Of a stretch of 64,000 nucleotides of DNA, positions 1 to 64,000 are shown piece after piece. This DNA is from Streptosporangium brasiliense (lineage in GTDB: Bacteria > Actinomycetota > Actinomycetes > Streptosporangiales > Streptosporangiaceae): the NCBI RefSeq assembly GCF_030811595.1, contig NZ_JAUSRB010000002.1:3534001-3598000 (forward strand). The letters run 5' to 3'. Made by a program: the position numbers and the translations under genes. The notes beneath the pieces are model-generated. The model saw only the letters and a list, made by a program, of their open reading frames with translations, searched no databases and was not told the origin of the DNA. The first letter of the stretch is position 1; every line of letters starts with the position of its first letter.

Positions 1-20
1 CTACCCATCGAGAGGGACTC

Positions 21-473
21 ATGCAAGGACGTTGGAGGAGAACGTCGGTCGTCGTAGTCGCGAGTGCGATCGCCGGGGGCGCTATCACCGGGCCGGTGTC
101 CGCCGCCACGTCGGCGTCCGTCACGGCCGCGTCAGCGAGCTGCGGCAAGTCCGTGGCCTTCCCGAGCGGGGACACATGGAGCTTTTATCCGGTCCGCGAG
201 ATCACGTTCAAGGGCCGCACGCTGTGGCTGCGTAACGTGAGGCTTACCGACTACTCCTATGCCTACATCAAGAGCGGCTACCGCGCCGGTGACCTCGTCA
301 CGGTGCACCGCTCGAAAAACGGCGGAAAGACCTGGAAGAACTGCGGTCCGTTCGCACGGGACCACTCCAATCAACAGCCCAACTACCACGTGTGGATGCG
401 CGCCTGCATCGGTGTGAGAGTCAGTGGCGCGCTCAGGAGTAAGTGCACGGGTTGGTATTACGACAAGGGCTGA
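21..473 (+). CDS. Small secreted protein of unknown function
   Basis: The protein has 150 residues. A basic start (QGRWRR) precedes a hydrophobic stretch ending in an Ala-rich cleavage region (GPVSAATSA), which reads as a Sec signal peptide of about 28 residues. The mature part holds four cysteines and many aromatics (DTWSFYPVREITF, CTGWYYDKG), which suggests a small disulfide-stabilised extracellular domain. A purine-rich AGAGGG lies just before the ATG. No family was recognised. The window edge hides what lies upstream, and a perfect hairpin about 70 bases downstream probably ends the transcript. Confidence 0.7.
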   Translation: MQGRWRRTSVVVVASAIAGGAITGPVSAATSASVTAASASCGKSVAFPSGDTWSFYPVREITFKGRTLWLRNVRLTDYSYAYIKSGYRAGDLVTVHRSKNGGKTWKNCGPFARDHSNQQPNYHVWMRACIGVRVSGALRSKCTGWYYDKG

Positions 474-539
474 CACGTTCTCAAACAGCTATCTGGGGAG
501 ACTCGGCTTCTCCGTCCGCCCATACTCCCCTACGGCGAC

Positions 540-566
540 GTGGCCAGGATCGACGATCCTGGCCAC
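540..566. terminator. Perfect 13-bp inverted repeat, probable terminator
   Basis: GTGGCCAGGATCG and its exact complement flank a single base. The hairpin follows the secreted-protein gene and precedes an unusually AT-rich stretch (about 600-720) that probably holds the promoter of the next gene. There is no T-tract, as is common in high-GC actinobacteria. Confidence 0.6.
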
Positions 567-759
567 GGGCTGAGACGGCTTCCGAGTTTGCCTGCTCTAT
601 CCGCGTACACGAAATTATTCACGGATTGATGTGGTAATAGCGACTCAATTAGCTTATGTATCGAATTTAGTGGAGGTCTTTACGAATAGGGCGAGTTTAA
701 ATTAGCCTTGCCGCTGGAGCCGTCACCTTCCACGGACCGAGCTGGAGTCCAGCGCCCTC

Positions 760-2862
760 ATGACCCATCCGTCACCCACACCCACACCCTCGCCCACCTC
801 CCAGCCGCCCCCCGCCGTCCGACCGGCTGCTCAGCGCCCCGGTGACCCCCAAGCGCCATCCTCCGCCGAGCCTTCCCCCAGCTCCATGCCCTCCCCGACC
901 TCCACCCCGGCCCAAGGGGTGGACGGCGAGTATTCGGGGATCGACCCCGCTCTGATGGACGACTTCGAGCGGGGACTCGGCCGGGCACAGGACGCGCTCG
1001 GCCGGAACGAGCCGCAGATCCGCCGAGCCCTGCAGCAGTTCGATCTGGACACCTCGGGGCTGAGCGTCCTGCGCGAGATGCAGAGCTGGATCGGGACCAG
1101 CCGCCCCGACCTGCGGCGCCGTAGCGACGCGATCCGCGCCGAGCGCACGGAGTGGGGGGCCTCCTCCACCGTTCCCGGCGGGCTGGCCGCCTTCGACGAG
1201 GCGCTGTACGGCAAGGCCGCCCACGACCCCGACGTTTACGCCGCGGTCGCCCGGCTGGCCGGGACCGCCGAGAGCGGCGAGGTCGACGGGAAGACCCTGG
1301 CGGAGTTGGAGAAGCGGACGGGGAACGTGACGTTCGCCACCGCGCTGATGAACACGATGGGCGCGGCGACGTTCCGCGCGTTGATGACGGCGGCCGTGGG
1401 GCGCAAGGGCGACAAGAAGGCGGAGCGGCTGCAGGCCGCCCTCGGCAAGACGCTGGGTACGGCGAGCTCGCGGCTGAGCGCCGCCTGGCGCGACAAGCTC
1501 ACTTCCGACCTCACCTCCGGGTGGGAGGAGCGGGAGTACCGCGCGATCGCGGTGGCACTGAAAAACGGCACTTTCAACACCGCCTTTCTGCTGGCGGTCG
1601 CCAAAAAGATCGACGCCTGGGATCGCACGCCGTATCCCCCCGGTACGAACTCGCTTGTCATGGTGCCTCTTATGGAGGCGCTCGCCCGTGATCCTGCGGC
1701 TGCTCAGGACTTCTTCGCGGGTGACCCAACCGCATTGAAGCACTTCCTGACCGAGTGGAACATGAGCGACGGAGGTGAGGCCTTGGGCAAGGCGCTGGAG
1801 GCCGCGATGCTCACCTTCCGCGATCACGACGGTTCACCGGAGAAGCCTTCGCGTGGTTACCTGTCGGCCAAGCTGGCCTCGGAGTTCATGCATCTGGAAG
1901 CGGAGCGGATCAAGGCAGGTGATTCCATCGAACCGTTCCTGAAGCCCGTCACCGTCGGCCACATCCTCGCTGGTTACATCAGAGACATCAACTACGTCAC
2001 GCATAGAGGTCGCGGTCCCGTTACGCCCGGAGTCCGGGATGCTGACAATCCCGGTGCGTCCGGGCAGGACCCCTGGGGGGCGCAGTTCAACAAGGAGGAG
2101 CTGCACCGCGTGATGAAGGAGGCGTTCGCGGATTCCAAGGCATTCGCCCCCGTTCTGGCCGCTCAGACGGCGTTCACCGGCTGGCTTCTCGACCGGGGCG
2201 CTGCGGAGATGGCCGCCGGGCGAGGCGATGGAACACTCAGGGCCAGTGTGAAACAAATTGGAGGGGCGTTCGGCATGATCACCGACGCGGCGGGGTTGGC
2301 CAAGATCGAGGAGGGCAGGGAGCTGGATGAGGCACAGGAGCGGAATATGAAGCTCCTCACGGCCGCGGTCAACACCGGACTCGCCATCCCGCAGACGGGG
2401 GCTTGGCCGATCGTGGCGGGTGTCACGGGGGCGTGGAGCAGCCAGATCGAGGACCTGGCCAAGGGGGACGCGGAGACCAAAGCCCGTAGTGAAGCCAACG
2501 CCGCCGTCGACCAGACCCGTGCCCTCGTGCACGACCTCACCGCTCGGGCCATGCTTAAGCATGGAGTGTTTGGCCCGGCCGAGCCCGCCGCTGCGACCCA
2601 CCCCTGGGCCTCGCTGGAAGACCTCAAAAAGGGAGACGATCCCCGCGACAATCCCAACAACTTCCTCAAGGAGGACGGTCGGACGCTTATGACCATGGAC
2701 GAGATGATCGACAAAACGGCCACCAACAGCACCGACAAGTATCGGCGAGTCGAGGCATATGAGCGGTGGCTCTACCAGGGACCGTCGGGACGGCCCTGGC
2801 AGGACGTTGAAGACCGCCTGGATCAAGGCTTCTCCAACGGTTTCGCCCAGTACGGATCATGA
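760..2862 (+). CDS. Large helical protein of a WXG100-like gene set
   Basis: This 700-residue protein begins with about 50 residues rich in Pro, Ser and Thr. A helical, Arg-rich region follows (residues about 60-130), then a long mostly helical body with acidic/basic alternation. It resembles the large proteins actinomycetes encode beside ESX/type VII-like WXG100 genes (DUF6571-like), but I cannot verify the family. No signal peptide or clear membrane segment is visible; a short hydrophobic stretch lies near residue 540. The start is uncertain: ATG 886 would remove the Pro-rich leader. Its stop overlaps the next gene (ATGA), so the two are translationally coupled. Confidence 0.7.
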   Translation: MTHPSPTPTPSPTSQPPPAVRPAAQRPGDPQAPSSAEPSPSSMPSPTSTPAQGVDGEYSGIDPALMDDFERGLGRAQDALGRNEPQIRRALQQFDLDTSGLSVLREMQSWIGTSRPDLRRRSDAIRAERTEWGASSTVPGGLAAFDEALYGKAAHDPDVYAAVARLAGTAESGEVDGKTLAELEKRTGNVTFATALMNTMGAATFRALMTAAVGRKGDKKAERLQAALGKTLGTASSRLSAAWRDKLTSDLTSGWEEREYRAIAVALKNGTFNTAFLLAVAKKIDAWDRTPYPPGTNSLVMVPLMEALARDPAAAQDFFAGDPTALKHFLTEWNMSDGGEALGKALEAAMLTFRDHDGSPEKPSRGYLSAKLASEFMHLEAERIKAGDSIEPFLKPVTVGHILAGYIRDINYVTHRGRGPVTPGVRDADNPGASGQDPWGAQFNKEELHRVMKEAFADSKAFAPVLAAQTAFTGWLLDRGAAEMAAGRGDGTLRASVKQIGGAFGMITDAAGLAKIEEGRELDEAQERNMKLLTAAVNTGLAIPQTGAWPIVAGVTGAWSSQIEDLAKGDAETKARSEANAAVDQTRALVHDLTARAMLKHGVFGPAEPAAATHPWASLEDLKKGDDPRDNPNNFLKEDGRTLMTMDEMIDKTATNSTDKYRRVEAYERWLYQGPSGRPWQDVEDRLDQGFSNGFAQYGS

Positions 2863-3458
2863 TGAGAAGACCGTTCGCCGCGGTGGTGGCGCTGGCCTGC
2901 ACCCTGGCCGTGTCGACGGCCTGCCGAAATGAGGAGGTGAAGGTCGACCGCAGCCCTTTGCCGACGATGGCCACCCCTCCGTATCTCTGCGACCACATCC
3001 CGCTGAAGGCGGTGGAGTTGATGACAGGAGTGCGTGACCCGCTGGTCCGCGGTCACTTCGACCTCACGTATCCCGGAGATCTCGACGATGGAAGCTGCGT
3101 GATCTACCAGCGGGACGGCGAGCGGCGGAAGGTGCTGCTGATCGATCTCACTCCCGACGGATCCCCGGAGGAGATCAAAGAGCAACTTGAAGACGGCGCC
3201 TTGCCGTTGCCGGAAATCATCCCGGGAGCCATCGGTTCTTACTTCAAGGCCTCGGACAGTACGAGCAACGACGCATATGCGCTGCTTGTGCGGGGCAAAG
3301 CGGCGCTCTCCATCCAACTGGAGATAGGTGTCGCGGGGCGCGACAACGCCGCCGATGTGCTGGCGCTGATGAAACTGATCGCGCCGAAGCTGCTCACCGA
3401 TGCCAGCGCTCCGTCTGCGACGACCATGTCTCCCTCTCCGTCCCCGACGAAGGAGTGA
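2859..3458 (+). CDS. Putative lipoprotein
   Basis: The protein has 199 residues. An N-terminal MMRRPF start, a hydrophobic stretch and a lipobox-like VSTAC around residue 22 indicate a lipid-anchored exported protein. The remainder has two cysteines (CDHIP, SCVIYQ) and a Ser/Pro/Thr-rich C-terminus. Similar small DUF3558-like lipoproteins are common in actinomycetes, but the assignment is tentative. It overlaps the upstream large gene by four bases and is followed seven bases later by a WXG100-like gene, so the three very likely form one operon. Confidence 0.65.
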   Translation: MMRRPFAAVVALACTLAVSTACRNEEVKVDRSPLPTMATPPYLCDHIPLKAVELMTGVRDPLVRGHFDLTYPGDLDDGSCVIYQRDGERRKVLLIDLTPDGSPEEIKEQLEDGALPLPEIIPGAIGSYFKASDSTSNDAYALLVRGKAALSIQLEIGVAGRDNAADVLALMKLIAPKLLTDASAPSATTMSPSPSPTKE

Positions 3459-3465
3459 TCAGGCC

Positions 3466-3768
3466 GTGGCCGAGATGGTGCCCAACCCGCTCTATGAGGC
3501 GTTGGGGGATGCTCTGCGGAGGGTCGAGCCGCTGGTCCAGGAGATCGAGAAGGACGTCGAAGCGCCGTACCGGCAGTTTCACTCGGGCAAGGTGTGGACG
3601 GGGCCGGCCGCCAAGCGGTTCGACGAACAGCTTGCCCACTATCGCACGCGTGCCCGCGGCTCGGGGGAGAAGATCCTGTCCGACCTGCGTCAGGCGCTGG
3701 CCCGCACGCCGCGCCAGGTGAGTGAGCAGGAGGCCAGGATGATCAGAAGCAGGTACGGCCTGTCCTGA
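3466..3768 (+). CDS. WXG100-like small helical protein
   Basis: The 100-residue product is predicted to be two helices. VWTGPAAKRFDEQL in the middle matches the W-x-G turn of WXG100/ESAT-6 proteins, which are secreted by type VII systems, usually as helical-hairpin dimers. The GTG at 3466 is chosen because AGGAG sits ten bases upstream; an upstream in-frame start would add an implausible Arg-rich extension. No secretion ATPase or membrane component is in the window, so export is inferred from the family. It is the last gene of the 760-3768 operon. Confidence 0.7.
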   Translation: MAEMVPNPLYEALGDALRRVEPLVQEIEKDVEAPYRQFHSGKVWTGPAAKRFDEQLAHYRTRARGSGEKILSDLRQALARTPRQVSEQEARMIRSRYGLS

Positions 3769-3778
3769 CGGTGTCGAG

Positions 3779-4369
3779 TCACTTCGGGCGCAGCGAGGTG
3801 AGCAGCAGGTCGGCGAAGTGCTCTCCGATCTCGGCGCCGGACAGCGCCCCCTCCGGGCTGTACCAGGTGCCCAGGTGGTGGACCGAGCCGAAGAAGAAGT
3901 CGACGACCATCTCGGCCGGGGTGTCGCTCCTGAAGGTGCCCTCGCGCTGGCCCTCGGTCACCAGGTCGCGGAAGCGCTCGTGGTAGCGGCGGCGCTCGGC
4001 GCGGACGCTCTTGCGGGTGTCGGGGGCGAGCAGGTGCATGGAGCGGAAGAAGATCTTGGAGTCGTCCAGGTTCTCCACCGTGGTCCGCACGACGTCGGCG
4101 GCGGCGGCGTGCAGGCGCTCGGCCACCGGGCCCGGCCCGTCGGCGAAGCGGGTGAGCCGCTCCATCTGCATGCGCAGCACGCGCCCGTAGATCTCGTGGA
4201 GCAGGTCATCCTTCGAGTCGAAATAGTGATACATGGCGCCCTTGGTGACGCCGGCCGCTGTGACGATCTCCTGCACCGAGGTGCTCTCAAAGCCCCGCTC
4301 GGCGAACAGGCGGGTGGCCTCGCCGAGCAGGCGCTGCCGTACCGGCTCCTGGTCCTGGTCCTGACTCAT
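3779..4369 (-). CDS. TetR/AcrR family transcriptional regulator
   Basis: The protein has 196 residues from the ATG at 4369, chosen because a GGGGGG tract lies directly upstream. The N-terminal helix-turn-helix is classic: LFAERGFESTSVQEIVTAAGVTKGAMYHYFDSKDDLL in this order. The C-terminal half is a ligand-binding helical domain resembling regulators of lipid or acyl-CoA metabolism (KstR2-like), which is only an impression. A perfect-arm palindrome 29 bases upstream is probably its own operator, so autoregulation is likely. It converges on the WXG100-like gene with ten bases between stops. Confidence 0.88.
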   Translation of the reverse strand: MSQDQDQEPVRQRLLGEATRLFAERGFESTSVQEIVTAAGVTKGAMYHYFDSKDDLLHEIYGRVLRMQMERLTRFADGPGPVAERLHAAAADVVRTTVENLDDSKIFFRSMHLLAPDTRKSVRAERRRYHERFRDLVTEGQREGTFRSDTPAEMVVDFFFGSVHHLGTWYSPEGALSGAEIGEHFADLLLTSLRPK

Positions 4370-4397
4370 CTGCCCCCCAATGTGTGGTGCGGTAAGC

Positions 4398-4415
4398 ATA
4401 CCGACTGGTCGGTTA
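4398..4415. promoter_or_regulatory. TetR operator candidate
   Basis: ACCGAC and GTCGGT form an inverted repeat around a two-base centre (core 4400-4413). The site lies between the divergent TetR and NERD genes. Its form matches common TetR-family operators of the ACCGACCNGTCGGT type, so it probably controls the regulator itself and perhaps the divergent gene. Confidence 0.7.
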
Positions 4416-4556
4416 AGGCATTGGCGGGTATCTGGGTTGTGTTATTTCCGTCACCTTCGGGTGCCTGGAGTCCCCACTTGGGTATTTCATTTACCCAAGG
4501 GATCTTCAGCGTCGCAGATCCGCTTACGTCCCACCAACCGACCCTGGGGGTTCGCT

Positions 4557-5318
4557 GTGCCCGGCGGATCAATCTACGTGACGCCAGACGACCAGGTTCA
4601 CGGCCTGTCACCCCAGGTCATGTACGAACAGTTCTGGCTCAAGGAAGCCGACCAGCGCCGGAAGATGCGCATGGTCAAGGCGGCGGCGGGCCTGGTCGTG
4701 GGCATCCTGCTCGCCTACCGCTTCGACCTGCCCGCGCCCCCGGCGGTCGGGCTCGCGGCCGGCCTGCTGGTCGCCGGGGCGGACATGTTCTGGGCGTGGT
4801 ATTCCTACGAGGCCACCGCCGTCTGGCGGGGCCGGCGCCGGGGCGAGGTCATCACCGGCAAGCTGCTGCGCCGCAAGCTCCGCAGGCTCGGCTACCAGGT
4901 CCTCGACGGCCGCGCCGTGCCCGGACAGGCCTCGATCGACCACCTCGTCATCGGCCCCGGCGGCATCTGGGTGGTCGACAACGAGGCGTGGGACCCCGAG
5001 ACCGAGATCGCCCGCTACGGCGACCGGCTCTTCCTCGGCGAGAAGTACGGCACGAAGGTGGCCAAGGCGCTCGTCGACGCCTCCGATTCGCTGGCCCAGG
5101 TGCTCTCCCGGGAGTCGGGCATCCCCGTCACGATCGAGCCGCTGCTCGCGGTGCACGGCGGGCGGCTCCGGCGGACGGTCACCGCCGAGGGGCTCACCCT
5201 GCTCAAGCCGCGCCTGGTGGCCCGGTGGATCGTGCGCGGGCCACGCGCGGAGTTCGACGAGAGCCAGGTGGAGCTGCTCGCCCGCACCGCCGCCCGGGTG
5301 CTGCGCCGGATGAGCTGA
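4557..5318 (+). CDS. NERD-domain membrane-associated protein
   Basis: This 253-residue protein starts at a GTG supported by a GGGGG tract six bases upstream. Residues about 40-80 contain two hydrophobic segments (AAAGLVVGILLAYRF and VGLAAGLLVAGADMFWAWY). A nuclease-related domain follows: RGEVITGKLLRRKL, then GQASIDHLVIGPGGIWVVDN and a downstream basic region. NERD domains belong to the restriction-endonuclease-like fold. The usual Asp and the Glu/Gln-x-Lys positions are only partly recognisable here (IDHLVI; DNEAW where a Lys is expected), so activity is uncertain. It is divergent from the TetR gene. Confidence 0.78.
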   Translation: MPGGSIYVTPDDQVHGLSPQVMYEQFWLKEADQRRKMRMVKAAAGLVVGILLAYRFDLPAPPAVGLAAGLLVAGADMFWAWYSYEATAVWRGRRRGEVITGKLLRRKLRRLGYQVLDGRAVPGQASIDHLVIGPGGIWVVDNEAWDPETEIARYGDRLFLGEKYGTKVAKALVDASDSLAQVLSRESGIPVTIEPLLAVHGGRLRRTVTAEGLTLLKPRLVARWIVRGPRAEFDESQVELLARTAARVLRRMS

Positions 5319-5334
5319 ACCCGGGCCGGCCGGC

Positions 5335-6705
5335 TCAGGCCAGCTCCTCGACGAAGGCGGCGAGCTGGACGACGTTGCGGCATTCGCGCATCGGGACGAT
5401 GCCGCCGTAGGCCGTGGCCAGCGAGTCGCCGGTGTCCCACTGGCTCACCGGCTCCGGGTTGAGCCAGTGGGCGTGCCGGGCCTGCCGGCTCAGCCGTCGC
5501 AGCGTCTCCAGCGCGGGCGGCTGGTAGTTGGACCGCGCGTCGCCCAGGATCAGCAGGGACGTCTTCGGACCGACGGCGTCGCCGTACCGCTCGGCGAACC
5601 GTTCGAAGGCGTTGCCGTAGTTGGTCCGGCCGAACCGCACCATGTCGGCCTCCCGGGTCAGCCGGGTCATCGCCTCCACCACGTCGGCGCCGGGGACGAA
5701 GAAGCGGGTGATCTCGTCCACGGTGTCCACGAAGCCGAACGCGCGGACCTTGGCGAACTGCTCGCGCAGCGCGTAGGTCAGCAGCAGCGTGAAGTGGGCG
5801 AACGAGGCGACCGAGTCGCTGGTGTCGCAGAGGATGACCAGCTCGGGCCGGTGCGGGCGGCGCGGCCTGTTGAAGGTGGTCAGCGGCACCCCGCCGGTGG
5901 ACAGCGAGGCCCGCACGGTCCGGCGGAAGTCCAGGCGGCCCCGGTGGCCGAGCCGGTGCTTGACGGTCAGCCGGGTGGCCAGGCGGCGGGCGAGGGGGTG
6001 GACCTCCCGGCGGAGCCTGGCCAGGTCGGCCCCGGTCACCCGGAGGAAGTCGAGCTGTTCCAGCGGCGGCCGTACAGCCGAGCGCGCGATCCGCTCGATC
6101 CCGGAGTCCTCGGCGATGCGGCGGCGCACGTCGGCGGAGACGGCCTCCTCGAACCGCCTGGTGTTCTCGCCGATCCGCTGCCGGGCCACCTTCTCCGCCA
6201 GGCCGCCGCGCTCCTGGCCGGCCAGCACCTCGGCCAGCAGCCGGGCCATGAGCGTCTCGGGGGACAGCGCCCGCAGCACCGGGTAGGAGAACCAGTTCTG
6301 CCGGCCGGGGGCCGCGGGTTGGCGGCCGAAGCGCTCCACCATCGCCCGGGCGAAGTCGTTCATCCCGTCGGCGCCCAGCAGCAGCTCGGACAGCCGGTCA
6401 CGGAGTTCGGCGATCGCCGCGGTCTCCGGATCCAGCTCATCGGCGTCCGGACCGTCTTGCGGGCGCGGGCCGTACAGGCCCGTGGTGGCGGCGGGGAACC
6501 ACAGGTCGAAGAGCGTGTCGAACCCCGGGCGGTGCGAGGGCCGTTTGACCAGGGTCGTGGCGTAGGCGGCGCGCAGCGACTCCCGCTCGGCCAGGTCGAT
6601 CATCTGCAGCGCCCGGGCCGCGTCCAGCCCCTCGGCGAGCGAGACCGGCAGCCCGGCCTCGCGCAGGGCGTGCACGAAGCCGACGTGCCGGTCGAGCAGG
6701 CTCAC
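5335..6705 (-). CDS. CoxE-like vWA domain protein
   Basis: The protein has 456 residues. The N-terminal two thirds is helical (VGFVHALREAGLPVSLAEGLDAARAL), as in CoxE-like proteins. The C-terminal von Willebrand A domain carries the MIDAS motif DTSDS (in VILCDTSDSVASF) and a later LILGDARSNY. Such proteins pair with a MoxR AAA+ ATPase, which lies directly upstream at 6836, and together they act as a chaperone-like pair, for example in metal-cofactor insertion. The 130-base gap between the two genes carries short repeats. No carbon monoxide dehydrogenase genes are visible, so the client is unknown. Confidence 0.85.
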   Translation of the reverse strand: MSLLDRHVGFVHALREAGLPVSLAEGLDAARALQMIDLAERESLRAAYATTLVKRPSHRPGFDTLFDLWFPAATTGLYGPRPQDGPDADELDPETAAIAELRDRLSELLLGADGMNDFARAMVERFGRQPAAPGRQNWFSYPVLRALSPETLMARLLAEVLAGQERGGLAEKVARQRIGENTRRFEEAVSADVRRRIAEDSGIERIARSAVRPPLEQLDFLRVTGADLARLRREVHPLARRLATRLTVKHRLGHRGRLDFRRTVRASLSTGGVPLTTFNRPRRPHRPELVILCDTSDSVASFAHFTLLLTYALREQFAKVRAFGFVDTVDEITRFFVPGADVVEAMTRLTREADMVRFGRTNYGNAFERFAERYGDAVGPKTSLLILGDARSNYQPPALETLRRLSRQARHAHWLNPEPVSQWDTGDSLATAYGGIVPMRECRNVVQLAAFVEELA

Positions 6706-6718
6706 CTCCCGCCCCCCG

Positions 6719-6843
6719 CCCCGCCGGCCCGGCCGCTCACGGGGTCCCCCGCCCCCTGGGATCGGCCGTTCACAGCGCCTCCCGTTTCCCGGGCCGGGCC
6801 GCTCACGGGGGTCCGCGCCTTCCGTGTCCCGCCGCTCACAGGG
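6719..6843 (-). repeat. Four imperfect repeats between the MoxR and vWA genes
   Basis: The motif GCCGCTCACGGGG or a close variant (CCGTTCACAG, CCGCTCACAG) recurs four times at roughly 33-base spacing, the last copy running into the end of the MoxR gene. The repeats read as decaying tandem duplications; a role in RNA structure or processing between the two genes is possible. Confidence 0.5.
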
Positions 6844-7687
6844 CCAGCTCCTTGCGCGCCCGAGCCTGGTCGGAGGCGTGCTTGAGCACCACCCCGAGGG
6901 TGGCGGCGACCGTCGCCTCGTCCAGTTCGGTACGGCCCAGCGCGAGCAGCGTGTTGGCCCAGTCGACGGTCTCGGCGATCGAGGGCGCCTTCTTCAGTTC
7001 GAGCGCGCGCATCGTGGCGACCGTGCGCGCGAGCTGCTCGGCCAGGGCCGCCTCGATCGCGGGCACCTGCGCCAGCACGATGTCGCGCTCGCGCTCCGGC
7101 GTCGGATACTCCAGGTGCAGGTAGAGGCAGCGCCGCTTGAGCGCCTCGGACAGCTCGCGGGTCGCGTTGGAGGTCAGCACCACGTACGGCTTGCGCACGG
7201 CGGTGACCGTGCCGAGCTCGGGGATCGTGACCTGGTAGTCGGAGAGGATCTCCAGCAGCAGGCCCTCCACCTCGACGTCGGCCTTGTCGGTCTCGTCGAT
7301 CAGCAGGACCGTCGGGGTCTCGGACCTGATCGCCCGGAGCAGGGGCCTTTCGAGCAGGAACTCCTCGGTGAAGATGTCGTCCTGGGTGGCGTCCCAGTCC
7401 TGGCCGGTCCCGGCCTGGATCCGCAGGAGCTGCTTCTTGTAGTTCCACTCGTACAGCGCGCGGGCCTCGTCGAGCCCCTCGTAGCACTGCAGCCGGACGA
7501 GCCGGGCCCCGGTCGCCGCCGCCACGGCCTTGGCGAGCTGGGTCTTGCCCACTCCCGCCGGCCCCTCGGCGAGCAGCGGCTTGCCGAGCGCGCCGGCCAG
7601 GAAGACCGAAGTCGCGATGGAGTCGTCGGCCAGGTAGTCCACGGCGCTGAGCCGCTCCCGGGCGTCGGCGGGCGAGGGGAACCACAT
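6836..7687 (-). CDS. MoxR family AAA+ ATPase
   Basis: This protein has 283 residues. The Walker A motif is GPAGVGKTQLA near residue 45, Walker B is VLLIDETDKAD, and a sensor region (VLTSNATRELSEALKRRC) follows. That order is typical of MoxR/CoxD ATPases. The ATG at 7687 is preferred because GGGAG lies five bases upstream; a GTG at 7693 is in frame. It forms an operon with the downstream vWA gene and probably remodels a target that the vWA protein recruits. Confidence 0.9.
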   Translation of the reverse strand: MWFPSPADARERLSAVDYLADDSIATSVFLAGALGKPLLAEGPAGVGKTQLAKAVAAATGARLVRLQCYEGLDEARALYEWNYKKQLLRIQAGTGQDWDATQDDIFTEEFLLERPLLRAIRSETPTVLLIDETDKADVEVEGLLLEILSDYQVTIPELGTVTAVRKPYVVLTSNATRELSEALKRRCLYLHLEYPTPERERDIVLAQVPAIEAALAEQLARTVATMRALELKKAPSIAETVDWANTLLALGRTELDEATVAATLGVVLKHASDQARARKELAL

Positions 7688-7788
7688 GTGCACTCCCAGT
7701 ACAGGACCGAATGTTGTTCTACCATAGCGGTTCGCCGTTCTCCGTTTCGAAGCCCTCCGGGAAGTGCGCTATCCTTCAAGAGCTTCAC

Positions 7789-7865
7789 GCGCCGCTAGCT
7801 CAGTTGGTTAGAGCAGCTGACTCTTAATCAGCGGGTCCGGGGTTCGAGTCCCTGGCGGCGCACCA
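7789..7865 (+). tRNA. tRNA-Lys (anticodon CTT)
   Basis: A full cloverleaf is visible. The acceptor arms are GCGCCGC and GCGGCGC, the D arm contains AGCTCAGTTGGTTAGAGC, the anticodon loop is CTCTTAA with anticodon CTT, and the T arm contains GGTTCGAGTCC. CCA is encoded at 7863-7865. No second copy of its 3' end or an integrase is visible nearby. Confidence 0.97.
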
Positions 7866-7867
7866 GC

Positions 7868-7906
7868 GAAAGAGCCCAGGTCGGCACAGCCGATCTGGGC
7901 TCTTTC
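7868..7906. terminator. Long hairpin after tRNA-Lys
   Basis: Two 18-base arms starting GAAAGAGCCCAG pair with a single G-T wobble around a three-base loop. The A/T-rich ends of the arms give a short U-run on both strands, so it can end the tRNA transcript and may also stop the minus-strand operon ending at 8058. Confidence 0.85.
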
Positions 7907-8057
7907 CATTGGACGGCCTTGGGGCCGTGTCCGGCGGCGAGGATGAGGGCCGCCGCTCCGTGGCGGAGGCCGTGCGACTTCACGGGCGGCAGGGTGGCGG
8001 GGCGGCAGGGCGCGCGGTCAGGAGCGGTCAGGAGCCGCGTGCTCAAGAACCGGGTGC

Positions 8058-10460
8058 TCAGGAGCCGGGCGAGGCCGGCGCGGACGGCGGGTGCGGCGGG
8101 TGCCGGTGCGGCTCGATCCTGGTCGGCAGCCGTATCGCCAGCAGGAGGGCCAGGAATCCGGCGGCGCCCCCGGCGGCGACCAGGGAGAGGGCGGGCCAGA
8201 AGGGATCCCCCCCGTCGCTCTCGCGGTCCTCGGCAAGGGGGACGGCACCGGACGGTGGCGGCAGGGCCGACTCGACCAGCCGGGCGGCCGCCGTCACCGG
8301 GGAGTCGAAGTCCTCCGATGCCAGCCTGCCGGGGTCGACGGACCGGGCGACCGTGTCCAGCGCGTCGCGCAGCGCCTGGCCGGCGGCCTGGTTGCACAGG
8401 ATGAGCAGCGAGCGGCCCGGTAGCCCGGCGAGCGCTTCCGATCGGGGATAACCGCTGTCACGGGCGGCCTCGCGGGGCACGATGGCGGCCTGCACCGCCT
8501 TGTCCCGGAGGGCGCGCAGCGGGTCGAGCGCCGGGACGGTCTCCAGGTGCAGCCAGGGATGGCGCTGCCGCAGCACCCGCTCGGACCGCTCCCGAGAGGG
8601 CCCCTTCCGGGGGGCGTCCGGCACCGAGATCCGGACCTCCTCGTCCGGATGCGCGAAGGCCTCCGTCAACTTCTCCGGCCCGATCAGGTCGACGTCGTAG
8701 ACCAGGACGTCCTGGTCCGGGACCGGGATGGCGGCGACCGCGGAGAACCCCTGCGCCGCCAGCGGATTGGCGGGCCACGTCGGCAGGGCGCCCGAGAGGG
8801 CGGGATCCGTGGGAGGGATCTCCATGAGGACCACGGCCGGTCCCGCGGCGGGTGCGGTCGTGGCGGGGGTGTCGCTCAGCCGGATCTCGGCCCTGTAGCC
8901 CGTCCGCCGGACGGCCTCGGCCACGAGGTTCCTGGCGAACTCGTCCTCCTGCCCGGCCGGGGCCTGGACGACGACCGTGCCCGGTTCGGTCCCGGCCGTG
9001 CCCCCCTCGGCGAGGGGATCGCCGCCCGGAGCGCGCAGCATCGCGACGACACCGGCGCCGATCAAGGTGATGGCCAGCGTCGCGAACGCCACGACCATGG
9101 TGACCTTGCCGTGCAGGCCCCAGCCGGGCCGTCTCCCGCGGTCGGCCTGTTCCAGCCCGCCGAGCGCGGCCTGCATCGAGGGCGGCACCGCACCCGCGCT
9201 CGGCACCGCGCCCGCGTTCGCACCCGCGCCCGGGGTCGGGCTCGGCACCGCACCCGCACCCGCACCCGCGCCCGGGGTCGAGCTCGGCACCACGCCCGGG
9301 GCCGGGCCGGCGGAGGCCGCCGGCCGGTAGGGCACGGTCGCCGCGGCGGGCGTGGCCCGGCTCTCGGGCACGACCTCGGGTGTCGCACCGAGTGCGCCTG
9401 CCGCCGGCCTCTCGCCGGTGTCTCGGCGCAACCACTTCCATCGCCAGCCTATGGGTGAGGTCCGCCGTGGCTTACCCGGGGCAGGCGAGGCCGGCAGGGC
9501 CGGCAGGGCCGGCGGGGCCGCCCTGGGTCCCGGGGGGCCGCCTCCTCCCGGAGCCGGCTCACGCTCCTTCCTCCACCACACGCCGGTGGCGGCGTGGGGC
9601 CGCAGTTCGGGATAGCCGGAGTGTTCGAGCAGCCGTACGGCGTCCGGCAGGTCCTCGGGGCCGAACGACAGCGGATTGGTCAGCCCGGCGAGCCCCCGCA
9701 GCATGTCCGCGAGCCGGACGTCGGGCCGGGCCAGGAGGCTCAGGCACACGTTCGCCGGGCCGTCCTGCCAGGTGATCTCCGTTCCGTGCCCCCACCGCAC
9801 CTCGTAGGCGTTCTCCGGAGCGTGCCGTGCGAAGGACAGCCTGATCTTGTGCCGGGCCGTGCTGCTGGTCCAGGTCGCCGCGGTCAGCCTCGTCCGCATG
9901 CCGTACGGCAGGAGCGCGGCGACGGTGTCCAGGAAGCGCAACCGTTCGATCATGGGAACCCTGTCCGCGCCCACCACGCAGACGGGCCGCCCGGTCAGCA
10001 GCAGCGCGGCGGCGCACCGCGCGTCCGGCCCGGGGACGAGGGCCGTGGGGTCGAACTCCGGAACGCGTACGGTCAGGGGAGGGGACGGGGTCACCGGCAG
10101 GGCCACGAGGGCGTGGTAGAGCGCCTCGTAGGACACCTGATGGCCGACCAGCTCCTGGTACGGGACGTAGAACCAGCGGGTGTAGACGATCTTGCGGTTG
10201 GTGGCGTCCCGGTGCCCCGACCACTCCTGAGCCGCGAGCACGATGTGGTGCGACACCTGCTCGCGCTCTCTGGTCGCCGCGACCGCGATCGTCACCTGGG
10301 GCAGATCCGCCGAGAGAGCCGTGGCGTATCTGCTCCTGATCTCCTCGAAGACCTCGGGCCCGAGGCGGTCGTCGCTCCAGGACAGCAGCTCGTAGTCGTC
10401 GTGGGCACCGGGCCGCTTCCCCTCCAGCGCCCACTCGAATCCGATCTCGTGGCCGGTCAC
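8058..10460 (-). CDS. Membrane-spanning GTPase-associated protein (GAP1-like) with extracellular domain
   Basis: The protein has 800 residues. Residues 1-330 form a cytoplasmic region (FEWALEGKRPGAHDDYELLSWS at the start) like the GTPase-associated GAP1-N domains of actinobacterial signalling and conflict operons. A Pro/Ala/Gly-rich linker with repeats such as TPGAGAGAGAVPSP follows. The first transmembrane helix is near 453-475 (MVVAFATLAITLIGAGVVAM), then comes an extracytoplasmic domain resembling a solute-binding fold (TVVVQAPAGQEDEFARNL). A second transmembrane helix lies near 757-777. The GTG start overlaps the upstream NTPase stop (GTGA). It probably links an outside signal to the cytosolic GTPase; the domain names are inferred. 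Confidence 0.7.
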   Translation of the reverse strand: MTGHEIGFEWALEGKRPGAHDDYELLSWSDDRLGPEVFEEIRSRYATALSADLPQVTIAVAATREREQVSHHIVLAAQEWSGHRDATNRKIVYTRWFYVPYQELVGHQVSYEALYHALVALPVTPSPPLTVRVPEFDPTALVPGPDARCAAALLLTGRPVCVVGADRVPMIERLRFLDTVAALLPYGMRTRLTAATWTSSTARHKIRLSFARHAPENAYEVRWGHGTEITWQDGPANVCLSLLARPDVRLADMLRGLAGLTNPLSFGPEDLPDAVRLLEHSGYPELRPHAATGVWWRKEREPAPGGGGPPGPRAAPPALPALPASPAPGKPRRTSPIGWRWKWLRRDTGERPAAGALGATPEVVPESRATPAAATVPYRPAASAGPAPGVVPSSTPGAGAGAGAVPSPTPGAGANAGAVPSAGAVPPSMQAALGGLEQADRGRRPGWGLHGKVTMVVAFATLAITLIGAGVVAMLRAPGGDPLAEGGTAGTEPGTVVVQAPAGQEDEFARNLVAEAVRRTGYRAEIRLSDTPATTAPAAGPAVVLMEIPPTDPALSGALPTWPANPLAAQGFSAVAAIPVPDQDVLVYDVDLIGPEKLTEAFAHPDEEVRISVPDAPRKGPSRERSERVLRQRHPWLHLETVPALDPLRALRDKAVQAAIVPREAARDSGYPRSEALAGLPGRSLLILCNQAAGQALRDALDTVARSVDPGRLASEDFDSPVTAAARLVESALPPPSGAVPLAEDRESDGGDPFWPALSLVAAGGAAGFLALLLAIRLPTRIEPHRHPPHPPSAPASPGS

Positions 10461-11479
10461 GACGCCTCCGTCGCCGGCCGGACCGCGGCGAGCCGCTGCC
10501 CCAGCCAGAGCATGGGCTCCACCACGTTGATCGGATGCAACTGCCCCCGGATGCGCGAGTCCTCGTCCGCCTCTCCGGGGAGCATGTTCTGGAAGTCGTC
10601 CCAGTCGAAATGCTTCGTGCGCCGGTCGACGTAGAAGCCGATCGAGGACGTGGCGAAGAAGCGGATCCGATCGGGGTGGAAGAACTGGTCGAGCGCGTTG
10701 AGCACCATGTCGGCGTTGCCGCTGGCCGACACCTGGCACAGCTCGTGGAACAGCTCCCGCGCGTCCTCGCTGGCCACCCGGGGCAGCCGGTACGGATCGT
10801 CGACGTCCGCGGTGAGCAGCCGCCGCTTCTCGGCCGTCTCCAGCACCCGGGGGTCGTCGAACTTGGTGACGCACACGGCGATGTGGTGCGGCAGCTTCCC
10901 GTCGACGAACTCGCCGGCGACGAGCATCCGCTCGGCGAGCCGGGCGAGCGGGGCGTGCATGTGGTCGAAGGCGTCCCCGAAGGTGAACTCCCTGATCGGG
11001 TCGAACAGGAAGACGATGCCCCGGCTCCGCTCAAGGTTGTCCAGCAGTTCCTGCCGGCGCGGGTCTCCCGACAGGTCCGGAGCGCTCGGGCCGCCCGCCG
11101 GGCGCCGTCCCGTACCGAACAACCCTCCGGGAGCGTCGACCATGCCGATGCCTATCCGGGTCGGCGGCCCCGGCTTGGCCTTCCTGCCCCAGAAGCCGGG
11201 CTTGCGGAGAGTGGGGCCGATCAGCGTCCAGTGATAGCGCTCCAGGGCCATGCTCGCCTCGGGGAACACCTTGCCCCGCAACAGGGCGTTGGTCTTCTCG
11301 ATCAGGTAGTCCGATGACGCGGGATCGGATCCGACGATCTTCCAGTCATCGTTTCTCCTGGTCAGGGCGATGAACAGCGCCGCAAGCAGGGTGGTCTTGC
11401 CGCTGCCGGGAGCGCCCCACATGGCGATGTTGTGATCGGGACGTTCCCGGCTCGGATCGGGCTGCATGCGCGTCGTCAC
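10457..11479 (-). CDS. P-loop NTPase resembling DO-GTPase2
   Basis: The 340-residue protein has a Walker A motif at its N-terminus (MWGAPGSGKTTLLAAL). Later come VFLFDPIREFTFGDAFDH and a probable specificity region VCVTKFDDP, whose TKFD is a TKxD-like guanine-recognition motif. This pattern fits the double-GTPase family found with GAP1 and vWA partners. The start is either GTG 11479, overlapping the upstream stop, or ATG 11467. It is the middle gene of a three-gene operon with four-base overlaps on both sides, so fixed stoichiometry is likely. Confidence 0.75.
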   Translation of the reverse strand: MTTRMQPDPSRERPDHNIAMWGAPGSGKTTLLAALFIALTRRNDDWKIVGSDPASSDYLIEKTNALLRGKVFPEASMALERYHWTLIGPTLRKPGFWGRKAKPGPPTRIGIGMVDAPGGLFGTGRRPAGGPSAPDLSGDPRRQELLDNLERSRGIVFLFDPIREFTFGDAFDHMHAPLARLAERMLVAGEFVDGKLPHHIAVCVTKFDDPRVLETAEKRRLLTADVDDPYRLPRVASEDARELFHELCQVSASGNADMVLNALDQFFHPDRIRFFATSSIGFYVDRRTKHFDWDDFQNMLPGEADEDSRIRGQLHPINVVEPMLWLGQRLAAVRPATEAS

Positions 11480-12909
11480 TCCGTCTCGTCGAGCAGGGGG
11501 AACGGGAGATGAACGGGGGAGGGGGCGACCAGGCCGAGATCGGCGGCCAGGCCGCGCACGTCCACCGCCTCCAGATGGGCCAGGGCCGCCGCGCCGATCC
11601 GGTGCCACGCCTGGTGCGCCTGGTCGGCGGGCTGGTCGCAGATCGCGCCCAGCACCGTGCCCTGCCGCTGCCGCAGGGCGGCGACCAGCTTCCGCCAGTC
11701 GTGCCGGTGGGGGCAGGGCAGGATCCTGGACTGGTCGGTGCGGGCCGGGTGCGGCGGGCGGCCTCCGACCGTGAGGACGACGGCGGGCGCCGGATCCGCC
11801 CGGCCGAGCCGTTCGACCACCACGGCGAGCATGTCCTCGAACTGCGCCGCGTGGGGGTGGTACGGATATCCCGTGGCCACCGCTCCCCGCTCCTCCAGCG
11901 CGCCGAGGGCGTTCAGGGCCTCTCCCGCGCCGGCCTCCCAGGCCGCGACCCGCACCGGGAGCTCCGGCGCCGACGGGTCGTACGAGTGCGCCGCGTAGGC
12001 GAGGAGGGAGACCCGGAGCAGGCCGCCGATCTCGCCGGAGGCAGAGCTGATCATCTGGCGTGCCCGGCTCAGCCGTTCCGCGACCTGGTCGTCCGCTCCG
12101 CAGACCTCCACCGCGCAGACGAGATGCGCCGGGCCGGTGCGCCCCGGGAGCCGGTCCGGGAGCGCGGCGACGAGCTGATTCCAGTCACGGGGGTCGGGCG
12201 AGAGCGCGGGCAGGCCGGTGAACCGCACCCGGCCGGGCCGTATCAGCTCGGCGGTCACCTCGTACCGGCCGGGCGTGACCGGGGCGGACTGGACGGACAG
12301 CAGCCGCGGCTCCGGACCCTGCCAGGTGACCACGGCGAACGCGGTGCCGTGCGCGCCGGCGGCCTCGCAGCGGAGGGCGACCCGGATCCGGGCCCCCGGG
12401 CGGGAGCCGAGGGGGAAGAGCTGCCGGCTGGTCAGCCGGGGACGGCTGGTGTCCGGGTCGACGAGGACGACGACCAGCTCGTACGACCTGGTCAGCGGGT
12501 CGTCCGCCATGACCTCCCGGACCCGTGCGGCGATCGGGGCTTCGGTCCGCAGCACCTGCGCGGCGGGATGTGCCGCACGCAGCCAGGCGAGGGCCTGCTC
12601 GACCTTCGGGTCGGCGGAGGAGGCGGCTACGAGGATCACGCCGGCGGAGGACAGGGCGGCGCGGGTCGTGCGTAGCACGGCCTCCCGGGTCCCGGCCGGA
12701 TCGGCGTCCCATCCGCGTTCGCCCGCGAGGCCCGGCCAGGTCGCCGACCAGCTCCGGCCGCGGGGGCAACCGTTGTCGTCCCGATGGAGAAGGAACGTGG
12801 TGAGGCCGTCGGCGGCGACCTCCACCAGGGTGAGGCGATCGGTGTCGGCGAGATCGGCCAGGGCCTGGGCGATCGCTTTCCTGCTCAGATCCCTGTCGGG
12901 CTCCGGCAC
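11476..12909 (-). CDS. vWA-like protein of the GTPase module
   Basis: The product has 477 residues and no signal peptide or membrane segment. The C-terminal half (HLVCAVEVCGADDQVAERL, then LRVSLLAYAAHSYD) resembles a degenerate von Willebrand A domain without an obvious MIDAS. The N-terminal half (LTLVEVAADGLTTFLLHRDD; AGVILVAASSADPKVEQAL) is unassigned. Companion genes of GTPase-centred systems often encode vWA-type adaptor proteins, which supports the call. It is the first gene of the minus-strand operon and faces the DUF4407 gene across a 261-base divergent promoter region. Confidence 0.6.
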   Translation of the reverse strand: MPEPDRDLSRKAIAQALADLADTDRLTLVEVAADGLTTFLLHRDDNGCPRGRSWSATWPGLAGERGWDADPAGTREAVLRTTRAALSSAGVILVAASSADPKVEQALAWLRAAHPAAQVLRTEAPIAARVREVMADDPLTRSYELVVVLVDPDTSRPRLTSRQLFPLGSRPGARIRVALRCEAAGAHGTAFAVVTWQGPEPRLLSVQSAPVTPGRYEVTAELIRPGRVRFTGLPALSPDPRDWNQLVAALPDRLPGRTGPAHLVCAVEVCGADDQVAERLSRARQMISSASGEIGGLLRVSLLAYAAHSYDPSAPELPVRVAAWEAGAGEALNALGALEERGAVATGYPYHPHAAQFEDMLAVVVERLGRADPAPAVVLTVGGRPPHPARTDQSRILPCPHRHDWRKLVAALRQRQGTVLGAICDQPADQAHQAWHRIGAAALAHLEAVDVRGLAADLGLVAPSPVHLPFPLLDETE

Positions 12910-13170
12910 GAGGAGTCCTCCATAGATATGTCGTATTAGCTGTGCTGCGTCACCGGTGTCCCGATTAGTCGGCGTATATAACGTTAGGGGGTATTTCTGG
13001 GGCGAGGAGTTGCGTCAGGTCCCCTCGATGAAATTCTATCGGGTATCTGTAAATGCGATATTGGGCGCCTATGATATCCCCTCCGGATGATTGGCGCTGA
13101 TATCCCCACCAGGGGGCGGCACCCTTCCAGTCGGCGCCGACGCGGTGAGACTCCCTTCCCGAGGAGGAGC
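12910..13170. promoter_or_regulatory. Divergent promoter region of the GTPase/kinase module
   Basis: This 261-base region is locally AT-rich (for example TATGTCGTATTAGCTG and TATATAACGTTAG) and separates the vWA-like gene from the DUF4407 gene. No RNA gene or clear palindrome was found. It most likely contains both promoters and couples expression of the two operons. The DUF4407 ribosome-binding site GAGGAGGAG is at 13161-13169. Confidence 0.5.
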
Positions 13171-14571
13171 ATGAGACGTTTCCTGAGCGCGCTGTCCACG
13201 GTTTTGGTCACGCTGTCAGGAGCGCGGCCCGAGGTTCTCCGGACGTGCCCGACCGAACGCGGCAAATTCGAGGGCATCGGGGGCGCCGTCCTCACCACGA
13301 GCGTCCTCGCCTTCGTCTCCATGACGTTCGCCCTCAACAGCACGCTCGGCGTCAACATCGTCCTCGCCGTCGCCACCGCTCTGCTGTGGGGCCTGGCGAT
13401 CCTCAGCCTTGACCGGTGGCTCGTCTCCACCATCAGGGCCGACGCGCCGAACCGCTGGGCGCTGGCGGTGCCGCGCGTCCTCGTCGCCGTCGTGCTCGGC
13501 CTGGTGATCTCCACTCCTCTGGTGCTGCAGGTTTTCAAGGCCGAGATCGACACCCAGGTCGCCGAGATGAAACAGCGGCGCGGCGACGCCTTCGCCGTAC
13601 GGCAGGAGCAGGGCGCGGTGGGGAAGGGCGTCGACCAGCTCCGCAAGGAGGTGGCCGAGCTGCGGCAGGTGATTTCCTCCGGCGGCGACGTCCCCCTTGA
13701 CATGGAACGGGACTCGAAGATAAAGGCGTTGTCCGCCCAGCGCGCCGAGGAGCAGAAACAAGCGGACAAACACTACAAAGAGTGGCAGTGTCAGCTCTAT
13801 GGTGGCCCAAACTGCGTTAAAAAGGGCAATGGTCCACTCGCTCAGGAGAGTCGGCGCGCGTACGAAAAGGACAAGGGGCGCGTCGAGCTGCTCACCCGGC
13901 AGATAGAGGACCGCAAGCGGGAGCTGAACGCGACCGGGGAACAGGCCAAGAAAACACGGCTCGCCGCCGCCGAGAAGGCTCTGCCCCAGGTCCAGCGCCA
14001 GCTCGACGCCGCGGTCGAGCAGCAGGCCGGGATCCAGCGGACCTTCGACGAGGACAACCTGGCCACCGACGGGCTGCTCACCCGGCTCCGGGCGCTCAAT
14101 GAGCTGACCGGCAAGGACCTCACCCTCAGCATGGCCCGGCTGCTGCTGTTCGCGCTGTTCCTGCTCATCGAGTGCCTGCCGGTCGCGGTGAAGCTCATGC
14201 AGCGGCCCGGCATCTACGAGAAGGCGCTCGCGCTCGCCGAGCGCCAGGAGCTGGACGGCATGCGCGAGAAGTTCGGCATCCGCGCCGGGGCCCGGTCCCG
14301 GCCGGCGGAGCCCGGCGGGTCGGACAGCGTCTGGCGCATCTGGTCGCCCCGGGAGGACGCGCCGCGACGGCCCGGCACCGCCTTCGGACAGGAGACGGGG
14401 CCTCCCCGGGGACCGAACGACACCCAGGTCGAGCCGGCCGACTCCGGTTACGAGTACGGGCCCCTGGAGGACCAGGTCCTGCGCGGCATGCCGGACACCC
14501 GTGTCCTGCGGAGGCCGGGGCCGGGTGCGGAGCGCTCGGGTGGGATCGAGCTGCTCCCCGACGAGGACTGA
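13171..14571 (+). CDS. DUF4407 membrane/coiled-coil protein
   Basis: The protein has 466 residues from the ATG supported by GAGGAGGAG just upstream. Three hydrophobic helices lie in the first 130 residues (LTTSVLAFVSMTFAL; IVLAVATALLWGLAIL; VLVAVVLGLVISTPLVL). A long charged coiled coil follows (about 140-310), then a fourth helix (LLLFALFLLIECLPVAVKL), then a disordered Pro/Arg-rich tail. This layout is that of DUF4407. Homologues accompany NTPase-dependent signalling operons. The next gene, a protein kinase, starts nine bases after its stop, so the pair forms one operon and the tail could be a kinase target. Confidence 0.85.
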   Translation: MRRFLSALSTVLVTLSGARPEVLRTCPTERGKFEGIGGAVLTTSVLAFVSMTFALNSTLGVNIVLAVATALLWGLAILSLDRWLVSTIRADAPNRWALAVPRVLVAVVLGLVISTPLVLQVFKAEIDTQVAEMKQRRGDAFAVRQEQGAVGKGVDQLRKEVAELRQVISSGGDVPLDMERDSKIKALSAQRAEEQKQADKHYKEWQCQLYGGPNCVKKGNGPLAQESRRAYEKDKGRVELLTRQIEDRKRELNATGEQAKKTRLAAAEKALPQVQRQLDAAVEQQAGIQRTFDEDNLATDGLLTRLRALNELTGKDLTLSMARLLLFALFLLIECLPVAVKLMQRPGIYEKALALAERQELDGMREKFGIRAGARSRPAEPGGSDSVWRIWSPREDAPRRPGTAFGQETGPPRGPNDTQVEPADSGYEYGPLEDQVLRGMPDTRVLRRPGPGAERSGGIELLPDED

Positions 14572-14580
14572 GGCCACCGG

Positions 14581-16242
14581 ATGACGGCACGGATCGTCCG
14601 AGGCCGGTACGAGCTGAGGTCCCGGCTCGGCAGGGGCGGCATGGGCACGGTGTGGCTCGCCTGGGACCGGACGCTGCGGCGATCCGTCGCGCTCAAGGAG
14701 ATCCTGCTGGCGCCGTACGGCGAGGACACGGCCGTACGGCGGGAGAGGGCGCTGCGCGAAGCGCGTGCCGCCGCGCGGATCCGGCATCCGGCGGTCGTCG
14801 ACATCTACGACGCCTTCATGGACGACGGATCGCCGTGGATCGTCATGGCGTACATCGAGGGCACGCCGCTGGACCGCCGGATCGAGCAGCAGGCCCTCGC
14901 CCGGCGGCAGGGGCTGTCCGAGCGGGAGATCGCCCGGGTCGGACGCGAGGTGCTGGCCGGCCTGGCCGCCGTGCACGACGCGCAGGTGCTGCACCGGGAC
15001 GTCAAACCGGCCAACATCGTCGTCGATCCCGGTGACCGGGTCTTCCTGGTCGATTTCGGGATCGCGCGGATCTCCGGGGAGGGCGGCCTCACTTCGACCA
15101 ACATGCTGCTCGGAACCGTCGATTTCATGGCGCCCGAACGGATCGACGGGCACGCGGTGGGGCCGGCGTCGGACCTGTGGTCGCTGGGAGTGACGTTGTT
15201 CTGCGCGCTGGAGGGCTACTCGCCGTTCCTCCGTGCCGGCCTGATCGAAACGGCGCGGGCGGTCACCGCCGGGCGTCCTCCGCGCTTCCGGCGACCGGGT
15301 CCGCTCGCCGACGCGATCGCCGGCCTGCTCGTCACCGACCCCGCCCGGCGGATGGGGGCGGCCGAGCTGGGGCGGCGGCTGGACACGATCCTCGCGGGCC
15401 CGGCGACGCGGCCCCGTGAACGGGAGAAGCCGGAGCGGCGCACCGGCCCGGGAACGGACCGGGAGTCGCGGCGCGGTCACGGCGCCCACGGCTCAAGGCT
15501 GGTCCGGGATCCGGTCCGAGAGCCGGTCAGGGATCCGGTCAGGGATCCGGTCAGGGATCCGGTCCGGGATCCGGTCCGGGATCCGGTCAGGGATCCGGTC
15601 CGGGATCCGGTCCGGGATCCGGTCAGGGATCCGGTCCGGGATCCGGTCCGGGATCCGGTCAGGGATCCGGTCAGGGATCCGGTCCGGGATCCGGTCAGGG
15701 ATCCGGTCAGGGATCCGGTTCGGGATCCGGTTCGGGATCCGGTCCGGACGAAGAAGGGCCGCGACGGCGCAAGCCCGCTGCTCGACCGGTCCCGCCAGGA
15801 GGCCGCCGCCCTGCTCGGCTCGATGGAGCCGAAGGCCGCCGGGCGGCTCCTGGACGGCGCGGCGGAGGCGCCGGGCCCGGCCGCCGAGGTGCTGGCGCTG
15901 CTGCCGCTGCCGCGAGCCGCGCGGATGATCGACCACATGACCCCGCATCGGGCGGCCAGGCTGGTGGGCGCGATGCCCCTCAGCCGGAGCGCGAGCATCC
16001 TGGCGCACACGGATGACCGTGTCACGGCCGCTGTCCTCGGCGCGCTCGGCATCGTCCCCGCCGCGGTCCGCCTGGTGGAGGCGATGACGGTGCGGCGCGC
16101 CTGCCGGGTGCTCGGATACGTGCCGCCCGCCGTCGTCGCGGAACTGCTGTCCGCGACCTCGGACGGCCGTGCCGACCGGCTCCTCGACGGGCTCGGCCGC
16201 GCCGTACGCGACGAGATCGCCCGCCTGACCGGCGGAGCGTGA
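14581..16242 (+). CDS. Ser/Thr protein kinase with RDPV repeats and helical-repeat tail
   Basis: This is a 553-residue protein. Residues about 5-270 are a Hanks-type kinase: LGRGGMGTVWLA glycine loop, VALKE lysine, HRDVKPANIV catalytic loop and VDFGIAR. Residues 309-388 are 20 tandem four-residue units (19 RDPV, one REPV), an unusual charged linker. Residues about 395-553 form helical repeats similar to MgtE N-terminal or FliG-like superhelices (LLGSMEPKAAGRLLDG; IDHMTPHRAARLV). No transmembrane helix is seen, so it is probably cytosolic and docks through the tail. It shares an operon with the DUF4407 gene. Confidence 0.88.
   Translation: MTARIVRGRYELRSRLGRGGMGTVWLAWDRTLRRSVALKEILLAPYGEDTAVRRERALREARAAARIRHPAVVDIYDAFMDDGSPWIVMAYIEGTPLDRRIEQQALARRQGLSEREIARVGREVLAGLAAVHDAQVLHRDVKPANIVVDPGDRVFLVDFGIARISGEGGLTSTNMLLGTVDFMAPERIDGHAVGPASDLWSLGVTLFCALEGYSPFLRAGLIETARAVTAGRPPRFRRPGPLADAIAGLLVTDPARRMGAAELGRRLDTILAGPATRPREREKPERRTGPGTDRESRRGHGAHGSRLVRDPVREPVRDPVRDPVRDPVRDPVRDPVRDPVRDPVRDPVRDPVRDPVRDPVRDPVRDPVRDPVRDPVRDPVRDPVRDPVRTKKGRDGASPLLDRSRQEAAALLGSMEPKAAGRLLDGAAEAPGPAAEVLALLPLPRAARMIDHMTPHRAARLVGAMPLSRSASILAHTDDRVTAAVLGALGIVPAAVRLVEAMTVRRACRVLGYVPPAVVAELLSATSDGRADRLLDGLGRAVRDEIARLTGGA
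15505..15744 (+). repeat. 20 tandem 12-bp repeats inside the kinase gene
   Basis: Twenty consecutive 12-base units of the form (C/A)GGGATCCGGTC fill exactly 240 bases and keep the reading frame, each encoding Arg-Asp/Glu-Pro-Val. Synonymous CGG/AGG alternation shows several rounds of duplication of blocks rather than single units. The array is expected to vary in copy number between strains. Confidence 0.97.
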
Positions 16243-16282
16243 CGGTGTCGGCGCCGCGGTCCCGCGGCGCCGACACCGTCAC
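16239..16282. terminator. 21-bp perfect inverted repeat between convergent genes
   Basis: Two perfect 21-base arms (beginning GTGACGGTGTCGG) surround a two-base centre and include the kinase stop codon. The hairpin lies between the kinase gene and the convergent TetR gene, so it serves as a bidirectional terminator closing the module. Confidence 0.9.
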
Positions 16283-16313
16283 GCCCGCACGCCGTGCGAT
16301 CAGCGCCCGGCGG

Positions 16314-16922
16314 TCAGGCGGGCCGGCCGGCGCCGGCGGCGAGGGTGGCGAGGAAGTCGTCGACGAGCTCGATCTGGTGCTCCGGGGGGAAGCTGTCCGG
16401 GGCGAAGAGCGCCTGCACCACCAGGCCGTGCGTGAAGGACAGCGCGGTCGCCGCCAGCCGCTGCGCGTCGGCCTCGACGGGCAGCTCGCCCAGACGCCGC
16501 GCGTCCTCGATCGCGGTGCACAGCACCGCGCGGATGCGGTCGTACCGGGTGGCCTGCGCGGCGAAGAGCGCGGGGTCGGAGAGCGCCACGTCCCAGGAGC
16601 CGACCCAGATCCGGTTCATCGCCACACCCTCCGATGTCAGCGGGAGGATGTTGAGCAGGTGGGCGCGTAGCGCGGGCAGCCCGCTCGCGGGCGCCTTCAG
16701 GCGCGGGCGCTGCCGCGTGCGTGTCTCCAGGATGTCGAGGGCGTGGGCGATCAGCTCGTGCTTGCCGGCGAAGTAGTGCGTGACGAGCCCGGTGGACGCC
16801 CCCATGGCCGCCGCGACCGCGCGCAGGGTGAGGCCGGCGAACCCGTGCTCGGCGAGGACCCGCCAGACCGCCTCGGAGACGTCGTGGCGGCGGGCCTCAT
16901 GGTCGGTGCGCGCGGGAGTCAT
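16314..16922 (-). CDS. TetR/AcrR family transcriptional regulator
   Basis: The protein has 202 residues. The helix-turn-helix covers VLAEHGFAGLTLRAVAAAMG followed by STGLVTHYFAGKHELI. The C-terminal half resembles the BetI-like TetR subgroup. It is divergent from the GNAT-SnoaL gene with 52 bases between starts, and this short AT-rich spacer contains CGAAC twice, a possible operator. Control of itself and of the divergent acetyltransferase is the simplest reading. Confidence 0.88.
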   Translation of the reverse strand: MTPARTDHEARRHDVSEAVWRVLAEHGFAGLTLRAVAAAMGASTGLVTHYFAGKHELIAHALDILETRTRQRPRLKAPASGLPALRAHLLNILPLTSEGVAMNRIWVGSWDVALSDPALFAAQATRYDRIRAVLCTAIEDARRLGELPVEADAQRLAATALSFTHGLVVQALFAPDSFPPEHQIELVDDFLATLAAGAGRPA

Positions 16923-16974
16923 GGCCCACTAGTCTACATACCGAACGTTTGTTACGAACTTGGCCGGAGGTCCG

Positions 16975-17931
16975 ATGTTCGCTATCCCCCTCACCGCCCG
17001 CGCGGAACTGCGGCCGCTTGAGCCGTGGCTGGCCGAGGAGTTCCTCGCCAATCTCGACCGGGCGCGTGAGCACATCTCGCCGTGGGTGTCGCCGACGTTC
17101 GTCGCCACCGATCTCGCCGAGGCCCGTGCGGTGCTGCGGCGCTACGCCGACAAGCGGGCACAGGACGCGGGCGGCATCTGGGGGATCTGGCTGGAGGGCA
17201 CACTCGTCGGCGGCGTGCTGTTCGTGTCGTTCGACACCGCGCTGGGCGTCTGCGAGGCGGGCTGCTGGCTCGAACCCGGCGCGGAGGGGCACGGGCTGAT
17301 CACCCGCGCCGTCGGGCGGATCGTCGACTGGGCGGTGGGGGAGCGCGGCATCCAGCGCGTCGAGTGGCGGACCGTCGCCGGCAACGTGCGCAGCGTCAAC
17401 GTCGCCAAGCGGCTGGGCATGACCCACGACGGCACGCTGCGGCAGGTCCACCCGGGCGAGGGCCGGCGCGTCGACATCGAGGTCTGGTCGGTGCTCGCCG
17501 ACGAGTGGCGCGCCCGCGGGGCGCGGGCCGCCGCCGACAAGGCCGAGATCGACGGGCTGACGGCGGCCTTCTTCCGCCTGTTCACCAACGCGGACGGCGC
17601 CCGCCCGGACGTCGGCGCGATCCACCGGCTCTTCGTCCCGGACGGGATCATCGTCAGGGGCGGGCCGCAGCAGGAGGTCTACAGTCTGGACTCGTTCGCC
17701 GAGCCGCGGCAGAAGCTGCTGACCTCGGGCGAGCTCACCGAGTTCGCCGAGGAGGAGACCTGGGAGCGCACGGAGATCTTCGGCGACGTCGCGCAGCGGC
17801 TGTGCCACTACCGTAAGCGCGGCGTTCACGCCGGCCTGCCGTTCACCGGGACGGGGACGAAGAGCATCCACTTCCTGCGCACGCCGGAGGGCTGGCGGAT
17901 GGCCGCCCTCTCCTGGGACGACGACCGCTAG
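16975..17931 (+). CDS. GNAT acetyltransferase fused to a SnoaL-like domain
   Basis: This 318-residue protein starts at ATG 16975, supported by GGAGG four bases upstream. Residues 1-180 are a RimJ/RimL-type GNAT domain (LRPLEPWLAEEFLANLD, IWGIWLEGTLVGGVLF, WRTVAGNVRSVNVAKRLGM). Residues about 190-318 resemble a SnoaL/NTF2-like cone (LTAAFFRLFTNADGARPD; FLRTPEGWRMAALSWDD). GNAT enzymes acetylate amino groups using acetyl-CoA; the second domain may bind a substrate or ligand. The fusion is unusual. The divergent TetR gene probably regulates it. Confidence 0.85.
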   Translation: MFAIPLTARAELRPLEPWLAEEFLANLDRAREHISPWVSPTFVATDLAEARAVLRRYADKRAQDAGGIWGIWLEGTLVGGVLFVSFDTALGVCEAGCWLEPGAEGHGLITRAVGRIVDWAVGERGIQRVEWRTVAGNVRSVNVAKRLGMTHDGTLRQVHPGEGRRVDIEVWSVLADEWRARGARAAADKAEIDGLTAAFFRLFTNADGARPDVGAIHRLFVPDGIIVRGGPQQEVYSLDSFAEPRQKLLTSGELTEFAEEETWERTEIFGDVAQRLCHYRKRGVHAGLPFTGTGTKSIHFLRTPEGWRMAALSWDDDR

Positions 17932-17949
17932 CTGTATTGACCACGAACG

Positions 17950-18076
17950 TTGTTGACGGCAGGACTTGATCAATAGCGAAGACCTCCGATGTGGTGGAGG
18001 TGTCTAGGCTCCACACCACACACGGAGGCCTTCGTGTCCCACCGTAACGCCCGCCTGACCGTCCACGGCAGGCCGG
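17950..18076 (+). mobile_element. IS481-type transposase remnant (5' end only)
   Basis: A GTG at 18034 with CGGAGG ten bases upstream opens SHRNARLTVHGR, which is the conserved N-terminus of IS481-family transposases. The upstream non-coding stretch has the imperfect stem seen in front of such genes (GTGGTGGAG against CTCCACACCAC). Similarity stops abruptly after about 12 codons, so only the left end of an element remains. The signal-peptidase gene starts about 100 bases beyond the break. Confidence 0.65.
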
Positions 18077-18172
18077 AGCCGTCACCCGGCCGTTTCCGCG
18101 CTCGCTCCGGGGCGGAGACGGCGGTGGAGGCGGACCTGTTGACAGACACCACGTCAGTGGAGATCGTTTCCC

Positions 18173-18676
18173 GTGAGCGATCGGCCCTTCCCGGGCCGGC
18201 GGGGGAAGGACGCGGTGACGTTGATCGTTCGTGGACTGGTTGCCGGTGCCCTCGCGCTGGCCGCGGGCGTCCTGTGGGCCCGCCGGCGCTACGTGGTGGT
18301 CACCGTCGACGGGATGAGCATGGCTCCGACGCTGACCGACGGCGACCGCGTCCTGGTGCGGCGGCGACGGATCGGCCAGGTGGGGCAGGGCGACGTCGTC
18401 GTGCTGGAGCCCCCTTCCGATCCCGCCGGCGGATACGCGCCCGGACCGCCCGGGGCGGACGGCCGGCGCTGGAACATCAAACGGATCGCCGCGCTGCCCG
18501 GTGACCCGGTGCCCCAGGGGATCGCCGCCGGTGACGGCGTGGCCCACGTGCCCTCCGGGACGTTGGTGGTCCTCGGCGACAACCCGGACAGCATCGACTC
18601 CCGGCAGCGGGGGTTCTTCCCCGCTGACCGGCTGCTCGGCGTCGCGCTGCGCCGGCTGGGAGGGCCGGCCCTGTAG
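18173..18676 (+). CDS. S26-family signal peptidase
   Basis: The protein has 167 residues. A single N-terminal transmembrane helix (RGLVAGALALAAGVLWA) precedes the S26 catalytic boxes: GMSMAPTL with the nucleophile Ser, NIKRIAALPGD with the general-base Lys, and VVLGDNPDSIDSRQRGFF. It is therefore a membrane-bound Ser/Lys protease that cleaves secretory leaders, small for a housekeeping enzyme. It precedes the SARP regulator by 60 bases in a group that also encodes a cysteine-rich peptide and an exporter, so a dedicated role in peptide maturation is plausible. Purines (GGAG) lie upstream of the GTG. Confidence 0.85.
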   Translation: MSDRPFPGRRGKDAVTLIVRGLVAGALALAAGVLWARRRYVVVTVDGMSMAPTLTDGDRVLVRRRRIGQVGQGDVVVLEPPSDPAGGYAPGPPGADGRRWNIKRIAALPGDPVPQGIAAGDGVAHVPSGTLVVLGDNPDSIDSRQRGFFPADRLLGVALRRLGGPAL

Positions 18677-18736
18677 CCGGTGTCGTGGCGGCTGCCGGGG
18701 CCGGTCGACACGGGGGCCGTCGAGGAAGGCAGGACT

Positions 18737-21733
18737 ATGTTGTTTCAACTCCTCGGCCCGGTGCGGATCCAGGACGGCGACTCACCCGTACGGATCACGG
18801 CGCCGAAACAGCGCACGGTCCTCGCCATGCTGCTCGCGCGCGCCGGCTACGTCGTCCCGGTCCGGTCGTTGGTGGCCGAGGTGTGGGACGAGCCGCCGCG
18901 CTCGGCGGTGGCGAACCTGCGCACCTACCTCATGCAGCTGCGCAGGCTGCTGCCCCCCTCCGCCGACCCGGCCGTCGAGCGGCTGGTCACCTCGGACGCC
19001 GGTTACCTGCTCCGGGTCGCGCCGGCCGAGTTCGACCTCTTCCAGTTCGAGGTGCTCGCCGCGCACGGCCGCCAGGCGCTGGCCCGGCGGGATCTCGTGG
19101 CGGCTCAGAACGCCTACACCCGGGCGCTCGCCCTGTGGCGGGGCAGGGCGGCCGAGGACGCGCCGCTGGGCCCGACCCTGCGCGAGGTGGTCGCCCGGCT
19201 CACCGACCAGTATCTGAGCGCGACGGAGGAGTACACGGAGATCCAGCTCGCGATCGGCAGCCCCATGGCGGCGGCCGAGCGCCTGCGCGAGCTGATCGGG
19301 CAGCACCCCCTGCGGGAGCGGCTGTACGGCCAGCTGATGGTGGCCCTGTACCGGTGCGGTGACGTCGTCGGCGCGCTGGACGTGTTCGCGATGGCCCGCC
19401 GGACCCTGGCCGACGAGCTCGGGCTCGACCCCGGACCTGAGCTGCGCCGCCTGCACCAGGCGGTGCTGCGCCGGGACGCGGACCTGATGACCCCCACCGT
19501 CCCTCCCGCCGCGCCTGTCACCGTCTCCCCCGCCGCGCCGCCGGCCGGGGACGGCTCCGTGACCGGGTGGCCGGAGAACGGGCAGGCCGGGAACGGGCAT
19601 CCGCTCCCGCGCCAGCTGCCGCGGGAGCCGGCGCTGTTCGTGGGCCGGTCGGCCGAGCTCGCCCGGATGCTCACCGCGCTGTGCGCGGACCCGGAGCCGG
19701 GCGCGCCGCCGCCGGTGCTGGCGCTGCACGGCCCCGGCGGCGTCGGCAAGTCGACACTGGCGCTGCGGGCGGCGTACGCCGTGGCCGGCCGCTACGTCGA
19801 CGGCCAGCTCTACGTCGATCTGCAGGGGTCGAGCCCGGGCCTGCCACCGTTGCAGCCCGCCGAGGTGCTCGGCCGCTTCCTGCGGGCCCTGGGGGTGCCC
19901 AACGGCGAGGTTCCCGCGGCTCCGGCGGAGGCGGCCGCCCACTACCAGTCGTTGCTGGCCGACCGGCGAGTCCTGGTCGTCCTCGACAACGCCGTCGACG
20001 CCGCCCAGGTGGCGCCGTTGCTGCCGGCGGGCGGTGGCTGCGCGGTGCTGGTCACCAGCAGGGCGGCGCTGACCACCATGGACGCCGTGCCGATCGTTGT
20101 CGGGGTGCTCGACGAGGCGGACTCGGTGCGGATGCTCGGGCTGCTGGCGGGTCCGTCGCGAGTGGACGCCGAGGGCGGGGCCGCGGCCGACATCGCGTGC
20201 CGATGCGGATATCACCCGCTGGCGCTGCGCATCGCCGGCGCCCGCCTCGCCGCCCGCCCTGACTGGTCGCTCGCGCGGTTCGGCGAGCGGCTGCGCAACC
20301 AGCAGCGGCGGCTGGACGAGCTGCAGGCCGCCGACCTGGCCGTCCGCTCCTGTTTCGAGGTCAGCTACGGAACGCTGGCCGGCGGCGCGGGCCCTGCCAG
20401 GGGCGCGGCGGCGCGCGCCTTCCGGCTGTTCGGTGTGCTCGACGTGCCCGAGGTCAGCGTCGGGCTCGCCGCCGCGCTCCTCGACGTCGATCCGGAGGCG
20501 GCCGAGACCACGCTCGACGAGCTGACGGAGGCCCGTCTGCTGGAGCCGGTCGGCGACGGGCGGTTCCGCATGCACGACCTGCTGAGGCTGTTCGCCGCCG
20601 AGCTGGCCGTGGCTCACGATCCGGCGGACGACCGGGCACGGGCCGTCCGGCACGCCCTGGACTGGTACCTCGACCTGTGCGGGCAGATGAACGATCTGGT
20701 GCAACCGCACCTGCGATCCATGACAGGCCCGCCGGGTGGACGGGACGCCGGGGTGACCCTTCGGAGCCCGGCCGAGGCGGTGCGGTGGTTCGAGACCGAG
20801 CTGCCCTGCCTGGTCGCGGCCGCCACCCAGGCGGCCGGAGAGCCGGAGACGGCCCGTTTCGTCACCGATCTGGTGCCGTTGGTCAGGTCTCTGGCGACGA
20901 AGTGCGGATACTGGCAGGAGCTCGAGACCGTCGTCCGGCTCGCCGTCGAGGTGGCGCGCCGGCACGACAACCGGATCGGGGAGGCGTCCACGCTGGCGAC
21001 GCTGGGGGTGGTGGAGTGGCGGATCGGCCGGATCGACGCCGCTCGCGGGTGCATGCGCCATGCGCTCGGGCTCTGGCGCGATCTGGGTGATCGGGAGGCG
21101 GAGGGGCTGGCGCTGCACAACCTGGGCTGGCTGAGCATGCGCGTCGACGACCTCGACGACGCCCTCGGCCACATCACCGCGGGCCTGCGGCTGCTGGAGG
21201 AGCACGGGTCCAACCGGGTCGGCATGGTCAGGCACAACCTGGGCGAGGTCCTGCTGCGGCTGGGCCGTTCCGCCGAGGCGGCCGACTGCCTCGAACAGTG
21301 CCTGGAGATCCGGAGGTCGGACGGCGACTCCTTCGGGGAGAGCATCACCCTGGCCGCGCTCGGCCGCGCCTACTGCCTGCTCGACCGCCGGGAGCAGGCC
21401 CTGGCCACGCTCGCGGACGCGGTGCGCCACTGCCGGGAGATCGGTAACCGGGAGGACGAGTGGGAGGTGCTGCTCACCCGGTCCGAGGTCTGGCTGCGGC
21501 ACGGCGATCCGGCCGCCGCGGCGGCCGACCTGGCCCGGGTCCTGGAGCTGGTGGCCCGGGCGGGGGACGCCTACGGCCAGGCCGCCGCCACCCGCCAGCT
21601 CGCCAGGGCGCACACCGCGCTGGGCGACCCGGGCGCCGCCGAGCGGTACGCCCGCCGGGCCGAGGAGCTCTTCGCCTCGCCCGCCGTACGGCGTGATCCG
21701 GTGTTGGAGACGCTGCTCACCGCCCGGTTGTAG
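18737..21733 (+). CDS. SARP-type regulator with NB-ARC and TPR domains
   Basis: The protein has 998 residues. Residues 1-95 are an OmpR-like winged helix (LLGPVRIQDGDSPVRITAPK; LRTYLMQLRRLL). Residues about 95-240 are the BTAD domain (ALALWRGRAAEDAP; LIGQHPLRERLYGQLMVALY; ELGLDPGPELRRLH). An NB-ARC ATPase follows with Walker A GPGGVGKSTLALRA near 335 and VLVVLDNAVDAAQVAPLL. TPR repeats occupy the last 300 residues. This is the AfsR-like layout of pathway-specific or global antibiotic regulators. It sits directly before the cysteine-rich peptide gene, so activation of that group is the likely task. ATG 18737 is preferred for its upstream purines. Confidence 0.92.
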   Translation: MLFQLLGPVRIQDGDSPVRITAPKQRTVLAMLLARAGYVVPVRSLVAEVWDEPPRSAVANLRTYLMQLRRLLPPSADPAVERLVTSDAGYLLRVAPAEFDLFQFEVLAAHGRQALARRDLVAAQNAYTRALALWRGRAAEDAPLGPTLREVVARLTDQYLSATEEYTEIQLAIGSPMAAAERLRELIGQHPLRERLYGQLMVALYRCGDVVGALDVFAMARRTLADELGLDPGPELRRLHQAVLRRDADLMTPTVPPAAPVTVSPAAPPAGDGSVTGWPENGQAGNGHPLPRQLPREPALFVGRSAELARMLTALCADPEPGAPPPVLALHGPGGVGKSTLALRAAYAVAGRYVDGQLYVDLQGSSPGLPPLQPAEVLGRFLRALGVPNGEVPAAPAEAAAHYQSLLADRRVLVVLDNAVDAAQVAPLLPAGGGCAVLVTSRAALTTMDAVPIVVGVLDEADSVRMLGLLAGPSRVDAEGGAAADIACRCGYHPLALRIAGARLAARPDWSLARFGERLRNQQRRLDELQAADLAVRSCFEVSYGTLAGGAGPARGAAARAFRLFGVLDVPEVSVGLAAALLDVDPEAAETTLDELTEARLLEPVGDGRFRMHDLLRLFAAELAVAHDPADDRARAVRHALDWYLDLCGQMNDLVQPHLRSMTGPPGGRDAGVTLRSPAEAVRWFETELPCLVAAATQAAGEPETARFVTDLVPLVRSLATKCGYWQELETVVRLAVEVARRHDNRIGEASTLATLGVVEWRIGRIDAARGCMRHALGLWRDLGDREAEGLALHNLGWLSMRVDDLDDALGHITAGLRLLEEHGSNRVGMVRHNLGEVLLRLGRSAEAADCLEQCLEIRRSDGDSFGESITLAALGRAYCLLDRREQALATLADAVRHCREIGNREDEWEVLLTRSEVWLRHGDPAAAAADLARVLELVARAGDAYGQAAATRQLARAHTALGDPGAAERYARRAEELFASPAVRRDPVLETLLTARL

Positions 21734-21767
21734 CTGCGCTGTATCGGCGGCTGTATTTCCCCAAAAT

Positions 21768-21793
21768 AGCGTTTCGGCTGTCCGCAAAACGCT
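21768..21793. promoter_or_regulatory. Inverted repeat before the peptide gene, operator candidate
   Basis: AGCGTTT at 21768-21774 and AAACGCT at 21787-21793 form a perfect inverted repeat with a 12-base spacer, 20 bases upstream of the peptide start. Nothing else of note lies in the 79-base gap after the SARP gene. It could bind the adjacent regulator or be a stem in the leader. Confidence 0.5.
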
Positions 21794-21812
21794 TATGAAG
21801 GGGTGAATCCAG

Positions 21813-22004
21813 ATGAACGCTGCTCTGGGGAAGCTCGGCGACCGGCTGCTCGAGAAGCTGGTGCCGAAGGCGACCGCCAAGGCTGACACCTACTACTACA
21901 TGCACTGCTACTGCTACGGGACGACCAGGTACCAGAAGCTCTGCTGGATCGTCGGCGGCCAGACCGGCTGCGTGTCGGGCTGCGAGAAGCGCGGGACCTG
22001 CTGA
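21813..22004 (+). CDS. 63-residue cysteine-rich precursor peptide (candidate)
   Basis: The N-terminal 24 residues are an amphipathic, Lys/Leu-rich leader (MNAALGKLGDRLLEKLVP) that ends in AKA, an AxA cleavage pattern. The C-terminal 39 residues have six cysteines at 32, 34, 44, 53, 57 and 63 and an aromatic start (DTYYYMHCYCYG). GGGG lies upstream of the ATG. I recognise no family. Context (MauE-like protein, thioredoxin-like protein, ABC exporter, signal peptidase, SARP regulator) argues for a secreted, disulfide-bonded or otherwise modified peptide. A strong terminator follows immediately, so this gene should be expressed more than the downstream genes. Confidence 0.75.
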   Translation: MNAALGKLGDRLLEKLVPKATAKADTYYYMHCYCYGTTRYQKLCWIVGGQTGCVSGCEKRGTC

Positions 22005-22050
22005 CCGGGTAGCGCCCGTAGGTCCGGGGGCCGGAGCTGCCGCCGGACTT

Positions 22051-22102
22051 CGGGGGTGTTCCGCGGATCCTCACCGTAGCGGGGATCCGCGGAACACCCC
22101 CG
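22051..22102. terminator. 20-bp perfect hairpin between peptide and mauE-like gene
   Basis: Two perfect 20-base arms (starting CGGGGGTGTTCCG) enclose a 12-base loop, 46 bases after the peptide stop and 25 before the next gene. This strong partial terminator would raise the peptide transcript above the processing and export genes. Confidence 0.85.
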
Positions 22103-22126
22103 TCGCGGGGAACGAGCGGTGAGACG

Positions 22127-22669
22127 GTGAAGATGCTCTATTTGATGATCGGATGCCGGGCGTTGCTGGCCGGCGTCTTCGTGATCGCGCTGGCGGGCAA
22201 GGTCCGCGGGCGAGCGGCGTTCGACGAGTTCGTGGCCTCGATCGTGGCCCTGGGGATGTTCCCGCGCGCCGGGTCCGTGCCGGCGGCGTACGCCGTGCTG
22301 GGGGCGGAGGCCGTGGTGGTCCTGTCGCTCGCGCTGCCGTCCACCGTGCTCCTGGGGTTCGCGGCCGCGATGATGCTGCTCGCCGCTCTGACCGCCGGCA
22401 TCCTGGCCGCCGTGCGCCGGGGGCGGCGCGCGCCGTGCCGCTGTTTCGGAGCCTCCGCCGCGCCGCTCGGCAGGGCGCACGTGGTGCGCAATCTCGTCCT
22501 GCTGCTGGTCGGCGGCACCGGGCTCACGGCGGGGGCCGTCGCCGGCGACGCCGGGGCGCACCCGGCAGGGATCGTCCTCGCGCTGGTCGCCGCCGCCGTG
22601 GGCGTCCTGTCCGTGGTGCGTCTCGACGACCTGCTGGGCCTGTTCACCACCTCCGTCTCACCGCGATGA
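22127..22669 (+). CDS. MauE/DoxX-like redox membrane protein
   Basis: The 180-residue protein has four hydrophobic helices (LLAGVFVIALAGKV; AYAVLGAEAVVVLSLAL; LLGFAAAMMLLAALTAGIL; VVRNLVLLLVGGTGL). The signature Cys-Arg-Cys-Phe-Gly occurs near residue 103, as in MauE-type proteins. MauE is needed for methylamine dehydrogenase light-chain maturation, which involves many disulfides, and is related to membrane oxidoreductases. No methylamine dehydrogenase genes occur here, so the partner is more likely the six-cysteine peptide. GTG 22127 or ATG 22133 may be the start; both are in frame. Confidence 0.85.
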   Translation: MKMLYLMIGCRALLAGVFVIALAGKVRGRAAFDEFVASIVALGMFPRAGSVPAAYAVLGAEAVVVLSLALPSTVLLGFAAAMMLLAALTAGILAAVRRGRRAPCRCFGASAAPLGRAHVVRNLVLLLVGGTGLTAGAVAGDAGAHPAGIVLALVAAAVGVLSVVRLDDLLGLFTTSVSPR

Positions 22670-22711
22670 CGCGGGGTGTGACGACTTGAAGTCCTTAAGT
22701 GAGGTTGTCCG

Positions 22712-23221
22712 ATGACTTTTCTGATCGCCGCCGTCGTGCTGGTCGGCATACTCTGCATCTTCGACCTGGTGCTCACCTTCGCGGTACTGCGCCGCCTGCG
22801 CGAGCACACCGCCGAGCTGGAACGTCTCGCCGGACCGGCGCGGTTCGGTCGGTACGACCCGGGAGTGCTGGTCGGCCGCACGCTGCCCCCTGTCGGGGCG
22901 GACGGCGGCGAGCGGGCACGGCTCGTGGCGTTCTTCGACGTCAGCTGTGACGCGTGCCATGAGCACGCACCGCGCTTCGCCGACGCGGCCCGCGCCGACA
23001 CCGCCATGGCGGTCATCTCCGGTGACGGTGAGAAGGCCGGCGACCTCATCGAGATGATCGGTGGCGCGGCGAGCGTCGTCACGGCGGAACAGGCCGACAG
23101 CCTGGTGAAGGCGGTCGGCATCGAGGCTTTCCCGACGTTCCTCCGGGTCGACCCGGACGGCACGATCGTGGGAGCGGACACGGAGCTGGACGCTCTCGTC
23201 GGAACGGCCCGCGTGAGGTGA
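22712..23221 (+). CDS. Membrane-anchored thioredoxin-like protein
   Basis: This protein has 169 residues. The N-terminal helix (LIAAVVLVGILCIFDLVLTF) anchors it, and a thioredoxin fold follows with an active-site CDAC at residues 79-82 and a cis-Pro region (IEAFPTFLRVD). Such proteins are regularly paired with MauE-like proteins (MauD-like or TlpA-like roles) and reduce or form disulfides at the outer membrane face. Its stop overlaps the exporter start (GTGA), so expression is coupled to export. A GAGG lies upstream of the ATG. Confidence 0.85.
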   Translation: MTFLIAAVVLVGILCIFDLVLTFAVLRRLREHTAELERLAGPARFGRYDPGVLVGRTLPPVGADGGERARLVAFFDVSCDACHEHAPRFADAARADTAMAVISGDGEKAGDLIEMIGGAASVVTAEQADSLVKAVGIEAFPTFLRVDPDGTIVGADTELDALVGTARVR

Positions 23222-25077
23222 CGATGTCTCCGGTCTCGGACACGGAGCCGGACGGGGGCCGGCTCCGCCGCCTGTCGCGCCACGTCGCGACGGTGGCACC
23301 GCTGTGCTGGCGGGTCGGTCCCGGGCCGGCCCTGTCCCAGCTGGCGGCGACCGTCGTCGGCGGCCTGCTGCCCATGGGGACCGTGTGGGCGACGAAGCTT
23401 CTCGTCGACGGACTGTCGGCCGGCCGTACCGACCGTGTGCTGCTGCCCGTCTGCGGTCTCATCGTCCTGGGACTGGCCGCCGGGGCGCTGCCGCATCTCA
23501 CCGCCTATCTGCAGGCCGAGATGGAGCGCAGGCTGGACCGCCTGATGCAGGACCGCCTGTACACCGCGGTGAGCGGCTTCCAGGGCCTGTCGCGGTTCGA
23601 GAACCCCGATTTCCTGGACAGGCTGCGGATGGCCGCGCAGGCGACGGGCGGCGCGCTGCGGCCGATCACCTCCGGCCTGTTCGACATCGGACGCAACATC
23701 ATCACGCTGGTCAGCCTTCTCGCCGCCCTGGCCGTGCTGAGCCCGCTCATGGCGGGGCTGGTGGCGCTGGCTGCGGTCCCCGCCCTGGCCGCCCGGATGT
23801 CGCTGGAGAAGCGGCGGACGAAGATGATCGCCGGGCAGTCCGCGGGGATCCGGCGGCAGATCCTCTACTCCTCCCTCATCACCGACGTGCAGGCCGCCAA
23901 GGAGGTCCGGCTCTTCGGGCTGGGCGGCTTCCTCAAGGGCCGGATGTTCGGGGAGCTGGCCACCATTCAGGCCGGTGAGCGGCGGCTGGACCGGCGGGAG
24001 GCGCTCACCCAGTCGGTGCTGGCGGTGCTGTCGGCCGCGGTCAGCGGCGCGGGACTGATCTGGGCGGTGCAGGCCGCCGTGGCCGGCCGGCTGACCCTCG
24101 GCGACGTGACCGCGTTCGCCGCGGCCGTGGCCGGGACGCAGGCCGCGCTGATCGCGACGGTGGAGAACGCCGCCCATGTCCGCCAGGCGCTGTCCCTGTT
24201 CGGCTACCACGAGCAGGTGACGTCGCTCCCCGACGACCTGCCGCCGCCGCGGTCGGCCGCCGCGCTGCCCGCGCTACGGCGGGGCATCGAGCTGCGCGAC
24301 GTGTGGTTCCGCTACGACGACAGCCATCCGTGGGTGCTGAGGGGGGTCGACCTGACGATCCCCCACGGCGCGTCGGTCGCGCTGGTGGGGCTCAACGGAG
24401 CCGGCAAGAGCACCCTGATCAAGCTGCTGTGCCGGTTCTACGACCCGTCCCGGGGGACGATCCTCTGGGACGGGACGGACATCCGGGAGGTCCCACCGGC
24501 CGAGCTGCGCGCCAGGATGGGTGTGCTCTTCCAGGACTACATGAGCTACGACCTGACGGCGGCGGAGAACATCGGGGTGGGCGAGATCGCCGCGCTGCCG
24601 GACCGCGCCCGCGTCCAGGCCGCGGCCAGGATGGCCGGCGTCCACGAGACCCTCCAGGCACTGCCCCGCGGCTACGACACCCTGCTGAGCCGGATCTTCT
24701 TCGGCGACGGGGACGAGGACGACCCGCAGGCCGGGGTGGTGCTGTCGGGAGGCCAGTGGCAGCGGGTGGCCCTGGCCCGCGCGCTGCTGCGCGAGGGGCG
24801 TGACCTGCTCATTCTCGACGAGCCCAGCTCGGGCCTGGACGCCCGGGCCGAGCACGAGATGCACCGGCGGCTGCGCGGGCACCGCGCCGGCCGTACTAGT
24901 CTGCTCGTGTCGCACCGGCTCGGCGCGGTCCGCGACGCGGACCTGATCGTCGTGCTCGACGGCGGCCGGATCACCGAGCGGGGGACGCACGCCGACCTCA
25001 CGGCGGCGGGCGGGGAGTACGCCCGGCTGTTCGAGATGCAGGCGAGCGGCTACCGCGAGGACGCCGGCGTCCAGTGA
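23218..25077 (+). CDS. ABC exporter, fused membrane and ATPase domains
   Basis: The protein has 619 residues. The first 330 residues hold transmembrane segments of a type IV (exporter) fold (GLLPMGTVWATKLL; VCGLIVLGLAAGALPHL; ALAVLSPLMAGLVALAAVPAL). The ATPase contains Walker A GLNGAGKSTL near 393, a Q-loop (VLFQDYMSYD), the LSGGQ signature and Walker B LLILDEPSSGLD, then the H-loop VSHRLG. No C39 peptidase domain is present, so leader removal must be done by another protein, plausibly the S26 peptidase. It overlaps the thioredoxin-like gene by four bases and ends the operon. Confidence 0.92.
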   Translation: MTMSPVSDTEPDGGRLRRLSRHVATVAPLCWRVGPGPALSQLAATVVGGLLPMGTVWATKLLVDGLSAGRTDRVLLPVCGLIVLGLAAGALPHLTAYLQAEMERRLDRLMQDRLYTAVSGFQGLSRFENPDFLDRLRMAAQATGGALRPITSGLFDIGRNIITLVSLLAALAVLSPLMAGLVALAAVPALAARMSLEKRRTKMIAGQSAGIRRQILYSSLITDVQAAKEVRLFGLGGFLKGRMFGELATIQAGERRLDRREALTQSVLAVLSAAVSGAGLIWAVQAAVAGRLTLGDVTAFAAAVAGTQAALIATVENAAHVRQALSLFGYHEQVTSLPDDLPPPRSAAALPALRRGIELRDVWFRYDDSHPWVLRGVDLTIPHGASVALVGLNGAGKSTLIKLLCRFYDPSRGTILWDGTDIREVPPAELRARMGVLFQDYMSYDLTAAENIGVGEIAALPDRARVQAAARMAGVHETLQALPRGYDTLLSRIFFGDGDEDDPQAGVVLSGGQWQRVALARALLREGRDLLILDEPSSGLDARAEHEMHRRLRGHRAGRTSLLVSHRLGAVRDADLIVVLDGGRITERGTHADLTAAGGEYARLFEMQASGYREDAGVQ

Positions 25078-25276
25078 CCGCGCGGGCCGTCCTCCGGCGG
25101 CGGCGCTGACACCCTGAACATGGTCGACAGCGGTGAGTTACACTCCTTAAAGGAGGATATTTCCGATAAGCGCCCCTGGCCGGCGGGTCACGCCGAGGGT
25201 GCCGCGCGGTGGGTCCACGGCCGGCGGAGCCCACGGCGCCCCACCGGCCGGTGACCGCCCCGGATCGGAGGCGCCC

Positions 25277-27085
25277 TTGAGCACGCGACCGATCGGCGAT
25301 CACGCCCTGCTGTCGGACTGCCGCTCCGCCGCGCTGGTCACCTCCGACGGTTCGGTGGACTGGCTGTGCTTCCCCCGCTTCGACAGCCCGGCGGTCTTCG
25401 CCCGGCTGCTCGACGAGGACGCCGGACACTGGTCCATCCGCCCCGCCGGCCCCGCCGAGGCCACCCGCAGGTATCTGGAGGACTCGCTGGTGCTGGAGAC
25501 CACCTTCCGCAACCAGGACGGGACCGTGGTGCTCCTCGACGCGCTCGCCCTGGGTGGCCGGGAGCGCGGGCACTCGCTGGGCGCCTCCTCGCCGGGAGTG
25601 CTCCTGCGGGAGGTGACCTGCGTCGAGGGGAGCGTGCCGCTGGAGATGACGTACGCGCCGCGACCCGAGTTCGGGCTGGTCCACCCGCTGATGGAGCCGG
25701 TCCGCGGCGGCCTGGTCGCGCGCGGCGGCGCCCACGTCCTCACTCTGTCAGCCCCGGTCGACCTGACGGTGAGCGACTCCACCGCGCGCGCCGCGGTCAC
25801 ACTGCGGGCCGGGCAGCGCCTCTGCCTGGCGCTCCAGGCGAGCTGGGGCTGGGCGCCCGAGCCGCCGCGCCGGCACCCCTGGCGCGTCCACCGCCGCCTC
25901 AAGGACACCGTCGCGGGCTGGCGCTCCTGGTCCCGGCTGCACACCGGCTACCGGGGGCCCTGGCAGGAGCAGGTCGGCCAGAGCGGCCGGGTGCTGCGGG
26001 CGCTGACCTTCTCTCCCACCGGCGCCATCGTCGCGGCGGCCACCACCTCCCTGCCCGAGAGCGTCGGCGGGGAGCGGAACTGGGACTACCGCTACACGTG
26101 GATCCGGGACACCAGCTTCACCCTGCAGGCGCTCGCCACGGCCACGTGCGAGTTGGAGGAGGCGTCGTTCTTCTCCTTCCTGGCCCGCGCCGCGGCCACC
26201 GAGCTCGACCGCGGCGTGGACCTGCAGATCATGTACGGCGTCGGCGGCGAGCGTGACCTGAGCGAGCGGCTGCTGCCCCATCTGGACGGCTGGCGGGGCA
26301 GCGCCCCGGTCCGGGTCGGCAACGACGCGTGGCGCCAGCGCCAGATCGACGTGTACGGAGAGCTGCTCGACGCGGCCTGGCAGCTCTACGGCGACGCGGG
26401 CCGGCTCGATCGGCTCACCCGCTCCTTCCTGGTCGGCGTCGCCGAGACCGCCGCCCGCCGCTGGCAGGAGCCGGACCAGAGCCTCTGGGAGGTGCGCGGG
26501 CCCAGCCGCCACTACGTGCATTCGAAGCTGATGTGCTGGGTCGCCCTGGACCGGGCCGTCGCCCTGGCCCCCACCCTGGGGGCGACCGGCCGCGTCGCCG
26601 AGTGGGAGCGGACCAGGGAGCGGATCCGCGCCGAGATCCTGGCCCGGGGGTGGAGCGAGCGGGTGGGCGCCTTCACCCAGACCTTCGAGACCGACGACCT
26701 GGACGCGTCGGTGCTGATGATGCCCCTGGTCGGCTTCCTGCCCGGCGACGACCCCCGCGTCCGGGCCACGGTGGAGGCCGTCGCCGCGCACCTGACCGAC
26801 GCGCGTGGCCTGGTCCACCGCTATCACAGCGCCGACGGCCTGCCGGGCGGGGAGGGCACGTTCCTGCTGTGCACCTTCTGGCTCGCCCACGCCCTGGCCC
26901 TCGCCGGCCGGGGCGGGCCCGCCAGGAAGGCGTTCGAGACCGCCGCGTCATACGCCAACGACGTCGGTCTCCTGGCCGAGGAGGTCGACTCGGTCACCGG
27001 CGAGCCCATCGGGAACTTCCCGCAGGCGTTCAGCCACATCGGTCTGATCAACGCCGCCCGCGCCATCCGCGACACCGGCGGGTGA
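25277..27085 (+). CDS. Glycoside hydrolase family 15 protein (trehalase/glucoamylase type)
   Basis: This 602-residue protein starts at TTG 25277, supported by GGAGG five bases upstream; an upstream GTG would add a low-complexity leader. The N-terminal beta-sandwich begins RPIGDHALLSDCRSAALVTS, a pattern shared by actinobacterial GH15 enzymes, including trehalases. The (alpha/alpha)6 domain contains NWDYRYTWIRDTSFTLQAL and a C-terminal EEVDSVTGEPIGNFPQAFSH, where the catalytic Glu is expected. It is predicted cytoplasmic. Activity on trehalose or maltose-type sugars cannot be separated by eye. It stands alone after the ABC exporter. Confidence 0.9.
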   Translation: MSTRPIGDHALLSDCRSAALVTSDGSVDWLCFPRFDSPAVFARLLDEDAGHWSIRPAGPAEATRRYLEDSLVLETTFRNQDGTVVLLDALALGGRERGHSLGASSPGVLLREVTCVEGSVPLEMTYAPRPEFGLVHPLMEPVRGGLVARGGAHVLTLSAPVDLTVSDSTARAAVTLRAGQRLCLALQASWGWAPEPPRRHPWRVHRRLKDTVAGWRSWSRLHTGYRGPWQEQVGQSGRVLRALTFSPTGAIVAAATTSLPESVGGERNWDYRYTWIRDTSFTLQALATATCELEEASFFSFLARAAATELDRGVDLQIMYGVGGERDLSERLLPHLDGWRGSAPVRVGNDAWRQRQIDVYGELLDAAWQLYGDAGRLDRLTRSFLVGVAETAARRWQEPDQSLWEVRGPSRHYVHSKLMCWVALDRAVALAPTLGATGRVAEWERTRERIRAEILARGWSERVGAFTQTFETDDLDASVLMMPLVGFLPGDDPRVRATVEAVAAHLTDARGLVHRYHSADGLPGGEGTFLLCTFWLAHALALAGRGGPARKAFETAASYANDVGLLAEEVDSVTGEPIGNFPQAFSHIGLINAARAIRDTGG

Positions 27086-27261
27086 GGGCCGTGCCCGCAC
27101 CGGCCCCGCCGGTGACAGCGGAGTGCCGGGTTTAATCCTTAATGTAATTAAATGGGGATATTTGATACTCCTGTGGGTATTTGTCCACATGGAAGGTTCT
27201 GGGGCGGGAAGGGCGTATGTGGTGACGGAAAATCCGTCAGACCACATTCCCGGAGGTAGTC

Positions 27262-27897
27262 ATGGCACTACGGACCCCGCTCACGGCGATCGCGGCGACC
27301 TCCGCTGCCGTGCTGGCGTTGCTGGGTGGCACGCCGGCCTCGGCCCTGGCACCGACACCCACACCCACGCCGACGTCGATGTCATCGGGTAAGGATCAGC
27401 CGTCCGCACAGGACAGGCAGTTCATGGTCCAGGCGCACCAGGGCAACCTCGCCGAGATCGCCGCCGGCAAGCTCGCCCAGCGCAAGGGGACGTCCAAGGA
27501 CGTCCGCGCGATCGGGGCCCTGCTCGTCGCCGACCACGCCAAGCTCGACCGCAAGCTCAGGGACGTCGCGCGGCGTCTCAGGGTGTCCCTGCCCCACGAG
27601 GCGACGGCGCGCCAGCAGACCAAGGCCAAGGAGCTGGGCGCCCTGTCCGGCGCGGAGTTCGACAAGGCCTGGACCAAAGCGATGATCTACGGCCACCGCG
27701 CGGCCCTGGCCGCCGCCAGGAAGGAGGCCGACAGCGGGTCGCTGCCCCAGGTCGAGGCGCTCGCCAAGGCCAGCCAGCCGGTCATCCAGGACCACCTCGA
27801 CAAGTTGCTCGCCGCCCAGAAGTCCCTCGGCGCCCTGGGGGCGGTCCCGCCGCGGACGGTCCAGGTGGCGGCCGCGCCGCAGGCGGCCACCGGTTGA
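27262..27897 (+). CDS. DUF4142 exported protein
   Basis: The 211-residue protein carries a signal peptide (LTAIAATSAAVLALLGGTPASALA) and a TPTPTPTS linker. A helical DUF4142 domain follows (AQDRQFMVQAHQGNLAEI; DHAKLDRKLRDVARRL; AKASQPVIQDHLDKL). DUF4142 proteins resemble ferritin-like bundles; function is unknown. GGAGG precedes the ATG. The AT-rich upstream region (27120-27200) contains GGGTAT, a -10 type element of actinobacterial stress sigma factors, but no matching -35 was found. Confidence 0.88.
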   Translation: MALRTPLTAIAATSAAVLALLGGTPASALAPTPTPTPTSMSSGKDQPSAQDRQFMVQAHQGNLAEIAAGKLAQRKGTSKDVRAIGALLVADHAKLDRKLRDVARRLRVSLPHEATARQQTKAKELGALSGAEFDKAWTKAMIYGHRAALAAARKEADSGSLPQVEALAKASQPVIQDHLDKLLAAQKSLGALGAVPPRTVQVAAAPQAATG

Positions 27898-28066
27898 CCG
27901 TCCGGTTCGGGACGGGCCCCGAGGTGGTCCGCGGCGAGGGCGGGCGAGATCCGTCCAGTCATCCGCAACCGGTGCGCAGGACCGTCGGTCTATTCATGGG
28001 GTGAGAGCCCATTCCATGCGGGGACGAGAGGAACGGTCGTGACGGCGGGATCACCACGGGGATCGG

Positions 28067-28088
28067 CATGATCTCGCACGAGATCATG
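28067..28088. promoter_or_regulatory. Palindrome over the DUF6183 start codon
   Basis: CATGATCTCG and CGAGATCATG are perfect 10-base arms around CA. The first arm contains the ATG at 28068 and the second contains the in-frame ATG at 28086. It could be an operator or a translation-blocking hairpin. Confidence 0.5.
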
Positions 28089-29141
28089 AGCGGGCCGCAC
28101 GGGCCGGCCCTGTCGCGCGTCCCGGGCGACGCCGGGGCGCTGGCCGAGCTGGTGCGCGGCCAGTACGGCGATGACCAGTACGGCGGCCGGCACGGTGGCG
28201 GCCGGCAGGACGGCCGGATCCGAGACCTGGCCGCGCTGCTGGCCGAGCAGCGGCCGCTCCACCACCTGCTGCCCCTGCTGGAGCGCGTGCCCGCCGAGCC
28301 GGACGCGTGGGCGGAGCTGGTCGCCTGCCTGGCGCAGGAGCTGGTGGTGCGCCGCGTCAACCTGGCCCGGGTGCCCGCGGCGGTGCGGTGCGCGGCCGCC
28401 CTGCGGGAGCTGGGCCACCCCCTGGCCGGGCTGCCCCTGAAGCGCACCCGGGCGGAGCGCCAGGCGGACGCGGCCTGCTCCGGCCCCGGCTGGACGCCCT
28501 ACCGCCGGCTCCCCGTCCCGGAGCACCCGGAGATCACGCGGCTCCTCCAGGACCCGGCCGGACCGGAGGGTCCGGTGGCCGGGGGAGGAGGGGAGCGCCC
28601 CACCCCGCGGTGGGACGCCTGGCTCGCGCGTGGAGGGGCTCCGGGTCGCGGAGCCGAGATCGTGAGCACCCGGGAGGACGGGCGGCTGATCACCGCCGCG
28701 GTGGAGCACTGGAGCTCGCCGGGGGAGGCGATGATCATCGAGCTCCCCCGGTGTCTCGACCCCCGGGGGCTGGTGCCCCTGGGAGTGAACACGTTCCTGC
28801 CGGATGCCTTCGGCGCCCGGATCGCGCTGAACGGCGAGCGGGCCGGGCTGAGCGCGGTGGTGGGCGAGCTGTTCACCATGGCCTACTGCGACGCCACCTA
28901 CTCCCGAGGGCTCCGCGGCGGGTACGGCAGGCTGAAGGCGTGGCAGTCGGTCGCCGGGTTCGTGCGCGCCCCGGCCGAGGCGTCCGTCCACCGGGTCAAC
29001 GAGCTCGCCGCCCGGTGGCGATGGATGGCGTTCAGGACCACCAGGCGGCAGCCGTACTGGGTGTACCAGGAGCTCGCGATCGGCGCGCTCAGCCCGCGCG
29101 GAGACGTGCTGAGCCTGCTGGTCTCCCACGACACCGACTAG
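28068..29141 (+). CDS. DUF6183-like protein
   Basis: The protein has 357 residues. The C-terminal part, RGLRGGYGRLKAWQSVAGF followed by YQELAIGALSPRGDVLSLL and a final HDTD, matches my memory of DUF6183, whose members end in a similar TDTD motif. The N-terminal half is helical with Leu-rich repeats. No signal peptide or membrane segment is visible. The start is ATG 28068 or ATG 28086, inside a palindrome. No operon partner is evident. Confidence 0.65.
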   Translation: MISHEIMSGPHGPALSRVPGDAGALAELVRGQYGDDQYGGRHGGGRQDGRIRDLAALLAEQRPLHHLLPLLERVPAEPDAWAELVACLAQELVVRRVNLARVPAAVRCAAALRELGHPLAGLPLKRTRAERQADAACSGPGWTPYRRLPVPEHPEITRLLQDPAGPEGPVAGGGGERPTPRWDAWLARGGAPGRGAEIVSTREDGRLITAAVEHWSSPGEAMIIELPRCLDPRGLVPLGVNTFLPDAFGARIALNGERAGLSAVVGELFTMAYCDATYSRGLRGGYGRLKAWQSVAGFVRAPAEASVHRVNELAARWRWMAFRTTRRQPYWVYQELAIGALSPRGDVLSLLVSHDTD

Positions 29142-29159
29142 TAGTGCTTTGTTAGGTTT

Positions 29160-29290
29160 TCAGGGTGGCCGTTGGTGGCAGGTGGGGTATCGGCCTGTCC
29201 AGGCCGCCAGCAGGGCTTGGAGCTCCTTGAGGACCCGGTGGAGCGTCAGGCCACCCCGACCGCTTCTGGGCTGCTCAAGCGCAGCTCGGT
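29160..29290 (-). pseudogene. Possible transposase 3' remnant
   Basis: On the minus strand, an open stretch ending at 29160 reads LTLHRVLKELQALLAAWTGR and a short Cys-containing tail before its stop, resembling the last residues of DDE transposases of actinobacteria. The adjacent TAGTAGTGCTTTGTTAGG at 29140-29157 looks like an element end. The remainder of the gene is absent. The rest of the 29142-29377 gap shows nothing else. Confidence 0.3.
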
Positions 29291-29377
29291 GCAGAAGTTG
29301 ATCTTCATCCGCGCTTCGCCCGCTATCGTCACCAGCTGTTCATGGTTGCTCGGGACCCCGAATCCCGCTTCGATCGA

Positions 29378-29980
29378 TCAGGGAACGGGCGGCCCGCCGT
29401 CCCCGGGCCGTTCGGGCGCAGCCGTCGAGCGGGCGCGGGCCTGCCGGGCGAGGTCGCCGAACAGTTGCGCCGGTGGCACGATCTGGCCCTCCTTGCCGAT
29501 CGGTGAGGGTGCCAGCGGCACCAGCAGATCGGTGGCCGGCGAGTGCAGCCACAGCGCCATCAGGTACAGCCCGGGGATCCGGAGCAGCCGTAGCTCGAAG
29601 GCGGCCTTCTCCAGAATCGGCAGCGCCCGGGCGGCGTGGACGGCGGTGGCGGTGGCGGCCGCGAACCGTCCCTCATTGAACTGCGGCGGCTGCGGGGTGC
29701 CGTCCGGGGCCTGGGCGGTCTCGGCGCTGGCGAGCACCTCCCCGCCGGCTGTGACCAGGTAGCGCCAGCCCACCGGCTGGGCCGCGGCCAGACCGGCGCC
29801 GGAGGTGATGTCGTCGAGCCCGATCGTGAAGACCTGGTGCGGCGTGGACACCTCAAGCTGGTCCCGTTGGGCGAGGCGCAAGGCCGGGGTGGAGAAGCGC
29901 GAGTCGTCGGCCAGGGCGTGCAGCTTGGCTCGGACGGTCTCGGGGACGTTGGCCGGGGGGGTGGGCAGGTGTAGGGGCAT
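29378..29980 (-). CDS. Unknown protein paired with a papain-like protease
   Basis: The protein has 200 residues, no signal peptide and no membrane helix. It opens MPLHLPTPPANVPETVRAKL and contains LHALADDSRFSTPALRLAQ and a hydrophobic C-terminal region (LRIPGLYLMALWLHS). It is the downstream partner of the protease gene with 12 bases between them, so the two are co-transcribed. A chaperone, inhibitor or substrate role is possible. No family was recognised. Confidence 0.7.
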   Translation of the reverse strand: MPLHLPTPPANVPETVRAKLHALADDSRFSTPALRLAQRDQLEVSTPHQVFTIGLDDITSGAGLAAAQPVGWRYLVTAGGEVLASAETAQAPDGTPQPPQFNEGRFAAATATAVHAARALPILEKAAFELRLLRIPGLYLMALWLHSPATDLLVPLAPSPIGKEGQIVPPAQLFGDLARQARARSTAAPERPGDGGPPVP

Positions 29981-29992
29981 TCGCTGTTCTCC

Positions 29993-30997
29993 TTACCGCT
30001 TGGTCCGGTAGGTGGCGTCCCAGAGTCCCGAGCCCTGGTAGTTGTTGCGGAAGGTGTCATAGGGCACCTCAGAGGTGCCGTACCAAGGATCGGCCACGCT
30101 GACGTAGTCGACCCCGCCGGAGTTGTAGCATCCGCGGACGACCACGGCATGTCCGCCGCCGCCGCGCCATTGGACACGTACCCCGATCGGGCTGGGGGCC
30201 TGCAGTTCAACGCGGATCTGGTTCAGGCTCAGGGCGCCCGCCAGCCAGTCGCGGTAATGCCCGACCCGGCTCAGCGCTTTGTCCGTGTACCAGGGCTTGT
30301 TACAGCTGCCGGTGTCGGATGCGGCCGGACCGCAGCAGGTGTTGAGCCCGAACTCGGCGTTGACCATGGAACACTGGGTCCACGTGGTGGCCGGGTTGAA
30401 GAAGGCCGCGACGCTGACCGCGGTGGCCGACCAGCACCAGTAGGTCTGCTCCTGGTACTGCATCGCGAAGTCGAGCCGCTGTTCGTCCACCGCGTCGAGG
30501 ACGAACATCTCGTTCGGCCCGTCACCGGTGTATTGGCAGTTGACCGTCCCGCTTCCTGCGCTTGAGTACACGTTCACGAGATAGCCGTCCATGCGCAGGT
30601 ACACGTTCGGGAAGGCGACCGATTGCAGCGAGACCAGATCGTAGTCCCGGTTGACGACGCGGAACTTCTCATACGGTCCGGCGCCGCCGTACTGGCAGTT
30701 GACCGTCCCGCCTCCGGAGCTGGTGTACGCCGTCACGGCAGAGCCGTCCATCCGCAGGTACACGTTCGGGAAGGCGACCGATTCCAGCGCGATCGAACCG
30801 TCGACCTGGGGGCGGACCCGGAATCTCTCCGACGAGCTCGTGGGTCCGTACTGGCAGTTGACCGTTCCGCCGCCGGAGCTGGTGAAGGAGGTAACCGTCC
30901 GGCCGTCCAAGCGGAGATGCACGTTGTGGAAGGCCCCGGACCGAATCGTGATGGGGGTGTTGCCGAGTGCCGCCAGGTCGCCTGCTTTCAACGCCAT
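29993..30997 (-). CDS. Papain-like cysteine protease with trefoil-like repeats
   Basis: This 334-residue protein starts at ATG 30997 after AGGAAGG. Residues 15-165 contain three repeats each ending in GTVNCQY, resembling beta-trefoil (fascin/ricin-like) repeats that often bind sugars or actin-like surfaces. Residues 180-334 resemble AvrRpt2/C39-type papain-like proteases: the nucleophile in TYWCWSATA (Cys188), GGGHAVVVRG (His283) and VADPWYG (Asp303). No signal peptide is seen, so export would need another route. The operon partner lies 12 bases downstream. Confidence 0.82.
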   Translation of the reverse strand: MALKAGDLAALGNTPITIRSGAFHNVHLRLDGRTVTSFTSSGGGTVNCQYGPTSSSERFRVRPQVDGSIALESVAFPNVYLRMDGSAVTAYTSSGGGTVNCQYGGAGPYEKFRVVNRDYDLVSLQSVAFPNVYLRMDGYLVNVYSSAGSGTVNCQYTGDGPNEMFVLDAVDEQRLDFAMQYQEQTYWCWSATAVSVAAFFNPATTWTQCSMVNAEFGLNTCCGPAASDTGSCNKPWYTDKALSRVGHYRDWLAGALSLNQIRVELQAPSPIGVRVQWRGGGGHAVVVRGCYNSGGVDYVSVADPWYGTSEVPYDTFRNNYQGSGLWDATYRTKR

Positions 30998-31284
30998 GAT
31001 CACCTTCCTGCGCATGGATGGGAACGCGGCCGCTGGAGTGGGTGGAACAGGTCTCCTCCGGCGAGGGATAGCCGGGCACGCTGGAGACCCCGGAACACAG
31101 ACGCAGCGACCCCCTCGTCCTCCCGGTGCGGCCTCCCTAACATCCGCCGATCCGGCCGCCGAGTCACTAGCCACACCTGTCCGTATCAGGACATTTCGGG
31201 GAGACGGCCGCCGGCCGGGTCGGCCGCGCCCGGTCATGGTGATCGGCGACGTGCTGGCCATGGCGCCGGCCCGGCGCGGGCGCG

Positions 31285-31383
31285 GCCAGTCCGGTCACTC
31301 AGGTCGCCCGCGAGCTCGGCGTCGGCCGGTCGACGCTGTACCGGGCGTTGGAGGGCGATGACCTGAGCGGTCTCGAAAGCTGA
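31285..31383 (+). pseudogene. Recombinase C-terminal helix-turn-helix fragment
   Basis: The reading frame gives VTQVARELGVGRSTLYRALEG and ends at a TGA at 31381. This is the C-terminal DNA-binding hairpin of serine resolvases and invertases of the Hin type. The catalytic domain is missing upstream, so it is a scar of a lost mobile element. The remaining part of the 30998-31438 gap holds no gene. Confidence 0.65.
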
Positions 31384-31438
31384 TCTTGCATGGCTGAACC
31401 CCCGGCCCGGCCGGGGGTTCCACCTGCAGCGGGTGTGG

Positions 31439-32524
31439 TCAGCAGGTGAAGGTGATCGGGTTGGCCTGCCAGCCGGAGTTGACGTAGTAGGTCTTTCCGG
31501 GTTGAGGGGTGTCGTTGATCCACAGGACGAGGCGGTGGGTTCCGGGGGTGAGGCCGGGGACGGTGAGGGCGGCGGTGCCACTGCCGTTGGTGTCTGTGGT
31601 CAGGTTCACGCCGGTCCAGACAAAGTCCGAGCCGTCCAACTTGTAGACCAGATGGAAGGTTTTGCCGGGCTGGTTGGTCTGGCGGAGGACGACCTGGAGG
31701 GTGAGGGTGCCGCCGACGCAGGCGGCGGTGGCGTAGCTGTTCTGGCTGTTGATGGTCTGGCCGAACCCGTTCTCCGCTATGGGAACGAGCTGCTGACCGG
31801 TGTAGGAGGGAGCCCCGGCAGGGGCGGCAGCGGGGCTGTCGAGCACCGTCAGCACGACACAGCCGGGCCGGCCGCCTGTGCTGGCCACGACGGTGCCGCC
31901 GCCCTGGACGGGAGTGCCGCCGGAGCCGCCGGTGGGGGGAGTGGACGGCAGCGGGCCGCTGGCGACATAGCTGCTCGCCCCCGCTCCTCCCTTGAAACCT
32001 CCGCCGGGGTCGGCGGTTGGGCTCGCTCCGGTGCCACCGTTGCGGAGCAGCCCGCTGTCGGCCGGGAACAGGCCGGAGCCGCCGGCGCCACCCGCGCCGT
32101 GGGCGCCCGCTACTCCGCCGGTGCCTCCACCGGCCCCGGCCTTCCCGCCGCCTCCGCCGCGTGCGGCCACCACGACCGCGCCGCCGGTGCTGACGGTGCT
32201 GTCCCCGCCGTTGGTACCGGGTTGCCCGGCCTGCCCGGGGGTGTCGCGCGCGAAGTTGGGCGGAGCTGAGGCACCACCTGTGCCGGCTGCCCCGACGGTG
32301 ACCGTGAGGGTGCCGTCGGACGACGTGGTCACGATGGCGCGCACATACCCGCCCGAACCGCCGCCTCCGCCCGCGCCGCCCCAGGACACCGGGAAATTGC
32401 TGACGTTCCCGGCACCGCCTCCGCCGCCGCCCCCACCGCCGCCCCATGCCTCCACGAGCACACTCGACCCCGGCGGCGCAGTGACCGTGTAGGTGCCCGG
32501 GGTGGTGAAATCCTGCAGCTTCAT
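31439..32524 (-). CDS. Glycine-rich fibre-like protein
   Basis: The 361-residue protein starts MKLQDFTTPGTYTVTAPPGS, followed by LVEAWGGGGGGG and a long Gly-rich region to residue about 235, the pattern of glycine-rich surface or phage-fibre domains. The C-terminal 120 residues are beta-rich (LTLQVVLRQTNQPGKTFHLV; PGTHRLVLWINDTPQPGK) and hold two cysteines. There is no signal peptide. It lies between the recombinase scar and the IS110 element, and its promoter would be in the 32525-32860 stretch. A tail-fibre-like or adhesive role is inferred. Confidence 0.75.
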   Translation of the reverse strand: MKLQDFTTPGTYTVTAPPGSSVLVEAWGGGGGGGGGGAGNVSNFPVSWGGAGGGGGSGGYVRAIVTTSSDGTLTVTVGAAGTGGASAPPNFARDTPGQAGQPGTNGGDSTVSTGGAVVVAARGGGGGKAGAGGGTGGVAGAHGAGGAGGSGLFPADSGLLRNGGTGASPTADPGGGFKGGAGASSYVASGPLPSTPPTGGSGGTPVQGGGTVVASTGGRPGCVVLTVLDSPAAAPAGAPSYTGQQLVPIAENGFGQTINSQNSYATAACVGGTLTLQVVLRQTNQPGKTFHLVYKLDGSDFVWTGVNLTTDTNGSGTAALTVPGLTPGTHRLVLWINDTPQPGKTYYVNSGWQANPITFTC

Positions 32525-32744
32525 CGCGGCGTCCCGTTCTTAGCCATCTCGCAGCGTCTGGGCAGGCGTCCGCCCTCCCGAAGCCTAAGATCATCCCGCC
32601 GCACTGTCCCTCACGCACCGGACACCACTTTCGTCCCCACTGGCCCGCATCTCTGTACCTTTCGCCACTTGTGGGGTCCCGGTAGTAAGGGGCACTCCAC
32701 TACCTGGCGGCTAATCGCATGTTGTGAGCAGGCGCCAGCCTCAG

Positions 32745-32895
32745 AGCCTGACTTGGCGAGGGCACTGGATGCCTATCCTCAGACCGGCCGGGACTGGTGT
32801 CTGCTCACCGACCGATCCGCCGCCGTCGTGGTCGATGGATGCCGGGCTGATGAGCCTGACTTCGGGAGGGCCCTCAAGATCTGCCTCCCGACCGG
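32745..32895 (+). repeat. Imperfect direct repeat upstream of IS110
   Basis: Two copies starting GAGCCTGACTT then GAGGGC and ending ACCGGCC occur at about 32745-32802 and 32852-32896. They lie in the 628-base gap before the IS110 transposase. One copy overlaps the hairpin at 32863-32903. Confidence 0.5.
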
Positions 32896-33152
32896 CCCTC
32901 CCGGCATTCGCCCGTCACGACCCCGGCTTTTCGACGAGCGTGGCGTTCGTGGTTCGAGCCCGTCTGCGGGATCGACCTCCTCAACGCGGCCGAGCCGGTG
33001 AGCTCTTGCGGCAGAAGGAGGCCCCGTGGATCGCTGGGGTCGCGAACGGCTGATCGGATGTCGGACCGGCGAGTCCTTCGATTAGCGGGCCGCGCGTCTC
33101 CGCTGCGGTTTGGAGCTGCACCGATGGTCGGCTGTCTGTCCTTGGAGGAACA
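32840..33152 (+). ncRNA. Candidate IS110 bridge RNA region
   Basis: IS110-type elements encode a structured RNA in the non-coding end beside the transposase that pairs with donor and target DNA. This stretch has a perfect 10-bp stem (CGGGAGGGCC at 32863-32872 with its complement at 32894-32903) around a 21-base loop, the layout expected for one of the guide loops. Boundaries and the guide sequences are not known. Confidence 0.35.
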
Positions 33153-34388
33153 TTGGCGAAGCTGTTTTGCGGGATCGACTGGGCCGAACACCACCACGAC
33201 ATCGCCATCGTCGACGACACCGGCGTCCGAGTCGCCAAGGCCCGCATCAGCAACGACGCCGCGGGCCTGCGCGCGCTGCTGGAGCTGCTGGCCGGCGCCG
33301 GCGACCACCCGGACGACCCGATCCCGGTCGCGATCGAAAAGCCGCACGGCCTACTGGTGGCCTGCCTGCGCGCGACCGGACGGCAGGTGTTCGCCATCAA
33401 CCCCTACACGGTCTCGCGCTATCGAGACCGGCACGGGGTCGCGCGCAAGAAGTCCGACGAGCAGGACGCGTTGATCCTGGCCAATATCTTGCGCACCGAC
33501 ATGGCCGCGCACCGGCCGCTGCCCGCCGACTCCGACCTGGCCCGGGCGATCACCGTGCTGGCCCGCGCCCAGCAGGACGCGGTCTGGGACCGCATCCAGC
33601 TCGGCCAGCGGATCCGGTCGCTGCTGCACGACTACTTCACCGCCGCCTTGCAGGCGTTTGCGCATCTGCGTAACGGTGGCGTCACCAGGGCCGAGGCCCG
33701 GGTCATCCTCGCGCCGGCGCCCACTCCCGCCCGCGCCGCCGTCCTCACCCGCGGGCAGCTGCGGGCCGCGCTCAAACGGGCCAGGCGGGCTCGCTACCTC
33801 GACCGAGACGTCGAACGACTTCACGCGATCTTCCGCGCCGAACACATGCGGTTGCCCGACTTGATCGAGCAGGCCATGGGGCACCAGCTCACCGCCCTGC
33901 TCGGCCAGCTCGAAGCGGCCTGCACGGCTGAGCAGAACCTGGCCACCCGCGTCGAGGAATCCTTCGCCCAGCACCCCGACGCCGAGATCATCACCAGCTT
34001 CCCGGGAGTCGGTTCACTGGTCGGCGCCCGCATCCTGGCTGAGATCGGCGACGACCGGACCCGCTTCACCGATGCTCGCGGCCTGAAGGCCTATGCCGGC
34101 TCGGCGCCGGTCACCCGAGCCAGTGGCAAGTCGCGGCACATCATGACCCGCAAGGTGAAGAACGACCGCCTGGCCGCCGCCGGCTACATCTGGGCCTTCG
34201 CCGCGCTACGGCCCTCACCAGGCGCGCGGGGGCACTACGACCGCCGCAAAGCAGCCGACGACGCCCATACCGCAGCTCCGCGGCACCTGTTCAACCGACT
34301 GATCGGCTGCCTCTATCACTGCCTCCAAAAGCGCCGAACCTACGACGGGTCCATCGCGTTTCCACCTCACCCAGCAGCCGTCGCTTGA
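33153..34388 (+). CDS. IS110-family transposase
   Basis: The protein has 411 residues. The start is a TTG with GGAGGA three bases upstream. The N-terminal RuvC-like DEDD domain shows GIDWAEHHHDIAIVDD, then VAIEKPHG, then RKKSDEQDALILANIL. The C-terminal domain has SFPGVGSLVGARILAEIGD and LKAYAGSAPVTRASGKSR with the conserved Ser. Both domains are complete and uninterrupted, so the element may be active. It separates the glycine-rich gene from a broken phosphotransferase gene. The right boundary is somewhere in 34389-34460. Confidence 0.95.
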   Translation: MAKLFCGIDWAEHHHDIAIVDDTGVRVAKARISNDAAGLRALLELLAGAGDHPDDPIPVAIEKPHGLLVACLRATGRQVFAINPYTVSRYRDRHGVARKKSDEQDALILANILRTDMAAHRPLPADSDLARAITVLARAQQDAVWDRIQLGQRIRSLLHDYFTAALQAFAHLRNGGVTRAEARVILAPAPTPARAAVLTRGQLRAALKRARRARYLDRDVERLHAIFRAEHMRLPDLIEQAMGHQLTALLGQLEAACTAEQNLATRVEESFAQHPDAEIITSFPGVGSLVGARILAEIGDDRTRFTDARGLKAYAGSAPVTRASGKSRHIMTRKVKNDRLAAAGYIWAFAALRPSPGARGHYDRRKAADDAHTAAPRHLFNRLIGCLYHCLQKRRTYDGSIAFPPHPAAVA

Positions 34389-34449
34389 CACCACAACATG
34401 CTCGGATGTCTGAGGACACGTTCGCAAGCGGAGGGCCGGGTAGCGCCGC

Positions 34450-34845
34450 CCGTCGCTCGTGGCCGCGGCACGCTCGGCGCAGAAGGCGGTCCAGTCAGGC
34501 GGGCCGAGCACATCCGGCGGGGTGATGGCGTGCAACTCCACAAGCGCCTTCCCGAGCTGTACGGCAAGGCGCTCCCGCTCACGCCGCGGATCTTCGGCCA
34601 GGCCCGCTTGAGGTCCTCACCGTGCAGCCTGTCCATCAGGATGTAGCCCCACCCGTGGAACTCACCGGCATCCTTGACCCCCGGCGTGGGGATCGACAGG
34701 CGGCCCTCCAGCGCACGCAGCACGTCCCGCTCGACGGGCAGCTCCTCCTTGTGAAGCGGCGGGTAGAGCTTGATGACCAGGTCGTCGCCGGCGGCGTAGA
34801 CCGGTAGGGAGCCCTCATCACAGGCACAGCCTGAGCGTGATGCGC
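34450..34845 (-). pseudogene. Broken aminoglycoside-phosphotransferase-type gene
   Basis: The minus strand reads EGSLPVYAAGDDLVIKLYPP and then GWGYILMDRLHGEDLKRAWPK, the N-lobe of an APH-type kinase. Near 34580 the frame shifts; the other frame continues ERERLAVQLGKALVELHAIT and then GPPDWTAFCAER. The catalytic HGD loop and the rest of the C-terminal domain are missing where the IS110 element begins, and the N-terminus is also degraded (the two lobes together cover only about 130 residues of the usual 270-300). It is a decayed gene. Confidence 0.8.
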
Positions 34846-35005
34846 GCGCAGCGCGAGAACCCGGCGAGGTCCAAGACGCGGGCCGCGCTGTTCAACGTTC
34901 AGTGATCCCCAGAACAGCTCCTGGTGCCGCGTTCCTCGCGGTGGTCCGGCCGGAGCGCCAGAGGCAGCCGTGCGCCGGTGTCCCGTCCGCGCGGCGGGCC
35001 GTCCG

Positions 35006-35935
35006 TCAGACCAGGTCGAGGACGGCCTTGCCGTGCAGGCGGCGTTCACGCAGGGCGTCGAAGGCCTCGGCGGCCTCCTCCCAGGTCCCGCGCCAGGTGA
35101 TGCCCGGGTCGAGGGTGCCGGCGGCGACCTGTTCGGCGAGGCGGGTCAGGTCGGGGGCGAGATCGGTGCAGGCCAGGAGGTAGAAGGTGGTGAGGGTGCG
35201 GTTGTGGCGGCCCTCGTTGCCCAGGAACGCGCCCGGGGGGAAGGTGGTGTCCTCCTGCGCGGCATGGCCGACGGTGACCAGGGTGCCGTGTTCGGCGAGC
35301 CGGGCGTACGCGTCGACGAGGTGGGTGCCGCCGACCAGCTCGACGACGCCGTCCACCGGTGCGCCGAGCTCCCGGGGTGCGGTGATCACCTCGTCGGCGC
35401 CGAGCAGCCGCAGGTTCTTCTCGTGCGTTTCCGGATCGCCGGTGACCGCCACCACGTGCGCACCGCCCTGGTGGGCGAGTTGCACCGCGTATCTGCCGAC
35501 GCCGCCGGTGGCCCCGGTGACCAGGACGCGCCTGCCCGGCAGGGCGCCGATCCTGTGCAGGGCGCGCAGCGCGCTGACTCCCGCGACCGGGACCGTGGCG
35601 ACGGCCCCGAGGTCGGCGCCGGCCGGGACTGTGCCGATCAACGCGGTGTCCACGGCCCGGAGCCCGGCCCAGGCGCCGCCGTCGGCCACGGTGACCACCG
35701 GGGTCCCGGCGGCCGGCCCGGATCCGTCCGCCGCGGGACGTTCCACCACGCCGGCCGCGTCCCAGCCCGGGACGGCCCCGTCGGGCTCCCCCGCGAGGAC
35801 GTACTTCACCTCGCCGTAGTTCAGGGAGGTCGCGGCGACCCGGATCAGGGCCTCGTGCGGAGCCGGTTCGGGATCGCGGATCTCCGCGAGCCGCAGCCCG
35901 GTTGGGACGGAACGGTCGACGACCAGAGCACGCAT
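35006..35935 (-). CDS. Quinone-oxidoreductase-like MDR family enzyme
   Basis: The protein has 309 residues, starting MRALVVDRS at ATG 35935. It contains the zinc-independent MDR pattern: LNYGEVKYVLAG, VPGWDAAGVVE, and a Rossmann site VTGATGGVGRYAVQLAHQ (NADPH). It therefore reduces quinones or other enones with NADPH. A perfect palindrome 49 bases upstream is probably an operator for a repressor encoded elsewhere. It is transcribed alone. Confidence 0.9.
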   Translation of the reverse strand: MRALVVDRSVPTGLRLAEIRDPEPAPHEALIRVAATSLNYGEVKYVLAGEPDGAVPGWDAAGVVERPAADGSGPAAGTPVVTVADGGAWAGLRAVDTALIGTVPAGADLGAVATVPVAGVSALRALHRIGALPGRRVLVTGATGGVGRYAVQLAHQGGAHVVAVTGDPETHEKNLRLLGADEVITAPRELGAPVDGVVELVGGTHLVDAYARLAEHGTLVTVGHAAQEDTTFPPGAFLGNEGRHNRTLTTFYLLACTDLAPDLTRLAEQVAAGTLDPGITWRGTWEEAAEAFDALRERRLHGKAVLDLV

Positions 35936-35983
35936 GGGCGTACGCCTTTCGGATGGAGCGGAGGTGCCTGCCGCCACTATAAC

Positions 35984-35996
35984 GCCACTGAGTGGC
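35984..35996. promoter_or_regulatory. Operator candidate before the oxidoreductase gene
   Basis: GCCACT, one G and AGTGGC form a perfect palindrome, with TTGCCACTCAGTGGC on the minus strand. It lies 49 bases upstream of the oxidoreductase ATG. No regulator gene is adjacent; 35997-36188 shows no supportable gene. Confidence 0.6.
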
Positions 35997-36188
35997 AAAA
36001 GCGCGTTGGAGGCTTTGGCTTCCCAGGCGCGCCAGGCCGTGCTCGACCGGCGGCTCGACCGGATGCCGCTCCGCACCCTGCGGCTGGTCCGGCCGGCACC
36101 GCGGCCCTTCATAGGCCGACGAGAGGGTCTCCGCCTCCGGTCCGTGGAGTCACGGCCGTCCGATGACCGGGACTTCCCGGGAGCGCGG

Positions 36189-37151
36189 TCAGCCCTGCGG
36201 CACCGGGCACTCGCGCGTTATCGACACGGTGTCGACCCACACGTCGAAGAAGAGGTCGTAGTGGCCGAAGTCCCCGGCGTCGTCGCGCGCGCTGAGAGTG
36301 AGCCTGTGCGTCCAGCGCGGGATCTGTTTCGGATCGTCCGGCCTGGTCCGGGCCGGCTGCCTCGGCGGCCCGAAATCGCCCACCTGGTCCCAGGGGATCC
36401 GCAGGCTCTGGCCCGGATAGGGATCGTCGCCCATCCCGAAGACGTCGCCCATGACGAACCCGAAGGCGAAGGCCAGGGTGTCCCGGAACCACGTCTCCTC
36501 GGTGACCGACTCGGCCGGAAGCCCGGTGAGCGCGCCGAGAAGCTGCCCGCCCTTCTGCGCTATCTGGTCGGCGAGGTTGCGCGCGACGCCGTCCACGTCG
36601 GCGAAGTCGTCGTGCTCGATGAGCGTCCCGACGACGACCACGTCCTGGATCGGGCCTTCGTACAGCAGTTGGTCGGTCGTCCAGATCCGCGAACCGCGCT
36701 CGCCCATGCTCAGGGTCCCGTCGCCGCCCGGGAAGGAGTGGGTCTTCAGCGCGCTGTTGCTGGGCCCGATGAGTCCGACGACCCCGTAAACCTCGTCTTC
36801 GCCTTCCTGGCGTGACACGCACTCCAGCCCCACGAAATTGACCTTCATCACCTTGTTGGTCAGAACGTGACACTGGCCGTGATGCTTCACCGTTATCTTT
36901 CCCGACCGGAAATCGGCTTCCCAGTCGGTGCCGTTCTTGCGCACACTCAGCTCTGGGGTCCGGGGCAGGCCGAGCGAGCTTCTCGGGCCGCCTTCCGCGT
37001 TCCAGACGGCTCTGATCGCGCGCTCGGCCGTGATCTTCTCCATCGCCTCGGCGATTCCGCCGTGTTCTCTCTCCGTAATGATCCTGGGGAGGCGGATGTG
37101 GGGATTCTCCGGCTCTCTGAACCTGTTGATGTCCGGATCTCGTGGGGGCAT
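36189..37151 (-). CDS. Unknown protein with beta-rich domains
   Basis: The 320-residue protein starts MPPRDPDINRFREPENPHIR and is hydrophilic with no signal peptide. One segment reads MKVNFVGLECVSRQEGEDEVYGVV, similar to the beta-sandwich opening of several actinomycete proteins of unknown role. A repeat of the pattern occurs near the end (YDLFFDVWVDTVSITREC). GTLIEHDDFADVDGVARNLADQ suggests a helical middle. It could be a toxin-like or surface protein. It is single on its strand, followed by the oxidoreductase gene. Confidence 0.65.
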   Translation of the reverse strand: MPPRDPDINRFREPENPHIRLPRIITEREHGGIAEAMEKITAERAIRAVWNAEGGPRSSLGLPRTPELSVRKNGTDWEADFRSGKITVKHHGQCHVLTNKVMKVNFVGLECVSRQEGEDEVYGVVGLIGPSNSALKTHSFPGGDGTLSMGERGSRIWTTDQLLYEGPIQDVVVVGTLIEHDDFADVDGVARNLADQIAQKGGQLLGALTGLPAESVTEETWFRDTLAFAFGFVMGDVFGMGDDPYPGQSLRIPWDQVGDFGPPRQPARTRPDDPKQIPRWTHRLTLSARDDAGDFGHYDLFFDVWVDTVSITRECPVPQG

Positions 37152-37489
37152 CGCTCACTCCCTGGGGTGGGAAGCGGAACAAGGGCGGAGCTCCGAGGGC
37201 GCCCGCGGCGGAGGGCAGCGGCACCGGGGAGAAACCTCAAAAGATCGTGTGCGGACCCCGGCGGCCGGCCGTCAACCCGTCGATCGGCCTGATCTCGGCG
37301 GCGAAATCGTGATCAGTATCTTTACATATGACACCGGTCCATTCCAGGGACCTTCCGGCGTTTCTCCGTCGCCGCGCGGCCGCCCCATGGAATCCCCGGA
37401 CGTATTCTTTCCAGAACCCCGCCGGGCCGCATTCTTCAGAAAACCCCGGATTCTTCCGAAAACCCCGGCGGGCCGCGGAGCCGGCGGGG
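37152..37489. other. Gap without a recognisable gene
   Basis: This stretch is AT-richer between 37300 and 37420 and contains three near-copies of a motif with GAAAACCCCGG or GAACCCCGCCGGG followed by GCCGC. It presumably holds the terminator of the PfkB gene and the promoter of the unknown gene at 36189-37151. No RNA gene was seen. Confidence 0.4.
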
Positions 37490-38434
37490 TCAGCGGCTGA
37501 CCGCGTCCGCCGGGCGCAGGAGGTCCAGGTCGGAGCGGCGGGGGAGGCTCTCCCAGTCGCCGTCGGCGGCGACCGCGAAGGCCCCCGCCGCGCACGCGGT
37601 CGCCAGGCGGCGTCCGGGGCCGGTCCCCTCCAGGGTCTCGGCGAGCCAGCCCGCGGCGAAGGCGTCACCGGCCCCCACGGGGTCGAGTTCGGTGACGGGG
37701 TAGGGCTCGGCATGCCGTACGGCGCCGTCGGAGAGCTCCACCGCGCCGAGCGGGCCGCGTTTGATGAGCACGTGGCGCGGGCCGAGCCCCGACAGGGCCC
37801 TGGCCAGGGCGACCGGGTCCGCGCCGTCGACGATCAGGCGGGCCTCCGCCTCGGTCGCGAACAGGACGTCCGTCGCCGCGACGGCCTCCCGTAGTACGGC
37901 GGCGGCCTCGTGGGGCGGCCACAGGGCGCGGCGGTAGTTGATGTCCATCGACACGGTCGCGCCCGCGTCGCGGGCCTCGGCGACCGCGGCGCGCACCGCC
38001 TCCCGGGCGGAGGCGGACAGCGCGAGCGTGATCCCCGTGATGTGCAGCACGCGCGCCGAGCGGACCAGTGAGAGGTCGAGGTCCGCGGGCCGGAGCCGGG
38101 ATCCGGCGCTCCCGGAGCGGTAGTAGCGCACGTCGACCATCTCGGCGGTGCGCCGGTTCTTGATCATCAATCCGGTGGGCGCGTCGGGGTCGACGATCAT
38201 CCCCCGGACGTCGACGCCCTCGCCCGCCAGCGTCGAGCGGAGCAGCTCCCCGAACTCGTCGGCGCCCACCCGGCCGATCCACGCCGCGCGCCGGCCGAGG
38301 CGGGTGACGCCGATCGCCACGTTCGACTCCGCGCCCCCGACGCTCAGCCCGAAGTCGCGAGCGTGCCGGAGCAGGCCGGTACGCCGCGCGGTGAACAGCG
38401 CCATGCTCTCACCCAGCGTTACCAGATCGATCAT
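37490..38434 (-). CDS. PfkB-family sugar kinase (KDG-kinase type)
   Basis: The protein has 314 residues. It shows the PfkB signatures: GLSVGGAESNVAIGVTRLG near the start and ELDPVGAGDAFAAGWL near the end with the catalytic Asp. The LVTLGESMALFTA opening is typical of 2-keto-3-deoxygluconate and fructose kinases. The exact sugar cannot be set by eye. It is transcribed with the IclR gene in the same direction, divergent from the sugar transporter, so it likely phosphorylates an imported sugar or its breakdown product. Confidence 0.88.
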   Translation of the reverse strand: MIDLVTLGESMALFTARRTGLLRHARDFGLSVGGAESNVAIGVTRLGRRAAWIGRVGADEFGELLRSTLAGEGVDVRGMIVDPDAPTGLMIKNRRTAEMVDVRYYRSGSAGSRLRPADLDLSLVRSARVLHITGITLALSASAREAVRAAVAEARDAGATVSMDINYRRALWPPHEAAAVLREAVAATDVLFATEAEARLIVDGADPVALARALSGLGPRHVLIKRGPLGAVELSDGAVRHAEPYPVTELDPVGAGDAFAAGWLAETLEGTGPGRRLATACAAGAFAVAADGDWESLPRRSDLDLLRPADAVSR

Positions 38435-38468
38435 CAGAAATTGGTCCTTAGGGGCTCGTCCGTGCCGG

Positions 38469-38514
38469 TCAACGGGTCGATCTCAGCTTTTTCAACGGGT
38501 CGATCCCAGCTTCC
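38469..38514 (-). repeat. 22-bp tandem duplication across the IclR stop
   Basis: TCAACGGGTCGAT followed by CTCAGCTT or CCCAGCTT occurs twice in tandem. The second copy is the last codons and stop of the IclR gene; the first lies just outside it. A recent duplication near the stop is the simplest reading. Confidence 0.8.
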
Positions 38515-39280
38515 TGGAGATGCGCAGCGCCGTCTCCGCCACCAGCGGCCCCAGATCGCGGACCCGCGCGGCGGTGATCCGCGAGGTGAGGCCGGAGACG
38601 GAGATGGCCGAGGTCGCGGTGTCGGTGTGGTTGAAGATCGGTGCGGCGACGCAGCGCACCTCGGGTTCGTTCTCGCGGTCGTCGACCGAGTAGCCCCGCT
38701 GCCGGATCCGGCCCAGCTCGGCGCGGAGCCGGTCGGGGCCGGTGATGGTGTGGCGGGTGATCTGCGGCATCCCGGCGGCCACGACCCTCTCGACGTCCTC
38801 CTCCGGCTGCCAGGCGAGGATCGCCTTGCCGACGGCGGTGCAGTAGACGGGGGCCCGGCTGCCGATCCGCGAGGCCATCCGCACGTTGGTCTCGTTCTCG
38901 ACCTTGTCGATGTAGACCACATCCGGCGGGTCGTAGACCACGAGGTGGACGGTCTCCCGGACCTCGGTCATCAGGCGGTGCGACTCCTCGGCGGCCACCG
39001 TCCGCAGGTCGAGCGTGGCCAGGTAGGACTGGCCGAGACGGAGCGCGCCGTGCCCGAGCCGGTAGGCGCCGCTCTTGCGGTCGCGGTCGAGGAGCCTGGC
39101 CTCGACGAGCGGGGCGGTCAGCCGGAGCACCGTGCTCTTGGACAGGCCCAGCGCCTCGGCGAGCCTGGTGAGCGACAGTCCCTGGCCGCCGCCCGCGTGG
39201 TCGCGCACGTGCTCCAGCACGGCGAGGGCACGCCGGAGCGAGGCCGACTGGTTGCGTTCCGGGGCAGGTTCGTTCATCAC
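38492..39280 (-). CDS. IclR family transcriptional regulator
   Basis: This protein has 262 residues. The N-terminal winged helix reads RRALAVLEHVRDHAGGG followed by LTRLAEALGLSKSTVLRL, and the C-terminal effector domain carries VVYIDKVENETNVRMASRIG and YCTAVGKAILAW, typical of IclR/KdgR proteins. Such regulators act as repressors or activators controlled by small metabolites. It is upstream of the PfkB gene on the same strand and divergent from the sugar ABC operon at 39450, so it probably governs both. The 169-base spacer holds the operator candidate. Confidence 0.92.
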   Translation of the reverse strand: MMNEPAPERNQSASLRRALAVLEHVRDHAGGGQGLSLTRLAEALGLSKSTVLRLTAPLVEARLLDRDRKSGAYRLGHGALRLGQSYLATLDLRTVAAEESHRLMTEVRETVHLVVYDPPDVVYIDKVENETNVRMASRIGSRAPVYCTAVGKAILAWQPEEDVERVVAAGMPQITRHTITGPDRLRAELGRIRQRGYSVDDRENEPEVRCVAAPIFNHTDTATSAISVSGLTSRITAARVRDLGPLVAETALRISRKLGSTR

Positions 39281-39350
39281 GGCCTCAGGGAGGATTCGGT
39301 GGGTCGAACACGCAGGTCAAATTAGGGGAGCCGGAGCCCTCGCCGCTACT

Positions 39351-39384
39351 TTGCAACACAACGTTCTGCACTGCACAACATAAT
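39351..39384. promoter_or_regulatory. IclR operator candidate
   Basis: TTGCAACACAACGTTC and TGCACTGCACAACATAA contain repeated TGCA and ACAAC elements in a pocket of low GC, between the divergent IclR and binding-protein genes. Position and repetition fit an IclR-type binding site; no proof is visible. Confidence 0.45.
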
Positions 39385-39449
39385 ACGCTCCCTCTTCCGG
39401 TGACCGGCGGCCCCTTCCTAGGGTCTGCCGCCAACAGGAGGAGAAAGTC

Positions 39450-40712
39450 GTGAAGATCCTGAATTGGGCAGCGGCAGGTGTGGCCCTGCTGGCCCTCGCC
39501 GCATGCGCGCCGTCCACCGCCCCGTCCGCGAGCGGTGGCGACGACAAGTCCGGGACCCTGCGGGTGTGGCTCTTCGACGAGCCCAACCGCGCTCCCAAGG
39601 AGAAGGTCGTCGGAGAGGCGATCAAGGAGTTCACCGCCGCCAACGCGGACGTGAAGGTCGAGGTCACCTACATCCCGACGACGCCGGCCCGGCACGAGAA
39701 GTTCAAGGGCGCGTTCAACGACCCGGCGAGCGCCCCCGACGTCGCCGAGTACGGCAACACCGACCTCGCCGAGTACGCCGCCGCGGGAGGCTTCGCCGAC
39801 CTGGGCGCCGACCTGCAGAGCTGGCCGGAGGGCAAGGACGTCGGCGCCGACCTGCTGAAGTCCGCGACCGTCGACGGCAAGGTCTACGGCCTGCCCTGGT
39901 ACATCGGCATCCGCGCCCTCTACTACCGCACCGACGTCTTCTCGGAGCTCGGCCTCAAGCCGCCCACGACGATCGAGAGCCTCACCTCGGCCGCCCGCGA
40001 GATCCGCAAGAAGAAGCCCGAGCTGTACGGCCTGGCCGTCGGCGGCGAGTACACCTTCGGCGCGCTCCCGTTCGTCTGGGACGCCGGCGGCGACATCGAG
40101 AACCTCGACAGCCCCGAGTCCCGCAAGGGCGTGCAGGCATACACCGACCTGCTCAGCGACGACAACTGCCCACCGCAGGCCTGCGCGAGCCTCACCGGCG
40201 GCAAGACCGTCGAGCTGTTCGCCAGCGGCAAGGCGGCCATGGGCATCCTCGGCAACTTCAGCCGCGCCGCGGTCGACGCGGGCGCGGCGGCGGGCAAGTA
40301 CGCCGTGGTGCCGCTGCCGGGCGCCAAGGAGGGCTCGATCGCCCCGGCCTTCTCCGGCGGAAACAACCTCGGCGTCATGAAGAACAGCAAGCACCGCTCG
40401 CTGGCCGTGAAGTTCCTGCAGCTGCTGGGCGGCAAGGCGTACCAGACCAAGATGTACGAGGCCATGGGCAACCTGCCCACGCTGACCTCGGCCCGCGACG
40501 AGCTCGCGGCCAAGGACTCCTTCCTCAAGCCGTTCCTCGACACCGTCGCGGCCGGAACCCGTTTCGTGCCGATCGACCCGGCCTGGGTGAAGATCGACAA
40601 CCAGAAGGTCATCCCGACCATGCTCCAGAAGATCGCGACCAAGCAGGCCACCGTCGAGCAGGCCACCGACGAGGCCGCGGCGGCGGTGAAGGCCGCGTTC
40701 GGCCGGTCATGA
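39450..40712 (+). CDS. Sugar ABC transporter substrate-binding lipoprotein
   Basis: The protein has 420 residues. The signal peptide ends in a lipobox (LALAAC), so the protein is lipid-anchored outside the membrane. The mature part is a family 1 extracellular solute-binding protein: LRVWLFDEPNR, VEVTYIPTTP, APDVAEYGNTDLAEYAA, GIRALYYRTDVFSELG. An AGGAGG ribosome-binding site lies upstream. The two permeases and a GH20 enzyme follow in an overlapping operon, which suggests a hexosamine-containing oligosaccharide as substrate. No ATPase subunit is encoded here; it is probably shared, as MsiK is in streptomycetes. Confidence 0.93.
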   Translation: MKILNWAAAGVALLALAACAPSTAPSASGGDDKSGTLRVWLFDEPNRAPKEKVVGEAIKEFTAANADVKVEVTYIPTTPARHEKFKGAFNDPASAPDVAEYGNTDLAEYAAAGGFADLGADLQSWPEGKDVGADLLKSATVDGKVYGLPWYIGIRALYYRTDVFSELGLKPPTTIESLTSAAREIRKKKPELYGLAVGGEYTFGALPFVWDAGGDIENLDSPESRKGVQAYTDLLSDDNCPPQACASLTGGKTVELFASGKAAMGILGNFSRAAVDAGAAAGKYAVVPLPGAKEGSIAPAFSGGNNLGVMKNSKHRSLAVKFLQLLGGKAYQTKMYEAMGNLPTLTSARDELAAKDSFLKPFLDTVAAGTRFVPIDPAWVKIDNQKVIPTMLQKIATKQATVEQATDEAAAAVKAAFGRS

Positions 40713-41647
40713 CGACGGTCACCACGGCGCCGGCGGGCCCGGACACCCAGGTCCGCCAGGCATCGCCGCGTCCCGGGGGCAGGCTCCGGCCCTGGCTCTA
40801 CCTGCTGCCGTCGGCGGCGGTGCTGCTGCCGCTCTTCGGCTATCCGATCTACATGCTCGGCCTGCTCTCGGTGTTCGACTACCGGCAGGCGCAGGTCAGC
40901 GGGGGCGAGCCGACGCGCTTCATCGGCGCCGACAACTACACGGCGCTCCTGGGCGACCAGCGCTTCTGGTCGGTGCTGGGGCAGACCGTGGTGTTCGCCG
41001 CCGCCCTGGTGGTCGCGACGCTGGCCGTCGGCGCGGCGCTCGCCGTCGTGCTGACCAGGGCCGGCCGGGTGCCCCGCCTGCTGCTGTCGCTGGCGGCCAT
41101 GGCGGCCTGGGCCGCGCCCGCGATGACCGGGGCGACGGTCTGGATGTTCCTCTTCGACGCCGACCTGGGCCTGGTCAACCAGCTCCTGGGCATCGAGGGC
41201 TACAACTGGTTCTACGACAAGTGGGTCACCTTCGGCATCGTCGGCGCGACTGTGGTCTGGCACTCCTTCCCCTTCGTCATGGTGACGCTCTACGCCGGCA
41301 TCCAGGCCATCCCGGGCTCGGTGCTGGAGGCGGCCTCGCTCGACGGGGCCTCGGCGTGGCACACCTTCTGGCGGATCATCGTGCCGATGCTGCGGCCACT
41401 GATCACGATCGTGGTCATCCAGTCGATCATCTGGGACTTCAAGATCTTCACGCAGATCTACGTGATGACCAACGGCGGCGGCATCGCGGGCCAGAACTCC
41501 GTGCTCAACGTCTACGCCTACCAGACCGCCTTCGGCTCCTCGGAGTACGGGCTCGGCTCGGCCATCGGCGTGATCATGACGCTGATCCTGCTCGCGGTCA
41601 CCCTGCTCTACATCCGCGCCCTCTACCGCAGCGGGGAGAAGCTGTGA
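40709..41647 (+). CDS. Sugar ABC transporter permease (MalF-type)
   Basis: This 312-residue protein begins MTTVTTAPAG at ATG 40709, which overlaps the binding-protein stop (ATGA). It has six hydrophobic segments (PWLYLLPSAAVLLPLF; VVFAAALVVATLAVGAAL) and the EAA loop VLEAASLDGASAWHTFWRII that contacts the ATPase. The second permease overlaps it by four bases, so the pair forms the membrane channel of one importer. Confidence 0.93.
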   Translation: MTTVTTAPAGPDTQVRQASPRPGGRLRPWLYLLPSAAVLLPLFGYPIYMLGLLSVFDYRQAQVSGGEPTRFIGADNYTALLGDQRFWSVLGQTVVFAAALVVATLAVGAALAVVLTRAGRVPRLLLSLAAMAAWAAPAMTGATVWMFLFDADLGLVNQLLGIEGYNWFYDKWVTFGIVGATVVWHSFPFVMVTLYAGIQAIPGSVLEAASLDGASAWHTFWRIIVPMLRPLITIVVIQSIIWDFKIFTQIYVMTNGGGIAGQNSVLNVYAYQTAFGSSEYGLGSAIGVIMTLILLAVTLLYIRALYRSGEKL

Positions 41648-42483
41648 GCAGATCCCGCCTGATCGCCAACACCGTCGCGGTGGCCGCCGCGGTCGTCACG
41701 TTCTTCCCGATCTACTGGATGGTGCTCTCGGCGCTCAAGCCCGCCGGGGAGATCCAGTCGCTGGAGGTCCGCCCCTGGACCCTGGCGCCCACCTTCGAGC
41801 ACTTCCAGCGCGTGCTCGGCGGGGAGAACTTCGGCCGCTACTTCCTCAACAGCCTCGTCGTCGCCCTGACGGTCGTCGTCCTGTCGGCGGTGGTGGCCTT
41901 CCTCGCCGCCGTGGCGGTGACCCGGTTCCGTTTCCGGTTCCGCACCACCGTGCTGATCATGTTCCTGGTGGCCCAGATGGTGCCGGTGGAGGCGCTGACC
42001 ATCCCGCTGTTCTTCCTGGTCCGCGACATCGGCACGGTGGTGCCGGGGGTGGGGCTCAACACGCTGGGCTCGCTGGTCCTGGTCCACCTGGCCTTCTCGC
42101 TGCCGTTCGCGGTCTGGATGATGCGGGGGTTCGTGGCCGCGGTGCCCGAGGCGCTGGAGGAGGCCGCGATGATCGACGGCGCGAGCCGCCCGGTCATCCT
42201 GTGGCGGATCCTGTTCCCGCTCGTCGCGCCGGGCCTGATCGCGACCAGCGTGTTCTCCTTCATCACCGCCTGGAACGACTTCATCTTCGCCAGGACCTTC
42301 ATCATCTCGGCCAAGGACAGCCAGACCCTGCCGGCGGCCCTGCTGGTCTTCTTCAAACCCGACGAGAACGACTGGGGGGGAATCATGGCGGCCTCGACGC
42401 TGATGACCGTTCCCGTGCTGATCTTCTTCGTGGCCGTCCAGCGCAGGCTGGTGGCGGGGCTCGGCGGGGCGGTGAAGGATTGA
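41644..42483 (+). CDS. Sugar ABC transporter permease (MalG-type)
   Basis: The protein has 279 residues. GTG 41644 overlaps the previous stop (GTGA). It has hydrophobic segments (IANTVAVAAAVVTFFPIYWMV; VVALTVVVLSAVVAFLAAVAV) and the EAA loop ALEEAAMIDGASRPVILWRI. The C-terminus ends in VAVQRRLVAGLGGAVKD, typical of MalG-like permeases. Its stop is overlapped by a TTG start (TTGA) of the hexosaminidase gene. It pairs with the preceding permease. Confidence 0.93.
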   Translation: MSRSRLIANTVAVAAAVVTFFPIYWMVLSALKPAGEIQSLEVRPWTLAPTFEHFQRVLGGENFGRYFLNSLVVALTVVVLSAVVAFLAAVAVTRFRFRFRTTVLIMFLVAQMVPVEALTIPLFFLVRDIGTVVPGVGLNTLGSLVLVHLAFSLPFAVWMMRGFVAAVPEALEEAAMIDGASRPVILWRILFPLVAPGLIATSVFSFITAWNDFIFARTFIISAKDSQTLPAALLVFFKPDENDWGGIMAASTLMTVPVLIFFVAVQRRLVAGLGGAVKD

Positions 42484-44408
42484 CCCCCCAGCGCCCGACC
42501 CCGCACGGGCAGCCCCCCGGGGCACCGGCCTCTCCCGGGCAGCCCCCCGGAACGTCTGCCTCTCACAGGCAGCCCTCCACGGAGTCCGCTCCTTCCGGGC
42601 AGTCCTCTATGGAGTCCGCTCCTTCCGGGCAGTCCTCTATGGAGTCCGCTCCTTCCGGGCAGCTTTCCGGGGCAGCCGCCGCCTACGGGCTGATCCCGCG
42701 GCCGTCCTCGGTCCGGCCCGGCTCCGGCGAGTTCACGCTGACGCCCGGCACCGCCCTCGACGCGCCGGCCGAGCTGGCCGGGGTGGCCGCCTGGCTCCGC
42801 TCGGCGCTCGGCCCGGCCGCCGGGTGCGCGCTGCTGCCGTCAGGGGCCGGCGCCGCTGACGGGGACGGCCCGGGAGACCTCGGCGACCCTGGCGGCCCCG
42901 GCGGCCCCGGCGGCTCCGGAGACCTCGGCGACCCTGGCGGCCCCGGAGACCCCGCGGACCCCGCAGGCCCCGGAGCGGGGGAAGGGCCGGCGGCCGGAGG
43001 GGAGGGGCGCGTCGTGCTGGCGCTCGACGCCGACCTGGCGGCCGAGGAGTTCCGCCTCCGGATCACCCCTTCCGGCGTGCGGATCACCGGCGGTGACGCC
43101 GCCGGGGTGTTCTACGGTGCGCAGACCCTCCGGCAGCTGCTCCCGCCCGCCGCGCTGCGCCGCGCGCCCGTGGCGGGCGGCCCGCTGACCGTGCCCGCCG
43201 TCGAGATCGAGGACCGGCCCCGGTACGGCTGGCGCGGATGCATGCTGGACGTCGCCCGGCACTTCATGCCCAAGGCGGACCTGCTGCGCTTCGTCGACCT
43301 GCTCGCCCTGCACAAGCTGAACGTCCTCCACCTCCACCTGACCGACGACCAGGGCTGGCGGGTGGAGATCGCCAAATACCCGCGGCTGACCTCGGTGGGG
43401 GGCTGGCGGCCCTCGACCATGCTCGGCTCCCGCCAGCACGGGGCCTTCCTGCCCCGCCCGCACGGCGGTTTCTACACCGCCGACGACGTGCGGGAGATCG
43501 TCGCCTACGCGGCCGAGCGGCACATCACCGTGGTGCCCGAGATCGACCTGCCCGGCCACACCCAGGCCGCGGTTGCCGCCTACCCCTGGCTCGGCGTGGC
43601 GCCGGCCGAGGGGGCGCCGCCGGTCGAGGTCCGCACCTCGTGGGGGGTCTCCGAGCACGTCCTCGACGTCACCTCCACCGCGGCGCTGGACTTCTGCCGT
43701 GACGTGCTGGACGAGGTCATGGAGCTGTTCCCCGCCTCCCACGTAGGCATCGGCGGAGACGAGTGCCCCGGTGACGCCCGTGCGCGCGCCGCCTTCGTCA
43801 CCGCCCTGGCCAAGCACGTCACCGACCGGGGGCGCGTGCCGTACGCCTGGGACGAGATCCTGGAGTGCGGTGCGGTCCCCGGGGTGACGGTGGCCGCCTG
43901 GCGCGGGCCGGGCGCGGCGGTCGCGGCGGCGCGGGCCGGCCACCGGGTGGTCTCCTGCCCGGACATGTCCGTCTACTTCGACTACCGCCAGTCGGAGCTG
44001 CCGGAGGAACCCATCCCCGTCGGCCCGCCGCTCTCCGTCCAGGACGTCCACGCCTTCGACCCCGAGCCGGAGGGGCTGAGCCCCGCCGAGCGCTCCCGCG
44101 TGATCGGGGCGCAGTGCAACGTCTGGACCGAGCACATGGACAGCCCGCGGGCCGTCGACTACAAGGTCTTCCCCCGGCTGTGCGCGTTCGCCGAGACCGT
44201 GTGGTCGGCCGAGCGCGCGCCGTACCCGGACTTCGCCCGGCGGCTGGAGACGCACACGGCCCGGCTCGACGCGCTGGGAGTGGAGTACCGGCCCGCGGCG
44301 GGCCCGCACCCGTGGCAGAGCCGCCCCGACGCCCCGGGCTGGCCGATCAGCGGGGCACAGCGGGAGGCCATGATCGCCGAGTTCGGCGTCGGGGAGGTCC
44401 GGGGGTAG
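42480..44408 (+). CDS. GH20 beta-N-acetylhexosaminidase
   Basis: The product has 642 residues if it starts at TTG 42480, which overlaps the permease stop; ATG 42609 is another choice. There is no signal peptide. A Pro/Ser-rich repeat leader covers residues 10-69. The GH20b-like domain is interrupted by a collagen-like Gly-Asp-Pro segment (about 131-165). The catalytic TIM barrel has HLHLTDDQGWRVEI, EIDLPGHTQAAVAAYP and IGGDECPGD with the Asp-Glu pair, then WDEI and QCNVWTEH. It releases terminal GlcNAc or GalNAc residues, probably from imported oligosaccharides in the cytoplasm. Confidence 0.93.
   Translation: MTPQRPTPHGQPPGAPASPGQPPGTSASHRQPSTESAPSGQSSMESAPSGQSSMESAPSGQLSGAAAAYGLIPRPSSVRPGSGEFTLTPGTALDAPAELAGVAAWLRSALGPAAGCALLPSGAGAADGDGPGDLGDPGGPGGPGGSGDLGDPGGPGDPADPAGPGAGEGPAAGGEGRVVLALDADLAAEEFRLRITPSGVRITGGDAAGVFYGAQTLRQLLPPAALRRAPVAGGPLTVPAVEIEDRPRYGWRGCMLDVARHFMPKADLLRFVDLLALHKLNVLHLHLTDDQGWRVEIAKYPRLTSVGGWRPSTMLGSRQHGAFLPRPHGGFYTADDVREIVAYAAERHITVVPEIDLPGHTQAAVAAYPWLGVAPAEGAPPVEVRTSWGVSEHVLDVTSTAALDFCRDVLDEVMELFPASHVGIGGDECPGDARARAAFVTALAKHVTDRGRVPYAWDEILECGAVPGVTVAAWRGPGAAVAAARAGHRVVSCPDMSVYFDYRQSELPEEPIPVGPPLSVQDVHAFDPEPEGLSPAERSRVIGAQCNVWTEHMDSPRAVDYKVFPRLCAFAETVWSAERAPYPDFARRLETHTARLDALGVEYRPAAGPHPWQSRPDAPGWPISGAQREAMIAEFGVGEVRG
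42507..42686 (+). repeat. Six 30-bp repeats in the hexosaminidase leader
   Basis: Six in-frame 10-residue units follow one another: GQPPGAPASP, GQPPGTSASH, RQPSTESAPS, GQSSMESAPS twice, and GQLSGAAAAY. The middle units are identical in DNA, so duplication is recent. A further low-complexity segment of GGCCCC and GACC units lies at about 42871-42974. Confidence 0.95.
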
Positions 44409-44543
44409 GCGGGCGCCGCGCCGCTCATGACCCGTCTCGACTTGGCGGGATACCGATGATTTTCGCCCGGTCCCGGGGCTAGCTGTCGCTCGGGACGCTT
44501 GACAGGCCAAAATTGGTCCGTGGTCAGGATCGGATCGGTAGAG

Positions 44544-45371
44544 ATGAGCGATTGCGAGCGTGGGCAACTTCCGCCAGTGCTGGGACAGCTGTTCGCCGAC
44601 GGCGGTGACGGACGGACGCTCTCGGCCGAGCTGCCGCCCGGAGACGTGGTCTGGCCCGACCCCGGTTACGCTCGGTTCGCCATCGACCACCGTCCGGCGT
44701 TCTGGCTGAGCGACACGGCGGTCTCCGCCGAGCTCTGGGCCGAGCTGCGGGCCGAGCACGGCCGCTCGGGCCTGTGGCCGGTGCTGCTCGAGGACTCCGT
44801 CCAGCCGTGGTCGGCCGGGCAGATCGCCCCGGACGCGGCCGCGGAGATCGACAACTACCACGCCGCCGCGTTCATGGCCGAGGTGTGGTCGGACTGGATC
44901 GAGAAGGCCCACGCCGACCAGCTCGAACTGCTGGCCCCCTTCGGCCCGCAGTGCCCGGGGCCGGCCGCGTCGGGGGAGCTCGCCGCCGACCCCGGCGTGG
45001 TCGCCGACTGGTACGCCGGGCTGGTGGCCGAGCGCAGGACCCCGCTCGGGCTGGTCGCCGCCGAGCGGGGGGCCGACGCGCTGGCCGTCATGGGGTGGCA
45101 GGGCGCGCTGAACCACAACGAGTGGATGGTCCCGCTCGCGGCCGTGGTGCGGAGCTGGGAGGACAGGTTCGGGGCGCGGGTGGTCGGCATCGGCTTCAAC
45201 ACCCTGGACCTGAGCGTCGCCGCGCCCCCCGTCACCCCGGAGCACGCCCTGCACGTCGCCGCCGAGCACTGGACCTTCTGCCCCGACAGCGTCATCTACA
45301 GCGCCGGGACGCTGACCGACTACGCCGAGCAGATCAGGGGCCGGAACGCCTGGTCGTTCTGGTGGGACTGA
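44544..45371 (+). CDS. DUF4253 protein
   Basis: The protein has 275 residues from ATG 44544. ALAVMGWQGALNHNEWMVPLAAVVRSWEDRFGARVVGIG and VAAEHWTFCPDSVIYSA, read in parts, match the DUF4253 core, found in many actinobacteria. Its function is unknown; the fold is thought to bind a ligand. An in-frame start further upstream exists but lacks a ribosome-binding site. Its stop abuts that of the convergent hydrolase gene with no base between. Confidence 0.85.
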   Translation: MSDCERGQLPPVLGQLFADGGDGRTLSAELPPGDVVWPDPGYARFAIDHRPAFWLSDTAVSAELWAELRAEHGRSGLWPVLLEDSVQPWSAGQIAPDAAAEIDNYHAAAFMAEVWSDWIEKAHADQLELLAPFGPQCPGPAASGELAADPGVVADWYAGLVAERRTPLGLVAAERGADALAVMGWQGALNHNEWMVPLAAVVRSWEDRFGARVVGIGFNTLDLSVAAPPVTPEHALHVAAEHWTFCPDSVIYSAGTLTDYAEQIRGRNAWSFWWD

Positions 45372-46808
45372 TCATCGGAGCAGGAAGTCCCGCAGCAGCG
45401 GGAGATAGCGGGGCTGCTCGGTGGTGATGGAATGGCCCGCTCCCGCGAGGCGGACGAGCGTGGAGCCCCGCAGGACGCGCCGGTAGTCCTCGGCCACCTC
45501 GGGCTTCAGATAGTCGCACTCGCCCCGCAGGATCAGCGCCGGGACCTCGACCGCGCGCAGCGCGGGGCGGGGATCGGCGGCCCGTTCGGCATCGGCCGAG
45601 GTGAGCTGGTTGACGTAGAAGCCGGGACGGTTGTCGTGGACAGGGGCCGCCGGAGCGCCCGGGCACCGGGTGGCGTCCTTGCCGGTCAGCAAGACACGCC
45701 GGAACCACGGGTCGGCCTCGTCGTCGGGCACCAGCGCGTGGGCGGCGTCCGGGTTGACGCCCATCAACACGCTGTGGACGATCATCCTCGGGGTGTCGGT
45801 CAGCTCGTCCCGCAGGCGGGTCTGCGCGGGCGGGAGCCCGCTCCACGGGTCGCCGGTGTCGTGGTCCGGGTAGGCGCCCTCCCAGAGCGGTCCGGGGGAG
45901 ACGAAGACCGCCTTGGCCACGTGCTCGGGGTGGGCGGCCAGGTAGCGCGCGGTGAGCGAGCCGCCCCAGGATCGGCCGACGAGGATGAGCCTGTCGGCCC
46001 CCAGGACGTGCCGGATGGCTTCGAGGTCGGCCACGTGCCGGGCGACGGTGTAGCCGGTGACATCGGCCAGCCGGGTGGACCGGCCCGCCCCGACCTGGTC
46101 GTAGGCGTAGACGTCGAAGCCGCGGTCGGCCAGGGCGCGGGCCGCGTCGGGGGCGCCCTCGCCGGGCGTGCCCGGACCGCCGTGCAGGAAGATCACCGGC
46201 GTGGGGCGGGGCTCGGCCGCCCTGGTCACGGTGTAGGCGATCCTGGAGCCGGTGGGCAGGTCCCAGAAGGCGACGCCGGCCGGGGCCGGGGCCGCCGGGC
46301 CCCCGGGCATCGGCCGGAACACGGTGACCGCCGCGGTCGCCGCGACGGCGAGGGCGACCGATCCGGCCAAGGCCGCCGCGGCGGGTCCTGGACGGCGGAT
46401 CACCAGCAGGGCCAGGGCGATCCGGATCAGCGGGAACCCGGTGACGAGCGTCGCGCCGAGTGCCGCCGCGCAGAGGAGCGGGATCACCGCCGTGACGGCG
46501 GCGCCCCCGAAGAAGGCGGCCCCGCCCACGGCCACGGCCACGACCGCGGCGACCGGCAGCAGGGCGCCTCCCGCCAGGCGGCGCACGAGAGCCGGACGGC
46601 GGGAGCCGGTCGGACGCGCTCCGACGGGGGCGGAGTCCGGGACCGCGGTGGCGGCGGGTCCGGAGGTGGCGGAAGCGGCGGAAGTGGCGGAAGTGGCGGG
46701 CATCGAGGGGACGGAAGCGGCGGGCATCGAGGGGACGGGTACAGCGGCGTGGTGGCCGGGGACGGCGGCGGAGGGGAGGGGCGGCGGGGGAGGGGGCTCG
46801 TCTTCCAT
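45372..46808 (-). CDS. Membrane-anchored alpha/beta hydrolase (proline-iminopeptidase type)
   Basis: This 478-residue protein has a disordered Ala/Pro/Ser-rich start. Hydrophobic segments follow near residues 80-160 (LPVAAVVAVAVGGAAFFGG; LIRIALALLVI; LAGSVALAVAATAAVTVF). The C-terminal alpha/beta hydrolase has the oxyanion HGGPGTPGEG, nucleophile GRSWGGSL, acid in GECDYLKPE and His in GAGHSITTE. HGGPG is typical of proline iminopeptidases. It faces outward or inward depending on helix count, which is uncertain. It converges with DUF4253 and stands alone. Confidence 0.88.
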   Translation of the reverse strand: MEDEPPPPPPLPSAAVPGHHAAVPVPSMPAASVPSMPATSATSAASATSGPAATAVPDSAPVGARPTGSRRPALVRRLAGGALLPVAAVVAVAVGGAAFFGGAAVTAVIPLLCAAALGATLVTGFPLIRIALALLVIRRPGPAAAALAGSVALAVAATAAVTVFRPMPGGPAAPAPAGVAFWDLPTGSRIAYTVTRAAEPRPTPVIFLHGGPGTPGEGAPDAARALADRGFDVYAYDQVGAGRSTRLADVTGYTVARHVADLEAIRHVLGADRLILVGRSWGGSLTARYLAAHPEHVAKAVFVSPGPLWEGAYPDHDTGDPWSGLPPAQTRLRDELTDTPRMIVHSVLMGVNPDAAHALVPDDEADPWFRRVLLTGKDATRCPGAPAAPVHDNRPGFYVNQLTSADAERAADPRPALRAVEVPALILRGECDYLKPEVAEDYRRVLRGSTLVRLAGAGHSITTEQPRYLPLLRDFLLR

Positions 46809-47140
46809 GGCTCTCACGCTAGGAGCGGGGAACGCGGTGATCGCCCTCCTTCAGGACCGTCCCCACCCCCGCCGCGCGGCGGGGGTCCTCTCGCCCGGGG
46901 GACGGATACCGCCGGCGGGCCCCGTCCTCGTCCTCGGACCGGACAGCCGTCCGGACGGGCCCGTCCCGCCGACGTCGGGAGCCCGACGCCCCACGTCCGG
47001 CGCCCAGCGCCCGAAGCCCGGCGCCCAGCGTCCGACGCTCGACGCCCGGAGCCCGGCGCCCGGCCTGAAGGCCGCGTCGCGCCGGTGCGGTCGGGACGTC
47101 GTGGGAGGCGGGGTCCCCCGGGACGTCGTGGGAGGCGGGG
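46809..47140. other. Low-complexity gap
   Basis: This stretch lies upstream of the hydrolase and downstream of the response-regulator gene. It holds GCCCGGCGCCCAGCG and ACGCCC-type short repeats (46970-47070). At 47093-47146 a 27-base unit, GGGACGTCGTGGGAGGCGG plus eight bases, occurs twice, the second copy running into the response-regulator stop. Open frames here are shadows of the repeats. Confidence 0.5.
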
Positions 47141-47794
47141 TCACCGCATCCCAGGACGGACCAGTCCGGCCTCGTAGGCGGCGATCGTGGCCTGGACGCG
47201 GTCGCGGACCCCGAGCTGGGCGAGGATCCGCGCGACATGGTCCTTGACCGTGGCCGGGCTGATCCCCAGGGAGACGGCGATCTCGGCGTTGGACAGGCCC
47301 CGGGCGACGTGCAGGAGAACCTGGGTCTCGCGGGGGGTGAGACCAGCGACGCGGGCGGTGTCGGCCGGGCCGGCGTCGGCGGCGAAGCGGTCGAGCAGCC
47401 GCCGGGTCACCCCGGGGTCGAGCAGCGCGTCACCCCTGGCGACCACCCGGACCGCGTCGATGACCCGTTCGGGGTCGGCGTCCTTCAGCAGGAACCCGGC
47501 GGCTCCCGCGCGTAGCGCCGCGAACACGTACTCATCCAGGCCGAAGGTGGTGAGCACCACCACCTTCACGCCCGGGACCTCCGCCGTGATCCGGGCCGTG
47601 GCCGCGAGCCCGTCGAGGCCGGGCATCCTGATGTCCAGGACGGCCACGTCGGGCAGCAGGGACGCCGCCTGGGCCACGGCCGTCCCGCCGTCGGCGGCCT
47701 GGCCGACGACGGTGATGTCCGCTTCGGCGTCGAGCACCGCGGTGATCCCCACCCGGACCACCGCCTGGTCGTCGGCGACCGTCACCCGGATCAC
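47141..47794 (-). CDS. NarL/LuxR-type response regulator
   Basis: This protein has 217 residues. The receiver domain shows VTVADDQAVVRVGI with the acidic pair, DVAVLDIRMPGLDGL with the phosphoacceptor Asp, VVLTTF and LLKDADPERV with the Lys. A LuxR-type helix-turn-helix follows (LTPRETQVLLHVARGLSNAE; LGISPATVKDHVARIL). GTG 47794 overlaps the kinase stop (GTGA). It is the output partner of the histidine kinase upstream. Confidence 0.95.
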   Translation of the reverse strand: MIRVTVADDQAVVRVGITAVLDAEADITVVGQAADGGTAVAQAASLLPDVAVLDIRMPGLDGLAATARITAEVPGVKVVVLTTFGLDEYVFAALRAGAAGFLLKDADPERVIDAVRVVARGDALLDPGVTRRLLDRFAADAGPADTARVAGLTPRETQVLLHVARGLSNAEIAVSLGISPATVKDHVARILAQLGVRDRVQATIAAYEAGLVRPGMR

Positions 47795-50079
47795 GCCGGC
47801 CTCACCTCCGGCAGCCACACCCGCACCCCGTCCTCCGTCTCGGTGACCGTACCGCCTGCGGCGTCGGCCGTGGCGCGCACCTTCCGGGCCTCGGCCGGGC
47901 CGGACAGCGCCAGGCCGTCCGGAAGGTAGGCCACGGTCACCGTCACGCCGTTCACGCCGCTCGTGCCGCTCATGCCGTTCACGCCGCCGGGCAGCATGGC
48001 TTCGGCGATCCGGTAGGCGGCGACCTCGACGGTGGCGGGCATCGGCCGGCGCGTCCCCGTGTAACGGACGGCGGCGTGGCTCCTGGCGGCCAGGGCGGAG
48101 ATCGCGGCGATGACGGGGGGAAGGGCGTCGTCGGCGGGATCGTCGCGCAGCTCGCCGAGGAGTTCGCGCAGCGCGGTGAGACCGGCCCTGGCCTCGGTCA
48201 GGACGGTGTCGAGGCGCCGCTCGTCGGCCGCCCTGACCGCCGACTCGGCCCGCGATCTGGCGGTACGGCGCAGCCCGGCGGCGATCCGGTCCCGCTCGGC
48301 CCGGGCCGCCGCCGCCGCGTCCCGGTCGAGCCGGTCGCGCTCCAGCGCCGCGGCGTCCCGCAGCCGGCGCCGCCGCCCGCCGACGGACACGCCCGCGGCC
48401 CACACCGCGACGGTGGGGACGGCCAACGCCGCCGTGAGCGTCGCCCAGACGGCTACCGGCGGCCCCGTCAAGCCGTCGACCAGGGGGTAGGCGCCCAGGG
48501 CCGCCACCGCGAGCGGGGCCGGCCAGCCGCGCCCGCCGTACGCGCCGACGCTGTAGATCAAAGTCAGCTCCACCCACCAGCACAACAGCACCAGCTGCGC
48601 CGACTCCGGCGCGGTCCACCCGGCCGCGTCGCACCACAGCCAGGCCGACAGCACCGACTGCGCCGCGGCCAGACTCGGCCAGGGCAGCTCGCGACGCCAC
48701 CTCAGCGGCAGGGCGTGCAGTACGAGCAGGACCGACAGCAGCGCTCCGGACGCCGGGGTCGCGAACGGCTCAGGCGCCTCCGCGTGGAGCAGCCCGGCTC
48801 CGGCGGGCAGCGCCACGGCCAGTACCACCAGGGCCCAGTCCAGCGCCGCCGTTCCCCGCCAGCCCGCCGCACGGCCGTGCCGGTGGGCGTCCCGTCGGCT
48901 GTCGTCATGGCGGAGCAGGGGGAACGGGCGGGGGCGGCCGAGGGCGGGGGAGGGGGAGGGGGCGGCCGTGAGCGGGAGGCGGGCCTGGACCGTCCAGCCG
49001 CGGGGCGGCGGGGGAGTCCGCGCCGTCTCCGGCGCGGACGCGGGTCCGTACGGCGGGGCGCGATGTGGGAGGGGACCGGCACTCCGGCCGGTGCGCGGGC
49101 CGCTGACCGGGCCGGGGCACCGGCCGGTGCGCGGGTCGCTGTCTGGGCTGCTGCCCGGGTCGAGGCGCGGGCCGGCGTGCAGGGTGCCGCCGAGGGCGCC
49201 GACGGCCCGGCGCAGGGTGGCGAGGCCGGTGCCCGTGCCCAGGCCGGAGACGGTCGCCGGGCCGCCGTCGTCGGTGACCGTCACCACCAGCCGGCCGGTG
49301 GCGGCCTCCGCCGCCGGGGGGCCGGCGACGACGGATGCGATCCCCGGGCCGGTGGCCGGAGCGGGCACCGAGCCGGTGGCGGCCGGTGTCGCCGAGATGT
49401 CGTGGACGGCTTCCACCCGGACGTGGACGGCGGCGCCGGTGGCGTAGCGCATCGCGTTCGTCAGAGCCTCGCGGACCACGCGGAAGGCGACCGCGGCGAG
49501 TTCGGGCGGCGCGGTGGCGACCGTGCGGTGGTAGGTCACGCCGGGACGGCCGACGAGGAGGGTGTCGATGTCGCCGAGGGCGAGGGCACGGCCGCGGCGG
49601 TCCAGGGCGCAGAGGCGGTCGAGTTCGGCCACGGCCTGGCGGCCCGCGTCGGCGGCGTGGGTGACGGCCTCGGCGGCGCGGACCGGGTCGTCGAGGCGGA
49701 GGGCGGCGGCCGAGGCGACCACGATCCCGGTGAGCCGGTGGGCGGCCACGTCGTGGAGTTCGGCGGCGAGGCGGTCGCGTTCGGTGATGGCAGCCAGCCG
49801 GGGCACGGCCTCGGCGGCGGCCCGGTAGGCGGCGAGCGCCGCACGGTCGGCCCTGCGGCGGCGGTGGGAACGCCCGGTGGCCCACGCCATCGCGGCGCCG
49901 CCCGCCGTGAGCCCTCCCGCTCCGACGGAGTCCTGGAGACTCCCGCCGTGCATGACGGCCACGAGGGTGACGGCCGGCGCGGCGGCGACCGCTCCGATCG
50001 CCGCCGGCCCGGCCGTGCCGTACACCGCCAGTGCGTAAAGGACCGTGAGGAGCACCGCGCAACCGAGGGCGATCAGCAC
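47791..50079 (-). CDS. Double histidine kinase, one half degenerate
   Basis: The protein has 762 residues and starts at a GTG. The N-terminal half has two membrane segments, then a HisKA_3 helix RDRLAAELHDVAAHRLTGIV with His109, and an HATPase region ending near residue 300. A Pro/Gly/Ser-rich linker follows. The second half has about five membrane segments (WALVVLAVALPAGAGLL; WAELTLIY region), then a HisKA_3-like helix RDRIAAGLRRTARSRAE in which the His-Asp pair is replaced by Arg-Arg, and a degenerate HATPase. It is therefore a fusion of two NarL-type kinases with one active. Confidence 0.88.
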   Translation of the reverse strand: MLIALGCAVLLTVLYALAVYGTAGPAAIGAVAAAPAVTLVAVMHGGSLQDSVGAGGLTAGGAAMAWATGRSHRRRRADRAALAAYRAAAEAVPRLAAITERDRLAAELHDVAAHRLTGIVVASAAALRLDDPVRAAEAVTHAADAGRQAVAELDRLCALDRRGRALALGDIDTLLVGRPGVTYHRTVATAPPELAAVAFRVVREALTNAMRYATGAAVHVRVEAVHDISATPAATGSVPAPATGPGIASVVAGPPAAEAATGRLVVTVTDDGGPATVSGLGTGTGLATLRRAVGALGGTLHAGPRLDPGSSPDSDPRTGRCPGPVSGPRTGRSAGPLPHRAPPYGPASAPETARTPPPPRGWTVQARLPLTAAPSPSPALGRPRPFPLLRHDDSRRDAHRHGRAAGWRGTAALDWALVVLAVALPAGAGLLHAEAPEPFATPASGALLSVLLVLHALPLRWRRELPWPSLAAAQSVLSAWLWCDAAGWTAPESAQLVLLCWWVELTLIYSVGAYGGRGWPAPLAVAALGAYPLVDGLTGPPVAVWATLTAALAVPTVAVWAAGVSVGGRRRRLRDAAALERDRLDRDAAAAARAERDRIAAGLRRTARSRAESAVRAADERRLDTVLTEARAGLTALRELLGELRDDPADDALPPVIAAISALAARSHAAVRYTGTRRPMPATVEVAAYRIAEAMLPGGVNGMSGTSGVNGVTVTVAYLPDGLALSGPAEARKVRATADAAGGTVTETEDGVRVWLPEVRPA

Positions 50080-50750
50080 GGGCCCACATTACTGTCGGCA
50101 TCGCCTACGGCCGCGGGTCCCGGGCGGCGCTCACCCGGACGGCGGACCCGGGCCGCCCGCCGGATCCGCCGGGACGCCGGGAGCCCGGAGGTTGGGAGAA
50201 GCCCGTGGACGGTGGGTGTGGGAGCCGTTGACCGGGCTGGGACCGGTGGCCTTTTCCCGCCGCCGGCGTCGGCGGTGCCGACCTCGTCCCGGTCCTGCGG
50301 CGGATGGATGCCATGACCGCGGCTTTGCCCGGGATGGGGACGGGCATTCCTGGATCTTCCGGGGAGCGGGCACAGGCCCGGCTGATGGGTGTTTTCATCG
50401 ACTCATAGGCGTGTGCGGAGGTAATGAGGGCCGCCGATAAAGGGCCGGCACGCCGGCCGCGGCCATGGCGAGGGAGATCCCGCCCCTGTCCGCCGAGGGG
50501 CCGCATTCAGCCGGGAGAAGGGGTGTATCCCCAGCTCAACGGCTTGATCACCGATAAGCCGTTAAGTAACTCTCCTAACAGTTCCAATGGGGTCGGCGTT
50601 CCCGGTAGGCACGGTCAAGGCTTGACCAATGGCCTTTTCTTGGCTGTTGAGGTAGATCTTCTGGGGTTTCCATGGGTTTTGTTTTGCTTTGCCCCTGAAT
50701 GGGGGGTAGTGTCCTATTCGTGATCGGTTGGCGACCTGCCCTTCAATAGA
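50080..50750. other. Gap before the riboswitch
   Basis: No gene is supported. GC-rich sequence up to about 50520 gives way to AT-rich sequence (50540-50720) with GATCACCGATAAGCCG, a run of Ts at 50636-50641 and several TGTTTTG-like elements. The promoter of the riboswitch transcript is probably near 50690-50745, and the promoter of the histidine kinase is just left of it. Confidence 0.4.
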
Positions 50751-50764
50751 AGGAGCGGCCGGCC

Positions 50765-50893
50765 GACGTCGAATCCCGGAGGCCCTCAGGGTCACGGGAA
50801 CCGGGGACCCACTTCTTGGGGTGAATCCGCCGCGAACGTGCGGCGGTAGGGCAACTCCACCGCCCGAATCCGTCAGCTAACCCGGTAGACGAG
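50765..50893 (+). promoter_or_regulatory. c-di-AMP (ydaO-type) riboswitch
   Basis: The conserved blocks occur in the right order: GAATCCCGGAGG, CACGGGAACCGGGGACCCA, TTGGGGTGAATCCG, GGTAGGGCAACTCCACC, then CCGAATCCGTCAGCTAACCC and GGTAGACGAG. These are the signature elements of the ydaO/yuaA class, which bind cyclic di-AMP and usually turn expression off. The leader continues about 230 bases to the next gene and includes CCGCGT-CCGA-ACGCGG at 50980-50996, a possible expression-platform hairpin. Confidence 0.92.
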
Positions 50894-51126
50894 ATGGAGA
50901 GGAGATCACCACATGGGGCACCACGCCCTCTTGCCGCCGGCGTCCACCCCGTTGGTGCCGGCCCTCTAAGACTTCCTCGCCGCGTCCGAACGCGGCCCCC
51001 CGCCGCGCTCCGCGTAGCGCCAGCACAGCTTGCTACGCCTCTTCTGTCCTGTGAGCGCGTATCCGCCTGCGCCTCTTCACGGCGCACGCGCCTCCCCGTT
51101 CCCTCGCGAAAGAGTCTTTTTACCTC

Positions 51127-51738
51127 ATGCGTTTCTCCCTTGGTATGCGTAAGAACCGTTTCGTGGCCGCCGCCCTCCTCGGTGCGAGTGTCCTGACCTC
51201 CTCGGCCGTCGTCTCGGCTCTCCCCGCAGCGGCCGACACCGGCGCCTCCACCCCCGGCTCCGGCTCCGGCTCCGGCTCCGAGGTCGTCCTCCTGAAGGGC
51301 TCGACCAAGGCCTCCTACTTCTGGGACGACTCCTCCGGCCGCGCCGGGGACACCGGCCTGCCCGCAAGCGGCAAGCCGATGCAGAAGGGCATGATCGCCA
51401 GCCCGAGCTGGCCGCTGATGACCGAGGGTTACGTCGTCTACAAGGGCAAGAAGGCCAAGTTCTTCGTCGGCGACCGCGGCCCCGGCGTGCCCTCCAGCAG
51501 CGGTGTCATGATCGACCTCGACGCCAAGACCTTCGCCGACCTGACCGGCGGCACGTTCAACTCCGACACGCTCGGTGTGGACGGCAACGGTGGCATGGGC
51601 CACATCAAGGTCGACTACGTCATCACCAAGTGGGGCAGCGGCCCGGGCAAGAAGAACCAGCCCGTGCCGTTCTCCGCGGGCGCGTGGGGCCGGATCGACA
51701 ACAACCCGGCCACCCCGCCGCAGGTGGTCAACAAGTAA
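51127..51738 (+). CDS. Secreted RlpA/DPBB-like protein under riboswitch control
   Basis: The 203-residue protein has a signal peptide (RFVAAALLGASVLTSSAVVSA, cleaved near ADTGA) and a Gly/Ser linker. The mature domain has FFVGDRGPGVPSSSGVMIDL and GHIKVDYVITKWG, a pattern like the double-psi beta-barrel of RlpA/expansin-like proteins (DRGP and IDL). Such proteins act on peptidoglycan or cell-wall polymers. c-di-AMP riboswitches in actinobacteria often control cell-wall hydrolases and resuscitation factors, which supports a wall-remodelling role. A perfect hairpin follows at 51801. Confidence 0.75.
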   Translation: MRFSLGMRKNRFVAAALLGASVLTSSAVVSALPAAADTGASTPGSGSGSGSEVVLLKGSTKASYFWDDSSGRAGDTGLPASGKPMQKGMIASPSWPLMTEGYVVYKGKKAKFFVGDRGPGVPSSSGVMIDLDAKTFADLTGGTFNSDTLGVDGNGGMGHIKVDYVITKWGSGPGKKNQPVPFSAGAWGRIDNNPATPPQVVNK

Positions 51739-51800
51739 CCCCGAGGCTCGCCTCCCCAGCGAGACTCGCCCCCGCAGAAGCTCGCCTCCCGCGAAGACAG

Positions 51801-51829
51801 GAGCGGACGCCCACACCGGGCGTCCGCTC
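51801..51829. terminator. Perfect 12-bp hairpin terminator
   Basis: GAGCGGACGCCC and its complement are separated by five bases and are followed by TTGCTCTCATTT. It lies between the RlpA-like gene and the next hydrolase gene and ends the riboswitch transcript. Confidence 0.88.
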
Positions 51830-51909
51830 TTGCTCTCATTTCCACAGAATGACATTCTGTCCGGCATGACCAGCATGGCATCCGGTGTGACCGGTGCGGC
51901 GGGAGCGCC

Positions 51910-52770
51910 ATGACCCGGCGCGCCCGGGCGAACGGCATCGAGCTCGCCTACGACACCTTCGGCGCGCCCGGAGGCCGCCCGCTCCTTATGATCATGGGGC
52001 TCGGCGCCCAGCGCATCCACTGGGACGAGGGGCTCTGCGAGCTGCTCGCCGACCGCGGGCACCACGTGGTCCGCTTCGACAACCGGGACGCCGGGGAGTC
52101 CACCCACCTCCACGGCGCCGCCGTGCCCGCCTTCGGCGGCGACGGGCAGCCCCCCTACCTGCTGGGCGACATGGCCGACGACGCCGCCGGGCTGCTCGAC
52201 GCGCTCGGGTGGGAGTCCGCCCACGTGGTCGGCGCCTCGATGGGCGGCATGATCGCCCAGACGCTGGCGATCCGCTCCCCGCACCGGGTGCGCAGCCTCA
52301 CCTCCATCATGTCCACCCCCAGCGTGCACGCCGCCCCGCCCACCGAGGCCGCGATGGCGGCGCTCATGGCGCCCGTCTCGCTCGACCGCGAGGCGGCCAT
52401 CCGGCAGTCGCTGCTGACCTGGGAGGTCATCGGCTCGCCGGGCTACCCGCTCGACCGCGAGCGGATCGCCCGGCTGGCCGGGCTGAGCTACGACCGCTGC
52501 TACGACCCGGCGGGGACGGCCAGGCAGCTCGCCGGGATCATCGCCTCCGGTGACCGCGCGCCGCTGCTGAAGAACATCACGGTGCCCACCCTCGTGATGC
52601 ACGGCGAGGACGACCAGCTCGTGCCGCTGCCCGGCGGGGTCGCCACGGCCGAGGCGGTCCCCGGGGCCAGGCTGATCACCTTTCCCGGCATGGGCCACGA
52701 CCTGCCGCGCCCGCTCTGGCCCGAGTTCGTCGCCGCGATCGACGAGCTCACCTCCGCCGCCGAGCGTTGA
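51910..52770 (+). CDS. Alpha/beta hydrolase
   Basis: This protein has 286 residues. It shows the oxyanion segment LLMIMGLGAQRIHWDE, nucleophile elbow GASMGGM, acid region HGEDDQLVPL and His in GMGHDLPRPL. The fold is complete; the substrate is unknown, and similar proteins act on lactones, esters or aromatic ring-cleavage products. GGGAG lies upstream of the ATG. It is not in an operon: the neighbour is convergent. Confidence 0.92.
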   Translation: MTRRARANGIELAYDTFGAPGGRPLLMIMGLGAQRIHWDEGLCELLADRGHHVVRFDNRDAGESTHLHGAAVPAFGGDGQPPYLLGDMADDAAGLLDALGWESAHVVGASMGGMIAQTLAIRSPHRVRSLTSIMSTPSVHAAPPTEAAMAALMAPVSLDREAAIRQSLLTWEVIGSPGYPLDRERIARLAGLSYDRCYDPAGTARQLAGIIASGDRAPLLKNITVPTLVMHGEDDQLVPLPGGVATAEAVPGARLITFPGMGHDLPRPLWPEFVAAIDELTSAAER

Positions 52771-52817
52771 GCTCCGGTACGGCCCGCGCCTCCCGGGGCG
52801 CAAGCCGTACCGGAGGA

Positions 52818-53189
52818 TCAGATTTCGAGCTTCTCCTCGATGCCGCGCATGTTGTGCCGCGCGAGCGCCAGGTTGGCCCGGCTGCGGTCCAGCGCCAGAT
52901 AGAGGAAGAGCCCCTTGCCGCCCCGGCCGCTGACCGGGCGGATCACGTGGTACTGGCCGCTGAGCGTGATGAGGATGTCCTCGATGCCGTCCTTGAGGCC
53001 CAGCGACTCCATGGTCCGCATCTTGGCCTTGACGACCTCGGTGTTGCCGGCCGCGGCGATCTGGAGGTCCAGGTCCTTGGAGCCGCCGAGGGCGCCGAGG
53101 GCCATGCCGCTGTTGTAGTCCACGACCACCGCGCCGAGGGCACCGTCGATCGCCATCATCTCCTTGAGAGAGATGTCCATGTTGCCCAT
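52818..53189 (-). CDS. Roadblock/LC7 domain protein
   Basis: The protein has 123 residues from ATG 53189, after GGAGAAGAC. It is a single roadblock domain: MMAIDGALGAVVVDYNSGMAL, then LGLKDGIEDILITLSGQYHVI and a basic helical tail (ALARHNMRGIEEKLEI). Roadblock proteins such as MglB or CvnB regulate small Ras-like GTPases. It is the last gene of a four-gene minus-strand operon with two other roadblock proteins and a DUF4388 protein. No GTPase gene is in the operon. Confidence 0.9.
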   Translation of the reverse strand: MGNMDISLKEMMAIDGALGAVVVDYNSGMALGALGGSKDLDLQIAAAGNTEVVKAKMRTMESLGLKDGIEDILITLSGQYHVIRPVSGRGGKGLFLYLALDRSRANLALARHNMRGIEEKLEI

Positions 53190-53200
53190 GTCTTCTCCGA

Positions 53201-53614
53201 TCACTGGGATATCGATATGCGGGACGTGATGGCGGCCAGGTTCGCCGCCGTCTTGCGGCCCTCCAGTCGCAGCAGCCCGAGATTGGTCCCCGGGCGGGCG
53301 AGAACTGTGAGGACGATTTCTGGGCCCGCGGCGTAGAAGGCCGCGTAGCCGTTGGTGCCCGAGATCAACGTCTCCTCGAAGGCGCCCTTGCCGGCCATGT
53401 CCGTCATCCGGCGGCTGAGGGCCAGCATCGCCGACGACAGCGCGCCGATCTGCTCGACGTCGCCGTTGAGATCGCTGGCTATCGTCAGGCCGTCCACGCT
53501 GCACGCGATGCTTCCGTTCACGTCCGTCATGCGCTCCCGCAGCAGCGCCATCTCCCGGCGTATCTCGTCACGTAGCAGCGCCGCCTCCCGGCGCACCTCG
53601 TCACGCGCTTCCAC
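53201..53614 (-). CDS. Roadblock/LC7 protein with charged N-terminal helix
   Basis: The start is GTG 53614 because GGAGG lies six bases upstream; a longer in-frame ATG lacks such a site. The 137-residue product opens with VEARDEVRREAALLRDEI, a heptad-like charged helix, and then has a roadblock domain (VNGSIACSVDGLTIASDL; GAFEETLISGTNGYAAFYA). The extra helix may let it pair with another roadblock protein. It is 11 bases before the next roadblock gene. Confidence 0.85.
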   Translation of the reverse strand: MEARDEVRREAALLRDEIRREMALLRERMTDVNGSIACSVDGLTIASDLNGDVEQIGALSSAMLALSRRMTDMAGKGAFEETLISGTNGYAAFYAAGPEIVLTVLARPGTNLGLLRLEGRKTAANLAAITSRISISQ

Positions 53615-53723
53615 GGGCGTCCTCCTTCCGATCAGCTTCAGCGTCCGCAGCCTTATAGGCATCGGAACAAGCTCACCGAGCACCTGCGGCGTGGATGTCC
53701 CGTCCTGCGGGGCGGGGAGGGGG

Positions 53724-54605
53724 TCAAGTGAGTGCCTCCAATGCGTCTCTGAGCCGGATGAGCAGGTTCACGTCGGTGGGGTCGCCCGTCGTCCGGGGGA
53801 GCGGCGTGGCCGGCCGCGCCGCGCCCGCCGGCTGGGGGCGCGGTGCCGCCGGGGCGGCCGGGGGGTCGCCGGCCTGCCCGGTGCCGCCTTTCGGGCGCCG
53901 GGGCAGCGGGCCGGGCGCGGCGGGTCCGGCGGGTCCGGCGGGTCCGGCCTGCGGGATGTGCAGCAGCCCGGCCGCGGCCAGCTGCCGTACGGCGAGCAGC
54001 ACCGAGTAGGCCGGGCGGCCGAGCCTGCGCGCCAGGTCGCAGGGGGTCGCCGCCGAGTCGGCGCCGACCAGTACCTCCCACTGGAGCGAGGTCAGCACCA
54101 CCCGCTGGGCGGGGATGCGGCCCACCGGGACGACCGGGAGCGAGTCCAGCTCGGCGGACGGCCATGCCTGGTCCAACTGTGCCCTCCTTCGCCGGCACTC
54201 CTGGAGCAGCCCGGTCACGTCGAAGTACCACTGGGGTCCGAGCCAGTGCCGGTCGCCCGGCCGGAACCTCGGCCGCTGCCCGGTGGCGTCGAACAGGAAG
54301 TACACGGCGTCGAGCACCGCGCTCAGCACACAGAACTCCAGCTCGCCCCGGGTGAGCACGCCCTGGGCGACCAGCAGTTCGCCGCCCCGCAGGTCCTCGG
54401 TGGCGGCCTGTCTGGCCTGCCGTACGGCGAGGGCGGAGACCCTCCGGCCGGCGGCCAGCAGGTCCTCCGCCCGGGGGGCCGCCGGGCTCTCGGCGTAGGT
54501 CACCCGGCCGCCGGTGAGGTAGAACATCCCCGCCTTGCCCAGCCGCAGCGCGCCGGTGGCACGCTCCTCGGCGAGCCCGCTGAGTACGCTCTCCACGGTC
54601 GCCAT
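53724..54605 (-). CDS. DUF4388-like protein
   Basis: This 293-residue protein starts MATVESVLSGLAEERATGAL. The first 100 residues resemble DUF4388 (ATGALRLGKAGMFYLTGGRVTYAES, in parts, and AEDLLAAG), a domain with PATAN-like adaptor folds seen beside GTPase and two-component proteins. A winged-helix-like segment follows (QWEVLVGADSAATPCDLARRL), then a Pro/Ala-rich tail. It lies between two roadblock genes, four bases from one, and likely acts as a scaffold in the same complex. Confidence 0.72.
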   Translation of the reverse strand: MATVESVLSGLAEERATGALRLGKAGMFYLTGGRVTYAESPAAPRAEDLLAAGRRVSALAVRQARQAATEDLRGGELLVAQGVLTRGELEFCVLSAVLDAVYFLFDATGQRPRFRPGDRHWLGPQWYFDVTGLLQECRRRRAQLDQAWPSAELDSLPVVPVGRIPAQRVVLTSLQWEVLVGADSAATPCDLARRLGRPAYSVLLAVRQLAAAGLLHIPQAGPAGPAGPAAPGPLPRRPKGGTGQAGDPPAAPAAPRPQPAGAARPATPLPRTTGDPTDVNLLIRLRDALEALT

Positions 54606-54609
54606 GGCG

Positions 54610-54990
54610 TCACGTGGTTATCAGGCGGCCGGCGAGCGCCTGGAGTCGGTGGCGGGCCAGGGCGAGATTCGAGCGCTCCAGATCGAGCCGGACGTAAATC
54701 ACCAGAGGACCGTCGAAAACCGTTTCCAGCGGTCTCAGTAAATGGTGTCCGTTATCCGTGCTTATAATCATGTCGCTGATCCGGACCGTCCCGCTGGGAG
54801 AAGTCGCGGCGAGCCCGTCCAGGGTCGCCCGCAGGGTCTCGTTCAACCCCGCGGCCGACTTCTCCGCGTCGGTGTGACGGCTCCCGCCGCCGACCGCGAC
54901 GGCCATCCCGCTGGTCTGGTCGACCAGGATCGCGTCCAGCGCGCCAGGGATGGCCATGACCTCAGCCAGGCAGTCTTCGATTCCGAGCAC
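54610..54990 (-). CDS. Roadblock/LC7 domain protein
   Basis: The protein has 126 residues from GTG 54990 after GGGAGAGCCC. It shows the roadblock pattern IPGALDAILVDQTSGMAVAVGG, RISDMIISTDNGHHLLRPL and a C-terminal helix (LALARHRLQALAGRLITT). An upstream in-frame ATG would add an ill-fitting leader. It is the first gene of the four-gene operon; its promoter lies in 54991-55130. Confidence 0.87.
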   Translation of the reverse strand: MLGIEDCLAEVMAIPGALDAILVDQTSGMAVAVGGGSRHTDAEKSAAGLNETLRATLDGLAATSPSGTVRISDMIISTDNGHHLLRPLETVFDGPLVIYVRLDLERSNLALARHRLQALAGRLITT

Positions 54991-55144
54991 GGGCTCTCCC
55001 TCGCCAACGACTACACGACGTCGCCCGGTCAGCGTAGGGATACCACCTGGAGCCCAAAGTGCCCCGATTAGAACTGATAGGTGGGGAGATGAAGGATTTG
55101 ATATCCAGGTATAAGGATCTATAACCCGAGGGAGAAAGCCCCCG

Positions 55145-56356
55145 TCAATCCTCGGCGATAAGCGCCTGCTCGTCCGGTTTGTAAATAAGAACATTCTTCA
55201 CATAAGAGTCCACGGCGGCGGGGAGACCGACGTCGTTGCCGGCCGCCTCGGACATGTACCAGCGGTGGTCGAGCACCTCGTGGAAGAGCTGGGCCGGCTC
55301 CAGCTTGTGCCGCAGCTCCTGCGGGACGGCCTCCACCGTGGGGTGGAAGACCTCCGCCAGCCACCGGTGGGCCACGATCGCCTCGTCCTCGTGGCGCAGG
55401 CCGTAGGACACCCGGAAGGAGTCGAGGTCGTTGAGCAGCCGCCTGGCCTGGTTCTCCTCCACGTCCAGGCCGGTGAGCCTGAGCAGCCTGCGCTGGTGGT
55501 GGCCGGCGTCGACGACCTTGGGGCGGACGATCAACCGGCCCGTGCCCGCCTTGCGGCGGACCATCATCTCGGCGACGTCGAAGCCGAGCGAGTTCAGCCG
55601 GCGGATCCGCTGGTCGATCATGTGCCAGTCGACCTCCTCGATGATCTCGTCGGAGGTGAGCTCGCTCCAGAGCCCGCGGTAGCGCGAGCAGACCGAGTCG
55701 GCGACCTCCTCGGGATCGATGGAGGGATGGAGCAGGCCGCCCGCCTCCAGGTCGAGCATCTCGCCGAAGATGTTGGTGTGCGCGACGTCGATGTCGTACA
55801 GCCGCTGGCCCTCGCTGATCATGGGGTGGAGCTCCCCGGTCTCGGCGTCGACCAGATACGCGGCGAAGGAGCCGGCGTCGCGGCGGAACAGCACGTTCGA
55901 CAGTGAGCAGTCGCCCCAGTAGAAACCGCTCAGGTGCAGCCGGACCAGGAGTACGGCCAGCGCGTCGAGCAGCCGGTTGAGCGTTTCGGGGCGGACCGTC
56001 CCCGACATGACCGCCCGGTAGGGCAGGGAGAACTGCAGGTGCTGGGTGATCAGCGCGGAGTCGAGCGGCTCACCGTCCGCGCCGGTCCGCCCGGTGACCA
56101 CGGCCACCGGCTCCACCGAGGGCGTGTCCAGCCGGTTGAGGTCCCACAGCAGGCGATACTCGCGCTTGGCGTAGTACTCGCTGATCTCCTTGATCGCGTA
56201 GACCTTGCCGGAGAGCCGGGCGAAGCGCACCACGTGCCGGGAGATGCCGCGCGGCAGCGAGACCAGGTGGTGCTCCGGCCACTGTTCGAGCGGGACGTCC
56301 CAGGGCAGGCGGATCAGGTCCGGGTCGCCGGGGGCGCCGGTGAGCTGGAGGGGCAT
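55145..56356 (-). CDS. DUF4032 kinase-like protein
   Basis: The protein has 403 residues. The N-terminal half resembles lipopolysaccharide-kinase-like folds: LPRGISRHVVRFARLSGKVYAIKEI, then LSGFYWGDCSLSNVLFRRDAG with a catalytic-loop-like DCSLSN, and AAYLVDAETGE. The C-terminal half is the DUF4032 region (VVDAGHHQRRLLRLTGLDVEENQAR). Its target is unknown. It follows the class II aldolase gene by four bases on the minus strand, so both lie behind the dre site at 57059. Confidence 0.9.
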   Translation of the reverse strand: MPLQLTGAPGDPDLIRLPWDVPLEQWPEHHLVSLPRGISRHVVRFARLSGKVYAIKEISEYYAKREYRLLWDLNRLDTPSVEPVAVVTGRTGADGEPLDSALITQHLQFSLPYRAVMSGTVRPETLNRLLDALAVLLVRLHLSGFYWGDCSLSNVLFRRDAGSFAAYLVDAETGELHPMISEGQRLYDIDVAHTNIFGEMLDLEAGGLLHPSIDPEEVADSVCSRYRGLWSELTSDEIIEEVDWHMIDQRIRRLNSLGFDVAEMMVRRKAGTGRLIVRPKVVDAGHHQRRLLRLTGLDVEENQARRLLNDLDSFRVSYGLRHEDEAIVAHRWLAEVFHPTVEAVPQELRHKLEPAQLFHEVLDHRWYMSEAAGNDVGLPAAVDSYVKNVLIYKPDEQALIAED

Positions 56357-56360
56357 CGAA

Positions 56361-57008
56361 TCAGTCCTCGCGACGGGGGAATCGGGGAGGGGAGAAGGCC
56401 CGCTGGACCACCGCGGAGAGCTGCTCCTCGGTGAGCACCCGGGGCTCCCCGACGGCCTTGGCCCGCACGTAGACCTCGCAGAGCCACTCCAGCAGCCGGG
56501 TCGCCTCGAAGGCCGCGTGCAGGTCGCCGCCGACGGTGACCCCGCCGTGGTTGGCCAGCAGCGCGGCCCGCCTGTCCTTGAGGGCGGCCCTGACGTTGGC
56601 CGCCAGCTCCGGGGTGCCGTAGGTGGCGTAGTCGGCGACCCTGACGGCCCCGCCGAGCAGCAGCGTGTTGTAGTGGATCGGCGGCAGCTCGGTCATGGTC
56701 GTGGCGACCACGGTGCCGAAGGTGGAGTGGGTGTGCACGATCGCCCCGGCGTCGGTGGTCGTGTAGACGGCCAGATGCATGGGCGTCTCCGAGGACGGCT
56801 GCAGTTCCCCCTCCACCAGGTGTCCCTCGACGTCGATCACCGGACAGGCCTCCGGTTCGAGCCGGTCGAGGGAGACCCCGCTGGGCGTCACCGCGATCAG
56901 ATCGCCGGCGCGCGCGCTCAGGTTTCCGGCAGTGCCGACCACCAGTCCGGTCTCGGCGGCCCTGCGGCCGTATTCACACAGCAGACGACGCTGCTCCGCC
57001 AGCAACAT
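56361..57008 (-). CDS. Class II aldolase/adducin-type enzyme
   Basis: This protein has 215 residues from ATG 57008, or 231 from ATG 57056. It has the family signature GLVVGTAGNLSARAGDLIAVTPSG, ETPMHLAVY and the metal-binding VHTHSTFGTVVAT plus ALLANHGGVT. The family includes L-fuculose- and L-ribulose-phosphate aldolases or epimerases, so it acts on a phosphosugar; the substrate is open. The shorter start puts the dre palindrome at 57059 about 50 bases upstream, which is a better operator location. It is the first gene of an operon with DUF4032. Confidence 0.88.
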   Translation of the reverse strand: MLLAEQRRLLCEYGRRAAETGLVVGTAGNLSARAGDLIAVTPSGVSLDRLEPEACPVIDVEGHLVEGELQPSSETPMHLAVYTTTDAGAIVHTHSTFGTVVATTMTELPPIHYNTLLLGGAVRVADYATYGTPELAANVRAALKDRRAALLANHGGVTVGGDLHAAFEATRLLEWLCEVYVRAKAVGEPRVLTEEQLSAVVQRAFSPPRFPRRED

Positions 57009-57058
57009 GTCAGCAAAAGTAGGGGGTTGCGGTAGTAGGCGGCAAACCTTCATCATCT

Positions 57059-57068
57059 GGTCTAGACC
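57059..57068. promoter_or_regulatory. DasR-type dre operator, aldolase side
   Basis: GGTCTAGACC is a perfect palindrome, extended left by T and right by GG. It matches the core of the dre element ACTGGTCTAGACCACT that is bound by DasR and other GntR/NagR-type regulators of aminosugar metabolism. It lies in the promoter region of the aldolase-DUF4032 operon. Confidence 0.85.
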
Positions 57069-57234
57069 GGTTGCCGTTATGTGGTCGGAGGGAGGATCTG
57101 ATCCTTTACTCCCCGACATGTCCTAAGTCAATGGTCACGCTGGGCATATGGGGTAATGTGTGCCGATCTGTCAGGGGAATGGGCTCCTTTGGCGTTTGAT
57201 TGCTACCGGATATGTCGCGAGGACATTACGGCTC

Positions 57235-57244
57235 GGTCTAGACC
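57235..57244. promoter_or_regulatory. DasR-type dre operator, ngcE side
   Basis: A second GGTCTAGACC palindrome lies 97 bases upstream of the ngcE start and 12 bases before a TTGACG promoter element. Together with the first site it brackets the divergent regulatory region. Confidence 0.87.
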
Positions 57245-57256
57245 GGCTGGGACCTC

Positions 57257-57286
57257 TTGACGGTGGACTTCAGAGGTACATACCTT
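57257..57286 (+). promoter_or_regulatory. ngcE promoter candidate
   Basis: TTGACG at 57257-57262 and TACCTT at 57281-57286 are spaced by 18 bases. Both are near sigma-70-type consensus. The start of transcription would be near 57293, inside the palindrome region. Confidence 0.6.
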
Positions 57287-57297
57287 CGGGCAAACGT

Positions 57298-57314
57298 TTA
57301 GGAAACTTTCCTAA
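57298..57314. promoter_or_regulatory. ROK-type operator candidate
   Basis: TTAGGAAA, one C and TTTCCTAA form a perfect 17-base palindrome about 5 bases past the expected transcription start and 26 bases before the ngcE ATG. The sequence resembles operators of actinobacterial ROK-family sugar regulators. A second control beside DasR is implied. Confidence 0.7.
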
Positions 57315-57340
57315 CTGATCCCCCGCTCAGGAGGGTTGCG

Positions 57341-58798
57341 ATGTCCAACTCGGCCGGTACGCCCGGAGATATCACCCGGCGGCAGATGCTCCGCCGGATC
57401 GGTCTGACCGCTCTGGTCGCCGGCCCCGGCGCCGGGCTCCTCACCGCATGCGCCACCGGTGGCGGCTCCGCCCCCGCGGCCACCACCTCCGCCGCCCCGT
57501 CCTCGGGGGGTGCGGTCTCGGCGGCCAACCCGTTCGGCGTCGCCGCCGACGCCCCCCTTGAGGTCGTCATCTTCAAGGGCGGTCTCGGCGACAGCTACGC
57601 GACCGAGGTCCACGAGCCGCTGTACAAGAAGGCGTTCCCCAAGGCCACGGTCAAGCACGTGGCCACCCAGCAGATCGCGCAGACCCTGCAGCCGCGCTTC
57701 GCCGGCGGCGACGTCCCGGACATGATCGCCAACTCCGGCACCGACCTCATGGACAACGGCGCCCTGCAGCAGGAGGGCCAGCTGCTGGAGCTCACCGAGC
57801 TGTGGGACGCCCCCTCCATCGACGACCCGAACAAGAAGGTGCGCGACATGGTCGCGCCGGGCACCGTCGAGTCGGGCCTCATCGCCGGCAAGCCGTACCT
57901 CATGAACTACGTCTTCTCGGCCTACGGCCTCTGGTACGACTCCGCCCTGTTCGAGAAGAACGGCTGGACCCCGCCGAAGACCTTCGAGGAGTTCAAGGCG
58001 TTCTGCGAGAAGGCCAAGGCCGCCGGGGTCGTCCCGTTCGCGTACGCGGGCAAGAACGCCTCCTACTACGCCTACTGGATGATCCTCATCTCCGCCGCCA
58101 AGATCGAGGGCAACCAGCTCCTGATCGACATCGACAACCTCGCCGACGGCGTCTGGAAGCGCGACTCGGTCAAGCAGGCCGCCGCCGCCTGGGCCGAGAT
58201 CGGCAAATACATGGACAAGTCCTTCGAGGGCCTGATCCACACCGACGTGCAGACCCGGCAGAACCAGGGCAAGATCGCCCTCTACCCGTCGGGCTCCTGG
58301 CTGGAGAACGAGCAGAAGAGCCAGACTCCCAAGGAGTTCAAGTACGCGCTGACGCCCACCCCCAGCGTCACCGCGGCCGACAAGATGCCCTTCGAGGCCA
58401 TCCGCGCCGCCGCCGGCGAGGCGTACATCGTCCCCGCCAAGGCCAAGAACCCCAAGGGTGGCCTGGAGTACCTGCGCATCATGCTCTCCAAGGAGGGCGC
58501 GCGCGGCTTCACCGAGAAGTCCGGCAACATCACCGTCGTGACCGGTGCCGCCGACGGCCTGGACCTGACCCCGGGCAACGCGAGCCTCAGCGCCGCGCAG
58601 ACCGCGGCCGGCTCCAACATCGTCACCTTCAGCAGCTTCGAGAACTGGTACAAGGAGTTCGAGACCGAGCTGCGCAAGCAGACCAACGCGCTCATGTTCG
58701 GCCGCATCTCCGCTGACGAGTTCTGCGACAAGATGCAGAAGGCCGCCGACAAGACCAAGGCCGACTCCTCCATCACCAAGCAGAACCGGACGGTGTAG
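57341..58798 (+). CDS. ngcE: N-acetylglucosamine/chitobiose-binding lipoprotein NgcE
   Basis: The protein has 485 residues. It has a twin-arginine type signal (TRRQMLRRIG) and a lipobox (LLTAC). The mature part matches the NgcE family: LEVVIFKGGLGDSYATEV, HVATQQIAQTLQPRFAGGD, DLMDNGALQQEGQLLELTEL and FEAIRAAAGEAYIVPAKAKN. NgcE binds GlcNAc and N,N'-diacetylchitobiose for import. An AGGAGGG ribosome-binding site lies upstream. Two permeases follow, and two dre sites and a palindrome control the region. The importer ATPase is not encoded here. Confidence 0.92.
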   Translation: MSNSAGTPGDITRRQMLRRIGLTALVAGPGAGLLTACATGGGSAPAATTSAAPSSGGAVSAANPFGVAADAPLEVVIFKGGLGDSYATEVHEPLYKKAFPKATVKHVATQQIAQTLQPRFAGGDVPDMIANSGTDLMDNGALQQEGQLLELTELWDAPSIDDPNKKVRDMVAPGTVESGLIAGKPYLMNYVFSAYGLWYDSALFEKNGWTPPKTFEEFKAFCEKAKAAGVVPFAYAGKNASYYAYWMILISAAKIEGNQLLIDIDNLADGVWKRDSVKQAAAAWAEIGKYMDKSFEGLIHTDVQTRQNQGKIALYPSGSWLENEQKSQTPKEFKYALTPTPSVTAADKMPFEAIRAAAGEAYIVPAKAKNPKGGLEYLRIMLSKEGARGFTEKSGNITVVTGAADGLDLTPGNASLSAAQTAAGSNIVTFSSFENWYKEFETELRKQTNALMFGRISADEFCDKMQKAADKTKADSSITKQNRTV

Positions 58799-58804
58799 GC
58801 ACCG

Positions 58805-59716
58805 ATGCGGCATGGCAGGTATCCGTTCATCGTCGGCTTTCTCGCCGCGCCGGTGATCCTCTACGTGGTCTTCGTGATCAGCCCGTACGTCCAGGCTTTC
58901 TACATCGCGCTGACCAACTGGAAGGGCATCTCGGCGAATCCTCAGTTCGTCGGCCTGGAGAACTTCTCCCGGCTGCTGGACGACGAGGTCTTCTGGGCCG
59001 CGGTGCGTCACCACGGGCTCCTTCTGCTTGTCATGCCGCTGGTCACCATCGTGATCGCCCTGTTCTTCTCCTTCCTGCTCAACCTGAGCGGCGGGCAGCG
59101 GGGCGGTCAGATGACCGGGATCTGGGGTTCGAAGGTCTATCGGGTGATCTTCTTCATGCCCCAGGTCCTCGCCGTCGCCATCGTCGGCGTCCTCTTTCAG
59201 ACGATCTACCGCCCGGACGAGACCGGCGTGATCAACGGCCTGCTCGGCAAGGTCGGCATCGACCCGGTCGGCTGGCTCATCGAGCCGGACCTCGCCCTGT
59301 GGGCGATCATGGGCGTGGTGGTCTGGCAGGCCGTCGGCTTCTACGTGGTCCTGTTCTCGGCGGGCATGTCCTCCATCCCGAAGGACGTGTTCGAGGCCGC
59401 CGCGCTGGACGGCGCGGGCCGCTTCACCCTCTTCTTCAAAATCACCCTCCCGCTGCTGTGGGACACCATGCAGGTCGCCTGGGTCTACCTGGGCATCGCC
59501 GCCTTCGACTGCTTCGCCCTGGTCCAGGTGCTCTCGGTCGACCGCGGCGGACCCGACAACTCCACGACGGTGCTCCCGCTGGAGATCTGGCGGACGGCGT
59601 TCAACTTCTCCAAGTTCGGCTACGCGTCGGCGATGGGCGTGGCGCTGTTCTTCATGACCATCACGTTCGCGGCGCTCACCCTGCGCGTGACCCGGCGCGA
59701 GAGGATCGAGTTCTGA
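58805..59716 (+). CDS. ngcF: Sugar ABC permease NgcF
   Basis: The 303-residue protein shows six hydrophobic helices (LAAPVILYVVFVISPYVQAF; LLLVMPLVTIVIALFFSFLL) and the EAA loop VFEAAALDGAGRFTLFFKI. It follows ngcE by seven bases and its stop overlaps the start of the next permease (TGATG). Order and neighbours identify it as the NgcF-type membrane subunit of the chitobiose importer. Confidence 0.88.
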   Translation: MRHGRYPFIVGFLAAPVILYVVFVISPYVQAFYIALTNWKGISANPQFVGLENFSRLLDDEVFWAAVRHHGLLLLVMPLVTIVIALFFSFLLNLSGGQRGGQMTGIWGSKVYRVIFFMPQVLAVAIVGVLFQTIYRPDETGVINGLLGKVGIDPVGWLIEPDLALWAIMGVVVWQAVGFYVVLFSAGMSSIPKDVFEAAALDGAGRFTLFFKITLPLLWDTMQVAWVYLGIAAFDCFALVQVLSVDRGGPDNSTTVLPLEIWRTAFNFSKFGYASAMGVALFFMTITFAALTLRVTRRERIEF

Positions 59717-60621
59717 TGGCTGCGGAAACGGCGTACAAGCCGGCCACCCGGTCGGGCGCCATGCACGGCAGGCCGAAGCGGCGCAAGAACCCGCTGGGCG
59801 CTTTCGGCGCCCTGTCCCATGTCGCGCTGCTGATCTGGGCGATCCTGATCATCGGCCCGATCCTGTGGACGTTCCTGGCCTCCTTCAAGACCAACGCCGA
59901 GATCTTCGGCGACCCCATCACGCTGCCGGCCTCCCTCGGCTGGGACGCCTGGGGGCGGGCCTGGGAGAAGGCCCACATCGGCCAGTACATGATCAACACC
60001 GTCTTCGTGGTGGTGTGCAGCACGGCCGCGACCATGCTGCTGGGCTCGATGGCCGCCTACGTGCTGGCGCGTTACGCCTTCCCCGGCAACCGGGCGATCT
60101 ACTTCCTGTTCGTCTCCGGCATGACCTTCCCGGTCTTCCTCGCCCTGGTCCCGCTGTTCTTCGTGGTGAAGAACCTCGGCCTGATCGACACCCACCTCGG
60201 CGTGATCCTGGTCTACACCGCCTACTCGCTGCCGTTCACCGTCTTCTTCCTGTCGGCGTTCTTCAAGACGCTGCCCACCTCGGTGGCCGAGGCGGCGATG
60301 ATGGACGGCTGCTCCCACACCCGGACGTTCTTCCAGATCATGGTGCCGATGGCCAGGCCCGGCCTGGTCAGCATCACGATCTTCAACGTCCTGGGTCAGT
60401 GGAACCAGTATCTCCTGCCGATCGTGCTGCTGTCGGGCAACGTCGAGAACAAGTGGCTGATCACCCAGGGCATCGCGAACATCTCCACCAGCGCCGGCTA
60501 CGAGGCCGACTGGCCAGGCCTGTTCGCCGCGCTGAGCATGACCATCATCCCGGTGATGATCATCTACATCATCTTCCAGCGCCAGATCCAGTCGGGTCTC
60601 ACCTCCGGCGCCGTCAAATAA
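59716..60621 (+). CDS. ngcG: Sugar ABC permease NgcG
   Basis: This protein has 301 residues. ATG 59716 shares a base with the previous stop. A basic cytoplasmic start (RPKRRKNPLG) precedes six helices (LLIWAILIIGPILWTFLA; IYFLFVSGMTFPVFLALVPLF) and the EAA loop VAEAAMMDGCSHTRTFFQIM. The C-terminus ends FQRQIQSGLTSGAVK, as in MalG-type permeases. It is the partner of NgcF and ends the importer operon. Confidence 0.9.
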   Translation: MAAETAYKPATRSGAMHGRPKRRKNPLGAFGALSHVALLIWAILIIGPILWTFLASFKTNAEIFGDPITLPASLGWDAWGRAWEKAHIGQYMINTVFVVVCSTAATMLLGSMAAYVLARYAFPGNRAIYFLFVSGMTFPVFLALVPLFFVVKNLGLIDTHLGVILVYTAYSLPFTVFFLSAFFKTLPTSVAEAAMMDGCSHTRTFFQIMVPMARPGLVSITIFNVLGQWNQYLLPIVLLSGNVENKWLITQGIANISTSAGYEADWPGLFAALSMTIIPVMIIYIIFQRQIQSGLTSGAVK

Positions 60622-60704
60622 TCGCACTCGGCCGGTAATCCCGGAGGGGCACTGGGGAGTCGTCCTTAGTCGGAACCCGCCCCCAACCCCCCGGAGCCCC
60701 CTCC

Positions 60705-61310
60705 ATGGTCGACCTGGAACCACCGGCCTTCCCCTTCCCGTTCTTCGGGGCGGGGGAGGCCAACTACTACATGTGGGCCGAAGTGCACGTCCGCTTCGCC
60801 CGCGAACCCACGAGCTCCCAGCGCGCGGCCATCGTCGGCGGCGTCCCGGCCCCGCTGCGGGGAGCGGTCGACTGGTGCGAAGGGCGCCAGCTCATGGTGG
60901 CCAGCGGCCTGTCCCTGCACGGCGCGGTGGTCCGCGCCTACCCCGCCGCCGGGGGTGAGGCCGACCGGGTCGGCGAGGACGGCTGGCTCTACGCCGCCCC
61001 CTCCCGGATCGCGGCCCTCAACGCCGACATCGAGACATGGCTCCGCCGCGTTCACGGCGAGTGCCCGATCCTGGCCGCCTACCGCGCCGAGGATCCCGAC
61101 AGCGGCGGCACCCTCCTGTCGCCCTGGCACGACTGGAGCCTGGCCCGGCTGCCCGACCTCCTGCCGGAGCTGGAGCGGGTCCTCGACCACGGCGGCCACG
61201 CCCCGTCCATGGCCCGGGGCATCATGGCCATGGCCCGCCGGGCCAGCAGGCTGCCCCGGATTGGCGTGTTCGCCGCCGACGTGGTGTCCTGGACCGATGG
61301 ACCTGCTTGA
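60705..61310 (+). CDS. Unknown protein upstream of a pterin dehydratase
   Basis: The protein has 201 residues. It opens MVDLEPPAFPFPFFGAGEAN, has no signal peptide, and contains PWHDWSLARLPDLLPELERVL and a Gly/Met-rich helical end. I recognise no family. Its last codons overlap the pterin dehydratase start by 14 bases in a different frame, so the two are translationally coupled. It follows ngcG by 83 bases, so read-through from that operon is possible. Confidence 0.7.
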   Translation: MVDLEPPAFPFPFFGAGEANYYMWAEVHVRFAREPTSSQRAAIVGGVPAPLRGAVDWCEGRQLMVASGLSLHGAVVRAYPAAGGEADRVGEDGWLYAAPSRIAALNADIETWLRRVHGECPILAAYRAEDPDSGGTLLSPWHDWSLARLPDLLPELERVLDHGGHAPSMARGIMAMARRASRLPRIGVFAADVVSWTDGPA

Positions 61311-61587
61311 CGACTCCGCGGTGGACCGGAGACTGGCCGACGTGCCCGAATGGCGGCGCGAGGGCGACGAGATCCGCCGGACGATCAACGCCCCCGACTT
61401 CCCGGCCGCGATCCGCATCGTCGACGAGATCGCCGTCGAGGCCGAGAAGCTCAACCACCATCCCGACATCGACATCCGCTGGCGCAACCTCCACCTGGCC
61501 CTCTCCACCCACGACGCCGGCGGCCTGACCGAGCTGGACTTCACCCTCGCCGCCCGTATCGACGAGATCGCCGCCGCGCACACCTGA
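61297..61587 (+). CDS. 4a-hydroxytetrahydrobiopterin dehydratase (DCoH/PhhB-type)
   Basis: This protein has 96 residues. The active-site pattern EKLNHHPDIDIRWRNLHLAL followed by STHDAGGLTELDF has the His pair and the GLT-Asp signature of pterin-4a-carbinolamine dehydratases. These recycle pterin cofactors and in bacteria may also act on molybdopterin-type pterins. The length is normal for the family (about 95-105). The start overlaps the upstream gene. Confidence 0.93.
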   Translation: MDLLDDSAVDRRLADVPEWRREGDEIRRTINAPDFPAAIRIVDEIAVEAEKLNHHPDIDIRWRNLHLALSTHDAGGLTELDFTLAARIDEIAAAHT

Positions 61588-61598
61588 GCGGCCCCGGG

Positions 61599-61642
61599 GA
61601 CCGTACGGCCCCGCCCCCCGAGGGCGGCGGGGCCGTACGGTC
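61599..61642. terminator. Terminator after the pterin dehydratase gene
   Basis: Two perfect 17-base arms (GACCGTACGGCCCCGCC and its complement) surround a ten-base loop and are followed by TTCGGGTTC. The hairpin closes the transcript and also lies downstream of the convergent hydrolase fragment. Confidence 0.88.
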
Positions 61643-61735
61643 TTCGGGTTCCCGACCCCGCCCTGTCATCATGATCAAGGATCTTGATGCCCGGCGGGGC
61701 ATGAGGCGTCGGCCTGGGTCGGAGTGGGCGAAGGT

Positions 61736-61978
61736 CTACGCGCGCGGTACGGCGGCGCCGTCGATGAAGTCGCGGGTCAGCTCGGCACCGTCGTCGGTGG
61801 TCTGGCCGCTGCCGCTGAAGTTGGGGCGCGCGACGGTTCTGGTCCGGGTGAAGTGGTCGACGACGTTGCCGAATACCTCCTCGGCGTCGCCGCCGGTGCC
61901 GTGTACTAGGACGAGGCCCGGGCCGTGGCCGTCGACCTCGTGGTGGACGCGGGTGCCGTGGGCTGTGGTGAAAGGCAT
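61736..61978 (-). pseudogene. N-terminal fragment of an alpha/beta hydrolase
   Basis: The 80-codon reading frame starts MPFTTAHGTRVHHEVDGHGPGLVLVHGTGGDAEEVFG (read in parts) with the oxyanion HGTGG and RPNFSGSG, then stops after DGAAVPRA. A complete hydrolase of this type has about 270 residues with a Ser elbow and His, which are absent. It is a truncated gene, divergent from the MarR gene that may have regulated it. Sequence 61643-61735 shows no continuation. Confidence 0.75.
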
Positions 61979-61989
61979 GACAGACCATC

Positions 61990-62037
61990 ACTCATTGAGT
62001 CAGCTCTCATAATGTGAGCGCTAAGATAATCAGCGCT
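61990..62037. promoter_or_regulatory. Palindromes between MarR and hydrolase genes
   Basis: ACTCATTGAGT at 61990-62000 is a perfect palindrome. AGCGCT occurs at 62017-62022 and 62032-62037, flanking TAAGATAATC. Both are typical sizes for MarR-family operators. They lie in the AT-rich 108-base divergent region before the MarR start. Confidence 0.6.
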
Positions 62038-62086
62038 TGTGTGAGTGACAATTTAATGAGCGATCACCTAATTCTCGGGAGGGCCC

Positions 62087-62602
62087 ATGGCCGACGCGGT
62101 GGCCGCGATGCTGGAGCAGTGGAGCCGTGAGCGGCCCGACATCGACAGCTGGCCGATCAGCGTCGTCGGCCGGATCATGCGCATCTCCCGCATGTGGGAC
62201 AGGGAGATCAAGGAGTTCCTGGCCGGATACGACCTCGAGCCCGGCGAGTTCGACGTGCTGTCCACGCTGCGGCGGTCGGGCGCGCCGTATGCGATGAGCG
62301 CGGGCGCGTTCCTCAAGACCTCTCTGGTCACCACCGGTGCGATCACCCTGCGGGTGGACCGGATGCACGAAAAGGGCCTGGTCACCCGCACCCGCGACGA
62401 GAGCGACCGCCGCTCGGTCAAGATCCGCCTCACCGAACGCGGCCTGGAGCTCGTCGACCTCATCCTGCCCGTGCGTGCGGCCTACGATGCCCGCCTGCTG
62501 CGGGCCCTCGGCCCCGACGACTGCCGGCACCTGGCGGCGACACTGGCCACCCTGCTGGAGTCCTACGGCGACACCCCGGCTCCACCGGCGGCCGGCAAGT
62601 AG
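62087..62602 (+). CDS. MarR family transcriptional regulator
   Basis: The protein has 171 residues. The winged helix reads GEFDVLSTLRRSGAPYAMSAG, SLVTTGAITLRVDRMHEKGL and RTRDESDRRSVKIRLTERG, a complete MarR pattern. GGGAGG lies just upstream of the ATG. Such regulators respond to small phenolic or lipid-like ligands. It is divergent from a truncated hydrolase and probably regulates itself through the palindromes at 61990-62037. Confidence 0.93.
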   Translation: MADAVAAMLEQWSRERPDIDSWPISVVGRIMRISRMWDREIKEFLAGYDLEPGEFDVLSTLRRSGAPYAMSAGAFLKTSLVTTGAITLRVDRMHEKGLVTRTRDESDRRSVKIRLTERGLELVDLILPVRAAYDARLLRALGPDDCRHLAATLATLLESYGDTPAPPAAGK

Positions 62603-62921
62603 ACCCCGTCCGGATCGCCCTGCGGGGGTCGGGAGGCGGCGCCTGGTCGACGAGAGCGGCCAGACGTGGTCGTGACAGGGAGTGGGCTCTGTCCGTCACG
62701 TCACGGAGGCAGGTCGTCGAAGGCGGTCCCGTGGGCGTTGACCGTCCAGGTCGTGGCGGTGCGGGCCGGACGGCCGGCCCGGTCGGCGGGCCGGAGGGGT
62801 CCGTGTCCGGCGGCGAGAGGTGTGGACGCGCGGGACGAGAGTGGCGAATACCGTATGTGATCAGTCGATTACTCGTTAGAGTGGGTGCCTGTCCTGCCCT
62901 GCCTGGTCAAGGAGATGTTCG
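62603..62921. other. Gap before the superoxide dismutase gene
   Basis: This 319-base stretch is GC-rich with CCGGCC-rich blocks and no supported gene. The last 60 bases are less GC-rich (GAATACCGTATGTGATCAGTCGATTACTCG) and probably carry the promoter. An AAGGAGA ribosome-binding site lies at 62909-62915. Confidence 0.4.
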
Positions 62922-63488
62922 ATGCGCATCCTCGTGGCTCTCGCCGCCGTCGGTCTGCTGAGCGTGGCCTGTGCCGGGCAGGAGGCCGTGCCCCAGCCCC
63001 ACCCGGCCGGACACGTGCCCAGCGCCACCGGGATCCGGCTCTCCGGGGGCGGCACGCTCACCGTGCCGGTGCCGAAGGCCTCGGCGATCGCCTACGACAT
63101 CAAGCTGGCGCCCCCCGGCGCCTCGGCGCGGGTCATGTCCGAGTCGGGGGCGGTGCTCGCCACCTCCACGCTCACGGTCGGCGGCCTGCTGCCCAACCGG
63201 ACCTACGGCGCGCACCTGCACGTCAACCCGTGCGGCGCCAGTCCCGAGGACGCCGGTCCGCACTACCAGCACGCCCACAGCCACGCCAGCGCCGACAACG
63301 AGGTGTGGCTCGACTTCACCACCGACGCCGAGGGCGGCGCCACCGCCACCGCCAAGCAGGACTGGGCGTTCGCCTCCGACCGGCTGCCCGGTTCCCTGGT
63401 GATCCACGCGCAGCGGACCAGGAGGAAGGGGGCCGAGGCGGGCACCGCCGGCCCCCGCGTCGCCTGCGTCACCCTCACCAAGCGCTAG
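62922..63488 (+). CDS. Cu/Zn superoxide dismutase-like lipoprotein
   Basis: This protein has 188 residues. A hydrophobic start ends in a lipobox (LLSVAC), so it is anchored outside the membrane. The SOD fold retains the copper ligands: YGAHLHVNPC (two His and the disulfide Cys), GPHYQHAHSH and SLVIHAQR, with a second Cys near the end (RVACVTL). It would remove extracellular superoxide. Several family positions cannot be checked, so activity is likely but not certain. Confidence 0.88.
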   Translation: MRILVALAAVGLLSVACAGQEAVPQPHPAGHVPSATGIRLSGGGTLTVPVPKASAIAYDIKLAPPGASARVMSESGAVLATSTLTVGGLLPNRTYGAHLHVNPCGASPEDAGPHYQHAHSHASADNEVWLDFTTDAEGGATATAKQDWAFASDRLPGSLVIHAQRTRRKGAEAGTAGPRVACVTLTKR

Positions 63489-63530
63489 CTATAGTTGGCC
63501 GGCGCGGCGCGGGAGCCGCGCCATGCCCTC

Positions 63531-63700
63531 CCGGGGACGCCGCGGGAGCCGCCCTGGAGGGGCCGTGTCCTCCTGGGACGCGCGGGGACCGTTCCGGAGG
63601 TGCTGTGGTGTCAGGGGACGTCGCGGACCCGCCCCGGAGGTGCCGTGTCCTCCCCCCCCGGGACGTGCGGGGACCGCCCCGGAGGTGCTGTGGTGTCAGG
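63531..63700. repeat. Four imperfect tandem repeats of about 42 bp
   Basis: Units of the form GGGACG-x-GCGGGGACCG-xx-CCGGAGGTGC follow one another at about 63531, 63576, 63617 and 63660; the second and fourth are nearly identical and share TGTGGTGTCAGG. The last unit contains the stop of the GntR-type gene at 63696. No coding frame persists across them. Confidence 0.8.
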
Positions 63701-64000
63701 GGATGCGGGACATCATCCGCTCCATGCCGTTGATCCAGTTGTCCCTGAGGGCCGCCGCCGCGCCCTCCAGGTCGCCGTCGATCAGGCGCTCGGCCACCCG
63801 GCAGTGCTCCTCGGCGGCGCGTTCCATCGGGGTGCTCTCCCCGGTCATCAGGTGGGCGTAGCGGCGCATGCCCGCCTTGACGCTGGTGATCAGGTCGAGT
63901 AGCCGCTCGTTGGCGCAGCCGCTGAGCAGCAGGTCGTGCCATTCGTCGTCGTGGCGCTCGATGTCCTGCCGCTCGGCGACGTCGGCCGAGAAGTCCTGGG
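63696..64000 (-). CDS. GntR-family regulator, C-terminal FCD domain (partial)
   Basis: The minus strand encodes at least 100 residues up to the TGA at 63696; the N-terminus lies beyond the window. The residues read QDIERHDDEWHDLLLSGCAN followed by CRVAERLIDGDLEGAAAALR, the FCD pattern with metal-binding His residues (HDDEWH). FCD-type GntR proteins regulate carboxylic or sugar-acid metabolism. The DNA-binding domain is not visible. The stop is inside the 42-bp repeat array. Confidence 0.85.
   Translation of the reverse strand, partial: QDFSADVAERQDIERHDDEWHDLLLSGCANERLLDLITSVKAGMRRYAHLMTGESTPMERAAEEHCRVAERLIDGDLEGAAAALRDNWINGMERMMSRIP

Follow-up and report, generated by a model that had tools for sequence, protein, structure and literature searches.

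Small cysteine-rich precursors encoded next to MauE-like membrane proteins have been described before. A decRiPPter survey of Streptomyces by Kloosterman et al. 2020 (PMC7794033) yielded three candidate RiPP families that contain MauE, in which mauE homologs (in one family also mauD) lie beside a cysteine-rich small precursor. The filter applied required a transporter, a peptidase and a regulator, and the mauE products were proposed to modify the precursor (PMC7794033). As far as the text on these families goes, the precursors have at least eight cysteines, the scan was confined to Streptomyces, and it neither defines a leader family or a range of scaffolds nor reports a link to S26, a mechanism or an experiment (PMC7794033). 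Among the best-ranked matches in the open-licence literature, this was the only paper that connected MauE with a peptide precursor. It also recounts the maturation of methylamine dehydrogenase by MauE and MauD (PMC7794033). There, a MauE-family membrane protein and a thioredoxin-like partner serve a small multi-cysteine substrate. Other relevant systems yield disulfide-bearing bacteriocins. The TMcins rely on a dedicated oxidoreductase, a protease and an ABC transporter, with a DsbA-family protein (TmcD), an S2P-type protease, a precursor transmembrane helix and one disulfide (PMC13252029). Actifensin, with a core of 37 residues and six cysteines behind a 32-residue leader, is encoded together with ABC transporters and a subtilisin-like protease, and some loci have several precursor genes (PMC6989792).

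The window, i.e. the entire 64-kb stretch of Streptosporangium brasiliense DNA that was analyzed, holds six same-strand genes, for an S26 signal peptidase, a SARP-type regulator, a 63-residue precursor, a MauE-like protein, a TlpA/ResA-like thioredoxin and a fused ABC exporter (Table 1). The first-pass annotation had recognized the last four as a candidate new system at 21768..25077. The peptide, its AKA junction and its six cysteines were found exactly as it described them, and the MauE-like protein with CRCFG, the membrane thioredoxin-like protein with CDAC and the same-strand exporter were recovered likewise. The genes are thus real, but the unit is larger, the S26 and regulator genes having been missed. 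Neither Pfam nor NCBIfam has a family for the peptide. The word 'new' must be tempered because decRiPPter had already listed three MauE-containing candidate families (PMC7794033). We liken the cassette to those families by their description, in having a MauE homolog beside a small precursor; the window core, with six cysteines, falls below their minimum of eight (PMC7794033).

Table 1. Features of the cassette in the window.
Feature	Position	Strand	Remarks
S26 signal peptidase I-like protease	18173..18676	+	PF10502 E 7.8e-21; TIGR02227 69 bits against a 47-bit cut-off
AfsR/SARP-type regulator (BTAD, NB-ARC, TPR)	18680..21733	+	PF03704 E 1.2e-38, PF00931, TPR
Precursor peptide gene	21813..22004	+	ATG start, 63 aa, six cysteines; orthologs found
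Leader MNAALGKLGDRLLEKLVPKATAKA	21813..21884	+	conserved, charged, leucine-rich; alignment A1
Core peptide, 39 aa	21885..22001	+	C-x1-C-x9-C-x8-C-x3-C-x5-C
22-bp hairpin	22051..22102	+	in the precursor-MauE intergenic region; lacks a U-tract
MauE-like membrane protein	22127..22669	+	Pfam PF07291 E 1.1e-23; CRCFG at 104-108
Membrane-anchored TlpA/ResA-like thioredoxin	22712..23221	+	one N-terminal TM segment; CDAC at 79-82
Fused TMD-NBD ABC exporter	23218..25077	+	PF00005 E 3.9e-29; PF00664 E 1.9e-6

The same genome contains a second, divergent peptide-MauE-thioredoxin-ABC set, in which no S26 gene or regulator was detected in the 16 kb fetched; this set and the hairpin of Table 1 had also escaped the first-pass annotation. 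Three other MauE genes of this genome (L253, L256, L257) have no leader precursor in the fetched flanks. One of them (L253) adjoins a thioredoxin-fold gene that by eye is DsbA-like.

The precursor ORF is preceded, 9 nt upstream, by a purine stretch (AAGGGG). Its cysteines are at residues 32, 34, 44, 53, 57 and 63, and AKA ends the 24-residue leader at 22-24. A leader-only HMM matched this leader (E 4e-14) and nothing else in the window at E 1. In contrast to the leaders of Sec-exported small proteins, with their hydrophobic h-region, it has no Sec-type hydrophobic core: the maximal hydropathy over 8 residues is 0.66 and the longest run without D/E/K/R/H/N/Q is 4. The core (pI 8.3; computed reduced average mass 4499.1 Da; computed monoisotopic mass 4495.91 Da reduced and 4489.86 Da with three disulfides) has six cysteines that are invariant across six orthologs. 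Its dN/dS exceeds that of the leader and of the machinery genes, with 1.51 for the non-cysteine positions (bootstrap 0.82-3.78, an interval that includes 1) versus 0.30 for the leader, the most divergent ortholog (L019) being left out. The peptide profile matched nothing in the PDB. The cysteine spacing (1-9-8-3-5) differs from the C-x5-12-C-x3-C-x9-10-C-x4-5-C-x-C of the C6 defensin-like bacteriocins (actifensins), and the main text of the actifensin paper contains neither 'thioredoxin' nor 'signal peptid' (PMC6989792).

The MauE gene starts 122 nt past the precursor stop codon, and its product, used as a profile, matched no solved structure in the PDB. As a single sequence the thioredoxin-like protein has only sub-threshold thioredoxin matches in Pfam; a nine-row profile (A2), however, matches TlpA/ResA-type PDB structures (best E 2.1e-6). 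A CxxC motif is found in 37 of the 37 thioredoxins listed, and C79, C82 and P141 are invariant (20 sequences; alignment A4 leaves out L062, which has a stop in the chosen frame). In 4 of the 58 matches from the thioredoxin-anchored search, a single protein combines MauE and thioredoxin (L183-L186; Pfam was run on two of the four), and S26 was not detected at these four loci. Membrane redox proteins paired with a thioredoxin-fold partner, and in some cases fused to it, are known as VKOR-thioredoxin and DsbB/DsbA; the resemblance is one of analogy and not of established MauE homology.

The exporter gene overlaps the thioredoxin gene by 4 nt. Unlike the exporters of C39-processed double-glycine bacteriocins, its product has no C39 peptidase among its 16 Pfam matches up to E 1. 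The S26 protein has one N-terminal TM segment and the motifs SMAPT (49), KRIAALPGD (103) and GDN (135). The five other genes of 18173-25077 are all assigned (Pfam, NCBIfam) and none encodes a modifying synthetase, in contrast to the clusters of lanthipeptides and of other RiPPs whose enzymes modify the core covalently. PADLOC gave no match for the peptide, MauE, thioredoxin or S26.

The whole cassette is intact in six of the 15 Streptosporangium congeners searched, with a peptide identity of 70-86% in five and of 62% over 53 residues in the sixth; a seventh congener has a peptide remnant only, and eight of the 15 gave no peptide match at E 0.001. Because it is kept with the whole cassette, the peptide is more than a chance ORF. 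When the protein database was queried with this peptide by itself, it returned the peptide of the window plus five more, of which the four with a named source come from Streptosporangium. Such a search understates the family, and profile and anchored searches are therefore needed.

These searches, with peptide, thioredoxin and MauE as anchors, produced the recurrence that the first-pass annotation had put forward as a check: cysteine-rich precursors lie beside the same neighbours time and again, and those of the leader type do so in 15 named actinomycete genera. At the level of sequence, the earlier interpretation thereby also withstood the refuting condition attached to it. With the thioredoxin as anchor, 30 of 394 class genomes yielded 58 matches (56 loci, as L175/L179 and L176/L178 are two matches per locus), accompanied by an ABC gene (55), S26 (50), MauE (49 by tblastn; the CxCFG frame of its motif in 55), a SARP-type gene (31) and a leader-type precursor (48 matches, 46 loci). 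Among the ten without a leader-model precursor, six show a cysteine-rich ORF whose leader is poor or of another kind, two offer only weak candidates and two have none. The MauE-anchored search, with 66 named loci, found the precursor in 46 of the 51 having both thioredoxin and exporter, in 1 of 12 without thioredoxin and in 0 of 3 with thioredoxin but without exporter; the five complete loci lacking a precursor at threshold comprise three with sub-threshold six-cysteine candidates and two with none. For these counts, leader matches were skipped when their frame extended over about 115-125 residues beyond the leader, 7 of 55 precursor matches have a leader identical to a training leader, and several MauE-anchored loci coincide, as locus or as species, with those used to train the leader model.

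Plasmids carry the cassette as well. The thioredoxin search matched nine plasmid records, and all six that were opened (H3, H4 and H8 fall outside this count) have MauE, thioredoxin, ABC and S26 together with a cysteine-rich precursor, five of the six recognized by eye; a plasmid search with the peptide alone gave no match. Matches, weak ones included, occur in 130 of 341 family genomes. The thioredoxin profile matched in 3 of 296 phylum genomes, and the single match outside the class was by eye a TlpA-like protein with no leader peptide in its flanks.

The leaders are conserved and the cores hypervariable, with 59 cysteine spacings in 63 non-redundant cores. The family signature is the leader and not the cysteine spacing that the first-pass annotation had highlighted. 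The number of cysteines per core ranges from 4 to 10 in the relatives and is even in 61 of the 63, versus 33 of 47 control ORFs, where the predominance of four-cysteine ORFs by itself brings the even share to 70%. Odd counts occur in L202 (7), L245 (5) and L228 (9), the last of which was merged with a ten-cysteine relative when redundancy was removed. The net charge is 0 or positive in 60 of 63 cores. The junction in 103 leader matches is AxA (98) or VxA (5), a preference that is partly built into the leader model. One locus (L073) has seven different precursors.

The intergenic hairpin behind the precursor gene folds with a z of -5.1 versus shuffles. In six sequences (L019 left out), 97.6% of the cells are paired and 3 pairs changed on both sides; in the covariation control the pairing measures observed were equalled or exceeded in 6 to 9 of 500 shuffles. 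Hairpins are found in 27 of 55 cases (one locus, L176/L178, entered twice) versus 1 of 165 random 100-nt segments, which were not matched for lying behind genes. We propose that the hairpin may set the excess of precursor over machinery.

Gene content, conservation, the dichotomy between leader and core, the even cysteine number, the hairpin and the fusions are established at the level of sequence. The earlier proposal that these proteins oxidize and export the peptide is supported, and this reading is strengthened by the cysteine parity, the MauE-thioredoxin fusions and an S26 neighbour that fits the AxA junction. We consider it very probable that the cassette is an export-oxidation-cleavage machine for a disulfide-rich peptide, whatever the product does. 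For the export route, the direction of electron flow, the cleavage site, the disulfides and the role of the hairpin we infer the following scheme. The regulator would switch the cassette on, and the precursor would be made in excess via the hairpin behind its gene. The non-Sec leader would route the precursor to the cassette's own ABC exporter. On the outer side of the membrane, disulfides of the core would be transferred or shuffled by the anchored thioredoxin-like protein, and MauE would re-oxidize this protein, passing electrons into the membrane as DsbB or VKOR do in serving DsbA; this electron route is drawn by analogy, the MauE profile having no match among solved structures. Finally, the S26 peptidase would cut off the leader after AxA. 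The machinery probably recognizes the leader and not the core, since across actinomycetes a single leader type and machine serve dozens of cysteine scaffolds that are unrelated to one another. With a conserved leader, a variable core and genes for export, proteolysis and modification, the cassette appears to fit the general leader-dependent, RiPP-like type.

As to the product, we lean slightly towards a bacteriocin-like antagonistic peptide, antimicrobial in action, but this is a guess. The same machinery could also deliver an intraspecies signal or developmental hormone, a variant that we regard as possible but clearly less likely. SARP/TPR-type regulators at 31 of the 58 thioredoxin-anchored matches and the lack of an evident immunity gene among the six window genes would suit a signal, whereas a core dN/dS near or above 1 next to a constrained leader, the seven precursors of L073 and the mostly neutral-to-positive cores are more reminiscent of an arms race. 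It is improbable that the cysteines bind copper, zinc or iron, with the redox proteins keeping thiols reduced and a metallophore or metal-storage peptide as the product. TlpA-like proteins are commonly reductases, and a high cysteine content with even counts is also compatible with metal sites. However, 59 spacings in 63 cores do not resemble what a conserved metal site would show, no metal transporter was found among the six window genes (Pfam, NCBIfam; at other loci the scan was for cassette genes only), and a link between MauE and disulfide formation has been reported (PMC7794033). Still less probable is that the peptide belongs, as a small subunit, to a secreted enzyme, comparable to the methylamine dehydrogenase light chain and matured by MauE and thioredoxin. 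The precedent is the role of MauE and MauD in that maturation (PMC7794033), but the substrate here is a short, hypervariable core with its own exporter and protease, and no catalytic partner enzyme is present among the six window genes (Pfam, NCBIfam; elsewhere the scan covered cassette genes only). A genome search for the light chain (PF02975) gave no match, a weak result as it matched 0 of 14 controls. That the ORF lies merely by chance next to membrane redox and ABC genes with which it has nothing to do, conceivable for a peptide without Pfam or NCBIfam family, is scarcely credible given neighbours that recur in 15 named genera and a leader match that is unique in the window.

Returning to the export-oxidation-cleavage machine, it seems rather likely that the cassette represents a hitherto undefined, actinomycete-wide superfamily of secreted disulfide-rich peptides, with one leader type (L..LgDrlL..lvP..AxA) and one scaffold-indifferent MauE-thioredoxin-ABC-S26 machine, in which evolution would swap cores with 4, 6, 8 or 10 cysteines into a single export-and-fold platform. 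If so, actinomycetes would have a Sec- and Dsb-independent general system for the oxidative folding of knotted peptides, and bacterial mini-protein antagonists could be drawn from a large source that is still untapped. Disulfide-rich peptides would form a family defined by its leader, extending over at least 15 named actinomycete genera and dozens of cysteine scaffolds, the MauE family would gain a role beyond methylamine metabolism, and extracellular multi-disulfide folding in actinomycetes would become testable by gene deletion and mass spectrometry. The scaffold-indifferent machinery could moreover become a production platform for knotted peptides. The peptides may be antimicrobial or signalling molecules, made by the same factory in many soil bacteria.

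The precursor lies in a cassette of six consecutive genes on the forward strand of the 10.5 Mb host genome (see the table). The S26 protein has kept the SMAPT, KRIAALPGD and GDN motifs and has a single N-terminal transmembrane segment. The thioredoxin-like protein carries a single transmembrane anchor and CDAC; a nine-row thioredoxin profile matched TlpA/ResA-type structures, and the CxxC and P141 are invariant in 20 thioredoxin sequences. The CxC of the MauE-like protein is located between predicted membrane segments, and no match to a C39 protease was found in the ABC exporter protein. The sequence details of the first-pass annotation, including the six cysteine positions, were correct.

Features of the cassette and of two further genes in the window
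Feature	Position	Strand	Remark
S26 signal peptidase	18173-18676	+	
AfsR/SARP-type regulator	18680-21733	+	
Precursor	21813-22004	+	63 residues
Hairpin	22051-22102		22 bp, between precursor and MauE, without U-tract
MauE-like protein	22127-22669	+	
Thioredoxin-like protein	22712-23221	+	
Fused ABC exporter	23218-25077	+	
Repeat/protease protein	29993-31261	-	beta-trefoil-like repeats (LRMDG...SGGGTVNCQY) and C-terminal papain/C39-like cysteine protease region (YWCWSA...GGGHAVVV), judged by eye
IS110-like transposase	33153-34388	+	judged by eye

A query with the single peptide gave matches in 10 of 100 genomes (E <= 0.001, own genome counted). The named relatives of the peptide are Streptosporangium. 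Six of the 15 congeners searched have the complete cassette (L014-L019), eight lack a peptide match at E 0.001 and one, G009, has a remnant only. In the latter (L021, G009:C5:284000-300000, about 6361-8142) the regulator, precursor and exporter are present as adjoining fragments and MauE and thioredoxin are missing, which is consistent with decay by deletion or with an assembly problem. Paralogous sets with very different cores occur in G023, the window's own genome, G005 and G012, and not all of them have a detected S26 and regulator. The leaders have M1, L5, L8, D10, L16, P18, A22 and A24 in common in all 14 aligned sequences, whereas the cores diverge.

To lessen circularity, the wider search was made with the thioredoxin alone. 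A profile built from 20 sequences yielded 58 matches in 30 of 394 class genomes, the window's own among them, and in 11 of 137 genera. They are accompanied by the ABC exporter in 55 cases, S26 in 50, MauE in 49 by tblastn (55 by the CxCFG motif) and the regulator in 31. A leader-only model, made from 68 leaders without core letters and run on all 58 fetched matches, found a precursor at E < 0.05 in 48, or in 46 of 56 loci, as L175/L179 and L176/L178 are two matches per locus. Unlike most loci, these two cassettes each have two thioredoxin genes; their core has eight cysteines and their MauE carries CPCFG. Among the ten misses, L171 (ten cysteines) and L180 (six) have a sub-threshold precursor, L183-L186 an eight-cysteine ORF with a different type of leader, and L159 and L168 weak candidates; in L152 and L182 no candidate was found.

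In L183-L186, all of one genus, the MauE motif and the thioredoxin-profile match reside within one protein of 295-328 residues, which argues for MauE and thioredoxin as a working pair. Run on L183 and L184, Pfam recognized MauE at E 2e-18 and 1e-18, respectively; the remainder of these proteins gave redoxin-type matches below threshold only.

The MauE-anchored scan of named genomes gave 66 loci, 54 with thioredoxin and 51 with thioredoxin and exporter. Of these 51, 46 have a leader-type precursor (E < 0.05). In L205, L223 and L234 the candidates, each with six cysteines, fall below the threshold; L246 and L250 have none. None of the three loci with thioredoxin without exporter passes that threshold, L217 and L220 having sub-threshold six-cysteine candidates; without thioredoxin, one of 12 has a precursor (L245, five cysteines). 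The 46 positive loci span 15 genera: Streptosporangium, Nonomuraea, Planobispora, Planomonospora, Microtetraspora, Sphaerisporangium, Spongiactinospora, Actinomadura, Streptomyces, Micromonospora, Dactylosporangium, Actinoplanes, Amycolatopsis, Nocardia and Kribbella. The thioredoxin also matched nine plasmid-collection records; all six that were opened (four Streptomyces, Nonomuraea, Embleya) contain MauE, thioredoxin, exporter, S26 and a cysteine-rich precursor, the last found once via the leader pattern and five times by eye.

The leader-model matches of both sets were pooled (n=103) and cores more than 70% identical removed, leaving 63 cores with lengths of 23-75 residues and a median of 39. 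They contain 4 (two cores), 5 (one), 6 (32), 7 (one), 8 (25) or 10 (two) cysteines. The number is thus even in 61 of 63. Among the remaining small ORFs of the thioredoxin-anchored loci that carry four or more cysteines, it is even in 33 of 47. The excess is therefore real (Fisher p 1.6e-4), but smaller than it would look against a coin-toss null. Odd counts are rare (L228, nine; L202, seven; L245, five), and L228, of Nocardia tenerifensis, has Tyr at the position of a Cys in two ten-cysteine Nocardia relatives. The 63 cores show 59 spacing patterns, the window's 1-9-8-3-5 occurring once, and net charge is zero or positive in 60. The junction is A-x-A in 98 and V-x-A in five of the 103 matches; a caveat is that the model had itself been trained on leaders cut at AxA. 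Thioredoxin-anchored loci have one to three precursors; L073 (G275:C28:342000-360000), with thioredoxin, ABC, S26 and MauE, has seven different leader-bearing ones of six cysteines each (7079-12962).

None of the six cysteines varies among the six orthologs compared (window, L014-L018). Pooled Nei-Gojobori dN/dS was 0.30 (0.07-0.78) for the leader, 1.20 (0.58-2.71) for the core and 1.51 (0.82-3.78) for the non-cysteine core, against 0.46, 0.58 and 0.33 for MauE, thioredoxin and ABC. Positive selection on the core is suggested rather than proven, since its intervals include 1.

A long hairpin is predicted at the matching intergenic site in all seven loci folded (window, L014-L019), that of L019 being unrelated in sequence. 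In a six-row alignment three pairs changed on both sides and 97.6% of cells are paired, values reached by 6 to 9 of 500 shuffles. Of 55 precursors, 27 (one locus entered twice) are followed within 100 nt by an unbroken stem of 12 bp or more; such a stem occurs in 1 of 165 random segments, which were not matched for gene ends. The hairpin may act as attenuator or stabiliser, yielding more precursor than machinery.

The most economical reading is that the ABC protein exports the precursor, because hydropathy revealed no Sec-type hydrophobic core in the leader and a dedicated exporter is part of the cassette. Disulfides would then form in the core outside the membrane, as the even cysteine counts, the thioredoxin CxxC and P141, the MauE CxC and the fusion indicate. 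By analogy with DsbB or VKOR, MauE might recycle the thioredoxin, and S26 would afterwards cleave at AxA. The initial proposal that the neighbours oxidise and export the peptide is supported at the sequence level, where peptide and cassette are confirmed; the chemistry and biological activity are predicted. The scope of this interpretation is widened from one peptide to a family.

Leader-guided disulfide peptides are an already known kind. A small part of this family had probably been predicted before: the available text of the decRiPPter study (PMC7794033) presents three candidate families from Streptomyces that include mauE and, in one case, mauD as well, with precursors of at least eight cysteines. 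It suggests that the mau gene products take part in modifying the precursor, and describes no experiment on these families. Among the top-ranked matches in open-licence literature, no further account of MauE alongside a peptide precursor was found. As far as the excerpts of their papers go, actifensins (PMC6989792) resemble the window peptide in size and six cysteines but differ in cysteine order and described gene set, and TMcins (PMC13252029) use different proteins. The open-licence literature searched appears to contain no description of the family's leader, its breadth and scaffold diversity, the S26 link, the fusion or the hairpin.

The sharing of a single leader type by dozens of scaffolds suggests that the machine recognises the leader. 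The main rival for the product is a signal peptide; our best guess, considering the diversification and charge of the cores and the multiple precursors per locus, is that it is antagonistic and bacteriocin-like.
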